From Gammaproteobacteria bacterium (lineage in GTDB: Bacteria > Pseudomonadota > Gammaproteobacteria > Arenicellales > JAJDZL01), in NCBI GenBank assembly GCA_022823625.1, contig JAJEHQ010000003.1:1-64000 (forward strand): 64,000 nucleotides of DNA, in the 5' to 3' direction. Made by a program: the position numbers and the translations under genes. How positions within the stretch are numbered: position 1 is the stretch's first letter; each line of letters begins with the position of its first letter. The notes below the pieces were generated by a model. That model was not told the origin of the DNA, made no database searches, and saw only the letters and a list, made by a program, of their open reading frames with translations. This document shows positions 1 to 64,000 of this stretch, in pieces.

Positions 1-142
1 CCGGATTCATACCAGTCTGGGGTTTCAGAGTCCGGTGGAGTTTGAAGCACAGCTGACTCAGCCCAAAACCATGCCGCCATTTTCACGTGAAAATGGCGGC
101 ATGGTCAGTTTAAACGTCTCTACCAAATCGGGGTAGGTTCAC
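1..142 (+). mobile_element. IS3-family transposase (OrfB) C-terminal remnant plus IS end
   Basis: Translates as ..GFQSPVEFEAQLTQPK..; near-identical inverted copy at 28273-28545; ends at shared TCTACCAAATCGGGGTAGGTTCA terminus. Confidence 0.75.
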
Positions 143-595
143 TTCTTACTTTGCAATTCACTATCGGCTGAGACAATTCGGCCTTTGAATACCCAAGTGA
201 TTTCGCTTGTGAGTACCTGACAAGTAGTCAGGTTTTTTAGAAAATATTTCAGACGAAAATTTGCTCGAATGTGGCAGTTTGACAACCCAAGTACGGTCAT
301 TACATTGATTCAGAAATAGGAACAGCAAAATAGCAAAAAATTCTAATTCTTCCACGACAAAGCCAACGCAAACACATACTTTGGAATCACGTTCCATTAA
401 GAGCAAATGCGCCTCAAATTTCACTCCCGGAAAGTGGTTCACAGACAACGCCATTTATATTGACCTGAACAAAGTGCAATGAAAGAAATTATGTGGTTTG
501 AGTCCATTTAATCCGAATTTCTTTTTCATCGGCAGCAAGGATACGAAGCAAAATGAAAATTTTACCGATTCACCTGTATCCCGACTTTTCAAGGT

Positions 596-1288
596 CTAAG
601 AAACTTCTCGTGCTGACAAACCTTTGCCTATGACAAATAACATGAATTCCAATGCTCTAATTTTTCCTACTTTATATCCCGCATAGCGACAAAATAAATT
701 TTGTACCGTATTAAGTGCCTCTACGACTGTTTGACTTTCCAACACAGAATGGCAGAAATCTAGATAGCATCCAAAAACTTGTATGTTTTTCATTTGGTAG
801 TGGTGCCCCTGCTTCCCAAATTTCTTTGCAACATTACTGTCCCAAATAGGGAAGAACTCAGGGTTGATGAAATGCAATGACTTACTAAGACCAACGCAAG
901 AACCGTTTATTGGAGAAGATTCAAAACCTATTACGAAGTTCTTTGCATCTCCCGACGTTTTGACATGAAATGCATGCAAAATTGTCTTTTTATCTTTGTG
1001 CTTGATTTCGTCGTTGATATCACACTTCGTCAGTGTGGCAGGCATCCAGCCATAGGCCATATGTGCAACAGCCATAATTGCATGTTCTCGAAAGTCTGAG
1101 CCAGCAATAGCCTGTTCACAGAGAGATTGACTGACTTTTATAAGAGAACAGTAGGAATTCAAATAATGATTCATGTATTGATCACAATTTGAAGGACACA
1201 ACGCAGATTTAATATCTTGCAATCTGCCCTCGAACTCAATCTCGATTTCATTGATTGCTAATTCTGTGTTCATGGGTCTATACCTCAA
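596..1288 (-). CDS. hypothetical protein (230 aa)
   Basis: Full-length ORF, globular composition (..SLHFINPEFFPIWDSNVAKKF..). Confidence 0.6.
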   Translation of the reverse strand: MRYRPMNTELAINEIEIEFEGRLQDIKSALCPSNCDQYMNHYLNSYCSLIKVSQSLCEQAIAGSDFREHAIMAVAHMAYGWMPATLTKCDINDEIKHKDKKTILHAFHVKTSGDAKNFVIGFESSPINGSCVGLSKSLHFINPEFFPIWDSNVAKKFGKQGHHYQMKNIQVFGCYLDFCHSVLESQTVVEALNTVQNLFCRYAGYKVGKIRALEFMLFVIGKGLSAREVS

Positions 1289-1342
1289 TTATTTGTTCTC
1301 TACAACTACTCTCCCACTACTAATTGGAGGGTGAATTCTCGT

Positions 1343-1460
1343 GGAGTAGAGTCGACTACTAGCGTAGCAATGTAAGGACAATGGGGAATCCGTTGTTAGC
1401 AGTTTTCATAAATTACCAATGTCTCACTCCATGCCGTACTCTGCGTTTCCAACAGTCGCT
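1343..1460. repeat. dispersed repeat copy A (IS-end-like, ~110 bp)
   Basis: Shares gagTCGACTA...GGGGAAtc..AGTTTtCa...TCActCCAtGCCGT..CTcCgTTTCCA with 6324-6440 and inverted 9455-9565. Confidence 0.6.
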
Positions 1461-1698
1461 CATCAAACCAGACTTGCAGTTTTCCGTGTCCGGGGTCAGA
1501 CAAACCTCTGCTATTCGCTCGCAACCCAACAAGGAAATTGATCGACATGCTTATATCCGTCGCTATATTCCGAAGCAGACTAGGTGCAATTTCCCGGCCG
1601 TGATCCATCGGTACAGTGGTAACTCGTCTATCTGGATGTTGTAATTGTTTGTGTGTCAATCCCAACACTTGATATTTAAATACAAAGCGAATGCACAC
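1396..1698 (-). pseudogene. HicA-like toxin C-terminal remnant fused to repeat copy A
   Basis: HPDRRVTTVPMDHGREIAPSLLRNIATDISMS resembles the HicA core; downstream reading frame runs into the dispersed repeat. Confidence 0.4.
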
Positions 1699-1989
1699 TC
1701 TTTACTCAACCTACAATTCCGAACAGCACTCATCTCCATTCTTTTGCTAATCTGATCGAAAACTTCTTCGAATTCTACGTATTGAGCAAATTGCTGTTCA
1801 ACTAGGCTTGACTCAGGGGAGACAACGAATACAACTTAGCTGACACCAGCTGCAATGGCTTTTTCAATTGCATACAGAATTAGCGGGCGAACATCATCCG
1901 GAAACATTTCTCCGGTAACTGCTTTTGTAGCAGGCAAGACGATTGATTTCGAACTGAATTGAGCATTACTCAAGTATTAGATTCGTTAT

Positions 1990-2874
1990 TCACCAATTTT
2001 CATCAGTGATATCAACGGGGTTATAACCGCACAATGCGCATTTATTTTCCTCAACGATATAACTTTGCCTTCTACAACCAGGGCAAGGTTCAAGCGCCCA
2101 ATCTCCCGTATCGTTGTAAGAAAGGTAATATTCGTGATACTTTTCGTTGATTAGTGCTGCCTCAAATATAGTCTCTCGCTCATGAATTGCACCACATGAT
2201 GAGCATAAAAGTTCGATCGAATATTCGTCTGCATTTCCTTCATCTAGTTGCATGATGAGTGAGGAACCACAGGACGGGCAACTAAGCTGCTCTATGGCTT
2301 GTTCAAGAATTGGTGAACCGAAGCTAACTGAACCAAAGGAACTAATACATCTAGCATGCTCTTTTTCATAAACTTCATTGGCTTCAAGTAGAGCCTGCCA
2401 TGTTTTCTGCCCAAGTAATGCAATAGGCAATTCGTTTAAGTGATCAACTACTAAACGATGAACGAGGACGAAAGTACCTGATAAAGCTTCCCGAAGCAGT
2501 GGCTCAGGTTTCTTACTGTAGAAATGTTCAATTTCGTTTCTTATCTCAGATATTCTGTTTAGACGATTCCAGTCTAATGACAACCCTAAACTTTCAAACC
2601 GTTCCTGAATTTGCGTTCGATTGACTGTTTTCCGCCCCTTGCCAACAAATATGATGGTTCCATCATCCCCTTTTGAAGGAAGTATTCTAGACTTGATTAA
2701 CACATCATTTGAGTTCTTTGGGCTATGTCTTACCAGAACTTCTTTGCATAAGAGGAGAATGCCAGCATAAATATTACGGATGGCTGAAAGAGACCGCGCA
2801 TACTGACCTGAGTGAAGATCCTTGACACCCATACTAATTGATAGAATGGCGTTTCCAATTAGGCTATCAGTCAT
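1990..2874 (-). CDS. DUF4145-like protein with C-terminal zinc ribbons
   Basis: 294 aa ORF; CPSCG..CSSCG and CPGC..CALCG pairs after a helical N-terminal domain. Confidence 0.6.
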   Translation of the reverse strand: MTDSLIGNAILSISMGVKDLHSGQYARSLSAIRNIYAGILLLCKEVLVRHSPKNSNDVLIKSRILPSKGDDGTIIFVGKGRKTVNRTQIQERFESLGLSLDWNRLNRISEIRNEIEHFYSKKPEPLLREALSGTFVLVHRLVVDHLNELPIALLGQKTWQALLEANEVYEKEHARCISSFGSVSFGSPILEQAIEQLSCPSCGSSLIMQLDEGNADEYSIELLCSSCGAIHERETIFEAALINEKYHEYYLSYNDTGDWALEPCPGCRRQSYIVEENKCALCGYNPVDITDENW

Positions 2875-3046
2875 AGTAGCTGCCTTGCAAGCTAGTCATA
2901 TGTGTCTACGTTTACTCCCAATTCTTCCGCAGAAATTGATTGTGCCATGAAACTTTAATGATCGCATTCTATTGCAATAACTTCGCCAATGGTAGAGCGG
3001 CTATCCACTGATTTTAGATTTGATGCACAACTGTACTCTCACAATT

Positions 3047-3754
3047 TGAGTTATGCCCAAATGTAGTGCGTGCCGGGGGTAGAAAAAAAAGCGGCGTATC
3101 TGGTTAAATGTAGAAAACCACTTTTACAACCAACCAGAGAGGTACGCCACTATGGATAAGGATAACCTAATTGAATTTGAAAGTCGAGACATTTCACCTG
3201 ATGTTGTGACCGAATTGGTTCGCACCGGTGCCAGACGGATACTGGCGCAGGACCTGAAGCTTGAGGTGGAGGGATTTCTCGCTCAGTATGAGGGACAGTA
3301 TGCTGGGAACGGGCTCAGGGCGGTGGTTCGAAGTGGCTGGCAGACTGAGCGTGATATACAGACTGGTACTGGGCCGGTTTCGGCTCGGATTCCGAAGGTT
3401 CGCTCGAACACCGGCGAGCCGGTGTCGTTCCGCTCGGCACTGATTCCACCGTATGTCCGAAAGACGGCGACGGTTGAGGCGTTTGTGCCGTGGCTTTATC
3501 TGAAGGGTGTGTCAAGCGGTGAGATGGTGGATACCCTGAAGGTTCTGTTGGGCGGCGGGGCGCAGGGTTTTTCAGCCTCATCGGTGTCCCGACTGACGCA
3601 GCAGTGGAATGAGGAACTCAGGCGATGGCAGCAGCGCGGCAAAGTGATGGAGGGAGTGAAATTTATTAACGGAATTGAGTTGAATTACAATGACACCGAC
3701 CAGGTAGCCGCTTAGTGACGCTTTCCGTCACGCACTACATTTGGGCATAACTCA
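3047..3754 (+). mobile_element. internally deleted IS256-family element with intact terminal inverted repeats
   Basis: Perfect 26-bp inverted repeats TGAGTTATGCCCAAATGTAGTGCGTG at 3047-3072 and 3729-3754, surrounding a shortened transposase ORF. Confidence 0.85.
3152..3715 (+). pseudogene. IS256-family transposase, N-terminus joined in frame to extreme C-terminus
   Basis: DISPDVVTELVRTGARRILAQDLKLEVEGFLAQYEG..IPKVRSNTGEPVSFRSALIPPYVRKT.. is typical IS256 N-terminus; 187 aa rather than ~400. Confidence 0.85.
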
Positions 3755-4311
3755 CAAAAAACTAAAGAAATAAGGCGCGTTGAGTTCCTTCAGCTGGAAT
3801 ATGTATGTCATCCGGGACAAAAAAATGAAGAGTTTTTCCCGAAAGGACTATACCTAGTCAATTGAATCTCTATATCGGATATCTAGGAGATCTCTCACGC
3901 TGGCAATGTACTATTAGTCAAGCCACAATTACGACGTGGAATTAGGTAGTGATATTGGCATCCTTGTGCAGGAATTTGCAATTTGGTATCGTAATTTACA
4001 CGTCTCGCGTGAAGTAAATTCCGAGTTAACAGTAGAACATAAACGCAAGAACTCATGGCTTGTTAGGGGACTTCGAATTGCAGTTATTTATGACAAATGC
4101 GATTCCAAGATCCAACCTTTGCATCATTAGGTTAGCGTTGATGAATTGAACATAGCTTTAGCGGAAAACTTAACAATAAGGACGAGTATAGAAATAAAGA
4201 TTCGAATGCTCAGACTAACGAAAGGAATATTTATCCATTGCTCCGATGAGCGATTCGTCTTGTATTCTTTTATGTTGATGGAATAAATTAATTACTTGAT
4301 CAAACAATATT

Positions 4312-5661
4312 ATGTCGGAAAAAAAGATTACATTCCTTATCGACAATTTATCCGAGGGACTAGATGTTGAAGTGAAGAATTGGCTCAACGGGTTAAAGTC
4401 GAATGAGGACAAATCCACCTTAGCTAAAGAAATCATAGCATTGGCCAACAGTGGTGGTGGACACATATTCATTGGATTTGACGATCAAGGCGATCAGTTC
4501 GTTGAAGTTCAAGCACAGGGCGGCGAGTTTGATGCATTTACTCAAGATAGTATCGCTAATGTAGTAAACAAGTATGTATCACCACCATGTCAATGTTCTG
4601 TAAGCTACCATCGACAAAAGGATTCAACTATCACACATCCCGTAATTACCGTTCCGGGTGACCATCGCACCCCAGTGTGGGCGAAACATGGAGGACCTGA
4701 TAATAAAAATCTTCAACCTGAATCTGTGTATGTTCGACGACCGGGCGGAGCCAGTGAACGTGCAAGAACTCAAGATGATTGGGAAAAGTTGTTGGATAGA
4801 TTAGTCAAGGCTCGACAAAATGAATTGCTTAGCGCGATGCGTAACGTTCTGAATCCTCCACAAAGAGTAATTCGACCAGAGGAGAGTCTCGATCTATGGG
4901 ACAAAAAGTGTCTTAATCTTTGGATCGAAAAGATCAGCGCACTTCCTGATTCTGACGCACGACGCAATGAAAAGGGATACTGGACGGTGTCATTCGCGAT
5001 CGAAACTTTTAATCGACCAAGCTTGACAACTTTAAGAAAGAAACTGGCGAACGAGATTCCGATCTATTCGGATTGGCCACCATTTACATTCTTAACTGAC
5101 CATCCTCGGAGTCCTTCTGCACGGGGCGATGAAATTGAAGCTTGGCTTGCCCGTAACCAATCGGTTGATGAGTTTGTAAGTGAAGACGTTTATGCAGACT
5201 ACTGGCGGCTATCAAATCGCGGTAAAGGTTTTTTACTCCGACCGATGCAAGAAGATCGCGCAGGCTTTTTATCTAACTTCTATCCAAAACCGGTAGGTCC
5301 ATATTTTGATTGGACTCTTCCAATTTACCGAATGACCGAAATTCTAAAGTTTGTGGAGTCACTCGCAGGACACTTTGCTGACAGGAATTCTAAGTTCTCA
5401 TTATTTCTCAACTACTATGGAACAAATAGCAGGAAACTCGTAAATTGTTCCCATAAATATTACCTGTCCGAAGGAGCTGAGTGTTCTCATTCGCAACTGA
5501 CTGCTAGGCTGGATGGTGTGGTGTCTCAAATTGGAATGACTCTAGAGGAAGCTATATTCACTTTATTGAGACCAATTTACGAACAGTTCAACTTTACGGA
5601 ACTCCCGAAAGAATTGGTAGATTCCGTTGTTCAAGATACCCTATCAAACCAAAGCATGTAG
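4312..5661 (+). CDS. AlbA_2 (Schlafen-like) putative DNA/nucleic acid-binding domain protein
   Basis: EVKNWLNGLKSNEDKSTLAKEIIALANSGGGHIFIGFDDQGD motif; 449 aa. Confidence 0.8.
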   Translation: MSEKKITFLIDNLSEGLDVEVKNWLNGLKSNEDKSTLAKEIIALANSGGGHIFIGFDDQGDQFVEVQAQGGEFDAFTQDSIANVVNKYVSPPCQCSVSYHRQKDSTITHPVITVPGDHRTPVWAKHGGPDNKNLQPESVYVRRPGGASERARTQDDWEKLLDRLVKARQNELLSAMRNVLNPPQRVIRPEESLDLWDKKCLNLWIEKISALPDSDARRNEKGYWTVSFAIETFNRPSLTTLRKKLANEIPIYSDWPPFTFLTDHPRSPSARGDEIEAWLARNQSVDEFVSEDVYADYWRLSNRGKGFLLRPMQEDRAGFLSNFYPKPVGPYFDWTLPIYRMTEILKFVESLAGHFADRNSKFSLFLNYYGTNSRKLVNCSHKYYLSEGAECSHSQLTARLDGVVSQIGMTLEEAIFTLLRPIYEQFNFTELPKELVDSVVQDTLSNQSM

Positions 5662-5765
5662 AATGTCCCGTTTTAGAATTCAAATCTAGCGAGTTACCGA
5701 TGAATTGCAACAACTCATCCTAATTTGGTGACGAGACAATACCTATTCCAAAAATAAAGGAGAAA

Positions 5766-6119
5766 ATGCAATTGTGCCGCACAGGTTGTGTGCAATTGGT
5801 AGAATCAACTTGCACTGAGTCAAAATCGTATGCTGAATTTTTTTGCAAAATTTCTTCTGGTATCGACATCCCTGTTTCCTGTGTTCGTTGCAATGGCCAT
5901 AAGTCAGTTCGAACGGGACTATCCTTGGACGATCTGGATATTGTGGCTTGTAGCAGCAACAACATTGGTGTTGATAGCAATAATGTCAGATTAGTAAATA
6001 GTGGATTTCTTACATGGTTGATTAGACATGAAATTAATGCTTTGCTTATACTACTAGTCGTTTGGACAGCAACAGTGATTTGGTCAATCCACAGAATGTC
6101 GACAACAGATCGATCTTGA
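5766..6119 (+). CDS. hypothetical small protein with C-terminal TM segment
   Basis: 117 aa ORF; INALLILLVVWTATVIWSIHR hydrophobic segment. Confidence 0.3.
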   Translation: MQLCRTGCVQLVESTCTESKSYAEFFCKISSGIDIPVSCVRCNGHKSVRTGLSLDDLDIVACSSNNIGVDSNNVRLVNSGFLTWLIRHEINALLILLVVWTATVIWSIHRMSTTDRS

Positions 6120-6323
6120 ATCCGTTAAACTTCTGAATCGAGTTGTTTCACCGAAATTGTGTGTTGCAATAAAATCGACGGTCGTTTCGGTCGTTGTCTT
6201 ATCAGGCTTTTGAATTAGAATTAGACGCTATGTTTTAACCTGTTTCCCACAAATTATTGGGGGTACGTATAGATAATATAAGCGTATTTTCAGTAATTAA
6301 CAGTAGGAGGAACAGGCATGAAC

Positions 6324-6440
6324 GAGAGTAGAGTCGACTAATGGCGCGGTGAACGTTAGGTTGATGGGGGAATCTGTAGCTAGCAGTTTTCACGAAAAAC
6401 TAGTGCCTCAATCCACGCCGTTATCTCCGTTTCCAGTATT
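6324..6440. repeat. dispersed repeat copy B
   Basis: Same orientation as copy A; gagtagagtcgactaatggcgcggtg...gggggaatctgtagctagcagttttcac...ccgtttccag. Confidence 0.6.
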
Positions 6441-6532
6441 ATGCCGAGTGGACCTTAATGCCGAGTCATTTGCAAAAGTCCGCATGGCGGCTTGGTTCTC
6501 CCACAAAAACACTCGGCATTAAATCCTGTCAG

Positions 6533-6826
6533 TCAGGTTCTGTAAAGAATTTCCATAAGCTCATCTCTTGCTCTCGGGAACTTTTCTGGTTTAATCGATG
6601 GAGGGGTAACCGCCTCAAGTATTTCCAGTTTGTCAGCCGGACTGGCTCGCAGATACATTTCGGTTGTCTTGATGTCCGCATGACCCAGCCACAACGACAC
6701 TATTCGGATGTCGCGCGTAGCTGTCAGTATGGTCATTGCAGTTGAATGACATGCGGGGTGATGCGTTTGCTCTTTAATGATGGCATGCTTTGTGAGGCTG
6801 TGTGCTATTACCAAAAATGCCCACAC
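6533..6826 (-). pseudogene. tyrosine recombinase/integrase C-terminal remnant
   Basis: ACHSTAMTILTATRDIRIVSLWLGHADIKTTEMYLRASPADKLEIL: HxxT..LGHxxxxTTxxY catalytic signature. Confidence 0.7.
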
Positions 6827-6987
6827 AATGGGGCAGATCCCGCGCCATCACGGTGCGCTGGCGTTACTACGCCATGGCTGGCCAGATCGTCCGGCATGCC
6901 CGCCAGTGGACTTTGAAAGTCAATCCGGCGTGTCGCCTCCGGCTGACTCAGGCAATCGACACGATCCGCACCTTCCAGTTCCCGTAA
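6802..6987 (+). pseudogene. IS1380/IS4-type transposase C-terminal remnant
   Basis: WGRSRAITVRWRYYAMAGQIVRHARQWTLKVNPACRLRLTQAIDTIR. Confidence 0.5.
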
Positions 6988-7298
6988 CGCAGGCTCTCTG
7001 GGTCTGATCCCACCACCTGTGGACTCCATTCCGGCAGGCCGGAAGAACGTCGTACGTCCGCAAACCAGCCGAGCGCGCATCCACCGCACCAGAAACCAGT
7101 AAAATCCTCGTGGACTGGCTTGACCTCCCGTTTCCCGGTTGGAAACTGAAACGGATAAAGCCCACAATGGACTCCAACACGTTACAATCGCTGGATTGGC
7201 TGTCATCAATTGCTCTATTTACGGATTTTGGAGCCATTCCAGCCTGACACTATGATTCCGTATAATTTACCTGCGGGGAATCCATTTCATTAATTCCA

Positions 7299-7907
7299 GT
7301 GTTTCACAATTGCTTAGACGATTGTATAGATAGTGGTTTTGATTACAGTGCCGCATACGAGAAATATGGTTCAGAATGGGCTAACGAACAGCTTGAAATA
7401 GCGTTTGATTTGTGCTGGGACCATTGCGAAGCGAAAATTCGAACTGACAATGTAAATACGAACGAAACTCCCGCAAGCAAGTCGACCGTACCGGCTAACG
7501 AAGATGCGACTTCAGGGACGAGAGAATTTTGGGGTGCTGCTGTATTTGGAGCAGACTATGACTCTGGGACCACATCATATGGGTTGAGTTGGAATTATCC
7601 ATCGCAAGAAAGTGCGATTCAGGCAGCAATTTATGAGTGCTCTCGCAGAATACCAGAGGAGAATTGCGATCAGTCTCTTGGCAACATTATCGATAGATTC
7701 TCAACGTCTGCTCCATATGAGAGCGATTTTGTTTTTAGAACTCGGTGCTTCGCAGTCGTATCCTTTACACCACCTGGCTACAACTTAAAATTGTACACCG
7801 GAGTAGCTGGAGAGACTAAAATGCAAGCTGAGTCTCGGGCAAACAAGAAAGTAAGTGAGTGGGGAAATAGAGCGTTTCCTGAACAGTCCGTTTGCAATTC
7901 ACAGTGA
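7299..7907 (+). CDS. DUF4189-like domain protein
   Basis: FWGAAVFGADY..SYGLSWNYPSQESAIQAAIYECSRR..C pattern. Confidence 0.6.
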   Translation: MFHNCLDDCIDSGFDYSAAYEKYGSEWANEQLEIAFDLCWDHCEAKIRTDNVNTNETPASKSTVPANEDATSGTREFWGAAVFGADYDSGTTSYGLSWNYPSQESAIQAAIYECSRRIPEENCDQSLGNIIDRFSTSAPYESDFVFRTRCFAVVSFTPPGYNLKLYTGVAGETKMQAESRANKKVSEWGNRAFPEQSVCNSQ

Positions 7908-8624
7908 ATACTCTTGAAATTTGAACTTACGATTCGATAGTTTTTCGAGTTTGTATTTAACGAATGCTCGTATCCAAAATGGATACACCCGCATCGTCAT
8001 ATATGGAAATCCTCCTCAAAAGCAAGATTTAACTGTAATTCGATGACATGATTGAGTTGCTCTCGTATCACCAAGGTGTTCGGCGATTGGTCTTGCGTCT
8101 GTTCAACGGTATCCGCGCGTTTTAACATACCAGTAATTTTACAGATCGCCACGCACATTGCTAATCATTTCAGTGCACTCAGGCAGTTGGTTAACCGCTC
8201 TTTGGTCCCATTGATGAGTAGTGTTGAACTGATTCTTGAACCTTCGACAACACCGTAAACGGGTTGTGTTTGAGTAATTACGTTCGAAATATGGCGCTGG
8301 TGAGCGATATTTTAGAAAAATTCGGGGAATCGCCCTGCAAGGCTTTGTGTGAGGGCCTAGTCGAGCGTTTGTTTGAACGCTTGGGCATTTCCGACCGATA
8401 TTGTCGCCGAAAATCTGCTGCTTAGTCTCCAGTCAATTTTTTTTACATCAAGCACTGCATGATGTTTGAATCCTTCCATATGAGTGATGCAAAAAACAAT
8501 TCGACCGTCTACATCGGCCAAATGACAACCTGGGCGATTGTCACAAGGCTTACAGTTGGTTGTCCGACGTTTATTTCGGAACTGTTGTAGTCGGCTGGGC
8601 AGAAATTGTCGTCGTCGCTGGCTT

Positions 8625-9200
8625 TCACTTCGCCTCAACAAGCGTTGACATCCTAGCCCGCATTTTTCGTGTGCCGTGGAAAGGCGCTTTTCTCTGGTGG
8701 GTGCGAATCCCACCCAACAACTGTCGCTCCGGTTGGTAGCGGCTAGAGCGAATCATGGAGGTAAAACATGGTTTGAAGCACATTAGTTTAACGGGTCGTT
8801 TTAGACGATTCAGCGAACATACGGGCTGGAACGCGAGTGAACGTTGAGCAGGCCTCGAGACGAAGCAATGCGGAAGCCGATTCCTCGTTATTGGGAAGAA
8901 GGCCGATGGCGCATTGGGAAGCGAGCGACAAGTGCACCGATGTGTTTCCGCCGGGGTAATGACGCTGGCACGTATGGAGGATGAGAGAAGTGGCAACACG
9001 GGAAGCCCTGGCAATGGTGCGGTACACTAAACTGGTAATCAGCGAGGATGGGACTGGGTTGTCAGGGTAGCGGATAGGTTCGTAATACCGAAGATGCGGA
9101 GTAATGTCTGCGGAGGAAAACAGCCTCAGGCATGGAAGGATACGCAAAGATGGAAGAATGCGGGAGTGGCTTTGCCTATAACCTCGCATTAAGTGTGGAA
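8625..9200 (+). ncRNA. putative group II intron RNA 5' portion, without intron-encoded protein
   Basis: GGTGGGTGCGAATCCCACCC ... GGTTGGTAGCGGCTAGAGCGAATCATGGAGGTAAAACATGG ... GTGGCAACACGGGAAGCCCTGG resemble bacterial group II intron domain I blocks; no RT ORF follows. Confidence 0.5.
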
Positions 9201-9454
9201 TATTCGGAACGTATCACTATGTGAAAGTCAAGGAGCCGAATTTTATTTGGGTCGGTGATGTCGGGGCGTAATCAGGCTTGACATCGCACTGACATTGTTG
9301 CACAGATAGGATAGTCGATGTACCAAGACTACTTTTTTGCGGTTAATTTCCGGTTCCATCTTCTGTACTTGTTTCAGTGTTCTGTGTGCGAGATGCATGA
9401 TGCCGCTGGAGAGCTCGATGCCGGAAAACGGTACGCCGCGTTCGGTGAGCGGCT

Positions 9455-9565
9455 ACTGGAAAAGGAGATCACGGCATGGAGTGAGGTACTGGCACATAGT
9501 GGAAACTTCCAGTAAACAGTTTCCCCCACTGTCCTAACTTAAACCGCGCCAGTAGTCGACTCAAC
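9455..9565. repeat. dispersed repeat copy C (inverted relative to A and B)
   Basis: Reverse complement reads gagtcgactactggcgcggtttaagttaggacagtgggggaaactg...cctcactccatgccgtgatctccttttccag. Confidence 0.6.
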
Positions 9566-9606
9566 CTGGTAAATAGTTGAATACGCCTCTGAACATGGTA
9601 TTAAGT

Positions 9607-10812
9607 TTAAGGTAAAACTTTGCTCAAGAACGCCTCGACATCCATTATAGGAATGTCATATTGACGCGCCTTTCGTGCCTTGCCCGAATGACTTGCCGGG
9701 TCAGCTGCTACGAGGACATCGCAATTACGCTTCGTCACACTTGTCACTGGTATCAGACGTGCAATTGTTGCTTTGTACTCAAGTTCCGATCTGGAAATTG
9801 TTGTTCCACCGACAAAGGCAGTGCCTGTAAAACAGACGTACATGCCTTCGTAAAGGTCGCTGTTCTCAGCTAAACCAGTGATTTCTGGAAACGGTTCTTT
9901 ATCTAATTCTAAGGCTTGTGCAATTTTCTCAATGTATGCGAACTCTGTCGGAGTCACGATTCCGTCTCGTTCGGCACATGCGATAATGGTTGCCAAGTGG
10001 AGTCTCTTCAGTTCAATCACATCTTCGTCAGTGAGCTTCAATTCCGCCTGGAGATTCCGCAAATATCGATGTTCGTCGCGATCGATTACAGCGTCATCCA
10101 AAACATAGTTCAGTGCGTAGCGATAGATTCCAGTGGGCTGGTTATTCCATGGAGACTCTGTATATGAAATGATTCGTTGAGATAGGGAAGGCAATTTGTT
10201 TGATACGTTTCGTCTTAGTGTGCGAGGATTTGGTTCTCCTTGAGGGACAATTGATGAAGGTTGCAAATCGCTTAAATCAATGACATTGTCGCGAACCAAT
10301 TGACCAAATATCTGAGCGGTTGCTCTTGCATCACCTAAAGCGCAATGCGCAAGATGGTTCACGTTGTATTCCTTGCACGCTAGTTCTAGTTTCAATCCAG
10401 TGTTTTTGTACGTACAAATTCCTTCACCGAATCTACCGTAGTTCCCGAGTCGCGAAAATTCGTTAGACAACATTTTTTTGTCAAACGACCAATTGTGAGC
10501 AACGGGTACTGCACCATCCAGACGATGGGCAACTACTGGAGCTATATCGGCAAAAGTTGGCGCTGATTCAACCATAGTCGCAGTAATTCCATGTACATGA
10601 GTGGCTGTAATATCACGCTCGGGATTAATGAGTGTGTCATACTCCTCGGCAGTTTTTAATGTTTCAGGGTCGAGAGTAATAAGAGCCATTTCAATAACTC
10701 GGTCTTGGTTGCCGAATCCTGTCGTTTCGACATCTACGACAACAAACTTGGTGTAGTTCAAGATTTTCATATCGACATTCTCTTGGAGATTGAAAAAATT
10801 GTCAAAACTCAA
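9607..10812 (-). CDS. DEDDh (DnaQ-like) 3'-5' exonuclease with central TerB-like and C-terminal BRCT domains
   Basis: FVVVDVETTGFGNQDRVIEMA, HNWSFDKKML, HCALGDARATAQIF (Exo motifs); YVLDDAVIDRDEHRYL..ACAERDGIVTPTE (TerB-like); MYVCFTGTA...VTKRNCDVLVAADPASHSGKARKARQYDIPIM (BRCT). Confidence 0.85.
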   Translation of the reverse strand: MSFDNFFNLQENVDMKILNYTKFVVVDVETTGFGNQDRVIEMALITLDPETLKTAEEYDTLINPERDITATHVHGITATMVESAPTFADIAPVVAHRLDGAVPVAHNWSFDKKMLSNEFSRLGNYGRFGEGICTYKNTGLKLELACKEYNVNHLAHCALGDARATAQIFGQLVRDNVIDLSDLQPSSIVPQGEPNPRTLRRNVSNKLPSLSQRIISYTESPWNNQPTGIYRYALNYVLDDAVIDRDEHRYLRNLQAELKLTDEDVIELKRLHLATIIACAERDGIVTPTEFAYIEKIAQALELDKEPFPEITGLAENSDLYEGMYVCFTGTAFVGGTTISRSELEYKATIARLIPVTSVTKRNCDVLVAADPASHSGKARKARQYDIPIMDVEAFLSKVLP

Positions 10813-11054
10813 TTATGATGCAAGAATTTGGATTATCTCCAGCAAGTGCATATAACCAAAGTAGGTAAAGTTCTACATATTCTCGCCAACCGTTGACTTG
10901 AGTGTTTTACATTAAAACATTCAGTAACCGAACTAATCTTGCATCCAATTTGTTCATTAATTTGAACGGGTTCGCGAACATAACACTTACCGGGTTCCGT
11001 AGTTAATGTTCATATTACAATGTGCGGAAATTTGTCGCTTAAGGATGATGACCA

Positions 11055-13199
11055 ATGTTGCTTGACAAAGAATTAGTGGATTACGAAGCAGTCAGTGCGG
11101 GAAAAGCAGGAAAAAAACTCGTTTCTTTCATCAAGGAAAAAGAGATTGTTGGTGACCTGCTTTCGTTGGATTACACTGAGGCGATAATACTTGTTCATGA
11201 CGCCATGCGCCAATCTGTTGGGGGGTTACCTCTGGGATGTTTTTTACTAGCTACCAGATTGGAAGTCAATGCCGCCCCCGACCCGGATGATGAAGACACC
11301 GCGCTGATATTGCTGCGTGTCGCAGGTCAAGCAACCCTACCCAATAGGGCAGATACCGAACAATGGCGGTTCGACGCTGCGCTTCGTTCCATTGATTCAG
11401 ATCAACAATGGGATGCCGAAAAGAATGCTGATCAATTTACATTGAATCTTTTGCGTCATGCGGGAATTCGATGCCGAGTGCTGGGAACGTTTCGCTATGT
11501 TCTATCGGTGGGGAAATGGAATCTGAACTTTGGTGCTGATATATCCAACTTTTATTCAGGGCAGGGAATGAAAGTGTTCAAACCGATGGGGGACGCTCTG
11601 AAAGAAATAGTCAACTTCACGAAACCAACGGGCAAAATGCACGAGCTGTCAGGATCAATGGAAACCATTGGAAATGTTCGCTATGCGTCAACTCAAATAT
11701 CGTTTGATCAATCTCAAGAAAATGTCCCAGTATCAATGGAACCGACTGATTTGCTGGCGCGAAGGACTGCGCTATTCGGAATGAGTCGTAGCGGGAAATC
11801 TAATACGATCAAAACGCTTGTGGAGTCGCTCTTTAAATTGAGGAAGTTCAACTCTGAGAAAGGCAGAATTGGACAGTTGATTTTTGATGTGAACGGAGAG
11901 TATTGCAACGACAATCCGCAAGACGAAGGATGCTTAAGAAATATCAGCGAAAGTGACGTAGTAACCTATGGTCTGTTTACTCATCCGCATGACCCGAGGA
12001 GGCGTTTAATCAAGATCAATTTCTTCGGAGAAGATGTATCTGATTGGAGTGATCAAGACAGCGTCAATTCAGCACTCAACATGATGCGCGCAGGAAAGTC
12101 TGTCATCGATGATCATTTGTCCGATGCCAATGCTCAGTATAAAAAGAATTTCAGAGCTACAAGTCTTGATACACCTGAATCGCTTGAGGCTAGAAATATA
12201 CAAACGCGATTTAGACGGACTGTTTGCGTCTATCGAGCGATACTTTATCTTGCTGGATTCAATCCGCCTACTCAACTACGCGAAGCTTGGATTAGTGGGC
12301 TGTTTAGCAGGGATTTTAGGGATGCGCTTGAACAATATGGAAAAAGTTACGCCGCTAGGACTCTCGCAAAAAGTTCTGCATCCTGGGATGACTTTAGCGG
12401 TGCGGTCAAAGATCTTCATGAGTTTATCTTAGGTGCTGGTAAAGCGAGTTATGAAAATTTCAATTCGCAATATAAACAAAGCCACAATGGTAAAGACTGG
12501 GCTGACGATACACTGCGTGGTTTGCTTTCAATTCTTGATTATGTTGGCGGTGTCAATTCAATACGAGAGGTGCGAAATCGACATGACCCAATTGTGCGAG
12601 ATGACTACGCAGAAAAAATCGTAGATGAACTCATAAACGGAAATCTTGTTATCGTGGATCAATCAATTGGGGCACCTGAGGAGGTTAAAATTACCTCCGA
12701 ACGTGTAATGGAGAAGTTGTTTAATCGACAAAAGGTTGCATTTACCAATCCTAAACGAAATGATCAAGGTGAAATTGTCAGAGATGGTTCTGGCAATATA
12801 GTACCTCCGCCAGACGTTATTGTCTATGCTGAGGAAGCGCACAACCTGCTTCCATCTAAAGATGCAGATCTAGGCTCGATCTGGGCGCGGTGTGCGAAGG
12901 AAGGATCAAAATTTCGTATTGGTCTTGTCTATTCAACTCAGGAACCCAGTTCTATCCTTTCAAACATTCTCAAAAATACGGATAACTGGTTTGTCGCTCA
13001 TTTGAACAATCAAGACGAAACTCGGGAGCTTCGAAAATATTACGATTTTGAATTATTTGTCGATCAGATTTTGAAGGTGCCTGACACCGGGTTCGTCCGA
13101 ATGCGGTGCCTTTCAAACCCGTTTATTGTACCGGTACAGATAAAAAAATTCGTCTGTGACAATTACACCGACTATCAACAAACAGACGAAAAATTTTGA
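11055..13199 (+). CDS. herA-like: HerA-like FtsK/HerA superfamily ATPase
   Basis: Walker A LFGMSRSGKSNTIKTL; Walker B VIVYAEEAHNLLP; 714 aa; overlaps the next ORF. Confidence 0.85.
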   Translation: MLLDKELVDYEAVSAGKAGKKLVSFIKEKEIVGDLLSLDYTEAIILVHDAMRQSVGGLPLGCFLLATRLEVNAAPDPDDEDTALILLRVAGQATLPNRADTEQWRFDAALRSIDSDQQWDAEKNADQFTLNLLRHAGIRCRVLGTFRYVLSVGKWNLNFGADISNFYSGQGMKVFKPMGDALKEIVNFTKPTGKMHELSGSMETIGNVRYASTQISFDQSQENVPVSMEPTDLLARRTALFGMSRSGKSNTIKTLVESLFKLRKFNSEKGRIGQLIFDVNGEYCNDNPQDEGCLRNISESDVVTYGLFTHPHDPRRRLIKINFFGEDVSDWSDQDSVNSALNMMRAGKSVIDDHLSDANAQYKKNFRATSLDTPESLEARNIQTRFRRTVCVYRAILYLAGFNPPTQLREAWISGLFSRDFRDALEQYGKSYAARTLAKSSASWDDFSGAVKDLHEFILGAGKASYENFNSQYKQSHNGKDWADDTLRGLLSILDYVGGVNSIREVRNRHDPIVRDDYAEKIVDELINGNLVIVDQSIGAPEEVKITSERVMEKLFNRQKVAFTNPKRNDQGEIVRDGSGNIVPPPDVIVYAEEAHNLLPSKDADLGSIWARCAKEGSKFRIGLVYSTQEPSSILSNILKNTDNWFVAHLNNQDETRELRKYYDFELFVDQILKVPDTGFVRMRCLSNPFIVPVQIKKFVCDNYTDYQQTDEKF

Positions 13200-14527
13200 T
13201 GCCATTTTTTAAAGAAACGGCGACAGGGGACAGTTTAATCTGGCTGCAGAATAGTCAGGTTCTTCGTGAGTTCGAGGAATCTATATTCGTAAAACCAATA
13301 GCAGCGCCGATTCAACCTCCTATGTTGCAAGTTGTTCGGTCTGATTGGCTTCCATCTCGTGTTATCGCCATTGATGGATCACATCTAACCCATCGAGTTA
13401 ACAATGGATTGCCAGGCGCGGAAGCCGGGTTGGTGATGATTTCTGTCGTCGTGATCAAACTTGAATTGCTCGGCAAACAATTACCAGGCACGATACTCAG
13501 TCCAGCATTTTTCAGAGACATGGAAAATGTACAGACTCTAGAGTCTGCGATGCCGGGAATCGGTGTGACTCGAGTCAATGTAGAAGATGACACACCAATT
13601 GATTTTTACAGGCAAAAAGTTTACGACACTCTATTGAGTTCTGTCGGTAAAGATCACGAAACGTTGCTGGATACCTTGCACGAAATCTGTGAAAATGACC
13701 AATTTATGCCGCGAATTTCTTGCCCAATAACTGACTGTGAGCGAGGCTATGAATATAGGCAGGGCGAATATTACTGTAGTTGCAGCAGAAAAGAAAAACT
13801 GTTCGAAACGGACGTGTTGAGGTTGCACGAATACTTTGACGATAACCGCACAAGTGTTGAGGCGATTAGCCGCTTGCGCTCCGTGCTTGAAGTTTTGATT
13901 TTGATAAATATTTTGAGATTTTTTGCTGAGCGCGCGCCAGACTATCTGAAGGACTGTGCGTTCGTTCTGGATGGACCTCTGGCTATTTTTGGAACGACAG
14001 CATCAATACTGAGACCTGTCAGGAAAGAGATTACGAGAATTTCAAAAATTGCGAGACAGCACAACGGCAAAGACATCGTGCTGTTTGGCATCGAAAAAAC
14101 TGGGAGGATGAAAGAGCATTGGGAGCAACTTGACTATGATGATGATCGAGGGCCGAGATCTCGCTTTCCAGACCAAACAGTTATTGTTCCGGATCATGCT
14201 TATATACAAGCAAACATTGCGCCATCCAATCTAAGTGGAAAACCATTTGGTCAGGATACTCATTTTGGTCGAGTTGTTCTCTATAAAACCTCAAGAGGAA
14301 AACAAATTGTGGTTTATACAGGGATGTTGAACGACATTTCATCTGATTTTCGATCAAATATGTCAGAATGCTATCCAAGGCTCGGTGACACTCTTAACGT
14401 GGTGGATAATTTGGCGACTTATATTTACGAAGATGGATTCTTGCCTCTAATTCGCGCACACGCTCATGCAGCTATCCCACTCAAAAGAGGCACAGACATA
14501 ATAAAAAGCTTGTTTGAAGACAAATGA
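13196..14527 (+). CDS. nurA-like: NurA-domain nuclease
   Basis: VIAIDGSHLTHRVNNGLPGAEAGLVMISVVVIKL; FVLDGPLAIFG; IVLFGIEKTGRMKEH; immediately follows the HerA ORF with overlap. Confidence 0.75.
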   Translation: MMPFFKETATGDSLIWLQNSQVLREFEESIFVKPIAAPIQPPMLQVVRSDWLPSRVIAIDGSHLTHRVNNGLPGAEAGLVMISVVVIKLELLGKQLPGTILSPAFFRDMENVQTLESAMPGIGVTRVNVEDDTPIDFYRQKVYDTLLSSVGKDHETLLDTLHEICENDQFMPRISCPITDCERGYEYRQGEYYCSCSRKEKLFETDVLRLHEYFDDNRTSVEAISRLRSVLEVLILINILRFFAERAPDYLKDCAFVLDGPLAIFGTTASILRPVRKEITRISKIARQHNGKDIVLFGIEKTGRMKEHWEQLDYDDDRGPRSRFPDQTVIVPDHAYIQANIAPSNLSGKPFGQDTHFGRVVLYKTSRGKQIVVYTGMLNDISSDFRSNMSECYPRLGDTLNVVDNLATYIYEDGFLPLIRAHAHAAIPLKRGTDIIKSLFEDK

Positions 14528-15678
14528 ATCGACATCCGAGTAAGTTCGGAAATGCAACTGGTCGGTGGGCTGGATTCGGTCCGTATTACGCTATGTTCCC
14601 TGTCAAGTTCGCTAGTACGGTAATCGACTGTATGTCTTCTCCAGGCAGTCGGATTCTCGACCCATTTTGTGGACGCGGAACTGTCCCCTATATTGCTCAA
14701 ACAACTGGACGAGAGTCATTGGGAATTGACGTCAATCCGGTTGCCTGGGTATTTTCGAAAGTGAAAACTGATCCAGAGGTTGATGTTGACAAATTGCTGA
14801 ATAGGGTGCGAGAGGTGCAGAAAAATGTTTGCGGTGACGATAGTGTACCAGTCAATGAGTTTCAAGAGTGGGCGTGGAGCAGCGAAGTACTTGGATTCTT
14901 GAATGCAGCGCGACGGACTTTGGATTGGCGTTCCAACAGGACTGATCGAACATTAATGGGGTTTCTCCTGGTTAGTGTGCACGCCAGTAAGGGAGCAGGA
15001 CTGAGCAATCAAATGCAAAACTCCCGTTCTATGGGACCCGATTACGCGGTCAGGTGGTGGAAATCACGATCGCTTCGACCTCCTGAATATGATCCGGTAA
15101 CGCGAATAGGAGAAAAGATTGCGTGGCGTTACAAGCATGGGGTGGTTGGTTCAACTGACAATACCAAAATTGAACTTGGGGATTCCATGAAAATTCTTGA
15201 GCAACAAAATGGCGCACAATTTGATATGCTCTTTACATCCCCGCCGTATTGCAAGGTTACCGACTATCGTCAGGACAGCTGGATCAGGCTGTGGCTGCTG
15301 AATGAATCGGGGCCGTTACCGGATTGGAAAAAAGATCCACTCGTTCACAATTCCGAGTCCTATAAAGAGTTAATCAATTCTGTACTATCCATCGCTAAGC
15401 AGCGGTTGACGCCCAGAGCCATTGTTTGGATTAGAACGGACTCAAGAAAATATACAAAACAGGTAACCTTAGCAGCGGTTAGAAGAAATTGGCCAAAGAG
15501 GAAGTTGCTGATTCGACAAGATATTCCAAAAAATGGTACGCAAACCGATCACTACAAAAATGGTTCGTCATCTAAGCGACTAGGAGAAGTCGATATAGTA
15601 TTACCCGGCAATCGACAACTTCCATTCCAAGGATCAATTTGGGAAGAGCTAAAGATCGGCTATATACCTAACATCTGA
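14524..15678 (+). CDS. DNA methyltransferase (N4-cytosine/N6-adenine, TSPPY type)
   Basis: SAM motif RILDPFCGRGTVPYIAQTTGRESLGIDVNPVAWVFSKVK; catalytic DMLFTSPPYCKVTDYRQD; overlaps NurA by 4 nt. Confidence 0.85.
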   Translation: MNRHPSKFGNATGRWAGFGPYYAMFPVKFASTVIDCMSSPGSRILDPFCGRGTVPYIAQTTGRESLGIDVNPVAWVFSKVKTDPEVDVDKLLNRVREVQKNVCGDDSVPVNEFQEWAWSSEVLGFLNAARRTLDWRSNRTDRTLMGFLLVSVHASKGAGLSNQMQNSRSMGPDYAVRWWKSRSLRPPEYDPVTRIGEKIAWRYKHGVVGSTDNTKIELGDSMKILEQQNGAQFDMLFTSPPYCKVTDYRQDSWIRLWLLNESGPLPDWKKDPLVHNSESYKELINSVLSIAKQRLTPRAIVWIRTDSRKYTKQVTLAAVRRNWPKRKLLIRQDIPKNGTQTDHYKNGSSSKRLGEVDIVLPGNRQLPFQGSIWEELKIGYIPNI

Positions 15679-16185
15679 TCGTAGGAGACATTCGTTGATT
15701 TTTGCCAATTTAAGCCTGCCGAAGTGTCGACTCATCAATCAGAACCTTCAGAACAGTGTTTTCCGGTAAGTTCGCTGTGCTTTCGAATACAACAATCGTT
15801 TGCGTGTCGATACGGTAGAAAAGTCTTCAAGAAAATTATTCTGTCTGTTACCCACTTCGATACTCTTAAATATTTCACGTGCAGGAATTTCGATGTCATA
15901 AATACAGGATCGACTCCCAGAATTCAGATTTATTGCCAGTGAAATTATTTGATTGTTTTTAAGCACTTTGCTGATGGCTTCTTATGGAAATAACACTGAG
16001 AATTGGCGTTGTCACTTCTTCCTTTGAGCTAACCTTCAACTCTCCAATATTGAATACGCTAGCCCAAATTCTTCCACCCTCAATAAACACTGGGACGATT
16101 ATCTTGCAATCCCGGCACAGGAAAAACTGGGCTTTGCGACACTTTTAGATTACATATTGTCATAACGCGTCTTGTCTAAACTAGG

Positions 16186-17508
16186 TTGGGATCCATGGAT
16201 AGATTTCAAACAATAATTGATTCCTCTATCAGAGTATTTGACTCCGCATATACGGATGAGGTATCTCAATTCTTTGTCGAGATCATCATTTTGATATTGG
16301 GTATTGCAGTAGTTGCAAGAATATTTGCGTGTTTTAATCGATTGAAATTTTTCAGATTTCTTGCGAATTACTTGGGGTTTTTGGATAAATCCGCGCCTGC
16401 ACTATTGATGACCATTGGTGTGCTCGGAACATTCACCGGCATACTCCTAGGTTTATTAGATTTCAATGTCGAGAATATTGATGAAAGTGTGCCGGAACTG
16501 CTATCAGGATTGAACATTGCTTTTACCACAAGTATTTTTGGCATCGTTGCCGCGGTTAGCCTGAAACTCATCCAGACTGTTACACCCTCACCCGATAAAG
16601 GAGTGGTTGGTGTTACACCCGAAAAAATCCATACAACTTTGGAATCCATAAAAACAGCAATAGTTGATGGTGCGGAGCAAGAACGAACAGCTCTACAAGA
16701 ACTCCGAAAGTCTATATCCGCAGAGGACGATAGCAGCCTGCTTACCCAAGTTCAAAAACTTCGTATCGATCTAAAAGATGGTTTAGGTGAGTTAAAGCAG
16801 GAATTTTGGAATTTTGCTAAGACAATGGCAGAAAATAATTCCAAAGCACTCATTGAAGTCCTTGAGAGTGTTATACGGGATTTCAACACGCAATTGAATG
16901 AGCAATTTGGTGACAACTTTAAACAATTGAATGAAGCTGTTGCTGCTCTACTGACCTGGCAAGAAAATTATCGCAAGCATGTTGAAACCCTACAGGATGA
17001 ATTCACTAAAGTTCAGCAGGGTATATTGGCTTCGGAAGAGGCCATTCGAAATATTTCGTCACATACCGAATCAATTCCAGACACACTTCAGAAACTAGAA
17101 AAAATTGTCGATAACACCCATGAATCTATTGTAGATTTGAACGGACATCTGGATGCAGTATCTGGATTAAGGGATAAGGCGCTACAAGCATTTCCGACAA
17201 TTGACGAAAACTTGAAACAAATAACCGACGACTTAACAAACTCTATCAATGAAGTTGTCAGGAACACATCTGATGCACTTTCTAAACAACAAGAATCGAA
17301 CAATTCTTTATTTCATGCATTGGACAAAATTCCAAAAATGGTAGATGAGCGAATGACCGAATTTGACGAACGTGTGAAAAATGAACTAGAAAAGAATATT
17401 CAAGTATTGGCGAGTAATCTAGTTTCACTGTCGGAAAAATTTGTTGAAGACTACACTCCACTCACAAATAAGCTACGTGAAGTAGTTAGGATTGCGGAGA
17501 ACAAGTGA
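16186..17508 (+). CDS. zorA-like: ZorA-like MotA/TolQ/ExbB proton channel protein with long coiled-coil tail
   Basis: TM segments EIIILILGIAVVARIF, LLMTIGVLGTFTGILLGLL, SGLNIAFTTSIFGIVAAVSLKL; then long helical tail. ATG likely at 16195. Confidence 0.8.
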   Translation: MGSMDRFQTIIDSSIRVFDSAYTDEVSQFFVEIIILILGIAVVARIFACFNRLKFFRFLANYLGFLDKSAPALLMTIGVLGTFTGILLGLLDFNVENIDESVPELLSGLNIAFTTSIFGIVAAVSLKLIQTVTPSPDKGVVGVTPEKIHTTLESIKTAIVDGAEQERTALQELRKSISAEDDSSLLTQVQKLRIDLKDGLGELKQEFWNFAKTMAENNSKALIEVLESVIRDFNTQLNEQFGDNFKQLNEAVAALLTWQENYRKHVETLQDEFTKVQQGILASEEAIRNISSHTESIPDTLQKLEKIVDNTHESIVDLNGHLDAVSGLRDKALQAFPTIDENLKQITDDLTNSINEVVRNTSDALSKQQESNNSLFHALDKIPKMVDERMTEFDERVKNELEKNIQVLASNLVSLSEKFVEDYTPLTNKLREVVRIAENK

Positions 17509-18215
17509 TGGCGATGGAAAGATTTTTTGGACAAGGGGTCTCATCTGAAGAAGAAAACTGGATTTCAATTTCCGATCTTATGGCTGGGTTAATGGTAATT
17601 TTCCTTTTTATCGCAATAACTTATATCCGACCGATAATTGAAATTCAGAATCAAATCCGCGAAATAGTCGTAGCATGGAATGATTCGGAACTTGAAATTT
17701 ATGACGCACTGGAGCGGGAGTTTAAAGACGATTTGCCAAAATGGCATGCAGAATTGGACCCAGAAACGCTTGCCGTACGATTTAAGGCTCCAGATGTCTT
17801 GTTTGATTCTGGAACAGCAAATCTTAAACCTGAATTCGAGGAAATATTGAGTGATTTCTTTCCGCGTTACATCAAACTACTCTACGTATTTCGAGAGGCG
17901 ATTAGCGAGATTCGAATTGAAGGTCACACATCATCAGAATGGGAGGGCGCATTAACTGATGATGAGGCGTACTTCAATAACATGGTGCTTTCACAAGCTC
18001 GAACGAGGACAGTGCTTGTATATTCCCTCGGATTGCAAGAGGTTGTTGAATACAAGGAATGGGCAAGAGATCAGCTTACTGCGAATGGATTATCCTCAAG
18101 CCAATTGATATATGTTAGTCAGCAAGAAGACAAAATCCAATCACGACGAGTTGAATTTAGAGTGAGAACTAATAGCAAAGAACAAATCGTTAAGGTTCTG
18201 GAAACTATCGAGTGA
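17505..18215 (+). CDS. zorB-like: ZorB-like MotB/OmpA-domain protein
   Basis: WISISDLMAGLMVIFLFIAITYI single TM with conserved Asp; OmpA-like VLFDSGTANLKPEF...IRIEGHTSSEW...LSQARTRTVLVYSL; overlaps ZorA. Confidence 0.8.
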   Translation: MMAMERFFGQGVSSEEENWISISDLMAGLMVIFLFIAITYIRPIIEIQNQIREIVVAWNDSELEIYDALEREFKDDLPKWHAELDPETLAVRFKAPDVLFDSGTANLKPEFEEILSDFFPRYIKLLYVFREAISEIRIEGHTSSEWEGALTDDEAYFNNMVLSQARTRTVLVYSLGLQEVVEYKEWARDQLTANGLSSSQLIYVSQQEDKIQSRRVEFRVRTNSKEQIVKVLETIE

Positions 18216-18230
18216 GAAACCAGATTCAAG

Positions 18231-19076
18231 ATGGATATTGACATTGATCAATTGTTCAAACCTCTGCTTAATGAGATGGGTGCTAAACGTTCTATTTGGT
18301 TTCCCCTTAGTCAGCTTAAAGCTCGTGAAGAGGTGCACAAAAGACTTCTACAAGGTGTTGAAATGTCAAATCCTTGGGAGCAACTCCACTTCACTCCTGA
18401 AGGATTTTTAACTCATGAAGAAGAACAAATTGTTCTGTATATCAAAGATACTCAGTTAGAGAAAGTTATGCTTCTAAATTCCCCTGAAGATACGCGACGA
18501 TTCCATATTCGTAACTGCAAAACGTTGCAACAGATGTTTATAGACAATCGTATTGACAGATATGTAGCAACGAATAGAAGCGATGGAAAATTTTCAGTTG
18601 ACGCCGCAGATTCAAAGCAATCTATCGATGCTACGCTATTTATTTGCAAAAATTGTCTAATTGAATTGAACTGGAAAGGGTATGTTGATCTCGGAAAACC
18701 TGCGAATATATGGAAAGGATTTTGTTTAAGAGAATTCTTTGCTGAATATTCAACATTTTTTGTTAATATGCCCAAATATACTGAACACACTAGTCCCCGA
18801 TCAGGATACACAAAAGACTGGCCTCGAATTAGCAGGCAATATAAAGAACAGCGAGGTTGGCGCTGCGAACAGTGCGAAGTAGAGCTGTCAGACTCTCGTC
18901 ATAGGAGTTTGTTGCATGTACATCACATGAATGGGCGAAGCGAAGATAATAACCATAGCAATCTTAGAGCATTGTGTAGACTTTGCCATTCGAAACAACC
19001 ACTTCATCAACGCTGTAGACCACCAATAGAGGAACAGAAATTAATTGAGAATTTACGTCAGCAGCAAAGTGTGTAA
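18231..19076 (+). CDS. HNH endonuclease (ZorE-like candidate)
   Basis: CEQCEVELSDSRHRSLLHVHHMNGRSEDNNHSNLRALCRLCHSKQP; 15 bp after ZorB. Confidence 0.8.
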   Translation: MDIDIDQLFKPLLNEMGAKRSIWFPLSQLKAREEVHKRLLQGVEMSNPWEQLHFTPEGFLTHEEEQIVLYIKDTQLEKVMLLNSPEDTRRFHIRNCKTLQQMFIDNRIDRYVATNRSDGKFSVDAADSKQSIDATLFICKNCLIELNWKGYVDLGKPANIWKGFCLREFFAEYSTFFVNMPKYTEHTSPRSGYTKDWPRISRQYKEQRGWRCEQCEVELSDSRHRSLLHVHHMNGRSEDNNHSNLRALCRLCHSKQPLHQRCRPPIEEQKLIENLRQQQSV

Positions 19077-19460
19077 CCCGAGCGACTTGTGATAGGCGGA
19101 AATGAAGTGCGATTCAGCTTTCGTCTTTAAATTACTCATACAATCACTTTGCTCGGTTGCTTAGGTCCTCGCAATTGGATTATCCTTCTTTGACACATTG
19201 TCCCTGCCTGAATATCACATGTAGTATGCTGTTTCGGAATCAACAACCCTTGCAGCGTATCTGAATATGAGTTGGTTGCTGAGCCATGGTGGTTAGAGAC
19301 TAACTGTAAAATTAAATGCGGTCCAGTTTTTCTAGAGTTATTAGGGAAAGTAGATGAAACCAAAAGAAAAGTGTGTTGTGACCACCACGTACTACTGGAT
19401 TTATTTCTTGATTTCAGAATCAACTGCAGGTAGGTATAACAGGTCAAATCAAGATAGAAA

Positions 19461-20384
19461 ATGTTGAATCATGGTACCACAAAGAAAGTGGTGACACTTG
19501 CAGCAAAGATATCTTCCGATATTTGGCACCGTCTCTCTCTCGCCCATCAACTGCGTGCTCGCCTAGGGGAGGAGACAATAACAGATCTGCTAATCCTAGA
19601 AATGCTGCAATATCAGAGATCTAACGCCTTCTTTGTCTACCACCCGACAGGGCAAGAGGAGTCGTGCTATGGTGCTGATATGTTACTTTGGATTGTCCGA
19701 AGAAACGGAGGAAGCCGTTTCCTGGCCATACAGTCCAAAAAACTCTACCCCAACGGTCACTACACCGCCCTCAACCACTACAGGAGTGACGGGACCCGTC
19801 AAATTGATCTCCTGGAGAACTTCGCTCGCCAGTACCATGCTATACCGTTATATCTCCTTTATAACCACTACAATTCTTACAACTGGAAAAAATTTTGGCA
19901 TTGTTGCAATTCAGCTGAAATCGAACAACTGGGTTGTACCTTAGCGCCAAGCTGGAAGATAAAACGTGCGATCAATCAGCGAGGGCAACGGAAGTTTACA
20001 GCGATTCACGCGAGTGCGAATGTACGACCGTGGCGCTGCATATTCGACTGCGATCAAGCTGAACAGCAGATAAATCAATTTGTAACTAGCCACAAACAGA
20101 AACTCCCCATCCAAGGTCGCGAATCCGATACTGCACCAACAGCTGAATTGAACTCGTATCCTGAACTTCTTTCGATTGACTGGAGCGAATTCCTATCTAT
20201 GGATGCAGGTCCGTTGTCTAGTGTAGTTTTGGATAGCCTGCGCATGCAGATTGAAAGATATACGGACAATACCAGACTAAAAGAGGGGGAAAATCCGGTC
20301 TACCCCCGTAAGTTACTCATCGTCGATTACAGCTCTGTAGTCGAAGAGGGTGAAGCGCAACCTTCAAATAGGACACAAGAGTAG
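19461..20384 (+). CDS. DUF6615-like putative PD-(D/E)XK nuclease
   Basis: EESCYGADMLLWIVRRNGGSRFLAIQSKKLYPNGHY..QIDLLENFARQYHAIPLYLLYNHY: E..GAD..(x)Q-K nuclease-like core. Confidence 0.6.
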   Translation: MLNHGTTKKVVTLAAKISSDIWHRLSLAHQLRARLGEETITDLLILEMLQYQRSNAFFVYHPTGQEESCYGADMLLWIVRRNGGSRFLAIQSKKLYPNGHYTALNHYRSDGTRQIDLLENFARQYHAIPLYLLYNHYNSYNWKKFWHCCNSAEIEQLGCTLAPSWKIKRAINQRGQRKFTAIHASANVRPWRCIFDCDQAEQQINQFVTSHKQKLPIQGRESDTAPTAELNSYPELLSIDWSEFLSMDAGPLSSVVLDSLRMQIERYTDNTRLKEGENPVYPRKLLIVDYSSVVEEGEAQPSNRTQE

Positions 20385-20453
20385 GTTAACCACCATACTT
20401 ACGAAACGGGCGAATCAATTGATTAGCATATCAATCAACAAAGGAGTATATGG

Positions 20454-23400
20454 GTGACGCGAGACGAAATTGAAAAAGCCCTGCTTGCAGGGAGCGCTGT
20501 CATAGTCGATTCAGCAGCTGGAGACACCATCAAATTGGACTCGCGCCGTGCTAGACGCATGGTGGAATTAATTTTCAACGAACTACGGTCATCAACTGCC
20601 GATGACCTTGTCAAAGACGCGAAGTTTTTTGGTTTGCTCGAGAATGTGTTTGGTGAGAGTGTTGACAATATGGGGTCGGATATCGCCGGAAGCTACAGAG
20701 CAGATGTCGAGGAGGCAGACGAAAAATCCCGATCGTGGCGGCTGAAGAAAGTGGAAACTCGGGGATTTGGTGGTTTGAATGCTGTACCAGACGACGTATT
20801 TGAGTTTGATGTCACGGGTCGAGATACTTGTATTGAGGGTCAGAACGGCAGTGGAAAAAGTTCGTTAGCCAACGCGATACTATTTGCCATGATTGGCAAA
20901 GTCCACCGCGACCAATACGGCATATGGGAAGATGCTAAGCGATCAGAGCCTGTGATGTCCGATGACGGAGAAAAATTAGCGGATTGGCCTCCAATCGCGG
21001 TTTATCCCTTCACGTGGAAAAATGGAATTTCATCTGTGGATGTCTCGGTCACACTGACATTTGGGAATAATTTGGACGAAGAAGAAATAACAGCAACACG
21101 TCGTCTCCATGGCGAGCCCAACTCGCTTAATGAGGAGGTGTCCATTGACCCAAGACTTACGGCGGTTCCTACACTTGTGGAAGCAGGGTTGCTGATGCCA
21201 ATGCGGATTCAGCACATTCGGATGCCTAAGCGCGACGACAATGATCAACTTGTGGGTCTGATTCGCCAACTAATCGGTTTGGAGCCCTTGCTCAATGTAG
21301 CGAACCTAGTGGATAAGCTCTGCCACGGAAATCAGCGATTTCTGAAATACGCCCGAGATAATGATTCCGAAGGTAAGAAAGAAATCATTTATAGACTGTT
21401 GAAAGAAGCACAGGAAAAAATTGAAGAGTTGGACACGGGACTCGACCTGCACGTCGATATAGAAGCCAGAAAACCAATTTCCAGTGATTACCTAAAGAAT
21501 CTTGACGAAGCGAAAGAGGCGTTGACACGTAAACAGGCGGAAGGCTTTCAGGCACTTTCTGGGCTCGCGTTCAAAGAATTCGACCCAAATCAAGCTGAAC
21601 ATCGGCTACGTGTCATGAAGTCAGTCAATAAACTTTATTTAGACGCTGACGACCAGAGCAACTCTAATGATTTACCTGCAGTTCTTAAGGAAATATCAAC
21701 CCTTGCAAATCGGGTTGAGGAGCAAAAACTCGAAGATTTAAAATTTACGTTGGAAAAAGCGCAAAATGATCTAGCCAAAGCCGTCAAGTGGTCACACCAG
21801 CAGAAGAAAGACACGCTATTGCGGCTCAAGGCCGTGGCGGCGGAACATTTTGAAGATTGCAACGACCCACTGTGCCCACTGTGCGAACAATCGATCAAAG
21901 GGGTTGAGCATCGAAGCTTAGTCGAAGATCTTCGCACTCTGCAATCTGAAGCTGAGGTGGCCCAAAGTCGTCTTGCCGATGCCTGCCGGCGAATCGAACA
22001 ATATATTAAACAGGCAGCTCTGATTGTAGTTCCAGAATTATTCATGCAGGTTAAGCGTTTCGCCGTTAAGCGGAGCATCGAGAGTGACGTGCGATCGACT
22101 TTCGTAGAAGCTATCCATGTAGCTAAATACCTTCCTGGATTTGCTGAGGTAGCCCAAGACGCGATCAATGCAGCTTTCGCTGCGGTCGACGAGGTCGAGT
22201 TTGGTTCCGAGCTACCGGCGCCCGACGAAGGAGACGACGAAGCGAGGGTCAGAAGAATTATTGATCATATGAATGACATCATCCGAACGGCCGAGAACTG
22301 GCAACACTTTCACCAAAAATTTCAGGAAAGTTGGGACCGCTTGTTTTCACAGAATGAAGAGCAGACACTTACTACTCGTATTCTCCAGCTTAGGGAAATG
22401 ATCAACGGTACGGAGCCATTCCAGACGGCTAACGAGAAAGTTGAGCTTGCATTGGAGACTGCCTGCGAATACAACGAGATCGTCAAACGGCAGGTATTAC
22501 GGGAGGAAATAGCGGAAGAATTGAAGGCTCTTCGGAAGCTTCGAACGCTTGTCAATTTGACGACCCGTCAGACAATCGACGATGTCTCCTATATGGCAAA
22601 AGAAATCCACCAGCAAATATACAATCCTGAATTACTCAGCTATGAAAAAGCCGAAGTTTCAGAGTTTCGGGGCCGACAGTCACTGAATTTTCAAGCTAAG
22701 CTTGGGGATGATCTGAAATGGAGAATCGACGCGTCACTATTAGCAAATGTTTCTTGGATGCGAGGGATTTTGTGGTCGTTTGTGTTCGCAATTCGGCACC
22801 GGGCAATTAGTCATGCCGGGAATTGTCCATTTGAACTTATGGTGCTGGACGATCCGCAGATTACCTTCGATACCCGTAACTTGAAAGGGTGGGCTGAATT
22901 CTTAGGCTCTTCTGATGGGCTGAGACAGCGTCAGGCCTGTCAAATCCTAGTGACTACACACAGCATGCCTTTTGCACTGGAAATGACGGCCATGTGCGAA
23001 ATCAAAATGCTTGCGATTGAGACTGGTCAACCGTGGTCGAAACCAACACAAATTGTGGAAGGTGATTTTGCCAGAGTACGTTTCGATAAGATGATGACAG
23101 AGAACTCGGATGATCGTGCGCGTTTTCTAATCAGTGACATTCGAGTGTTGGCCGAGACATTGTTAAAGCATGCAATCGAGCCCTTCGATCCTTCATTTGT
23201 ACAGAAGCCGCAGGCAACGTTTGGGAGCATGATTGAGCGAATTGCAAATCAGAACGCAAACGGGCAACCGCATTATACGGATCGCGTATTTGATAAGTTG
23301 TTGGGTGTGAAAGCTACATATCCAAATGATTTTACCCGGCTGAATGAACCGCATCACTCGGCCTCAGAAACTATAACTGTTCGCGAGGGGAAACTAGCTT

Positions 23401-24350
23401 ATGAATTTTGGCGTGATAAACTTTTTCCCGCCGTTCATAAAGTATGGGAGGAGTTTCGATTTCTGCAGAAGTCTATAGTCGGAGAAACTGCTGCGATTCT
23501 TCTGCCGGCGAATTGTAATCACAAACCGCCTCGCTCTATAGACCTTGCCGCTGTTCAACCAAAAATCCTGGGGCGAGTGTCGGCTTATTCAGATGGGCGC
23601 GCTGCGTCGGCGATACGAATCGATCATTTGAGCAATGGCGATGCAATCAACATGAACGACCGAGCTTCGTATCGTCTTGAGAAGGATACTCTCTCACCCG
23701 TTGCCCGGGTTGGAGATATTCTGCTCACCCGCTTGGATAGGCAATGTCGTTCTCCCAACTTGGTCGTTGAGGATCGAGGCACACACCAAGTTGCGCGACG
23801 ATGGCTTAGAAATGCGGAAGCGCCCTCTCTAGCCATACTTGCTGCATCATCTTCGAATCCGAGGGAGGTTCCGCCAGTAATCATATCTCGGACGAAGGGT
23901 GCAAATCGGCGCAAGATCGTTGGTGTCTTGTTCACCGCAAACCGACAACCACCGGGAGAAAGGATTGAGCCTGACGCCGAAGCCACAAGTCTGGAGGCTA
24001 ATAATGGAATTGTGGCTGATCTCGTCGCCGATACCGATGTTTTTGAAGTTCAGGGTAGTAGCGCCGAACCGATAGCTTTGGACCGACAATACTTGTTAGC
24101 CAAATCGGCAAGGGATGATCTTGCAATAGCTCTACGTGAATTGGATGGCAAGCCAGTTATCGTTGAGGATGACGAAAACTGCGCCTACTTCAAACGTTTG
24201 CGAGTATTGGATTCGAAATCAGTCGTGCTCGAAAGTCTTGACAAGACTGGTTATGAAGATATAGTCCGTCTTTCAACTGACACGGAACAACCTAGTCCTC
24301 TGCTGGTCCGTGTTCGAGAGGTGGTGGGTGTTTTGTTCGACAAGTTGTAA
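20454..24350 (+). CDS. SMC/Rad50-like AAA ATPase with zinc-hook-like motif and C-terminal LexA/S24-like domain
   Basis: Walker [33 protein letters not shown] hook-like CPLC between coiled coils; Walker B FELMVLDDPQITFD; RBS aaggag at ~20441; GTG start. Confidence 0.85.
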   Translation: MTRDEIEKALLAGSAVIVDSAAGDTIKLDSRRARRMVELIFNELRSSTADDLVKDAKFFGLLENVFGESVDNMGSDIAGSYRADVEEADEKSRSWRLKKVETRGFGGLNAVPDDVFEFDVTGRDTCIEGQNGSGKSSLANAILFAMIGKVHRDQYGIWEDAKRSEPVMSDDGEKLADWPPIAVYPFTWKNGISSVDVSVTLTFGNNLDEEEITATRRLHGEPNSLNEEVSIDPRLTAVPTLVEAGLLMPMRIQHIRMPKRDDNDQLVGLIRQLIGLEPLLNVANLVDKLCHGNQRFLKYARDNDSEGKKEIIYRLLKEAQEKIEELDTGLDLHVDIEARKPISSDYLKNLDEAKEALTRKQAEGFQALSGLAFKEFDPNQAEHRLRVMKSVNKLYLDADDQSNSNDLPAVLKEISTLANRVEEQKLEDLKFTLEKAQNDLAKAVKWSHQQKKDTLLRLKAVAAEHFEDCNDPLCPLCEQSIKGVEHRSLVEDLRTLQSEAEVAQSRLADACRRIEQYIKQAALIVVPELFMQVKRFAVKRSIESDVRSTFVEAIHVAKYLPGFAEVAQDAINAAFAAVDEVEFGSELPAPDEGDDEARVRRIIDHMNDIIRTAENWQHFHQKFQESWDRLFSQNEEQTLTTRILQLREMINGTEPFQTANEKVELALETACEYNEIVKRQVLREEIAEELKALRKLRTLVNLTTRQTIDDVSYMAKEIHQQIYNPELLSYEKAEVSEFRGRQSLNFQAKLGDDLKWRIDASLLANVSWMRGILWSFVFAIRHRAISHAGNCPFELMVLDDPQITFDTRNLKGWAEFLGSSDGLRQRQACQILVTTHSMPFALEMTAMCEIKMLAIETGQPWSKPTQIVEGDFARVRFDKMMTENSDDRARFLISDIRVLAETLLKHAIEPFDPSFVQKPQATFGSMIERIANQNANGQPHYTDRVFDKLLGVKATYPNDFTRLNEPHHSASETITVREGKLAYEFWRDKLFPAVHKVWEEFRFLQKSIVGETAAILLPANCNHKPPRSIDLAAVQPKILGRVSAYSDGRAASAIRIDHLSNGDAINMNDRASYRLEKDTLSPVARVGDILLTRLDRQCRSPNLVVEDRGTHQVARRWLRNAEAPSLAILAASSSNPREVPPVIISRTKGANRRKIVGVLFTANRQPPGERIEPDAEATSLEANNGIVADLVADTDVFEVQGSSAEPIALDRQYLLAKSARDDLAIALRELDGKPVIVEDDENCAYFKRLRVLDSKSVVLESLDKTGYEDIVRLSTDTEQPSPLLVRVREVVGVLFDKL

Positions 24351-24439
24351 TCTTGTGAATCTCTATAGGTACCATACGCCTGTGGTAATTTGAGGATGTA
24401 CTGACTGACATGTGTTGGAATTTCTGAAACCCGAACAGA

Positions 24440-24850
24440 TCAAAACCAAGCGTTTGATACGTTTGCCGAGTCAGACAAAGGCAGGTATCCGCAAGTAGTC
24501 GAAATCCGGCTCAAAACCATGGTGAACCGATAGCGATTTATAGTATTCCACCTCTACATTGGGTGAGCGTATGCACCTCTAATCCGATCGAGTCGACTTT
24601 CGCGACGATCCGGCACCGCACGAAGCAGTCAAAGGGTTGTCGGACACGAACGACGATGCTGAGCATGATGTACAAGCTGGGGATGTGTGCTGAGAAAAAA
24701 TGGCGACAGCTGCGCGGGTTCAGGCAGCAGGGCAAAGTGATGGAGGGAGTGAAATTCATTAACGGATTCGAGTTGAATTAAAATGACACCGACCAGGTAG
24801 CCGCTTAGTGACGAATCCCGTGACGTAATAGATTTGACAATATCTCAGCG
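24440..24850 (+). mobile_element. IS256-family C-terminal remnant
   Basis: SNPIESTFATIRHRTKQSKGC..MMYKLGMCAEKKWRQLRGFRQQGKVMEGVKFINGFELN; 83-bp direct repeat with 3638-3720. Confidence 0.75.
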
Positions 24851-25111
24851 GAATCTAGAGATATACAAAGAGAATCCCATACTTTATTGTGGATAACAAG
24901 CGCGGGGCATATTGGAGTCATTACCATCAACTGTAAACAAACTCACGATACAGTTAATTCGAGCGCAATCAATCGCATCATGAGTTTTTTAGAGAGTGGT
25001 AAGTTACTACATCGCTAATTGGTCAATTATTCACTGATTTGGAACAGGTGAAATCACTGTGTGTGATGAAAGCCTGCGGGGATTTGCACGGCTGTAGAGA
25101 TTCTCAAGAAC

Positions 25112-26698
25112 TCACGTATATGGCAGGAAATTGGTTTTACAGAGCGGAGTAAATTCGTTGGAAAAACAGCTTTTTCGAGATTTGCTCAAATCTAGATCTA
25201 TTTTCTTTTTCAACGCTTCGATTTCGGGTAATCTGTTAATTTGTCCATGAGATTTATCGACGTTTTTGACGATTTCTTCTAATTCTGGTGTTCCTAATTT
25301 CGATTCTTCTCGCAGCAAGTGCCAAATAGCCAGAAATTTTATAGATTTATCATTGAGTTCATCTGCAATTTTAATGGCATCAATATACAAATCTCTTCCC
25401 TTACTAAACTCACCTCTCCGATACTCAACTAGTCCATTTGTAGCAATTTGTACAGCCTTTCGGTTTTTGGGCAGTTGCATAGAGTTCAATTGATTTAGTT
25501 TTTTCGTAGCTTTTTCAATGTCGCCAATGTAAGCGTATGCAACTACTTGATTATTTATTACCATTGGATCATTTGGAATCCGTACAGCTGCCCGGTCTAA
25601 AAATGTTAACGCTTTGTCTCCATTTTCTAATGCGACAAGCGAAATAAATGCTCCAAAAACAAGCGGCATTAAAGATGTCGGTTCCATTTCATTCCATTTG
25701 ATGCATGCGGAAATTGCGTGCTCCCAGTTAAATGCTTGTCTTTCGCGCAACACCAATGCTTCTGGAGCGAGTTCAATCTCAAACAATTCTTCGGGAATAC
25801 TTGGAGCCCAACCTTTGATTGATGCCCACTCAGCTTGTGTAAAGGAATTCTCATTAGGGTCTCTAATGCTAAGCTTCATCAATTTACGTGCTTTACTATA
25901 TCTGCCATCAGCAAACAACACGGTTGCTGCAGCACCACATAATTCAGCTGAGTGTCGAGGTTCCCATACATCCTTCGTAACTTGATCAATTGCATATTTT
26001 AAGTATTTGCTTGATACACCCCCGACGTCAGAAAGAGATATTTCTGTTGCCTGTAGCCAAGGATCACGAGTTATTGAATTTGATTTGCGGAGTAAGTACA
26101 ATCCTCTATCTAAGTCGCCAGAATTTTCAAAAAATCGCGCTGCCGCTCGTAATACAAATCTATTCTCAGGAGCCAATTCTACCGCTATCTGTATACACTT
26201 AAATGAAGGTTCATTTTGGCCTAGTAGTGTATAAAGTCTTGCTAATTCCATCCAAGAAATTGCATCCCGAGGAGCGGTTCGTACCCGAATTTTCAATTTC
26301 GAAATATTTCTATAGATTGAAATAATGTTTCCAAGATTGCTAAATGTTGCATCATCTTCAATCGAGGACATCACACTTCCATTAAGTACCAATTTTGAAG
26401 CTCGAATGATGGCAGGAGCCACTTGATTACTTGATTCAATTAAGAAATTGGCTGCATTTTCTACTTCACTATTCACACCTACTACAATGCCACTAGAAAT
26501 TAGCTCTGCAGCATTTTCGATATTACGTTCCCTTTGCCATCTGGCAACCAATTCACTCAATAAAATACTAGTGTTGAAATTTACGGGCTGACTTGTAGAT
26601 TTCCGGGAAAATTGCAATTCTCCATGATCCGCAGATTGTGACAAAGTTCTCCAACGCGGTAAGAGTTTTCTATTGTTATAAGGCGTACTTCCGTTCAT
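25112..26698 (-). CDS. TPR-repeat protein
   Basis: Repeated helical units (PRDAISWMELARLYTLLGQNEPSFKCIQIAVELAPENRFVLRAAARFFENSGDLDRGLYLL). Confidence 0.75.
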   Translation of the reverse strand: MNGSTPYNNRKLLPRWRTLSQSADHGELQFSRKSTSQPVNFNTSILLSELVARWQRERNIENAAELISSGIVVGVNSEVENAANFLIESSNQVAPAIIRASKLVLNGSVMSSIEDDATFSNLGNIISIYRNISKLKIRVRTAPRDAISWMELARLYTLLGQNEPSFKCIQIAVELAPENRFVLRAAARFFENSGDLDRGLYLLRKSNSITRDPWLQATEISLSDVGGVSSKYLKYAIDQVTKDVWEPRHSAELCGAAATVLFADGRYSKARKLMKLSIRDPNENSFTQAEWASIKGWAPSIPEELFEIELAPEALVLRERQAFNWEHAISACIKWNEMEPTSLMPLVFGAFISLVALENGDKALTFLDRAAVRIPNDPMVINNQVVAYAYIGDIEKATKKLNQLNSMQLPKNRKAVQIATNGLVEYRRGEFSKGRDLYIDAIKIADELNDKSIKFLAIWHLLREESKLGTPELEEIVKNVDKSHGQINRLPEIEALKKKIDLDLSKSRKSCFSNEFTPLCKTNFLPYT

Positions 26699-26700
26699 TG

Positions 26701-27777
26701 TTAAATTGATGTTCTGTGGATTCTGTGGTCATAAATTCTTGCGTGGAGAACAAGGTAGTTGAATCGACTGATATACCGTTCCAAATTGAACGGGTTTCCT
26801 GCATCACCAACTATGGCGTGAGTTCTGGGATGTCCTCTTTTTCCAGGGTTTGGCTGACACAACTCACGTACACAATCGATCATGTCTTCGACAAACTTTT
26901 CTTGAACACCAATATGATCATTGATTTTTTCCAAAGCAGTTGCAAAAGCCTGTTCAACGTGAGAGATGACTTCACTATAGTTTCCTTCGTAATTGCCATT
27001 CCATTTTGGAGGACGTAATTCGTCAGGCAATACTGTTATGAGCCATGCTGTCAACTGCAAACCTGTTAACAGTGATACTGCGAAACTTCCAAGCATGTAT
27101 ATATCAGACGATAATCTACGTACATTGAACTCTGGATCAAGGTATCCATAGGCAATTTCAGGTGGTGCGTATCCCCAATCACCAGGCCAATCCTCCAACT
27201 CATGCAACACATATTGACCTTTGCGAACAGATCTTCCCAAGTCTGCTATTTTCAGCCCCTGGTCGCTAAAAATCAGTGCATTTGAAGGTTTAATATCCTG
27301 ATGCGAAATTTGCTTAGTATGCAATTGATTCATCCCCACGGTGGCTTGATGCATACATTCCATTATCCATGCGAAAGGAGGTCGCATTCGTGCAGAAATA
27401 ACTGATCTTACTGTTTTTTCTGCTATTTCGAAAATTATGTACGGAACAATTTCAGCTTTCATCGGATCACCTAATTCCACTGTGCCGAAATCTAGCGCTG
27501 TCACGATACGGGACATCGGGCGACAAATTTCGAGCAGTTCCTTTTCATACAAGAAAGCCTCGGTTAGCTTGTGCAATTCTGTCGTGGGATCAACTGCACC
27601 TAAAGCCCCACTAAAATCAAGCGCTTTTAAGAATCCAGATTTTCCATCTTGGTGACTTACTTCATAACAAATGGAAAATTTACCACCTGTATTGCCAACA
27701 TAGTTGCCAACCATATCCCCTACTTTCCACTTGTCTTTGAGTTGAAGTCCACTTAGACAATTAGCAGGATTCCTCAT
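26701..27777 (-). CDS. Ser/Thr protein kinase
   Basis: KSGFLKALDF (VAIK Lys), ISHQDIKPSNALIF (catalytic loop), LKIADLGRS (DLG), APPEIAYG; 2 bp upstream of the TPR ORF. Confidence 0.85.
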   Translation of the reverse strand: MRNPANCLSGLQLKDKWKVGDMVGNYVGNTGGKFSICYEVSHQDGKSGFLKALDFSGALGAVDPTTELHKLTEAFLYEKELLEICRPMSRIVTALDFGTVELGDPMKAEIVPYIIFEIAEKTVRSVISARMRPPFAWIMECMHQATVGMNQLHTKQISHQDIKPSNALIFSDQGLKIADLGRSVRKGQYVLHELEDWPGDWGYAPPEIAYGYLDPEFNVRRLSSDIYMLGSFAVSLLTGLQLTAWLITVLPDELRPPKWNGNYEGNYSEVISHVEQAFATALEKINDHIGVQEKFVEDMIDCVRELCQPNPGKRGHPRTHAIVGDAGNPFNLERYISRFNYLVLHARIYDHRIHRTSI

Positions 27778-28272
27778 TGTGTATTGCTCCCTGTTGGTAT
27801 GAATCTGAATTAAACTTATTTGCTACAGAGGTTATGAATTTGGTGGAGATACACGCTTGCGTTTCATTTCAACCATGTACTCATCACAATTCCGTCGACC
27901 CAGCTCCGCGTATGACTTTAACCGCATCGTTCATGGCTTTCTGCAGGATTTGCAGTTTTAATGTACGACTTTTCTATAGATGTTAGGTTGCAGATTCCAG
28001 TCCTCTATACGTGCTACAACATTCGAAATTCGTAGCTCGTTTTCCAGTATTAGATTGAGCATCTATGTTTGGTTTGCAAAGGTATCTTGATTCTATCATC
28101 GTGGCCCGCTGCTCTTAATGTGCGCAATGATGTGAGGTCGTTACAGACATTGAATAAACCCTCGTTCATTCGTAGAGCTTATGCACTTAGGAAATCAGTT
28201 TAATGTGTAGTTATATATGGTATCAATTAGCTCACTTGTCAAGCAAGTGAGATATTTACAAATGTAGTACGT

Positions 28273-28560
28273 GTGAACCTACCCCGATTTGGTAGAGATG
28301 TTTAAATTATCCATGCTGCCATTTTCACATGAAAATGACTGCATGTTTTTAGGTTGAGTCAGCTGCGCTTCAAACTCCACTGGACTCTGAAATCCCAGAG
28401 TGGTATGGATTCTGCCGGTGTTGTACCAGGATTCAATGTACTCAATCGCTGTTTCCACCGGAACATAGATTGGATTGAACTCCTTGCAAAACAAATGTTC
28501 TTATTCCCTTTGGGAGCATTATCAAGGTATTCACTTTGAGATTTCAACCAATTGTTGAGT
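28273..28560 (-). pseudogene. IS3-family OrfB C-terminal remnant with frameshift
   Basis: ORFs 28279-28494 and 28359-28547 in different frames together give IS3 OrfB C-terminus; inverted copy of 1-142. Confidence 0.75.
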
Positions 28561-28741
28561 ATTCAATGTCCAATTGAAGCAAGCTGGCAAGTGGTGCTCT
28601 CTGCAAATATATTGCATGTGTATGCAATTCGATACCAGCCATCAAAATTGTTGATCATTCGGTCAATTAATACGTCTTCCATTTCGGACACAATTGTTTT
28701 TGTCTTCTAGTCTACCAGTTCAGTTTAGAGTTGGGAATTCC

Positions 28742-29846
28742 TCAACTACTGTTAACCAAGTTTCGTTCGATGCGTCCGTCCAATTCGCTCAATATCCTCT
28801 TGGTTGATCCCGGTTCTTCGGTAAATTTCGGCCAATTGCTTACGGTGGCAATCACACTATCGAAAACGCAACGAGCGGAAGTTTTCTTGACGCTGGAAGA
28901 CTCGGCAAATCTCAATAATTCCTGCCGTTCGAATTCGCTGCGCTTGCCAACGAAACTCATCTGGTGGTTTCGATCCACAGACCTGAAGGGTTAAAGGCGT
29001 AAACCACGTCGAAAGCCGGTGACAGCCGCCATTGACCGGCCGGGTTCATCAGAAATGCTATGTTTTTGACATGGTCATCCTGGTTGCGCGCTACGATATT
29101 AAATACTGTGCGACGGTACTGTTGTTCAACAACCGACATTCCAAGCTTCAGTTGACGGATGGTCTGGATCGCCTGCTCATAGGCATAGTTTCTAGGTTGA
29201 TTAAAGTCGAAGTGTCGCAATGCGCCAAGTGATTGCATGTGGACTTTGCGTCCATTATCATCTCTGTCGAAACGCCGGGTCATGAAATGGCTTCGACCTC
29301 CTTCGTGATGAAGACGGCATTCCGTCATATCAATTCCGGCTTGCCGAGCCATCAGGTAATAAGCATATTCGATTCGGCCATATCCTTGGGAGTCAGCCAG
29401 TTTTTCAGTTAGGCTGGATCTGTCGTTGATACCCTGCTAACAAGATCGACTAGTTGAGAGATTTCTATGCTACTGCGCCAGTCATCGCGCAGAATCGGAT
29501 AAAACTCTAGGGCGCCAATTCCACGATTTCCAACGTAGCACAATTGGTCGACAAGATTAAAATTCTTGAGACCATGGCCAGTCTCGGCTAGCCATACTTT
29601 AACTAACGTATTGCCGAATGTATCGGGTAATGAGTCGCATACAAGTCCCGGTAAACCTCTGAACGTTTCTGCATTCAGTGCGGGAAACGAATAAGGTGTC
29701 TCCCGCACAGGCATGACAATCGGTGAAATTTCGATTCCCGCCGAGAGAAACTTAGGATCGTACTGAAAGATTCCGATTAAGCGAACTGAGTCCTAGGAAA
29801 TCGTACCAATTCGTCGCCCCCACAGGTTTACACTAGCATCGGACAC
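28742..29846 (-). pseudogene. hipA-like toxin kinase, disrupted
   Basis: Pieces IFQYDPKFLSAGIEISPIVMPVRETPYSFPALNAETFRGLPGLVCDSLPDTFG, HHEGGRSHFMTRRFDRD..RNQDDHVKNIAFLM, MSFVGKRSEFERQELLRFA lie in different frames; in-frame TAG at 29793-29795. Confidence 0.85.
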
Positions 29847-29848
29847 AA

Positions 29849-30223
29849 TTACGGCTCACCCCATGACCATGGCGTATTATCGGGGACCGATTTGGTAGGT
29901 CGGGCGCGTTTACGCTCTTGTCGACGCGAGTCCATGCGTTCAATTGGCCGAATTTCATGTGATGGAGGAGCACCTAGAAGTTCATCAGTTAAATCAAGGG
30001 CGATAACGATGCGCAGAAAGCTGTCAAGACTGGACGACTGACCTGCCTCTAACCGACGTAGCGTACGCAGTCCGATTCCTGCTTCTTCGGCCAGAGATTT
30101 CTGCGTGATGTTCCGGGACAGGCGAACTTTAGCTAAACGATTACCGACTTCGTTTCTCAGACTGTGTGGTGATTCTGGTACTTGATAAACAGCCATTAAT
30201 AGCCTCTTAAATAAATTTAACAA
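29849..30223 (-). CDS. HipB-like Xre antitoxin
   Basis: RNEVGNRLAKVRLSRNITQKSLAEEAGIGLRTLRRLEAGQSSSLDSFLRIVIALDL HTH_3. Confidence 0.8.
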   Translation of the reverse strand: MLNLFKRLLMAVYQVPESPHSLRNEVGNRLAKVRLSRNITQKSLAEEAGIGLRTLRRLEAGQSSSLDSFLRIVIALDLTDELLGAPPSHEIRPIERMDSRRQERKRARPTKSVPDNTPWSWGEP

Positions 30224-30325
30224 TATAAAAGGTCATATATTACCTATTAAAAGTTTCATTTTTCAAATTGTTAAATACTTCAACATAACACGGGATGAAT
30301 GGTAGAAGTTACAAAGGAGGATTGG

Positions 30326-30420
30326 ATGAAATCAAGTGATGTCATCTTCCACCGACTGATGCACAACACCCACCTTATCAATCTGAAAGTAGAGTTGAGT
30401 CGATACGATTTGATTTCATT
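30326..30420 (+). mobile_element. possible IS21 IstB C-terminal remnant
   Basis: VIFHRLMHNTHLINLKVE resembles IstB C-terminus. Confidence 0.3.
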
Positions 30421-30476
30421 TGCTTCTCTGCTGTTCGTGTAGCAGAGAAGGTGGGAGTGTCGACTGAGATATCGGC

Positions 30477-31239
30477 TTACAACAGCCCAACACTGCGTAA
30501 TTGCCGATTGACAGTTCGCTTTACATGCTCGAAATGAGGTACTTCATTTGCTAAATGATTATCGAGTTCCTTTTCCCAGTAACGCTGGTACTGTTGTAAA
30601 CGCAACTGATATCTCGTTTCAAAATCACTCGGGTTCAATTTTCGATGTGTCGCTTTCTGTCGAAAAATATCCTCCGCATCACTCGGACTGATACTACCGT
30701 TTTCGAATAAGAACCAGAGATCAAATAAATCTCTGCACTGCATGCGCTGCATGATACATCGTAGCTTCTCGGCAGCAATCTCTACGAGTGGATACACCGA
30801 AACTGCAATCGAATCTGGTAAATCCGACCAGCGTGGTAAAAGGCACATAGTGTCAACGTTTAGGACAAGTTCATCGTCTGTGATATCGATTTTCAAGAAT
30901 CGTTGTCGACCCAGTGGTCCTTGATACGCAATTCTCTTCGGCTCGTCACCAGTCAGATTCAATCCTTCAACAGCACCTGTACTCGTGAAAGTGCTGTTTC
31001 GATGGTCGCGTGGGCACCATCAATTTCATCATCGACCACCGAAAAATCCAGATTAGTGGAATAACGATATTCTTCAAAGTAGCAAAGTCTTAGCGCTGTT
31101 CCACCCTTGAACACGAGACCATGGTTTTCGTCAATCGATCCAAGAGTGGCTATGAGGTAGGCTAACACCTAATCCCGTTCTACAGTTATTGCTGGCACAC
31201 TATCACGGGCCGCCTGTTGAGTAAATTGAGCAAGACTGC
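30477..31239 (-). pseudogene. AbiEii-type nucleotidyltransferase toxin, disrupted
   Basis: AQFTQQAARDSVPAITVERD*VLAYLIATLG..HGLVFKGGTALRLCYFEEYRYSTNLDFSV; TAG at 31169-31171 and frame change near 30960. Confidence 0.8.
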
Positions 31240-32043
31240 TCAATGGCTGATCACTGCAAGGAGTTCTTCAACAGATCTTGACCATCGTATGCGCCATCGA
31301 CGATCCCGCCAAATCGTGTAGTCATCAGTTCCAGGTTCGAGATTGAGATCCGCCGAAATTGGTTTGATAGGTTGGAGCGTACCGCGAATTGGTTCCAATT
31401 CCAAGGCGTCAGCGAGTGATCCCAATCGCCGTAGTGCCGCTGCCCAACCTAACCGACGGGCGTAGTCCAGGAGAATCTCAGCGCTGAGTTCGTGTGCGGC
31501 TGTGGCGAAAGTCTCCGCTAACACCTCAATCCCACCGACAAGCAACGGACGTTGCGCCGCATCCAGAATGGCACGATGACGATCCGAGATGTAGGAGGGG
31601 CCCCACTGCACACGTCCTATCTCAAGCTTTTCGGGTGGCTCTATGATAACTCGAAGCGGCTGACCGGAGAGTGTCTTGGTTCGAACACGACGGGTAGTTG
31701 CAACTTGGATGGTCCGTGGTGGATGGACTAATAAGTCATGCTCGTAAAGGGCGGTTCGATAGGCGATACGATGTGGCACTTTATGCATCGCCGCTCCAAC
31801 TGACAATGCGATATCTTCGTTTACAGTCGGTATACCGAGCATACCCAGTTGACGCACAACATAGTGCCCTCGCCGCACGCGATTGACCAGACCAGATTTC
31901 TCCATGCGCTTGAGGAGGTTTGCGGTGGCCGTTTTCGACTTACCGAGACGATTAACCAATTCATCGAAAGTGAACGTCAAACACCCTTCTGCAACCAACT
32001 CGTTAGCAAGTGCTAGACTTTGTTGATGTGGATCGAAGTACAT
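31240..32043 (-). CDS. AbiEi-type antitoxin / transcriptional regulator
   Basis: wHTH LTFTFDELVNRLGKSKTATANLLKRMEKSGLVNRVRRGHYVV; adjacent to AbiEii-like pseudogene. Confidence 0.75.
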   Translation of the reverse strand: MYFDPHQQSLALANELVAEGCLTFTFDELVNRLGKSKTATANLLKRMEKSGLVNRVRRGHYVVRQLGMLGIPTVNEDIALSVGAAMHKVPHRIAYRTALYEHDLLVHPPRTIQVATTRRVRTKTLSGQPLRVIIEPPEKLEIGRVQWGPSYISDRHRAILDAAQRPLLVGGIEVLAETFATAAHELSAEILLDYARRLGWAAALRRLGSLADALELEPIRGTLQPIKPISADLNLEPGTDDYTIWRDRRWRIRWSRSVEELLAVISH

Positions 32044-32847
32044 AAAATAAGGAATTACATGAATAACTACCTATTTTACATCATGTAGATATCAACGCGT
32101 TATTCACTTAATCAGTGAATAAATGCCATAATTTAATAATAACTCAATGGAGCCATCGTTTCTTTTTGGTTCGCTAATGTTGAGCATAATCAACCAATCA
32201 CTTATCTTGCTTGTTCTTTGGAAAGTTTTGGATCCAAAGAATGGTAGAAGTTCAGTTTCTACACGAACGGCTCAGTTGTCTTCATAATTTAGCCATCCAC
32301 AATATCCACCAGTTTGAGTCTAGACTGGGCCAGAAAACTAACAATCAAATACACAATTTTGATTTTGCCCCTTCACACACTGCTTTTGGAGCATAACTCG
32401 AATTGGCGACAAATTTCTCTAGAAACTTTGAAATTGAACTTTGAAAGTGAAAGATAAAGTTTTAACGCCAGACTTTTCTTATGTCGAGTGTAGATGCACC
32501 TCAAGAATTTCTCGCCTTAAATGCTTTTCACTACCAAGTTCATTCAAATCGACCTCCACCAGAACGCAGTAATCAAAAAAGATGGGCTAAGCCATCATAT
32601 CTGAAGTTTGTTGTCTGATTCTCTCGTACCTTACAAGATTGATTCATCGAAAATCATGGAATTCTTTTGAAAGATATTGTTGAGGCACGAGTATTGCATT
32701 TGCGCTTCATTTTTTAAATCAATCAACAAAATATAGGACAAACTTTGAAATTGATTTATCGCCGACAAAGATGAAATTCTGCCTACTGATTTATAATTAT
32801 TAACATCATATTCATACTAAATCTGCATTGACCTGCCTATCCCCAAA

Positions 32848-35280
32848 GTGAATTTTATTTGGGGAAATCGGATGCCCAAAGTTTTGAAATCTCCCAAACT
32901 TAATCAGTCCAGCAAAGTGGCTATGGCTATTGGAATGTTGGGAATTTTGCTGCTTTGGTTTATATCTGCCTGGCTTATGCTCGCGTTGGTCACTTACTCT
33001 CCTTCTGACCCGGGTATGAGTTGGAGTTCTACGTCTACAGATATTGTCATTTCAAATTCTGGTGGGCGAATTGGCGCATTGGTGGCAGATGTCGGCAGGA
33101 CTGTTTTTGGATTTACGATATTTTTGTTGCCTGTCGTGATGGCTATTGCTGGTTGGTTCTGGTTAAGAAAGTTACTTAGGAACGAATCGACTCGAAACTA
33201 TGCAGTTATTTTCTTTGCACTTGGGATTGTCTTTACATTACTCAGCGGTAGTGGTTTGGAGAATCTGCACGCTACGTATCAATCCCAAAATCACATAGGA
33301 GGCATCGCTGGGTATGAAGTATCGCGGCTTCTTGATAGGTACCTAGACCCTCAGTACGCCACTGCTCTATTGATTGTCATTTTTGTAGTTGGTTCTACAT
33401 TCTGTAGTCTTATCCCTTGGCTTAGAATCTTCAATACTACTGGAAAATCAATATTCGCAATTTTCGGTCTATTTGTAGGGGGAGTGAGTCGACGTTCAAA
33501 ATTGCCTAGAGAAAAAACCGCAGACAAGGGAGCAGAAAAAAGCAAATCCCGATCCGTTTCCAAATTTAAACTAAGTTCATTATTGGAAAGAAACGCAGAA
33601 ACTGCGGGTTCACACAAGACAAATCAGGTACCAAAAGCGAAAACTCCAACCAGACGGACTAAACCGAATCTCGGTCAACGGAAAGAGCCAGTCATCGTAC
33701 CGATTGATACTTCTGGTGGTAGACCAAAACCAGCGCCAAAGTCTCCCAGCAAACCGAAACGAAAAACATCTCAGCGAGTAGAACCGCAGGTGGAAGCGTC
33801 ACTAGTCCCACCAGAAGATGACTTTCCTGATACCTCCATATTGGACCCAACAGAGACTTCTGCCTATGCCTATTCTCAAGAAGAAATCACTGAGATGGGT
33901 GAAAGAATTGAATCAATGTTGAGTGAGTTTAATGTTGAGGTTACAGTGCGCAACGCACAACCAGGTCCAGTCATTACCCAGTTTGAGATTGAACCTGCTG
34001 CTGGTGTGAAAGCCATCCAAATCGTTAATCTTGCGAACGATCTCGCACGGACCTTGGCAGTACAGAGTGTACGTGTCGTCGACAAAGTACCAGGAACTTC
34101 TTATGTTGGCTTGGAAGTGCCGAATAAGCTTCGTGAAACGGTTAGATTAGTCGATGGGCTGGAATCAGAGGCGTATAAAGAATCTGATCACCCGCTAACC
34201 ATTGTGTTGGGGAAAGATATACGCGGCCAAACCGTGGTTGCAAACCTTGCTGCAATGCCACACTTATTGATTGCAGGTACGACGGGTGCTGGTAAGTCTG
34301 TTTGTCTAAATGCCATATTATTGAGTTTTCTCTTTAAGTCAAGCCCAGATCAACTGCGTCTGATCATGGTGGACCCGAAGATGCTTGAGTTTTCTGTTTA
34401 TGAGGGTGTTCCGCATCTGCTGGCGCCCGTCATTACCGATATGAATAAGACCAATAATGCACTCCATTGGTGCATTTCAGAGATGGAGAGAAGATTTGCA
34501 TTGATGGCGGGACTTGGCGTAAGGAGTATGGAAAACTACAATGACCACGTCAAAAAAGCTAGATTGCCAGTTTTAGACCCGACTGTTGTTGATCCGGAAA
34601 ATGCAGAGCCACTGAAGCTGTTTCCATATATTGTTCTAGTGATCGATGAATTATCCGACCTGATTATGGTAATGGGAAAGAAGGCTGAGGAGTTGATCAT
34701 TCGAATCGCACAAAGAGCACGTGCTGCAGGAATTCATTTGATTGTAGCAACGCAGAGACCGTCGACAGATGTGATACGCGGAGTTCTAAAGGCAAACATT
34801 CCAACCAGAATCGCTTTCAGAGTCGCGTCGAATGCGGATTCCAGAACAATATTGGATCAGACAGGGGCAGAGCATTTGCTCGGGAAGGGCGATATGTTGT
34901 TTATCCCACCAGGCAGTTCTTCGCTTATGCGAGTCCATGGTGCCTTTGTGTCTGATGATGAAGTGAAAAGAGTGGTTGATCACCTTAAGCGGGATGGTGA
35001 ACCAAGCTATGATGACAATGTAACTGAATCTTTGGAGGGGGAAGCCAGTGCGCAAGGTATCTTTTCCAATGGAAGCGAGGCTGTTGATGAAATGTATGAG
35101 CAGGCGCTAGACATTGTCAGTCGTTCAAAGACAACTTCAATTTCAAAGATACAACGTGAGTTACGAATTGGCTATAACCGAGCTGCGAGAATCATTGATT
35201 CAATGGAAAGCGAAGGTGTCGTCAGTTCACCGCAAAGCGGCGGTGTGCGGAATGTGTTGATTTCAAATCCGGATAATTGA
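32848..35280 (+). CDS. ftsK: DNA translocase FtsK/SpoIIIE (start could be ATG at 32872)
   Basis: 4-TM N-terminus, HLLIAGTTGAGKSVCLNAILLSFLFKSSPDQLRLIMVDPKMLE, C-terminal gamma wHTH. Confidence 0.97.
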   Translation: MNFIWGNRMPKVLKSPKLNQSSKVAMAIGMLGILLLWFISAWLMLALVTYSPSDPGMSWSSTSTDIVISNSGGRIGALVADVGRTVFGFTIFLLPVVMAIAGWFWLRKLLRNESTRNYAVIFFALGIVFTLLSGSGLENLHATYQSQNHIGGIAGYEVSRLLDRYLDPQYATALLIVIFVVGSTFCSLIPWLRIFNTTGKSIFAIFGLFVGGVSRRSKLPREKTADKGAEKSKSRSVSKFKLSSLLERNAETAGSHKTNQVPKAKTPTRRTKPNLGQRKEPVIVPIDTSGGRPKPAPKSPSKPKRKTSQRVEPQVEASLVPPEDDFPDTSILDPTETSAYAYSQEEITEMGERIESMLSEFNVEVTVRNAQPGPVITQFEIEPAAGVKAIQIVNLANDLARTLAVQSVRVVDKVPGTSYVGLEVPNKLRETVRLVDGLESEAYKESDHPLTIVLGKDIRGQTVVANLAAMPHLLIAGTTGAGKSVCLNAILLSFLFKSSPDQLRLIMVDPKMLEFSVYEGVPHLLAPVITDMNKTNNALHWCISEMERRFALMAGLGVRSMENYNDHVKKARLPVLDPTVVDPENAEPLKLFPYIVLVIDELSDLIMVMGKKAEELIIRIAQRARAAGIHLIVATQRPSTDVIRGVLKANIPTRIAFRVASNADSRTILDQTGAEHLLGKGDMLFIPPGSSSLMRVHGAFVSDDEVKRVVDHLKRDGEPSYDDNVTESLEGEASAQGIFSNGSEAVDEMYEQALDIVSRSKTTSISKIQRELRIGYNRAARIIDSMESEGVVSSPQSGGVRNVLISNPDN

Positions 35281-35945
35281 AAGTGCTCAAATCTCGTAGA
35301 AAGCTAAGAACAATTGTTGCCGTATTGTCTTTGCAATTAGTCCCACTTGGTGCAGCAGGTTCAACTGCTCTGGAAAGAATGTCTGACTTTTTCTCGAACC
35401 AAAGCACATACTTTGCTGAATTCAATCAAGTGATTCTGGATGAGGGACTCAATCAAATCGAGGAAAGTACGGGTCTAATGTGGCTCTCCCGGCCAAATCA
35501 ATTTCGCTGGGAGTATCTTGAACCATACGAACAAACCATCGTCAGCGATGGCGCTGGTGTATGGGTTTATGATGCTGAACTTGAGCAGGCGAGCGTTAGA
35601 AATTTATCCGACGTTATCGATCAGACCGCAGCAGAGATAATCACTGGAGCAGGAAATATTGAAGATAAATATTTAGTTGATGATTTGGGTACCCAGGGTT
35701 CACTAGCATGGGTTTCCATTAGTCCCATTGACCAGGAAACCTCTCAGTTTGAATCGATGCGATTGGGATTCGATGAAATTACCTTGAGAACGATGGAAAT
35801 TTTGGATGCCCTAGGAGATACGACTCGAATTCAAATGTTTGATGTTGTACTTGGAAGCGATTTTCAAGATAAAGTATTTCAGTTTGAACTACCGGAAGGT
35901 GTAGATCTGATTGACTCGCGGGAGACTTCGGACGAGTCTCAATAA
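35277..35945 (+). CDS. lolA: outer membrane lipoprotein carrier LolA
   Basis: Signal peptide; FRWEYLEPYEQTIVSDGAGVWVYDAELEQASVR. Confidence 0.93.
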   Translation: MKVLKSRRKLRTIVAVLSLQLVPLGAAGSTALERMSDFFSNQSTYFAEFNQVILDEGLNQIEESTGLMWLSRPNQFRWEYLEPYEQTIVSDGAGVWVYDAELEQASVRNLSDVIDQTAAEIITGAGNIEDKYLVDDLGTQGSLAWVSISPIDQETSQFESMRLGFDEITLRTMEILDALGDTTRIQMFDVVLGSDFQDKVFQFELPEGVDLIDSRETSDESQ

Positions 35946-35954
35946 TTTCTATTC

Positions 35955-37274
35955 TTGGAAAATTCCAGTTCTCAAGAAAATTTGGCGCTAACTCCTTTAG
36001 CGGAGTTAATGAGACCAAAAATCCTCGACGATGTATATGGCCAAGACCATATATTAGCACCCGGCAAACCTCTCCGGGCGGCAGTCAAAAACAAAGTCCC
36101 TCATTCCATGGTATTTTGGGGTCCTCCTGGTAGCGGCAAAACGACTCTAGCGCGCATTATTTCGAATGAATTTGAAGCTCAACTTTTGACGCTTTCCGCT
36201 GTTGAAAGCGGAATCAAGGACATTCGGCAAGCGATTACTGAAGGACAGAAGGCTAGGCGGGAAAATAGGGCGACAGTACTGTTTGTCGATGAAGTCCATC
36301 GTTTCAACAAATCACAGCAGGATGCATTTCTACCGCATATTGAGTGTGGAGATTTGATTTTTATTGGTGCGACGACAGAAAATCCCGGGTTTGAATTAAA
36401 CAGTGCACTACTGTCTCGACTCAAAGTCTATGTACTAAAGAAACTGCAGTTGGATGATTTGCAGAAGATTATCGATCGTAGTATCCAATTGGGTTCCAAA
36501 TTTCTACCACCAGATTTTGATATATCGGATGAGGCACGGGAAATATTGGTTCAGTGTGCTGGCGGGGATGCACGTAGAGTTCTGAACTTCATTGAAGTTG
36601 CTGCAAGCTTCGTTCAAGCTCAAGGAGTAAGTAAGGTAAATGCTAATCTTGCAGCAGAAATTGCCGGGCAGCCACTCTCGCGCTTTGACAAGCGGGGTGA
36701 TACGTTCTTTGAGTTGATCTCTGCGATGCACAAGTCGGTACGAGGGTCCGATCCGGATGCTTCACTCTACTGGCTGGCACGCATGTTTACTGGCGGGTGC
36801 GACCCGCTTTATGTCGCAAGAAGAGTCGTTCGGATTGCAAGTGAAGATATTGGTAATGCCGATCCAAATGCTCTCAATGTAGCATTGAATGCCTGGGATA
36901 CATACCATCGGTTAGGAACACCTGAAGGTGAATTAGCAATCGCGCAAGCCGTTGTGTACCTAGCCTGCTGCCCAAAGAGCAATGCCGTTTACTCAGCCTT
37001 TAATCTGGCAAGCGAAGATGCCAAAACCCACGGTAGTCTAGATGTTCCAATGCATCTGAGAAATGCCCCAACCCGCATGATGAAGGATTTGGGTTATGGA
37101 GCCAAATATCGATATGCGCATGATGAACAAGGCGGCTATGCACATGGTGAAACCTATTTTCCCTCCGGGATGGAGAGAAAACACTACTACAAGCCCGTTG
37201 AACGTGGAGTCGAGAAACGGATCAAGGCGTATATGGAAAAGCTGCGAAGACAAGACAAATCAGCATCAAATTGA
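35955..37274 (+). CDS. rarA: replication-associated recombination protein RarA/MgsA
   Basis: MVFWGPPGSGKTTLARIISNEF; FVDEVHRFNKSQQDAFLPHIE. Confidence 0.96.
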   Translation: MENSSSQENLALTPLAELMRPKILDDVYGQDHILAPGKPLRAAVKNKVPHSMVFWGPPGSGKTTLARIISNEFEAQLLTLSAVESGIKDIRQAITEGQKARRENRATVLFVDEVHRFNKSQQDAFLPHIECGDLIFIGATTENPGFELNSALLSRLKVYVLKKLQLDDLQKIIDRSIQLGSKFLPPDFDISDEAREILVQCAGGDARRVLNFIEVAASFVQAQGVSKVNANLAAEIAGQPLSRFDKRGDTFFELISAMHKSVRGSDPDASLYWLARMFTGGCDPLYVARRVVRIASEDIGNADPNALNVALNAWDTYHRLGTPEGELAIAQAVVYLACCPKSNAVYSAFNLASEDAKTHGSLDVPMHLRNAPTRMMKDLGYGAKYRYAHDEQGGYAHGETYFPSGMERKHYYKPVERGVEKRIKAYMEKLRRQDKSASN

Positions 37275-37464
37275 TATCCCTTTTTTCACACAGAAAATCA
37301 TCAACTGAGAACTCTCTGGGTCATAGCAACCTTTCTATGTACAACCGTCACTACTTCCCCCTGATTCGATTTTAGACGATTGTGGGAACGTTCCCATAAA
37401 TACGATATTGTGATCACGAACTAATTGTGTAACTGACAAGAAATTTGACGGATTACAATAATGC

Positions 37465-37743
37465 ATGATACAGAGCTTTAAAAGTAGAGCGTTAAGACGA
37501 TTTTTCGAACAAGGAGACGAAAGCCGAATTCGTGCTGACCACCGAGAAAAAGTGCGCGACATCTTAGCGCGGTTGAATGCAGCTGTCACACCAGAAGACA
37601 TGAACCTGCCTGGTTTCAAGTTACATCGTTTGAAAGGCGATTTTGCAAATTACTGGGCTGTTACGGTGCGAGCCAACTGGCGCATTATTTTTCGTTTTGA
37701 CGAAGGTGATGCATTTGGTGTTGATTATCTGGATTATCACTAG
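37465..37743 (+). CDS. higB: HigB-type RelE-superfamily toxin
   Basis: [62 protein letters not shown]. Confidence 0.9.
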
Positions 37744-37760
37744 AAACTGGAGGAGAAGAT

Positions 37761-38048
37761 ATGTTGATGCACAATCCACCCCATCCTGGCAATGTCGTCA
37801 GGCGTCAGTGCCTTGAACCCTTGGGGCTTACTGTAGCTGAGGCTGCCAAAGGGCTCGGTGTCTCGCGCAACACACTTTCCATGCTACTCAACGGTCGAAT
37901 GAAAGTATCAACAGAGATGGCCATCCGATTATCTCAAGGGTTTGGAGGTAGTCCGGAAAGCTGGTTACAACAGCAGATGCAGTATGACCTATGGCATGTG
38001 CAGCAACGCAAGAAAAATATTGAAGTGCGGAATTTCAAAGCTGCGTAG
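37761..38048 (+). CDS. higA: HigA-type Xre antitoxin
   Basis: [55 protein letters not shown]. Confidence 0.92.
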
Positions 38049-38106
38049 GGTTGTAGTCAATCGTAGCGTTTGACTATTACTTTCCTACCGATGAAATTCT
38101 TCCCCC

Positions 38107-38399
38107 TGAATCGATTTTAGCCGACTGAGGTAGCCACCGACGATTCATAGAAGTCCAAGCCAAGCCGATTGGCACTATGTTTCTATCGATATCGGCATAA
38201 TCGTAGTGAAAGGGACATTGGGATGGCGAGGATCAAACAACGCGTCAGCGGCACGTTCGAAAACGCACACCATGCGCAGGCTTACTGCCGCATCTCCAGC
38301 TATCTGCAGACAATGTTCAACAAGGGCTATAACTCACTGGCCGCGGTGCAAATCGCCTTAAACGGCAATGCAGCTAATATGCTGCGTGATTCTAAATAA
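38107..38399 (+). pseudogene. IS66-like transposase C-terminal remnant
   Basis: MARIKQRVSGTFENAHHAQAYCRISSYLQTMFNKGYNSLAAVQIAL. Confidence 0.55.
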
Positions 38400-38528
38400 A
38401 ATCATCTTCAATACCCATATCCAAAACCCGCCTGCCTAGGTAGGGAAGTAGTTACGTACAACCTATAATTTGCTTTGATTCCATTTCTATTTCAAAACAT
38501 CGACTATCAATCCAACAAATGCCAGTAA

Positions 38529-39836
<1,308 letters not shown>

Positions 39837-39861
39837 AAGACCGATTGGTTAAGTCGATCGG

Positions 39862-41286
39862 TTAACGCTTTGTGCGACCGGATTTCCTCGGCAGATACAA
39901 GTCAGTGATAGTGCCCTCGTAAGCTTCTGCAGCGAAACAGATTGTTTCGGATAGGGTGGGGTGCGGATGGATTGTCAGTGCAAGGTCTGCAGCGTCAGAA
40001 CCCATTTCTATTGCGAGTGCCGCCTCTGCAATTAATTCACCGGCATTCACGCCAACAATACCAGCACCAAGTAGCCGCTTGGACTCTGGATCAAATAGCA
40101 ACTTTGTCATTCCCTCTGGTCGCGACATGGACAGCGCACGCCCACTGGCAAGCCATGGAAAGATGCCTTTTTCGTAAGGAGTACCGTTTCGCTTCGCTTC
40201 TTTCTCTGTCAAACCAACCCATGCGATTTCCGGGTCCGTATAAGCAACTGACGGAATGAGCGAGGTGTCGAAACCAGATTTCATTCCAGCTATCACTTCC
40301 GCTGCAACCTTCCCTTGATGGGTTGCTTTATGAGCCAACATAGGCTGACCTGTAATGTCGCCAATAGCAAAAATACCGTCAACATTGGTGCGCTGCTGTC
40401 GATCAACTGCGATAAAACCGTGATTATCCACTTGAATTCCAGCCGAACTCGCATTGATCAGATTGCCATTTGGGGTACGCCCGACAGCAGCGAGGATCAT
40501 GTCGAACTCTTCTGTCGATTGACCTTTATCGCTACTAAATTCAACGGACAATCTGTCTTTATCTGAACTGACTGACACGACTCGAGTTTTCGTGAGGATC
40601 TGTTCGTATTGTTTCTGGATTCGTTTTGTCAGTGGCTTCGTTAAATCAATGTCCGCTTCTGCAATTAGGCTATCCAGCACTTCGACAACTGAGACTTTTG
40701 AACCGAGTTCGTGGTAAACCGTACCCAGTTCAAGCCCGATAATCCCACCACCAATAATCAATAATCGTTCAGGAATATCACTTAACGTGAGAGCTCCAGT
40801 TGAATCAACAATTCTGGGATCATCTGGAAGGAAAGGCAATGTAGCTGGTCGAGAGCCGGCCGCGATGATTGCATCTCGAAACGACACTTTAGTTTCTTTG
40901 TCGTCCTGAACGACACTCAGCGTTTCAGCATCAAGGAATTGACCGTGTCCGTGGACAACCTGAACTCCTCTTTGTTTCGCGAGGGCACTTAATCCACCCG
41001 TTAATTGCCCGACAACTTTCTCGACCCACGTGCGCATTTGTTGGGAATTGATATCGGGTTTTTCAAACTTAACACCGCATTGCTCAATTTCATTCGCTTC
41101 ACAGATTACTTTGGCAACATGAAGCAATGCTTTGGAGGGGATGCAGCCAACATTAAGGCATACGCCACCCAAGCTCGGGTAGCGCTCAATCAATACAGTC
41201 TTTTTCCCGAGGTCAGCAGCGCGGAATGCTGCCGTATAACCACCAGGTCCCGAGCCTAAAACAGCAACTTCGGTATCGATTTGCAT
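39862..41286 (-). CDS. lpd: dihydrolipoamide dehydrogenase
   Basis: GPGGYTAAFRAADLGKKTVLIERYPSLGGVCLNVGCIPSKALLH. Confidence 0.97.
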   Translation of the reverse strand: MQIDTEVAVLGSGPGGYTAAFRAADLGKKTVLIERYPSLGGVCLNVGCIPSKALLHVAKVICEANEIEQCGVKFEKPDINSQQMRTWVEKVVGQLTGGLSALAKQRGVQVVHGHGQFLDAETLSVVQDDKETKVSFRDAIIAAGSRPATLPFLPDDPRIVDSTGALTLSDIPERLLIIGGGIIGLELGTVYHELGSKVSVVEVLDSLIAEADIDLTKPLTKRIQKQYEQILTKTRVVSVSSDKDRLSVEFSSDKGQSTEEFDMILAAVGRTPNGNLINASSAGIQVDNHGFIAVDRQQRTNVDGIFAIGDITGQPMLAHKATHQGKVAAEVIAGMKSGFDTSLIPSVAYTDPEIAWVGLTEKEAKRNGTPYEKGIFPWLASGRALSMSRPEGMTKLLFDPESKRLLGAGIVGVNAGELIAEAALAIEMGSDAADLALTIHPHPTLSETICFAAEAYEGTITDLYLPRKSGRTKR

Positions 41287-41339
41287 GACTTGATTTGACC
41301 TACTTTTTCATCTTAATTAATCGCTTTAACGAGTTGTTG

Positions 41340-42992
41340 TTAAAGCAATATTCGTCTAGAGTCATAAAGTAGATCGCAGACAAATTTCAAGAAACGAGCT
41401 GCTTCTGCACCATCGATCACTCGATGATCATAGGAAAGCGAAAGCGGCAGCATCGTCTTCCAGACAATTCCGCTTTCTCCTGGATAGGGTTGCAATTTGT
41501 GTCGGCTGACTCCCAAAATTGCTACTTCAGGAGGATTGATGATTGGAGTAAAAAAACGCCCGCCAATCCCGCCGAGACTTGAAACCGTAAAGCAGCCACC
41601 TTGAAAATCTGACGGCGATAACTTTCCTTCACGAGCAGCCGCACTCACTTGTTGCAATGATTTTGCGATTTCCACCACACCAAGATTATGGATTTCTTTT
41701 ATTACTGGAACCACTAGGCCATTTGGCGTATCAACAGCAACGCCAATGTTGATGTACTTCTTTAGGATCAGACTTTGTGTATCCGCAGACAGCGATGAAT
41801 TGAAAGTCGGGTAGTGTTGCAATGCACTAACAATTGCTTTACAGATGAAGGAAAGAATGGTGACTCGCGTCCCAGACACCCTCTGTTCGGCATCAATTTC
41901 TTTTCGAAAGAGATCAAGCTCAGTGATGTCAGCCTCATCATGGTTTGTAACATGAGGTATATCGAGCCAGGACCGATGCAGCCGATCACCAGTAATCTTC
42001 TTGATTTTGTTTAATTTGACAGTTTCAAATTCACCAAATTTAGAAAAGTCAACTTCTGGAATTGGTGGTGGGCCAAATGATTGGCTAACTGTTTGTGTTG
42101 GAAGATCTGTCAACGCACCTTTGATGTATTTCACAACATCTTCTTTGAGAATTCGTGCCTTCGGCCCCGTTCCGCGAATTTGCGATAAATCGGCTCCTAA
42201 CTCTCGAGCGAAACGACGGACAGATGGACTGGCATGCGGAGTCTTACCTTTTGATCGCTCAACTGGTGGTGGTAATGAAGGTGGAAGCGATGGTAGGTTT
42301 GTACTGTCTGCCGTTGGGACAGATGGTTCCCAATCCTCTTGTTCAGGCGTGGACTTGTCTATTTCCTTTGATTCAATTGGTTGAGTTGGCGAATCTTGAG
42401 TATCAATCGTAGAATCTGATGCACTTGTTTCGACTGTTATCAGGTAGTCATCTTGTGAAATTTTGTCGCCAATTTTGACGCCCAACTCTGTGACTTTTCC
42501 AGCGACGGGGGAAGGCACTTCCATGGTTGCCTTGTCACTTTCCAATGTCAGAATCGGATCTTCAGAAGCCAGCACATCGCCTACATCAACATGCAATTCA
42601 ATTATTTCAACATCTGAAAAATCGCCAATATCTGGTAAACGCACCTCCAGCGAACTTCTGTTGCTGGATTGGCTATCCGTTTGCTGTGCTGTTGATGAAA
42701 TGGTTTGGTCGCTATCCTGTTCGTTTTCCACAGTATCTTCAACAGAGCTGGATGAAGTTTCGACCGAGATAAGCAAATCGCCTTCAGAGATTTTGTCGCC
42801 AACTGATACCGCTATTTCAGTTACCTTGCCAGCGGTTGGGGAGGGAACCTCCATAGTTGCCTTGTCGCTCTCCAAGGTCAAAATTGGATCTTCAACCTCA
42901 AGAACTGCTCCGACAGAGACGTGCAATTCAATAATTTCTACATCAGAGAAATCACCGATATCAGGAAGCTGTACCTTTTCGATTGGACTCAT
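41340..42992 (-). CDS. aceF: pyruvate dehydrogenase E2, dihydrolipoyl acetyltransferase (two lipoyl domains)
   Basis: Two ESDKATMEVPSP lipoyl motifs, E1/E3-binding domain, LSYDHRVIDGAEAARF. Confidence 0.97.
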   Translation of the reverse strand: MSPIEKVQLPDIGDFSDVEIIELHVSVGAVLEVEDPILTLESDKATMEVPSPTAGKVTEIAVSVGDKISEGDLLISVETSSSSVEDTVENEQDSDQTISSTAQQTDSQSSNRSSLEVRLPDIGDFSDVEIIELHVDVGDVLASEDPILTLESDKATMEVPSPVAGKVTELGVKIGDKISQDDYLITVETSASDSTIDTQDSPTQPIESKEIDKSTPEQEDWEPSVPTADSTNLPSLPPSLPPPVERSKGKTPHASPSVRRFARELGADLSQIRGTGPKARILKEDVVKYIKGALTDLPTQTVSQSFGPPPIPEVDFSKFGEFETVKLNKIKKITGDRLHRSWLDIPHVTNHDEADITELDLFRKEIDAEQRVSGTRVTILSFICKAIVSALQHYPTFNSSLSADTQSLILKKYINIGVAVDTPNGLVVPVIKEIHNLGVVEIAKSLQQVSAAAREGKLSPSDFQGGCFTVSSLGGIGGRFFTPIINPPEVAILGVSRHKLQPYPGESGIVWKTMLPLSLSYDHRVIDGAEAARFLKFVCDLLYDSRRILL

Positions 42993-43120
42993 CTTTATTT
43001 CAGACTATGGAATTGATGCTTGATTAGTTGACAAGTTAACGATGTGTGCTCTACCAATTTACCGGTAGTCAAAACTGAGTAGAGCATAACGAAAATCTGC
43101 CGCCAGTAATCCTTGAGGAC

Positions 43121-45790
43121 CTAGAGTGTTATCGGGTCTGGTTTATTCGGCTCGATCTGAAGATTCTTCAATGCTTGTTCAACCTTCTTAGCGGTTATTT
43201 TCCCATCCTCCTTGAGAGCATTCAATGCGGTTGCCACAACATGGTTTCGATTAACTTCAAAAAATTTACGCAGGTTGACTCGGGTGTCCGAACGACCAAA
43301 ACCATCTGTGCCCAGGACATGGTAACTGCGTGGCACAAACCCGCGAATTTGATCAGCATAAACCTGCATATAGTCGGTCGCGGCGATAATGGGTCCTTCC
43401 GAATCTTCCAAACAGGTTTCCACATAGCTCTTACGACGTTCTTCAACTGGATGCAAGCGGCTCCAGCGATTGGCTGAATGTCCATCTCTGGCTAGTTCAT
43501 TGAAACTTGTTACGCTCCAAACGTCAGCAGCAACCGAGTGGTCTGATTCAAGAATTTCAGCGGCTGCAATCACCTCTCGCAATATTGTGCCACTACCCAT
43601 AAGCTGAACTCGATTCTTGTATTTTTTCTCTGACCGCTTGAACAGATACATTCCCTTGACGATACCTTCTTCAACACCTTCTGGCATCGCAGGATGCTCG
43701 TAGTTTTCGTTCATGCAGGTAATGTAGAAATAAACCGACTCGTCTTCCTGATACATGCGGCGTAAACCGTCGTGAATGATGACTGCAAGTTCATAAACAA
43801 ACGTTGGATCATAGGAAACACAGGTCGGAATGGTCGATGCCAGCACATGACTGTGTCCATCCTGATGCTGCAAACCCTCTCCAGCCAGTGTAGTTCGACC
43901 CGCTGTTCCGCCAATCAAAAATCCACGTGCGTGGCTGTCAGCAGCTGCCCATGCCAGATCTCCAACCCGTTGAAATCCAAACATTGAATAAAAAATGTAA
44001 AACGGAATCATTCGAATGCCGTGGTTGCTTCCAGAAGTACCTGCAGCAATCCACGAACAAATTGCGCCTGCTTCATTGATGCCTTCCTGCAAAACCTGTC
44101 CTTCTTTAGATTCCCGATAGAACATCAACTGATCTGAATCTTCAGGCTCGTAAAGTTGTCCGAAGGGTGAGTAAATTCCCAACTGTCGGAACATCCCTTC
44201 CATACCAAAAGTTCTAGATTCATCTGGAACGATTGGTACGATGTTGCGCCCAATCTCCTTGTCTCGAATAATGCTTGTCAAAATTCTGACAAAACCCATC
44301 GTTGTCGATATTTCACGACCACCTGTACCTTTGAGTTGATTCGAAAAAATCTCAAGGTCCGGAATTTTGAGAGAACCAGGAATGGGGCGGCGCACCGGTA
44401 ATGAACCACCAAGTTTTTTTCGCTGATTCAGCATGTACTGAATTTCAGGGCTATCTTCCGGTGGTCGATAGAAAGGTGCGGAAGCAACTTCTTCATCGGT
44501 GAGCGGAATTCGGAATCGATCCCTGAACGAAACCAGTGCGTCTTCACCCAGCTTTTTCTGCTGGTGGGTAATATTTTGACCTTCACCAGCTTCGCCCATA
44601 CCATAGCCTTTGACTGTCTTCGCCAATATTACGGTTGGCTGGCCTTCGTGTTTCGTTGCTGCTGCATATGCTGCGTAAACCTTATGCGGATCATGGCCAC
44701 CTCGATTGAGACGCCAAATGTCCTCATCGGTCATGTTTGATACCATTTCGCGAAGTTCTTCATACTTGCCAAAGAAGTGCTCGCGGGTGTAAGCCCCACC
44801 TTTCGCTTTAAATGCCTGGTATTCGCCGTCTACGGCTTCTTCCATTCGCCTCTTTAGTAGCCCCTTGGTATCCCGCATGAGTAGGGGATCCCAGTATGAG
44901 CCCCAGATCAACTTGATCACGTTCCAGCCGGAACCTCTGAAGTCCCCTTCGAGTTCCTGGATAATTTTGGCATTACCACGAACCGGCCCATCCAGACGCT
45001 GCAAGTTGCAATTGACGACAAATATCAAGTTGTCTAACTGCTCCCGACCAGCGAGCGACAAGGCTCCCATGGATTCGGGTTCGTCCATTTCACCATCGCC
45101 CACGAATACCCATACCTTACGATTGGAGGTGTCGCAGAATCCACGATTGTGCAGGTATTTCATGAATCGGGCCTGGTAGATCGCCATAATTGGCCCTAGA
45201 CCCATGGATACAGTTGGAAACTGCCAAAAGTCAGGTTTTAGTCGCGGATGTGGGTAAGATGGCCAGCCTTTACCATCAGCTTCGCGTCTGAAGTTGTCGA
45301 GGTCATCTTCACTAAGGCGTCCCTCAAGAAACGCACGGGCATAGATTCCAGGAGCTGAATGCCCCTGAATAAATACGAGGTCACCACCATGATTCTCACT
45401 TGGTGCGTGCCAAAAATGGTTAAAGCCGACATCGTACAGGGTAGCGGAAGATGCGAAACTGGCGATGTGTCCTCCGAGCTCAGTCGATACTCGATTGGCC
45501 CGGACGACTATGGCCAAAGCGTTCCACCGAATCAGCGAACGAATTCGCCATTCAAGTGAATGGTCGCCATCACTTCTCTCTTCCTGCGTCAGCCCTATGG
45601 TGTTGAGGTAAGCAGTTGTTGGTCGATGAGGAATATGAACACCAGAGCGTCTGGCACTTTCAATAAGCTGTTCAATGAGAAAGTGAGCCCTTTCATGGCC
45701 TTCGCGTTCAATGACGCTAGACAGAGCTTCTAACCACTCTTCAGTTTCGATCGGATCGATGTCAGCAAAAGGTAATGTTTCAGCCATCAA
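43121..45790 (-). CDS. aceE: pyruvate dehydrogenase E1 (homodimeric type)
   Basis: WVFVGDGEMDEPESMGALSLAGREQLDNLIFVVNCNLQRLDGPVRGNAKIIQELE. Confidence 0.98.
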   Translation of the reverse strand: MMAETLPFADIDPIETEEWLEALSSVIEREGHERAHFLIEQLIESARRSGVHIPHRPTTAYLNTIGLTQEERSDGDHSLEWRIRSLIRWNALAIVVRANRVSTELGGHIASFASSATLYDVGFNHFWHAPSENHGGDLVFIQGHSAPGIYARAFLEGRLSEDDLDNFRREADGKGWPSYPHPRLKPDFWQFPTVSMGLGPIMAIYQARFMKYLHNRGFCDTSNRKVWVFVGDGEMDEPESMGALSLAGREQLDNLIFVVNCNLQRLDGPVRGNAKIIQELEGDFRGSGWNVIKLIWGSYWDPLLMRDTKGLLKRRMEEAVDGEYQAFKAKGGAYTREHFFGKYEELREMVSNMTDEDIWRLNRGGHDPHKVYAAYAAATKHEGQPTVILAKTVKGYGMGEAGEGQNITHQQKKLGEDALVSFRDRFRIPLTDEEVASAPFYRPPEDSPEIQYMLNQRKKLGGSLPVRRPIPGSLKIPDLEIFSNQLKGTGGREISTTMGFVRILTSIIRDKEIGRNIVPIVPDESRTFGMEGMFRQLGIYSPFGQLYEPEDSDQLMFYRESKEGQVLQEGINEAGAICSWIAAGTSGSNHGIRMIPFYIFYSMFGFQRVGDLAWAAADSHARGFLIGGTAGRTTLAGEGLQHQDGHSHVLASTIPTCVSYDPTFVYELAVIIHDGLRRMYQEDESVYFYITCMNENYEHPAMPEGVEEGIVKGMYLFKRSEKKYKNRVQLMGSGTILREVIAAAEILESDHSVAADVWSVTSFNELARDGHSANRWSRLHPVEERRKSYVETCLEDSEGPIIAATDYMQVYADQIRGFVPRSYHVLGTDGFGRSDTRVNLRKFFEVNRNHVVATALNALKEDGKITAKKVEQALKNLQIEPNKPDPITL

Positions 45791-45900
45791 TTACTCGTAA
45801 TTTGAGATAGTCAACTACACAAATTTATACATTAATCGCGAGCCCTTCAATTCTCAAATTGGTGAGCAAAAAGGTCCTGATTTAACGAGGTGGTTTAAGT

Positions 45901-48777
45901 CTATTTGATTTCGAGAATTGATTCTTTCATGCCTGACTTTTCCAGAACTTCAGCCAGACACCTGCCAGTATGTGAATCTTGATTTTGAATAACGGATTCT
46001 GGTGAACCGGCCACTACAATCTGGCCACCATCTGCTCCACCTTCAGGCCCTAGATCAATGATCCAGTCGGCCGACTTAATGACTTCCAGGTTGTGCTCAA
46101 TAACGATAACGGTATTACCGCGGTCACGAAGTTCCAACAGTACCGATAGCAGTTGTTTGATGTCTTCGAAATGCAATCCTGTAGTAGGTTCATCAAGGAG
46201 GTAAAGTGAATTACCCGTGTCTTTCTTTGATAGTTCTAGTGACAGTTTGACGCGCTGCGCTTCTCCACCTGAAAGGGTGGTGGCGCTTTGACCGAGTCTG
46301 ATGTACTCAAGTCCGACATCACTCAGCGTCTTCAATCTACGGGCAACAGGTGTGATGGCGCTGAACAGTTCCAACGCGTCGCTGACAGAGAGCTCCAGCA
46401 CCTCGGCAATATTGAGCCCTTTGTAGGTGATTTCCAAAGTCTCCCTGTTGAATCGTGAACCGTTGCAAACCTTACATCGCACAAACATATCCGGTAGAAA
46501 ATGCATTTCGACCCGTACTAAACCATCACCTTTGCATGATTCGCACCGACCACCTGGAACATTGAATGAAAAGCGACCGGGACCATAGCCGCGTGCACGA
46601 GCTTCCACAGTTCTGGCAAAAAGGTTTCGAATGGTCCCAAAAAGACCAGTGTAGGTTGCTGGATTAGACCGAGGCGTGCGCCCAATTGGTTGTTGATCAA
46701 TACGAATGATTTTGTCGATCAATTCGAGTCCAAGAATTCGATCATATGCTGCAGCCGTCAGCTTGGTTCGATTCAATCTAGAGGCGACAGCAGGATAAAT
46801 TGTTTCGTTGATCAAAGTGGATTTTCCGGACCCCGAGACGCCGGTAACACAACAGAAAAGCCCGAGAGGAAGATCAACGTTCAACCGCTTCAGATTGTTG
46901 CCCCGAGCACCTTCTATTCGAAGTACTCGATTTGAGTCGAATGGAGTTCTCAACAGTGGAATTGAAATCTGATTTTTGCCGCTAAGGTACGCACCTGTCA
47001 ACGAACCTGGAGCATTTACAATTTCATGTGGCGTACCTGTAGCCATCACGTGGCCACCCTGTGCACCCGCTCTTGGACCAAGGTCCACAATGTAATCAGC
47101 GCTGCGAATAGTATTTTCGTCGTGTTCGACAACGACCAGAGTATTACCCAAATCACGTAATCTGTGAAGGGTATCCAAAAGTCGCTGATTATCCCGGTTA
47201 TGTAGCCCAATTGATGGTTCATCAAGTACATAAGTTACCCCAACCAGTCCTGATCCGACTTGCGATGCAAGACGAATACGTTGCAGTTCACCGCCTGAAA
47301 GTGAATTGGTTGCGCGGTCAAGTGTTACATAGGTAAGCCCAACGCTGGATAGAAACTGTAGTCTGGTCTTAATATCTCTAATGATTCGCTCTGCAACTGT
47401 CTTTTTATGATCGTCATACCGAATCGTTTGAAACCAGCTTAGTGCTTTGCTCACATTCATGCTCGTGATGAAGTGAATGGGCTTGTCATCGACGAACACA
47501 TTCCTTGCACCAATTGACAAACGGCTGCCGCCACATTCTGAACAAGGTTTAGTTTCGAGATACTTGGACAATTCTTCGCGTACGGCATCCGAACTGGATT
47601 CCCGCAGTCGTCGTTCAAAATTCGGAATGACACCTTCAAAAGGACGCACACTTCGGTAGGTTTTGCCGTTTTCGCTAAGGTATCGCATCGAAATTTTCTG
47701 ATTCCCAGTCCCGAATAGTACGATTTTCTGTATTTCTTTTGGCAGTGACTCAAATGCTTGATCTAGATCGAATTTATAGTGTTTGGCTACCGATTCCAAC
47801 ATGCTGTAGTAATAACGATGACGCACATTCCACTCCGCTAGCGCACCCATGGAAATGCTCAAATTAGGATCCAGAACAATACGTTCCGAATCAAAACGGG
47901 ATGTGTAGCCAAGTCCACTGCAGCTAGAACACGCTCCTCGAGGATTATTGAATGAAAAGATTCGAGGTTCTAATTCGTCAAGCACGTAGCCACAATATGG
48001 ACACCCAAACCGGGTGCTGAATACCTCTCCTTTGTGCTCTATTGAACCTTCGTTATCAACCTTGCAGCAGATTAGCAATCCATCAGACAGTTGTGTAGCA
48101 TTTTCCACGGAATCAGCCAACCGTTGACGGGTTTGCGGCTTGACAACTATTCGATCAACAATGACATCAACTGAATGTGTGGTGTTCTTGTCCAGTTTCG
48201 GAACATTCTCAATTTCATAGGTCTCTCCATCAACTCTTACTCGGACGTAGCCAATTTTTCTAAGATCAGAAATAGTTTGATCGTGTGTGCCTTTTTTGCT
48301 GCGGATTAGTGGAGAGATGAGTGCGACTCGCGTACCTTCCGGTAAACTCAAAATTTGGTCGACAATTTCAGAAATTGGTTTTGCAGCGAGTACGGAATTA
48401 TGAGTAGGACAGCGCGGTTCACCCACTCTGGCGTAAAGCAGTCTTAGGTAGTCATAGATTTCTGTTACAGTCCCGACAGTTGAGCGTGGGCTGAATCGAG
48501 TGGCTTGCTGGTGAATACTGATTGCAGGTGAAAGCCCCTCAATAGAGTCAACATCAGGCTTGTCCATCAATGACAGAAACTGTCGAGCGTAGGAGGACAG
48601 GGATTCGACATAGCGGCGCTGTCCTTCAGCATAAATTGTGTCGTATGCGAGTGACGATTTACCCGAACCAGAAAGACCAGTAACGACATTCAGGCAATTG
48701 CGCGGCAACTCAACGAAGATGTTTTTAAGGTTGTGCGTTCGAGCGCCTCTGACAATTATTTTGTCGTTATTCTTCAT
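45901..48777 (-). CDS. uvrA: excinuclease ABC subunit A
   Basis: [59 protein letters not shown]. Confidence 0.98.
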
Positions 48778-48966
48778 ACTAAATTCAGTATTCGCAAAAT
48801 CTTAATATGTTACTCTTCCTCAATCAGATTAGCAAACAGATTAAAATGCCACTTCCTGTTTGATCCCGGTGAAACAATGTCCTGCATGAAGATAGGCAGA
48901 CCCGGGATTTTTATTGTTGCATTATTTCCTGCGTACTGTTATCTTCCGTCTCCAATTTGATTTCGA

Positions 48967-50160
48967 TTGATTTCTGTGTCTGAAAATCGTTTGACAAAAT
49001 TCGAAAGAAATACAATCGCAACGCTTTCAAGCGTTCTGGCCATGCGCTTGATTGGGCTGTTTATGATCTTGCCCGTCCTTGCCCTATACACCAATGAATT
49101 TACGCACGGAACGCCTTACCTGATTGGAATTGCGCTTGGAATATACGGCTTGACCCAGGCGATTTTTCAAGTGCCATTTGGTACCGCTTCAGATCGGTGG
49201 GGAAGGCGGCCACTGATTGTTTTGGGTTTGATCATATTCGCCATCGGCAGTATTGTGGCAGCACTGTCTACTTCAATTTTTGGAATCATTCTGGGTCGTG
49301 CACTACAAGGTGCAGGAACTATCTCAGCAGTTGTTCTGGCGATGGTCGGAGATGTAGTTCGGGAGCCCCAAAGGCCAAAGTCTATGGCGTTTGTGGGGGT
49401 GTCCATTGGAACAGCGTTTACGTTGTCTCTGATGCTTGGTCCTTTACTTGACTCATGGGTCGGAATACAGGGATTATTCTGGATCGCTGCTGCATTGGCA
49501 GCAGTCGGTGTGTTAATGGTGTTGACCCTGTTACCGAGCAAAGATAAGGCAGATTCAATTCAGACGGAACAGCATACAGAAACAAAGACAGGGCTGTTTG
49601 ACCGAGAATTAGTTACACTCTATGTAGGGACGATGGCCATTCACGTGGTAATGACAGCGCTGTTTCTGGCATTCCCAATAAAGTTCATTGAGGTCTCCGG
49701 TTTCGCACGCGATGAAATCTGGAAAGTATTTGTGCCAGTTTTGGTAGCCTCTGTGCTTGTAATGGTTCCCTTGATTCGTTACAGTTCAAAAAAGAAACAA
49801 TCAGGTCAGGTGATAATGCTAGGTGGACTGATCTTGCTAGTTGCACAAGGTGTCCTGCATTTGGGTTCGCTTGACGGAACTGTGGTGATGCTGGTTATGG
49901 GACTGTGGCTGTTTTTTGTCGGTTTTAATACATTGGAGGCGCTACTTCCATCGACTACGGTAACAAAAGCACCGGAAAAAATGCGCGGTACGGTTATGGG
50001 TGTTTTTAATGCCTGTACGTTTATTGGCACTTTTCTAGGTGGTGTTTTTGGTGGCCTTGTTTACACAAGACATGAATCTGCAGGTGTATTTCTGTTTGCA
50101 GCATTGGTTATACTGATATGGCTTGCCTTCAAGCTAATTATCAGCCGAAAGTTGGCTTGA
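48967..50160 (+). CDS. MFS transporter
   Basis: 12-TM; GTASDRWGRRPLIVLGLIIFAIGS; uvrA-MFS-ssb context. Confidence 0.92.
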   Translation: MISVSENRLTKFERNTIATLSSVLAMRLIGLFMILPVLALYTNEFTHGTPYLIGIALGIYGLTQAIFQVPFGTASDRWGRRPLIVLGLIIFAIGSIVAALSTSIFGIILGRALQGAGTISAVVLAMVGDVVREPQRPKSMAFVGVSIGTAFTLSLMLGPLLDSWVGIQGLFWIAAALAAVGVLMVLTLLPSKDKADSIQTEQHTETKTGLFDRELVTLYVGTMAIHVVMTALFLAFPIKFIEVSGFARDEIWKVFVPVLVASVLVMVPLIRYSSKKKQSGQVIMLGGLILLVAQGVLHLGSLDGTVVMLVMGLWLFFVGFNTLEALLPSTTVTKAPEKMRGTVMGVFNACTFIGTFLGGVFGGLVYTRHESAGVFLFAALVILIWLAFKLIISRKLA

Positions 50161-50219
50161 ATTTTGGCATCCAATAACAAAAAACATAAATCATTTGAAA
50201 CTGAGGTTTAAGAGAAAAT

Positions 50220-50681
50220 ATGGCTGGCCCTGGATTAAATAAAGTCACCCTGATAGGGAACTTGGGGGCAGATCCTGAACGACGTATGACCCAAAACGGT
50301 CGAGTTATCGCAAACTTAAGAATTGCGACCACTGAATCCTGGATGGACAGAGAAACTCGGGAACGCAGAAACCGTACGGAATGGCACCGTGTTGTATTTT
50401 TCGGACCTGTCGCAGAAACAATTCTGAAGTACACACGAAAAGGAAGCAAACTCTATGTGGAAGGCCAATTGCAAACGCGAAAATGGCAGGATCAGAGTGG
50501 TCAGGATCGATATACAACCGAAATTATTGGTCGGGAATTTGTATTTCTTGACCGGGTGGAAGACGGCGCTCCACGCACCGAGTCTGACCCATTTTCGTCG
50601 AGTGAATCAAGTGGGTCTGGAACCGGATCTGGGACGAAAGAACCAATGGATGATGACTTCGATTCCGATATTCCCTGGTGA
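50220..50681 (+). CDS. ssb: single-stranded DNA-binding protein
   Basis: [36 protein letters not shown]; acidic tail [11 protein letters not shown]. Confidence 0.97.
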
Positions 50682-50718
50682 TTTGGAAGATCGTTTCTGC
50701 CTAGATACAAGTCGTATC

Positions 50719-51186
50719 TTATTCTGACTCCAAAGAGTCGCGAGCTCTTAGTTTGGCGGCGATGTATTCAGACTGGGGAATGTGCAATAGCCCCTTGATC
50801 TTGCGCATCAGGTGGTGTTCATTTGGGTTGATGTGCTGATCAGTCAGAACAACTTTCCACATTGCCTCAATTAAGTTAACCTTCGCCTTGAAATCCCAAT
50901 TATTGTTGATGATTGAAGTCAATTCATGCAGGCAGGTGGCCTGGTCTAATTCCTGTTGAGCTGATTCCAGCGTTTGTTTGATATGAGATGCATCAATATT
51001 CAGTACATTGACCAGCGTCTGTTCAATTTGAGCCAGTTCAGATTCATCGAAATGATCATCTGCACGGGCAGTTTCGATAAGCAGTGCAGTCGCAGCCGAT
51101 GATGGACTCCAAGTCCGGTCGCGTTTCATATCTGAGTCTTCAACCAGAAGCATCGACGATAAGTTTTGTCTAAGTTTCGACAGCAC
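50719..51186 (-). CDS. TerB-family protein
   Basis: SAATALLIETARADDHFDESELAQIEQTLVNVL..LIEAMWKVVLTDQHINPNEHHLMRKIKGLL. Confidence 0.85.
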   Translation of the reverse strand: MLSKLRQNLSSMLLVEDSDMKRDRTWSPSSAATALLIETARADDHFDESELAQIEQTLVNVLNIDASHIKQTLESAQQELDQATCLHELTSIINNNWDFKAKVNLIEAMWKVVLTDQHINPNEHHLMRKIKGLLHIPQSEYIAAKLRARDSLESE

Positions 51187-51294
51187 GGCAAATCAATAAG
51201 CAGGCTATTTCAAATAAAATACATAACCAATTTTACCTGACCAGCAGCATCGTTGAAATGAACACTAGCAAACGGCAACAGCAGTAGGATTCAA

Positions 51295-52236
51295 GTGGCA
51301 CCAAAACTAAGAGTTGGTATCGCTGGAGTCGGTTTCATTGGTAAATTGCACGCCGAACATTTTGCAGCGAATGAACATGTGGAATTGGTTGGGATTGCCG
51401 ATGTTGACTTGGAACGGAGTCGATTTATTGCTGATTTGCTAGGATGTTATAGCTACACTGAACCCGCAGAACTTCTTGGCAAGATTGATGCTGTGAGTAT
51501 CGCTGTCCCTACGGTTATGCATCGTGAAGTCGCAGAAATATTTCTTAGGGAAGGGGTGCACATGCTGATGGAAAAGCCGCTTGCAGCGTCTGTTGCTGAT
51601 GCCGAAGCGCTTGTTGAATTGGCACACCAGAATTCCGCCAAATTGTTGGTTGGGCATCAGGAGCGATTTAATTCAGCGATTATGGAAATCGCACACCGAA
51701 TTGATCGGCCGGCATTTATCGAAGCCAACCGACACGGAAAATTCGCAGGACGAGGTGGCGATGTCGATGTCATTACAGATTTGATGATTCACGACATCGA
51801 TCTGGTTTTGGCGATGATCAATGCACCCGTCAAGTCTGTTTCCGCACTCGGATCATCAGTCATTACATCGCATGTAGACATCGCAAATGCCCGAATTGAG
51901 TTTGAGAATGATGTCGTCGCGAATGTAACGGCCTCAAGAGTCGCAAATGACAGGCTGCGAAACTTCAAGATCTATATGAGACAGCAGTTGCTGGAATTGG
52001 ATTTGCTTGACCAGTCGATTTTACTGACCAATCGATCCTATGATCAGAAGGATCGATATTCACACAATACATCAACACAGCAGATTGATACCATCCCTAC
52101 CTTAACACTCAAAAACGAGATTGATCATTTCGTGGAAATCCTACGAAATGGTGGTGAGCCCTTTGTGTCGGGTGAAGACGCAGTATTGGCACTACGTGTA
52201 GCACAAATGGTTCGCGAGCAAATTGGCCAGCATTAA
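51295..52236 (+). CDS. Gfo/Idh/MocA family oxidoreductase
   Basis: RVGIAGVGFIGKLHAEHFAANEHVELVGIADVD; MEKPLAASVADAEALVELA. Confidence 0.93.
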   Translation: MAPKLRVGIAGVGFIGKLHAEHFAANEHVELVGIADVDLERSRFIADLLGCYSYTEPAELLGKIDAVSIAVPTVMHREVAEIFLREGVHMLMEKPLAASVADAEALVELAHQNSAKLLVGHQERFNSAIMEIAHRIDRPAFIEANRHGKFAGRGGDVDVITDLMIHDIDLVLAMINAPVKSVSALGSSVITSHVDIANARIEFENDVVANVTASRVANDRLRNFKIYMRQQLLELDLLDQSILLTNRSYDQKDRYSHNTSTQQIDTIPTLTLKNEIDHFVEILRNGGEPFVSGEDAVLALRVAQMVREQIGQH

Positions 52237-53348
52237 TGCCCAATTCAACAAATATTCCCTACTTTGATCTGACTCACCAGTTTGCGAACTATCGGACCGC
52301 TTGGTTGGAAGAAATTGAGCGTCTCGGACAAACCGGCAACTTCATTCTCGGATCAGCAGTCAATAAGCTTGAATCTGAACTTGCAGAGTATCTGGGTGTA
52401 AATCATGTTGTAACTGTCGCAAATGGCACGGATGCCATCGTCATTGCCTTGCGAGCGTTTGGAGTCGGTTCCGGCGATACTGTAATTGTGCCGAACTTTA
52501 CATTTTATGCATCAGTCGAAGCCATATCTCTGGTTGGAGCCAAACCTCGACTTGTTGACATCTGTCAGGATGACTTTAATATTGATCCGAAAAAAATTCG
52601 CGAAGCAGTTGATGATCGCGTGAAGGCCATCCTGCCTGTCCATCTATTCGGCCTTCCAGCGAACATGAAGGAAATCAATTCCATTGGTGAGGAGTACGGT
52701 ATTCCTGTAATTGAAGATGTTGCCCAGGCCTTTGGTAGTGTCTATCGTGATGCGTTTGGTGGAAATATAGGGGACTTCGGATGTTTCAGCTTTTACCCGA
52801 CAAAGGTGTTGGGTGCCTATGGCGATGGCGGGATGATCACCACAAACTGTGAGGAGTATGCTGAGAAGGTGAGACTGTTAAGGAACCACGGAATCACTGA
52901 ACCGAACCAGCACGAATTAATCGGCTGTACAAGTCGGTTAGATGCGGTTCAGGCAGTGCTATTGAGTCTCAAACTCAAGTCAGTTTCTCAGGTGATCAAG
53001 CGAAGACGCGAACTGGCAGATCGATACCGCCAATTATTGCAAGATTATCCCGTTGAAATACCGAAAGATTTACCTGACAGAAAGCACGTCTTCAACATCT
53101 TTACCATCAGATCACCTGAACGAAACAAGATTGCTGATTCGCTGCAGTCACACAAAATCGGTTACCAGATTTACTATCCAATGCCCATCCACAATCAAAT
53201 TCCATATCAGGGACTAGGATATTCGGACGAAGAGTTTCCAAAAACGATGCAAGCCTGCAGGGACGTGCTTTCTTTACCACTTTACCCTGAAATGCCAGAC
53301 CAGCATGTTGATCGAATTTGCGAAGTTGTTTGCGCAACGCTCGATTAA
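52236..53348 (+). CDS. DegT/DnrJ/EryC1/StrS sugar aminotransferase
   Basis: VVTVANGTDAIVIALRAFGVGSGDTVIVPNFTFYAS; GCFSFYPTKVLGAYGDGGMI. Confidence 0.95.
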   Translation: MPNSTNIPYFDLTHQFANYRTAWLEEIERLGQTGNFILGSAVNKLESELAEYLGVNHVVTVANGTDAIVIALRAFGVGSGDTVIVPNFTFYASVEAISLVGAKPRLVDICQDDFNIDPKKIREAVDDRVKAILPVHLFGLPANMKEINSIGEEYGIPVIEDVAQAFGSVYRDAFGGNIGDFGCFSFYPTKVLGAYGDGGMITTNCEEYAEKVRLLRNHGITEPNQHELIGCTSRLDAVQAVLLSLKLKSVSQVIKRRRELADRYRQLLQDYPVEIPKDLPDRKHVFNIFTIRSPERNKIADSLQSHKIGYQIYYPMPIHNQIPYQGLGYSDEEFPKTMQACRDVLSLPLYPEMPDQHVDRICEVVCATLD

Positions 53349-53829
53349 AGTTGCCATTCTGACTACGGCTTTGCTGATGACTCAAGCCGGCATTAGTAAT
53401 GCTGGAGAATGCAAGTTATCAACGCGACACTGGGCGAGTATGCACCATGCACTCATTTCACTCCACCACATAAATGGCGAGGAAACTGATCTTCGCGTGA
53501 AAATTGCGGATGAGCCGGGGGAGAGAGCTGCGGGATATCAGCACATCTGTCCCCAGATCATTGACCAAAGCGCAATTCTCTTTGTTTATCCTTCACCCCA
53601 AAATCGCAGTTTTCACATGAATAATGTCCATGCTGAACTCGACATTGGATTCTTTGATTCGGACGGGCTGCTTTTCCTGGTGATGCGAATGAAACCACCG
53701 TTGAAGGAAGGTTCAAGCTCGAATATCTATTCCCCTGGGCGAGATATCAAATACGCACTGGAAACGAAGGCTGGATACTTTGCCGAACACCGATTGCAAC
53801 CTGGCGAAGTCACTCTCGAAATTCGTTGA
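53305..53829 (+). CDS. DUF192 family exported protein
   Basis: Signal peptide; DLRVKIADEPGERAAGYQHICPQ..ILFVYPSPQNRSFHMNNVHAELDIGFFDSDG. Confidence 0.85.
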   Translation: MLIEFAKLFAQRSIKVAILTTALLMTQAGISNAGECKLSTRHWASMHHALISLHHINGEETDLRVKIADEPGERAAGYQHICPQIIDQSAILFVYPSPQNRSFHMNNVHAELDIGFFDSDGLLFLVMRMKPPLKEGSSSNIYSPGRDIKYALETKAGYFAEHRLQPGEVTLEIR

Positions 53830-53832
53830 AAT

Positions 53833-54339
53833 TCAAGATTGGAGGTCGGTGTTGATTCCGAGTTCCCTCAACTGTTGGAATGTATCTTCAAGGTTAATGT
53901 GAAGGATGGCGTTTCCGCCCGCTGCCTGCCACTCATTCGTATTTTTTATGTAGTCGTCGATCAAAATGTTTGGGATTTGATTCGAAACAGCGAAATTCTG
54001 TTTTTTAGTTCGACGATTGACAAGATGGATTCGCTCAGGATCCGTTAATCCAATGTTGTTGCGAAGCCACTTTCTTTTTCCCGGATCACTGTTTGGGTCA
54101 GAGTAGGGGAGCGAAGAAAGAATATGACCACGATAGTGTTCGACGATTCGCCAGACTTCTTTACCACCTGCCATCCACTCGAGGTTCTCCCAAAAGTCAG
54201 CCTGTTCGCGACAAAGAGTCCACATTTGGGAAACGGACAGTGTCTCAATTGGTTTATCGGTTAGCCTCTGAATGGCAGAAAAGAAGTTGCACAAAACACC
54301 GTCCATATCGCAATAGATGATGGGTTGAATAGCCATCAT
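53833..54339 (-). CDS. 5'(3')-deoxyribonucleotidase-like HAD phosphatase
   Basis: IIYCDMDGVLCNFFSAIQRL; ILIDDYIKNTNEWQAAGGNAILH. Confidence 0.8.
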   Translation of the reverse strand: MMAIQPIIYCDMDGVLCNFFSAIQRLTDKPIETLSVSQMWTLCREQADFWENLEWMAGGKEVWRIVEHYRGHILSSLPYSDPNSDPGKRKWLRNNIGLTDPERIHLVNRRTKKQNFAVSNQIPNILIDDYIKNTNEWQAAGGNAILHINLEDTFQQLRELGINTDLQS

Positions 54340-54381
54340 TGAATAGTCAGGTTGACTTATTTTGCTCGAATTGAGGGAAAC

Positions 54382-55446
54382 CTATACGTCAAGTCCACCG
54401 TCAATCATCGATGGCTTAAGAGGTTCGCCAAACTGTAGATTGCGCGACGCTCGTCTCCCCAGAATCTGTTCAAAATACTTTGGCTTCATTCCGAGTCCCG
54501 GACGAATTGAACGAATATTTGATTCTGTAAATTCTTCACCTTTTGAAATTGGAGATACGACATACAGAGAGCGACGCATCTTGAGTACTTTCTTTTCGGA
54601 AGAAGTCGGCTCGAAGCTAGGATGACCGACTGCGACTTTTGCAATTCGTGCTGCCTGCACCAATTCCGCAAGTTCCGCAGGTTCCAACGAAAATGCACTA
54701 TCAACGCCACCATCAGAGCGGGACAGTGTAAAGTGCTTTTCGATCAGATTGGCACCAAGTGCGATTGCGATGGCCGGAACAGTTGTACCAGGAGTGTGAT
54801 CAGACAATCCGGTCAACACGTCAAAGCGATCTGCAATCTCTGCCATTGTTGCGAGATTCGATTCTTTGGGATCAGTTGGATAGGCGGAAGTGCAGTGCAA
54901 AACAACAATATCCTCTGCTCCCGCACTGCGAGCTGCTTCAATTGCTTCCGAAATCTCTTCTAGATTTGCCATCCCGGTAGACATGATGATGGGTTTACCA
55001 GTACGGGCAACACATTTAATCAGGGGCAGGTCGATTAATTCTGGAGACGCAATTTTGTATGCTGGAGCACCAAGACTCTCAAGTAAATCTACCGCTGTAG
55101 GATCGAATGGAGACGAAAAGATAGTCAATCCAATTTTTTTTGCATGATCAAAAATCGGACCATGCCAGTCCCAGGGGGTATAGGCTTCTTCATAAAGATC
55201 GTAAAGTTGACGCCCGTCCCAAAGTCCTCCTCTAACGATGAACTCGGGAGCAGAATGATTAATCGTAATTGTGTCAGCGCGGTAGGTTTGAATTTTTACG
55301 GCGTTTGCACCAGCTGCTTTCACAGCATCAAGAATCCTGAAGGCTCGCTCAATATTGCCGTTGTGGTTGGCTGACATCTCTGCCACGATATAGGGCGGAT
55401 GTTCGGGTCCAATCGAGCAATTGTCTATGCGAATTGATTTAGCCAT
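54382..55446 (-). CDS. pseI: pseudaminic acid synthase / NeuB-family
   Basis: PYIVAEMSANHNGNIERAFRILDAVKAAGANAVKIQTYRADTITI; C-terminal SAF domain. Confidence 0.88.
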   Translation of the reverse strand: MAKSIRIDNCSIGPEHPPYIVAEMSANHNGNIERAFRILDAVKAAGANAVKIQTYRADTITINHSAPEFIVRGGLWDGRQLYDLYEEAYTPWDWHGPIFDHAKKIGLTIFSSPFDPTAVDLLESLGAPAYKIASPELIDLPLIKCVARTGKPIIMSTGMANLEEISEAIEAARSAGAEDIVVLHCTSAYPTDPKESNLATMAEIADRFDVLTGLSDHTPGTTVPAIAIALGANLIEKHFTLSRSDGGVDSAFSLEPAELAELVQAARIAKVAVGHPSFEPTSSEKKVLKMRRSLYVVSPISKGEEFTESNIRSIRPGLGMKPKYFEQILGRRASRNLQFGEPLKPSMIDGGLDV

Positions 55447-55697
55447 TTCTAAAGATTCCCAATTACAAATCGATGGTTACCGATTGATTCTTCAAACATT
55501 CAATAGGTTCAAATTTAACATGTCAACTCATAATCTAATGCTTCGCATAATTAAACTTTGATATCTCTTTGAATATGAAAGATCTTTATACAAAGTATTA
55601 TCTGTCTTTCTTAGCCGAGAAAGTGCTGATTATACTGGTTCCCATACCTCTTGGCGTGTAGCTCAATCTGGTTGCAACTCATTGAACCTAGGAAAAT

Positions 55698-56924
55698 TTA
55701 ACCGTAAATCGGGACGGTTTTCAAATGCTCTTCAATGGCACGGACAATCTTGTTGTCAAGTGGTAAATGTGTCTTTTCTGAGTTCCAATACTGGTGGAAC
55801 AGTTCAACGGTTTCGTGCGCCGTGTCAAGTACCAGTTTGGCTGGTAATCGCACCTTGGCAGCGAGATGAAGAAGTTCGTCTTCTGAAAATTGATCGAAAC
55901 GTTTGGATCGACTGAAAGTGAGTGCGGCTCTGTCATCTGAGATGTAGGGAATCGTCGAAACGAAATCGTAGGCAGGCGCCAACGATGCATTGCGCTTGTT
56001 CGGATAGATGAGAGACCAATTCTTAAGGTGCATGTCAGCATTTCCAATTAGGGAATTGAAGGTCAATCTGCGTATGAACTCAGCTATGTCGACATCACTT
56101 CCTTCGTTTTTAATAACGTTAGCGACATTACGCACACTTGCCTTTGTGTATTTATTCTCCGGATAGATGTTGAAGACCTGAGCGAAGTCCTCAGTATGAA
56201 TGGGAGTACCGTCTTCCAACCGGTCAAATCGCATTATCGCGAATGCTTTTCCTCGTATCGTGCCAATCCCTTCAGGAAGATTTACGATCATATCCGGTTC
56301 AATGAGTCGTATTTCTGGCACATCCATACCAATCAGCTTGGCAATTGACATCATCGAGTACTCATTTTCAGGTATGCCTTCATATTGGAGTGATGGTAAT
56401 TTAACGATCCAAGACCCGCCCATACCATGTGCTGGGATTGTCAATCCACCGCTAGCCGCTTCAATGGCGGAAAACTTTAATTGAACACCCGCGAGCGAAA
56501 ATCGTAGTACGTTCGAGTGTCGCGAGTCAGAAATTTCACCAGAATTATCAACATCTGGTAACCATGCTTCGTCCCCAACCGGCTTAACGGTAACAGCTCC
56601 AGGTAAGTCGTAGCCCAATGACCAAAGTAAAAAAAAATCGCGTATTTCTTTGACACCGACATTAGCTGCGAGATAGCTACGCAAACGCCCTTCCGGTAGT
56701 AGATTCGAAAAGTAGGGTTGTACCCTTGTCTGGACAGTTCTGAACTTCGTGATGAGTTCTCCAAACTGGTCTTTGAATGCTAATCCAAGCACAGGCCGGT
56801 TCTCATCAGAGATATAGCTCTCCTCGAATGAAAACAGCGTCCGATCACCTGGTAGAAGCGTTAGAGTACCTGTTGTGACACCGTGAAGCAGAACTTCCAG
56901 AATACGAATTTCAGTCATTATCAT
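55698..56924 (-). CDS. hipA: HipA-family kinase toxin
   Basis: FSNLLPEGRLRSYLAANVGV; FAIMRFDRLEDGTPIHTEDFAQVF; LTFNSLIGNADMHLKNWSLIY. Confidence 0.93.
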   Translation of the reverse strand: MIMTEIRILEVLLHGVTTGTLTLLPGDRTLFSFEESYISDENRPVLGLAFKDQFGELITKFRTVQTRVQPYFSNLLPEGRLRSYLAANVGVKEIRDFFLLWSLGYDLPGAVTVKPVGDEAWLPDVDNSGEISDSRHSNVLRFSLAGVQLKFSAIEAASGGLTIPAHGMGGSWIVKLPSLQYEGIPENEYSMMSIAKLIGMDVPEIRLIEPDMIVNLPEGIGTIRGKAFAIMRFDRLEDGTPIHTEDFAQVFNIYPENKYTKASVRNVANVIKNEGSDVDIAEFIRRLTFNSLIGNADMHLKNWSLIYPNKRNASLAPAYDFVSTIPYISDDRAALTFSRSKRFDQFSEDELLHLAAKVRLPAKLVLDTAHETVELFHQYWNSEKTHLPLDNKIVRAIEEHLKTVPIYG

Positions 56925-57255
56925 CGTAATCTAGAGAGTAGGCAGGCCTCACTGATTCTATGCCTAGGTTTGTTTCCCTCATGTCCGGTGAGCGTTTTCC
57001 AAATTGTTGTATTACTGCATGCACTACGGGAACAGAATTTCGGGGAACAAGCTCAATTTCCAAGTTCAATGCACGGGCAAGTTCGACGAGGCTTGATACA
57101 CGTAGATCAACAGCACCATTTTCAATTTTAGAAATGTGACTTTGAGGAATCCCGACCTTGAAACTAAGTGTACGCTGATTCAATCCTTGAGTTTTGCGGG
57201 CGGTTCTAAGTGCACGAGTGATATGTTCGATAGAGTATGTCATTATGATATTCAA
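56911..57255 (-). CDS. hipB: HipB-family Xre antitoxin
   Basis: RTARKTQGLNQRTLSFKVGIPQSHISKIENGAVDLRVSSLVELARAL; overlaps hipA. Confidence 0.92.
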   Translation of the reverse strand: MNIIMTYSIEHITRALRTARKTQGLNQRTLSFKVGIPQSHISKIENGAVDLRVSSLVELARALNLEIELVPRNSVPVVHAVIQQFGKRSPDMRETNLGIESVRPAYSLDYDDND

Positions 57256-57862
57256 TTACATATATTATTCAATATTTATATTGTATTATATATCAGATAA
57301 ACAGCAAAATCTCATGCTTTCCGAACTGCACCAATCACAAGCCTTAATTACAGCGTTACTCAAACAAAGACGACATTCTCAAATCAACGTAAGCGAATTA
57401 TTGGACTAGGACGGACAGGTTTTATTGATTTCTAGAACTAAGTTCAATTTCGGCCAAATTGACGTGGTGTGCGTTCTGATTGAAGCTGCCAAGAAGTTCC
57501 TGTTCAAAATTCCCAAGAACGAGGAGTGATGGGTTGCCAGTCTACCATCATTTGGTAGATCGACCAGCTTAGTCCAAGCGGTTTGAACTAGTTCTTGTAA
57601 TGAATTTTTTCGTCAACGCACTGCGACAAAAGTGCATTGAGACTGAGGCTTATCTAGAGCGAATACGCATTATGTGTCTTAGAATATAACTTTTATTTAT
57701 CAAAGATTTATTTTAGACATTTCATCTAATAAGTATGAAGAAATTGAAATTCTGTATTTGAAAATTGCTCTAAATCAGTAAGTGTGAAAACCCACAAACA
57801 AAATTAAAATGATTGACTGGTCTTGTTGATAGACCATAGAACAGAAAATGGAGAGCTAACTT

Positions 57863-58651
57863 ATGAATCCAGTAGAAACGCAATTACAAGATGGCATTTT
57901 CACAATTGCACTATCACGTCCGAAACAGTTCAATGCTTTGAACTGGGAGATGCTGAATGGTTTAGATGAAGCTGTTCAATTCATTGAAGGTAGTTCTGAC
58001 GTTCGCTGTGTTGTTATCGAAGGAAAAGGGGATAACTTTATGGCAGGTGGCGACATCGTGTATTTTCACGACTTGATTGATACCGAAGCTGATGAGAAAA
58101 GAAAAATATTCAGTGAGTTAATATCGACTGTTCATCAACTGGTTGAAAGATTCGCAGATCTGCCAGTACCTGTCATTGCAAAGGTTCGAGGTGCAGCGGC
58201 AGGATTTGGGATCAGTTTGGTAGCCGGTTGCGACCTTGCCATTGGCACCAAAAACTCAATCTATACATCTGCTTACAATCTTCTGGGTACTTCTCCCGAC
58301 GGCGGTAGCACTTTCTACATGCCTCGTTCTGTTGGAATGAAAAAAGCGATGGAAATAGCATTGCTGACAAAAAGGTACAGTGCCGATGAAGCGCTTGAGA
58401 TCGGATTGATCAATCAGGTAGTTGATGATGAAGATCTGAATGCTACTGTTGAAAAAGTAGCGACCCAAATTGCAAAGTCTGCGCGTTTAGCTGTGTCAAA
58501 CGCGAAAAGGTTGATCAGGCGGTCGTTCCAGAATGATCTCAACAATCAACTGAAGTTAGAGCAGGAACTGTTTTTGGATTGTGCAGTTTCGGGCGACTTT
58601 GCTGAGGGTGTTCGGGCCTTTGTTGAAAAAAGACCGGCTAAATTTGATTGA
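57863..58651 (+). CDS. enoyl-CoA hydratase/isomerase family protein
   Basis: ALSRPKQFNALNWEMLNGL; GDNFMAGGDIVYF; VRGAAAGFGISLVAGCDLAI. Confidence 0.93.
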   Translation: MNPVETQLQDGIFTIALSRPKQFNALNWEMLNGLDEAVQFIEGSSDVRCVVIEGKGDNFMAGGDIVYFHDLIDTEADEKRKIFSELISTVHQLVERFADLPVPVIAKVRGAAAGFGISLVAGCDLAIGTKNSIYTSAYNLLGTSPDGGSTFYMPRSVGMKKAMEIALLTKRYSADEALEIGLINQVVDDEDLNATVEKVATQIAKSARLAVSNAKRLIRRSFQNDLNNQLKLEQELFLDCAVSGDFAEGVRAFVEKRPAKFD

Positions 58652-58780
58652 AAATAGAACGGAATAAAAATCGTTTTTGATGCTCAAAAATCCACTAATC
58701 TTGTACTTGAGATAGCACCTCTCAACTAAATTTGAGTTGTTATTTTGAGCCGAATCGGATAAATTAAACATTCTGGCTAA

Positions 58781-58846
58781 CCACTTTACTCCTTGCCCTG
58801 TTAATGCCGGTAAAGTAGGGCTAATATCCGAGAGGAGATCTTATCT
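58781..58846 (+). promoter_or_regulatory. candidate S6:S18-binding autoregulatory leader of rpsF operon
   Basis: Stem ACTTTAC (58783-58789) / GTAAAGT (58810-58816) with CCG (58807-58809) flanking the 3' strand, just upstream of rpsF. Confidence 0.45.
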
Positions 58847-59437
58847 ATGCGTCATTATGAAATTGTCGCTCTGGTGCATCCAGACCAGAGTGAGCAGCAG
58901 GATGAAATCATTGATCGCTACCGAAGAATCGTCGAAGATTCTGGCGGTACAGTACACCGTTGCGAAGACTGGGGTCGGCGAAAACTCGCCTATCCAATTC
59001 AGAAATTATTCAAAGCTGGGTACTTTCTGATGAATATCGAATGCGACCCTTCAGTTAAAGAGGAGATCGAAACGGTATTTCGTTACAACGATTCAATCAT
59101 TCGAAGCTTGGTTCTGCGAAAGAACGGCCCAGTCACAGAGCAGTCGCCAATTCTCAAGCAGATTATCAAGAAGAAAGCTGATGAAAAGAGGCAAGCGGAA
59201 GAAGCAGCTGAGGAAGCGCGTAAGGCCGAAGAAGCCAGACAAGCCGAATTAGCTAAGGCTGAAGAAGCCAGACAAGCCGAATTAGCTGCTCAGAAAGAAG
59301 CTGCTGAAATCAAAGCGGAATCGACTGATGAAGAAAGTCAAAATGAAGATGAGAAAGACAGCGAAGATACGGAAAACGCTGTTGAGTCAATTAGTGCCGA
59401 TGAGACAGATGATGATAAAGAAGAGGTGACGTCATGA
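58847..59437 (+). CDS. rpsF: ribosomal protein S6 with long C-terminal extension
   Basis: [53 protein letters not shown]. Confidence 0.96.
59228..59287 (+). repeat. 33-nt-period tandem repeat in rpsF ([11 protein letters not shown])
   Basis: GAAGAAGCCAGACAAGCCGAATTAGCT at 59228-59254 and exactly again at 59261-59287. Confidence 0.95.
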
Positions 59438-59661
59438 ACCGCCGGTCAAGAAAGAAAAAGTTTTGCTATTTCACCGCGAACGGAATTACCGAAATCGATT
59501 ACAAAGATATAGAACTTTTGGAAAATTTCATCTCTGAATCCGGAAAAATTTTCCCCAGCCGCAGTACCGGGACTAAAGCAAGGTATCAGCGCCAGTTGAC
59601 TAACGCAATCAAATTGGCTCGATATCTTTCTCTTATTCCCTACACCGATTCTCACGGTTAA
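59434..59661 (+). CDS. rpsR: ribosomal protein S18
   Basis: [67 protein letters not shown]. Confidence 0.97.
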
Positions 59662-59673
59662 GGTGAGTGAACT

Positions 59674-60210
59674 ATGAAAGTAATTCTGCTTGAATCTGTT
59701 GTAAAGCTCGGTGAACTGGGTGACGCGGTTGAGGTCAAACCTGGATATGCTCGAAATTACTTGATTCCTCAACGAAAAGCGGTTCGAGCGACCGCTGAAG
59801 CGATGGCTGCTGTTGATAGCCGACGTGAGGAGCTGTTGAAGCAAGAAAAGGCTCGATTGGATGTTGCCAAGGTACGTGCGGAAAGTGCAGTCAAGGAACT
59901 CACAATTTCGAGACGTGTGATTGACGAAGAGGGACGTTTGTTCGGTTCAGTTGCAGCTAATGACATTGTTCAAGCTGCTGAAGAGCACGATACCGAAATA
60001 CTTCGATCAGAGCTCCTGATGCCGGAGGGCAACATCAAAAACACAGGAGAGTTCACTATTCCTGTGGTTGTTCATCCGGAAGTACGATTCGAGATCGAGG
60101 TTACAGTTGTATCTGACAGTTCGGGTGAGTTGCCTGAAGAGTCTTCAATTTCCGAATCAGAATCCACCGATTCAAATGAATCTGCCGACGATGAGACATC
60201 GACGGAGTAA
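59674..60210 (+). CDS. rplI: ribosomal protein L9 with acidic C-terminal tail
   Basis: MKVILLESVVKLGELGDAVEVKPGYARNYLIPQRKAVRAT. Confidence 0.97.
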   Translation: MKVILLESVVKLGELGDAVEVKPGYARNYLIPQRKAVRATAEAMAAVDSRREELLKQEKARLDVAKVRAESAVKELTISRRVIDEEGRLFGSVAANDIVQAAEEHDTEILRSELLMPEGNIKNTGEFTIPVVVHPEVRFEIEVTVVSDSSGELPEESSISESESTDSNESADDETSTE

Positions 60211-61653
60211 GTGAGTCGAGTGTCGAGGGATAGCTTACAACGAGAAGCTCCAGACGATCCCGCAATCGCGACCAGATACAACGAAAGTTCTTCTCTCTCT
60301 GGACAGCGGGTAATTCCGAATAATCTGTATGCTGAGCAAGCGTTGCTCGGCGCAATTCTTATCGACAACACTCAGTTTGATAGGATTACTGGCTATCTTG
60401 ATACGAGTGACTTTTATCAACAAAAGCATCAAGCGATCTTTGGTGCTTTTTCAAGGTTGCTTGAAAAAGCTGAAAATGTTGATCTGGTAACAACTCGAAC
60501 AGCTCTCGAACAATCCGGAGATTTGGAAAAAGCGGGTGGAATTGAATACTTGTTGGAACTGGCTAACGAGACGCCATATGCCGGAAATATTGAATCGTAT
60601 GCCAAAATCGTACATGACTGTGGACTGTTGCGCAAGCTGCTACGCTGTACTCACGATATCCGGCGAATGGTTCTTGATTCAGGTGAATCTCCTGCCACAG
60701 AAGTGCTGAGTAAATCTCAACATTTGATTTACGAAATTGACAAGGAAGAAAAATCAAATGTCGGTCTAACGCCTTTCAAGGATTCAGCAGAAGTAGCATT
60801 CAAGAAGATTGAAGACCTGTTTCAGAATCCGTCAAGCGATGGAACGACTGGCGTACCTTCTGGATTTGTTGATCTCGACAAAAAGACGTTGGGATTTCAA
60901 CCATCTGATCTCATCATTATCGCTGGGCGTCCCAGTATGGGGAAAACTGCATTAGCACTCAACATTGCCGAATATGCAGCAATCCAGAAAAAGCTTCGAG
61001 TCGCTATTTTTAGCCTTGAAATGTCAGGTGTTTCACTGGCGACTCGTTCGCTGTCGTCGTTAAGCACCATTGACTCAAAACGGATACGAGACGGCAAACT
61101 CGGCGAAGGGGTAGAGGCAGAAAACGCTTGGCAGCGACTAGCTGTTGCCTATGATCTGCTGAATGACGCACAAATATACATTGATGATACGTCCGGACTG
61201 TCACCGATCGAAATTTCCGCCCGTGCAAGACGCATGAAACGTGAAAGAGGCGGACTGGACCTGGTGATTGTGGATTACCTGCAATTGTTGCAGATGCAGA
61301 GCAAGGTTGAAAATCGGGTTCACGAAATCGCTGGGATTACTCGCGAACTGAAGTTTCTCGCAAAGGAGTTGGAGATTCCAGTCATTTGTTTGTCTCAGCT
61401 AAATCGGGCTGCTGAGAATCGTAATCGACCGATCATGGCAGATTTGCGCGACTCTGGGGCAATTGAACAGGATGCTGACTTGGTATTGTTCATTTATCGA
61501 GATGAGGTTTACAATCAAAATACCAAGGATCAAAACCTAGCCGAGATCATTATCGCCAAGCACCGTAATGGTGAAACAGGTATGGTAAAACTGTGGTTTG
61601 TTAAGGAGTGCACACGATTTGAAACCCCCGCCAATGATGATTACGATATCTAA
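60211..61653 (+). CDS. dnaB: replicative DNA helicase
   Basis: PNNLYAEQALLGAILIDN; LIIIAGRPSMGKTALALNIAEYAA; VIVDYLQLLQ. Confidence 0.97.
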   Translation: MSRVSRDSLQREAPDDPAIATRYNESSSLSGQRVIPNNLYAEQALLGAILIDNTQFDRITGYLDTSDFYQQKHQAIFGAFSRLLEKAENVDLVTTRTALEQSGDLEKAGGIEYLLELANETPYAGNIESYAKIVHDCGLLRKLLRCTHDIRRMVLDSGESPATEVLSKSQHLIYEIDKEEKSNVGLTPFKDSAEVAFKKIEDLFQNPSSDGTTGVPSGFVDLDKKTLGFQPSDLIIIAGRPSMGKTALALNIAEYAAIQKKLRVAIFSLEMSGVSLATRSLSSLSTIDSKRIRDGKLGEGVEAENAWQRLAVAYDLLNDAQIYIDDTSGLSPIEISARARRMKRERGGLDLVIVDYLQLLQMQSKVENRVHEIAGITRELKFLAKELEIPVICLSQLNRAAENRNRPIMADLRDSGAIEQDADLVLFIYRDEVYNQNTKDQNLAEIIIAKHRNGETGMVKLWFVKECTRFETPANDDYDI

Positions 61654-61700
61654 TAATCCATGTACCCAGAATTGAGCCAATCCTTCTAAGCCCAGGGATC

Positions 61701-62771
61701 ATGCACGTTTATGGCTCAGTTAACCTAGCCGCATTACTGCACAATCTGTCGATAGCCCGCCAACATGCGCCAACTGCGCAAGTGATGGCAGTTGTAAAAA
61801 AGGATGGATACGGACATGGGCTGGTTCGGGTTGCAAAGACTCTTGAATCAAATGTCGACGGGTTCGCTGTTGCCAGCGTGGATGAGGCAGTCAATCTGAG
61901 AGAATTTTCAGTTGGTAAACCTATCACCATTCTCTCAGGGTTTAGTTCACCGGATCACATTGATTTGCTTACTCGCCACTCATTAGAGCCTGTCATCTAC
62001 TGTGATGAGCAGTTCAAGATGCTGGAGTCGGCCAAATTTGATCAATTGGCGACTTGGATCAAGTTTGATACGGGAATGAATCGCTTGGGTTTCTCAATTG
62101 AAGACTTTGATAAACCGATCGAAAGGGCTATGTCAAATTCTTCAATTCGAATCAAGGGGCTGATGACGCATTTTGCGTGTGCTGATGAACTAAATTCACA
62201 GTTTACAAGTCAGCAGATCGATCGATTTCAACGCTATTCTTCAAACTGGCAGCATTCCGTAAGCCTCGCCAACTCAGCTGGTATATTGCGCTGGCCAGAA
62301 AGTCGGGTAGGGTGGATTAGACCTGGAATTATGCTTTACGGTGCTTCCCCCTTTCCTGAAATTCCCGCCCACCAACTTGGCCTCAAACCAGTGATGAACC
62401 TTTATTCGCGGATTATTTCCAAAAAGAAACTGCCAGCGGGTGAGAGCGTTGGTTATGGAGGCACTTGGAAGTGTATTGACGAAACTCAAATTGGAATTGT
62501 CGCAGCAGGATATGGAGACGGTTTTTTTCGAAGTGCCTCCAGCAAAGCTAAAGTTTTGATTAAAAACCGCAAGGTAAACGTAATCGGTCGCGTGTCGATG
62601 GATTCACTAGCGGTCGATTTAAACCAGGTTCCGAACGCAAGAGTCGGCACGCCAGTTAAACTGTTTGGAGACGGTCTGCCCGTCGAAGATTTGGCAGTTG
62701 CAGCTGGTACTATACCCTACGAAATCTTCACCAGCCTCAATCCTCGGACGGTCACGCTGACTGAAGATTGA
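61701..62771 (+). CDS. alr: alanine racemase
   Basis: AVVKKDGYGHGLVRVAKTL; GRVSMDSLAVDLNQV. Confidence 0.96.
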   Translation: MHVYGSVNLAALLHNLSIARQHAPTAQVMAVVKKDGYGHGLVRVAKTLESNVDGFAVASVDEAVNLREFSVGKPITILSGFSSPDHIDLLTRHSLEPVIYCDEQFKMLESAKFDQLATWIKFDTGMNRLGFSIEDFDKPIERAMSNSSIRIKGLMTHFACADELNSQFTSQQIDRFQRYSSNWQHSVSLANSAGILRWPESRVGWIRPGIMLYGASPFPEIPAHQLGLKPVMNLYSRIISKKKLPAGESVGYGGTWKCIDETQIGIVAAGYGDGFFRSASSKAKVLIKNRKVNVIGRVSMDSLAVDLNQVPNARVGTPVKLFGDGLPVEDLAVAAGTIPYEIFTSLNPRTVTLTED

Positions 62772-62775
62772 TGTT

Positions 62776-63597
62776 CTAATCAAATCGCAGCAACTCATTC
62801 AACGAAGTTTTACTGCGGGTTTTTTCATCGACCTGTTTGACAATTACTGCACAGTACAGACTGCAGCTTCCGTCAGAAGAGGGCAGTGATCCTGACACCA
62901 CTACTGAACCTGGTGGTACATACCCAAAGGTTGTTTCCCCAGTATCTCGATTGAATATTTTTGTACTCTGACCGATGTACACGCCCATTGAAATCACAGA
63001 ACCCTGGCCGACAATGACACCTTCAACGATTTCGCTTCTGGCACCAATAAAGCAGTTGTCTTCAATAATGGTTGGTGTTGCCTGAAGTGGTTCAAGCACT
63101 CCGCCTATTCCAGCACCACCGGACAGGTGTACATTCTTGCCAATTTGTGCGCAAGATCCCACTGTCGCCCAAGTGTCGACCATTGTTCCTTCATCAACGT
63201 ATGCACCAATATTCACATAGCTCGGCATCAACACAACATTTCTGGCAATAAATGCACCATTACGGACAGTTGCTGGTGGAACGACACGGTATCCGCCAGC
63301 GATAAATTCCTGTTCGCCAAAATCGGTGAATTTCCGGTCGACCTTGTCATAATAAGTGGCGCCTCCATCACGTATGACGGAATTCTCTTTTATACGAAAC
63401 GATAGCAATACAGCCTTTTTGACCCACTCATTCACATGCCATTGGCCGTTGAGTTTTTCGGCTACCCTAATTTTCCCGTCATTGAGTGCTGCAAGGGTTT
63501 CATCAATAGCCTCGCGTACATCAGCTGAGCAGTTATTTGGACTGATCGTCGAGCGATGATTAAACGCATCATTGATCGTTGATTCCAGATTACTCAT
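62776..63597 (-). CDS. dapD: 2,3,4,5-tetrahydropyridine-2,6-dicarboxylate N-succinyltransferase
   Basis: Left-handed beta-helix; [50 protein letters not shown]. Confidence 0.97.
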
Positions 63598-63623
63598 GAA
63601 TGCTCCTTGAGTTGAGTATTTTG

Positions 63624-64000
63624 TTAACTTGCTGAATGTGTCACGCTGTCCACAGCTTGCCGAATATCATCGGCAAGTACAGTTTGAGTTTTCTTGTCTG
63701 CTAGGTAGTTTCCATCCCGATCGACAATGAAAAATACATCTCGAACCCGAACACCACTGGTTGTAATTTTTGCAGACAGCAATTTGATTCTATGTTTCAA
63801 CAGAGTTCGAACGACAAGGTACAAAAGTCCAGGTCTGTCTCTGGCGGAAATTTCCATCATTGTATAGTCGCTGCCGGGTGAGTGGGAAAATACCGCTCTC
63901 GTCGGAAACTGCATGTGTTGTGCAACCCGATGGGGTGCAACAGATCTTGGACTGTGTTCAATTTTGCGATTGATGATGGAATGGTAAACCTCGTCTTCAC
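63624..64000 (-). CDS. glnD: bifunctional uridylyltransferase/UR enzyme GlnD, C-terminal ACT domain (truncated by window end)
   Basis: [51 protein letters not shown]; frame open to the window edge. Confidence 0.9.

Follow-up and report, generated by a model that had tools for sequence, protein, structure and literature searches.

In the Thermus TdpABC system, TdpC reportedly installs phosphorothioate in DNA and TdpAB degrades DNA that is unmodified. The system is cited as An et al. 2025 (doi 10.1038/s41589-024-01832-w), with structures in PDB entries 8wet, 8wfd and 8y1k. A related motor and nuclease form the HerA-NurA complex of S. solfataricus, D. radiodurans and T. kodakarensis, the last of which is reported to degrade both strands of dsDNA exonucleolytically (PMC12977600). 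In the Sir2-HerA and HerA-DUF4297 defence systems a HerA ring works with a nuclease or effector partner. The nearest published concept, judging from the accessible parts of its two sources, is that of the HerA/FtsK capture systems and BRC, in which HerA/FtsK motors serve defence together with nucleases or modification enzymes (PMC10853773, PMC12839542). Here we compare with these systems a three-gene operon of a Gammaproteobacteria bacterium (assembly GCA_022823625.1, contig JAJEHQ010000003.1), contained in a stretch of 64,000 nucleotides that we call the window.

The operon encodes a HerA-type ATPase, a NurA-like nuclease and a DNA methyltransferase (MTase) (Table 1). The earlier note had described three open reading frames overlapping end to start, and this was borne out, with TGATG at the HerA/NurA junction (13197-13201) and ATGA at the NurA/MTase junction (14524-14527). 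The first in-frame start of the nuclease frame is a TTG at 13196, followed three bases later by an ATG at 13199; the ATG is probably the true start because the N-terminus is conserved as MPY or MPF (alignment A1). A scan for promoters and terminators returned sites no more numerous than in shuffled sequence.

Table 1. Features of the operon and of the surrounding window. NurA residues are counted from TTG 13196.
Feature	Position	Strand	Evidence
PDC-S64 candidate	1990-2874	-	PADLOC; extends the island towards the left end of the contig
Schlafen AlbA_2 protein	4312-5661	+	Pfam; extends the island towards the left end of the contig
DEDDh exonuclease	9607-10812	-	PADLOC candidate PDC-S48, E 4e-86
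HerA/TdpA-like ATPase, 714 aa	11055..13199	+	DUF87 E 5e-11; best solved relative TdpA, E 7.1e-41
HerA Walker A GMSRSGKSNT	11778..11807	+	G242, R245, G247, K248 and S249 invariant in 30 aligned HerAs
HerA Walker B YAEEAHNLL	12825..12851	+	EEAH in 77/77 full-length relatives
NurA/TdpB-like nuclease	13199..14527	+	AF2 model: best PDB match TdpB 8wfd_G, E 5e-7, then NurA structures
NurA predicted catalytic Asp60	13373..13375	+	D in 88/90 relatives; also in TdpB
NurA Cys-rich (zinc-ribbon-like) insert C176..C196	13721..13783	+	C176/C181/C194 in 83/81/89 of 90 relatives; TdpB without it
NurA predicted catalytic Glu232	13889..13891	+	90/90 relatives; also in TdpB
NurA predicted catalytic Asp259 (LDGPLA motif)	13970..13972	+	90/90 relatives; also in TdpB
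NurA Lys301 (EKTG motif)	14096..14098	+	90/90 relatives; also in TdpB
DNA methyltransferase, class A, 384 aa	14524..15678	+	PF01555 E 4e-14; 23-member alignment A6; AF2 model resembles E. coli Dam
MTase SAM-binding motif I DPFCGRG, residues 46-52	14659..14679	+	D46, P47, F48 and G50 invariant (alignment A6)
MTase catalytic motif IV TSPPY	15235..15249	+	T238-Y242 invariant in 23 members
Type II Zorya ZorA2-ZorB2-ZorE2	16186-19076	+	PADLOC E 3e-89, 9e-90, 6e-78
DUF6615 protein, then 1298-aa SMC/RecF-like ATPase	19461-24350	+	ATPase with weak LmuB and mad3 similarity
Protein-kinase-like and partner pair	25112-27777	-	PADLOC candidate PDC-M71A/B
AbiEi and AbiEii	30477-32043	-	AbiEii covers profile positions 112-258 of 260 only, at the C-terminal end

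The labels of HerA-type ATPase and TSPPY DNA methyltransferase given in the earlier note were both confirmed. The first protein matches Pfam DUF87 (PF01935) above cutoff and has both GMSRSGKSNT and EEAHNLL, and K248 and E593/E594 are invariant in the alignment of 30 HerAs. When its profile was compared with solved structures, TdpA ranked first and the next chain followed at E 1e-19. By analogy with its relatives the protein would be expected to form a hexameric ring. The NCBIfam antiphage HerA models gave 52 bits against a cutoff of 800, and the individual PADLOC models gave weak, generic matches, a mad8-like one among them. A second HerA-like gene lies elsewhere in the same genome (G000:C18:127541-128642, E 4e-22).

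The middle protein has no match in Pfam, NCBIfam or PADLOC; Pfam NurA (PF09376) does not match it at E<0.1, and its relatives that do match PF09376 score 13.8-21 bits against a cutoff of 21. A PDB search with the single sequence found nothing, and a 40-sequence profile and an AF2 fold were needed. With the AF2 model, built from 40 relatives (pLDDT 88.6), Foldseek returned TdpB of the TdpAB-DNA complex as the best PDB match (E 5.2e-7), followed by NurA of S. solfataricus, D. radiodurans, T. kodakarensis, P. furiosus and T. maritima (E<=9e-4), and the profile matched TdpB at E 0.0035. The TM-scores with TdpB are modest (0.44/0.52), and the relation is therefore one at the level of fold. Judged by the model, the protein is NurA-like, with a NurA/RNase H-like fold; the earlier label stands for the fold, where TdpB and five NurAs agree, and would not be confirmed by sequence profiles alone. 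From their conservation and homology, D60, E232 and D259 are predicted to be the catalytic acidic residues that bind metal, and D60 may be equivalent to D49 of T. kodakarensis NurA, itself a predicted active-site residue (PMC12977600).

A profile scan of the GTDB species genomes with a four-sequence alignment (A2) yielded 139 relatives, and 80 of these loci were retained; the diversity of the eight-sequence alignment A1 made it unsuitable here. Of the 89 loci examined, 85 have HerA next to NurA. Among the 74 loci flanked by at least 1.5 kb on each side, 65 carry an MTase no more than 400 bp from the pair, against 0 of 20 loci of canonical PF09376 NurA (Fisher p 7e-14), a control set that is mostly archaeal and differs in lineage from the target group. 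After clustering at 50% NurA identity the linkage was 29/31 versus 0/20 (p 3e-12). Five of the nine loci with no near MTase are cyanobacterial and belong to one lineage, in which the pair is kept with no adjacent MTase; three have a broken or missing HerA (L032, L051 and L072), and in L064 the MTase lies 2.7 kb from the pair. Dozens of distant genomes have the same trio, which puts the arrangement far beyond chance.

Archaea and more than ten bacterial phyla were found to contain the trio, whose family is sporadic, occurring in 4 of 369 genomes of the same class, the source genome included. By tblastn, HerA-NurA-MTase was located on a Halorarius plasmid, and a Deferribacter megaplasmid was found to carry an MTase, an IS-interrupted HerA and NurA. 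In Deferribacter locus L005 (4952-8750) an IS200/IS605 element splits HerA, with MTase and NurA intact. A Vibrio prophage (L174, 1309-5750; PQ189371.1) carries HerA-NurA with a convergent MTase, flanked by integrase and excisionase, and its annotation notes the MTase alone, as type II. At L062 (6632-8014), where no HerA was found, a single ORF combines a partial class C MTase with the C-terminal region of NurA; it is probably a deletion product or an assembly error. A PADLOC and Pfam census of 96 proteins neighbouring the relatives found scattered known defence genes only.

The window MTase matches N6_N4_Mtase (PF01555), with motif I before motif IV (TSPPY, residues 238-242). For its AF2 model (pLDDT 87.2) the best match was E. 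coli Dam (E 2e-7), and PADLOC assigned it to 'MTase_II' only. By their motifs, the MTases linked to HerA-NurA fall into three topologically different classes, namely class A (about 375 aa, with motif I ahead of SPPY, the kind in the window; 26 loci), class B (D12/Dam-like, with EPFxGxG ahead of DPPY; 26 loci) and class C (SPPF first and DPFGGSN last; 20 loci). Motifs I and IV are intact in every class A and class B locus and in class C except at three fragmentary loci. The gene lies upstream, downstream or convergent relative to HerA-NurA, and it overlaps the core ORFs in 42 of 74 loci. In a HerA tree of 68 rows, a quick search in which several forks are open, MTase class tracks the clades and changes 8 times: class A occupies about three separate positions, class B in three or four and class C once, and the cyanobacterial loss of the MTase is nested in the class C clade. 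Comparative genomics thus shows that MTases were recruited several times, from at least three classes. Within classes A, B and C, HerA identity rises with MTase identity (Spearman 0.89, 0.84 and 0.41, respectively; 0 of 2000 permutations each), which would fit long co-inheritance, as expected, but linkage alone would give it too, a Mantel correlation being raised by co-inheritance of neighbouring genes alone.

The window HerA and NurA are homologous to TdpA and TdpB, their best solved relatives by profile and by fold; the active-site residues are common to TdpB and the window NurA, and a modification gene adjoins the pair in both systems. The window differs in that this gene encodes a DNA methyltransferase instead of TdpC, in its order (HerA-NurA-MTase versus TdpC-TdpB-TdpA), in the Cys-rich insert of its NurA, which TdpB lacks, and in the long branch of the HerA tree that separates window-type HerA from TdpA. 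Some Deinococcota genomes, probably Thermus, have a PP-loop (SGGKDS) gene followed by the TdpB homologue and then the TdpA homologue, and other Deinococcota carry a window-type pair with a class A (L122) or class B (L123) MTase. No TdpC-like or SGGKDS ORF was found in the 89 target loci or in the ORF list of the window island. In one Deinococcota Tdp locus (L118, 3879-7956) a transposase-like ORF interrupts the TdpB frame.

With the canonical HerA-NurA complex the operon shares the NurA fold and the HerA ATPase, but its NurA falls below Pfam NurA detection and the canonical loci have no MTase. It resembles Sir2-HerA and HerA-DUF4297 in its ring-type motor with a partner, whereas here a NurA-like protein is the partner, with an MTase in addition; neither a Sir2 nor a DUF4297 domain was found in that partner by Pfam or PADLOC. 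Like type I and III R-M enzymes, the locus unites a nuclease, an MTase and presumed ATP-driven translocation, with an FtsK/HerA-type ATPase and NurA instead of an SF2 motor and a PD-(D/E)XK nuclease, and PADLOC and Pfam found no HsdR or HsdS in the operon or the scanned flanks. The BREX, DISARM and MADS sets (PglZ-BrxC, DrmAB, mad1-8) were not recovered, PADLOC giving a weak mad8-like match for HerA and a mad3-like one for the ATPase downstream. The word 'NurA' is absent from the accessible text of PMC10853773 and PMC12839542, which does not describe a HerA-NurA-MTase trio. Papers on SXT/R391, CglI and terascale clustering were considered as prior descriptions and set aside, since they held references, unrelated genes or CRISPR-linked mentions instead. 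The trio is unnamed in PADLOC 2.0, NCBIfam 20 and the openly readable literature; subscription papers or older HerA surveys may describe it.

We consider the operon to be probably a defence system of the R-M type, in which a TdpAB-like restriction core is joined by an MTase that would serve as self-marker. The earlier note had proposed that the MTase marks self DNA and HerA-NurA degrades unmarked DNA, and had named as evidence against this a match to an existing defence model, absence of the NurA Asp/Glu residues and lack of a conserved association. All three came out in its favour: no PADLOC system was matched in a scan of the individual models, the acidic residues are kept, and the MTase linkage sets these loci apart from canonical NurA loci. 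For these three reasons we infer that R-M is the best reading. Its strongest argument is that the modification gene has been swapped across classes, yet some modification gene has been kept. The sporadic distribution, the defence-rich window and the prophage locus also favour it, whereas the five cyanobacterial loci, L064 and the scattered nature of defence genes next to the relatives count against it. The Tdp relation and the three MTase classes extend the original proposal, as do the adjacent type II Zorya system and the wider island. On the best reading, the phosphorothioate writer of a TdpAB-like core has been replaced by exchangeable DNA methyltransferases.

In the proposed mechanism the MTase would methylate a short chromosomal sequence of the host as the self mark. 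A NurA dimer would dock on a hexameric HerA ring pumping dsDNA, and the complex would degrade both strands of DNA that lacks the mark, by analogy with TdpAB and HerA-NurA. In the least certain step the MTase would also read the site and license the motor, as in type I and III enzymes. We put this step forward tentatively; what suggests it is that neither HerA nor NurA shows an obvious site-recognition domain and that MTase and HerA co-vary. It is also a serious possibility, short of a likely one, that the TdpAB-like HerA-NurA pair is a mark-agnostic chassis, paired in Thermus with a sulfur mark on the backbone and elsewhere with base methylation, for which three MTase classes are used.

In a rather unlikely version of the R-M scheme, HerA-NurA would attack any linear or broken dsDNA end with no site recognition, and methylated sites would stop or eject the moving ring in a 'Chi-like' manner, so that the host's own DNA survives and unmarked DNA is consumed. 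Relatives of TdpAB are held back by a backbone mark, the T. kodakarensis complex reportedly digests both strands exonucleolytically, and neither HerA nor NurA has an evident recognition domain, all of which agree with this version. A ring mostly contacting the backbone, however, would less obviously read a base methyl than a phosphorothioate, and the marks of the three MTase classes would probably fall in different contexts.

The cyanobacterial loci in which the pair stands alone suit the view of two independent modules, a HerA-NurA defence pair beside a solitary MTase, but the gene overlaps, the adjacency across more than ten phyla and the correlated divergence make it improbable. HerA-NurA is classically an end-processing pair for double-strand breaks, which speaks for a DNA repair operon, that is, a second end-resection pair whose MTase is incidental or regulatory. 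We regard this as very improbable and reject it on context: none of the 20 canonical NurA loci has an MTase, the trio is patchily distributed, and its MTase has been replaced repeatedly. Canonical NurA is also present in 5 of the 10 host genomes tested, and the NurA of the trio is thus not the sole NurA in those five hosts.

By its gene content the window is a predicted defence island, comprising PDC-S64, a Schlafen-AlbA protein, PDC-S48, the trio, Zorya II, DUF6615, an SMC-like ATPase, PDC-M71AB and AbiE. The PDC-S48 exonuclease gene is divergent from HerA and lies about 240 bp upstream of it. The Zorya genes did not reach the NCBIfam equivalog cutoffs. DUF6615 and the SMC/RecF-like ATPase possibly form a separate defence pair, and AbiEii, from its profile coverage, is probably a truncated partner. 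An IS256-like transposase fragment (3152-3715, plus strand) and a C-terminal remnant of a tyrosine integrase (6533-6826, minus strand) were noted by eye. That the trio belongs to the type II Zorya system, whose ZorA2/ZorB2/ZorE2 genes follow 0.5 kb downstream on the same strand, is extremely improbable and was rejected on context, given the 508-bp gap and the absence of Zorya from the leading families of the neighbour census.

If HerA-NurA is indeed a mark-agnostic chassis, it would represent a type of ATP-dependent restriction in which a hexameric FtsK-family pump replaces the SF2 translocase. The R-M reading, if true, would mean that a widespread architecture has been left unlabelled, since Pfam, PADLOC and NCBIfam all miss its nuclease and annotation treats its MTase as generic type II. 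It would link Tdp phosphorothioate restriction with ordinary methylation, and would make testable the question of how a DNA-threading ring nuclease reads a base methyl mark.
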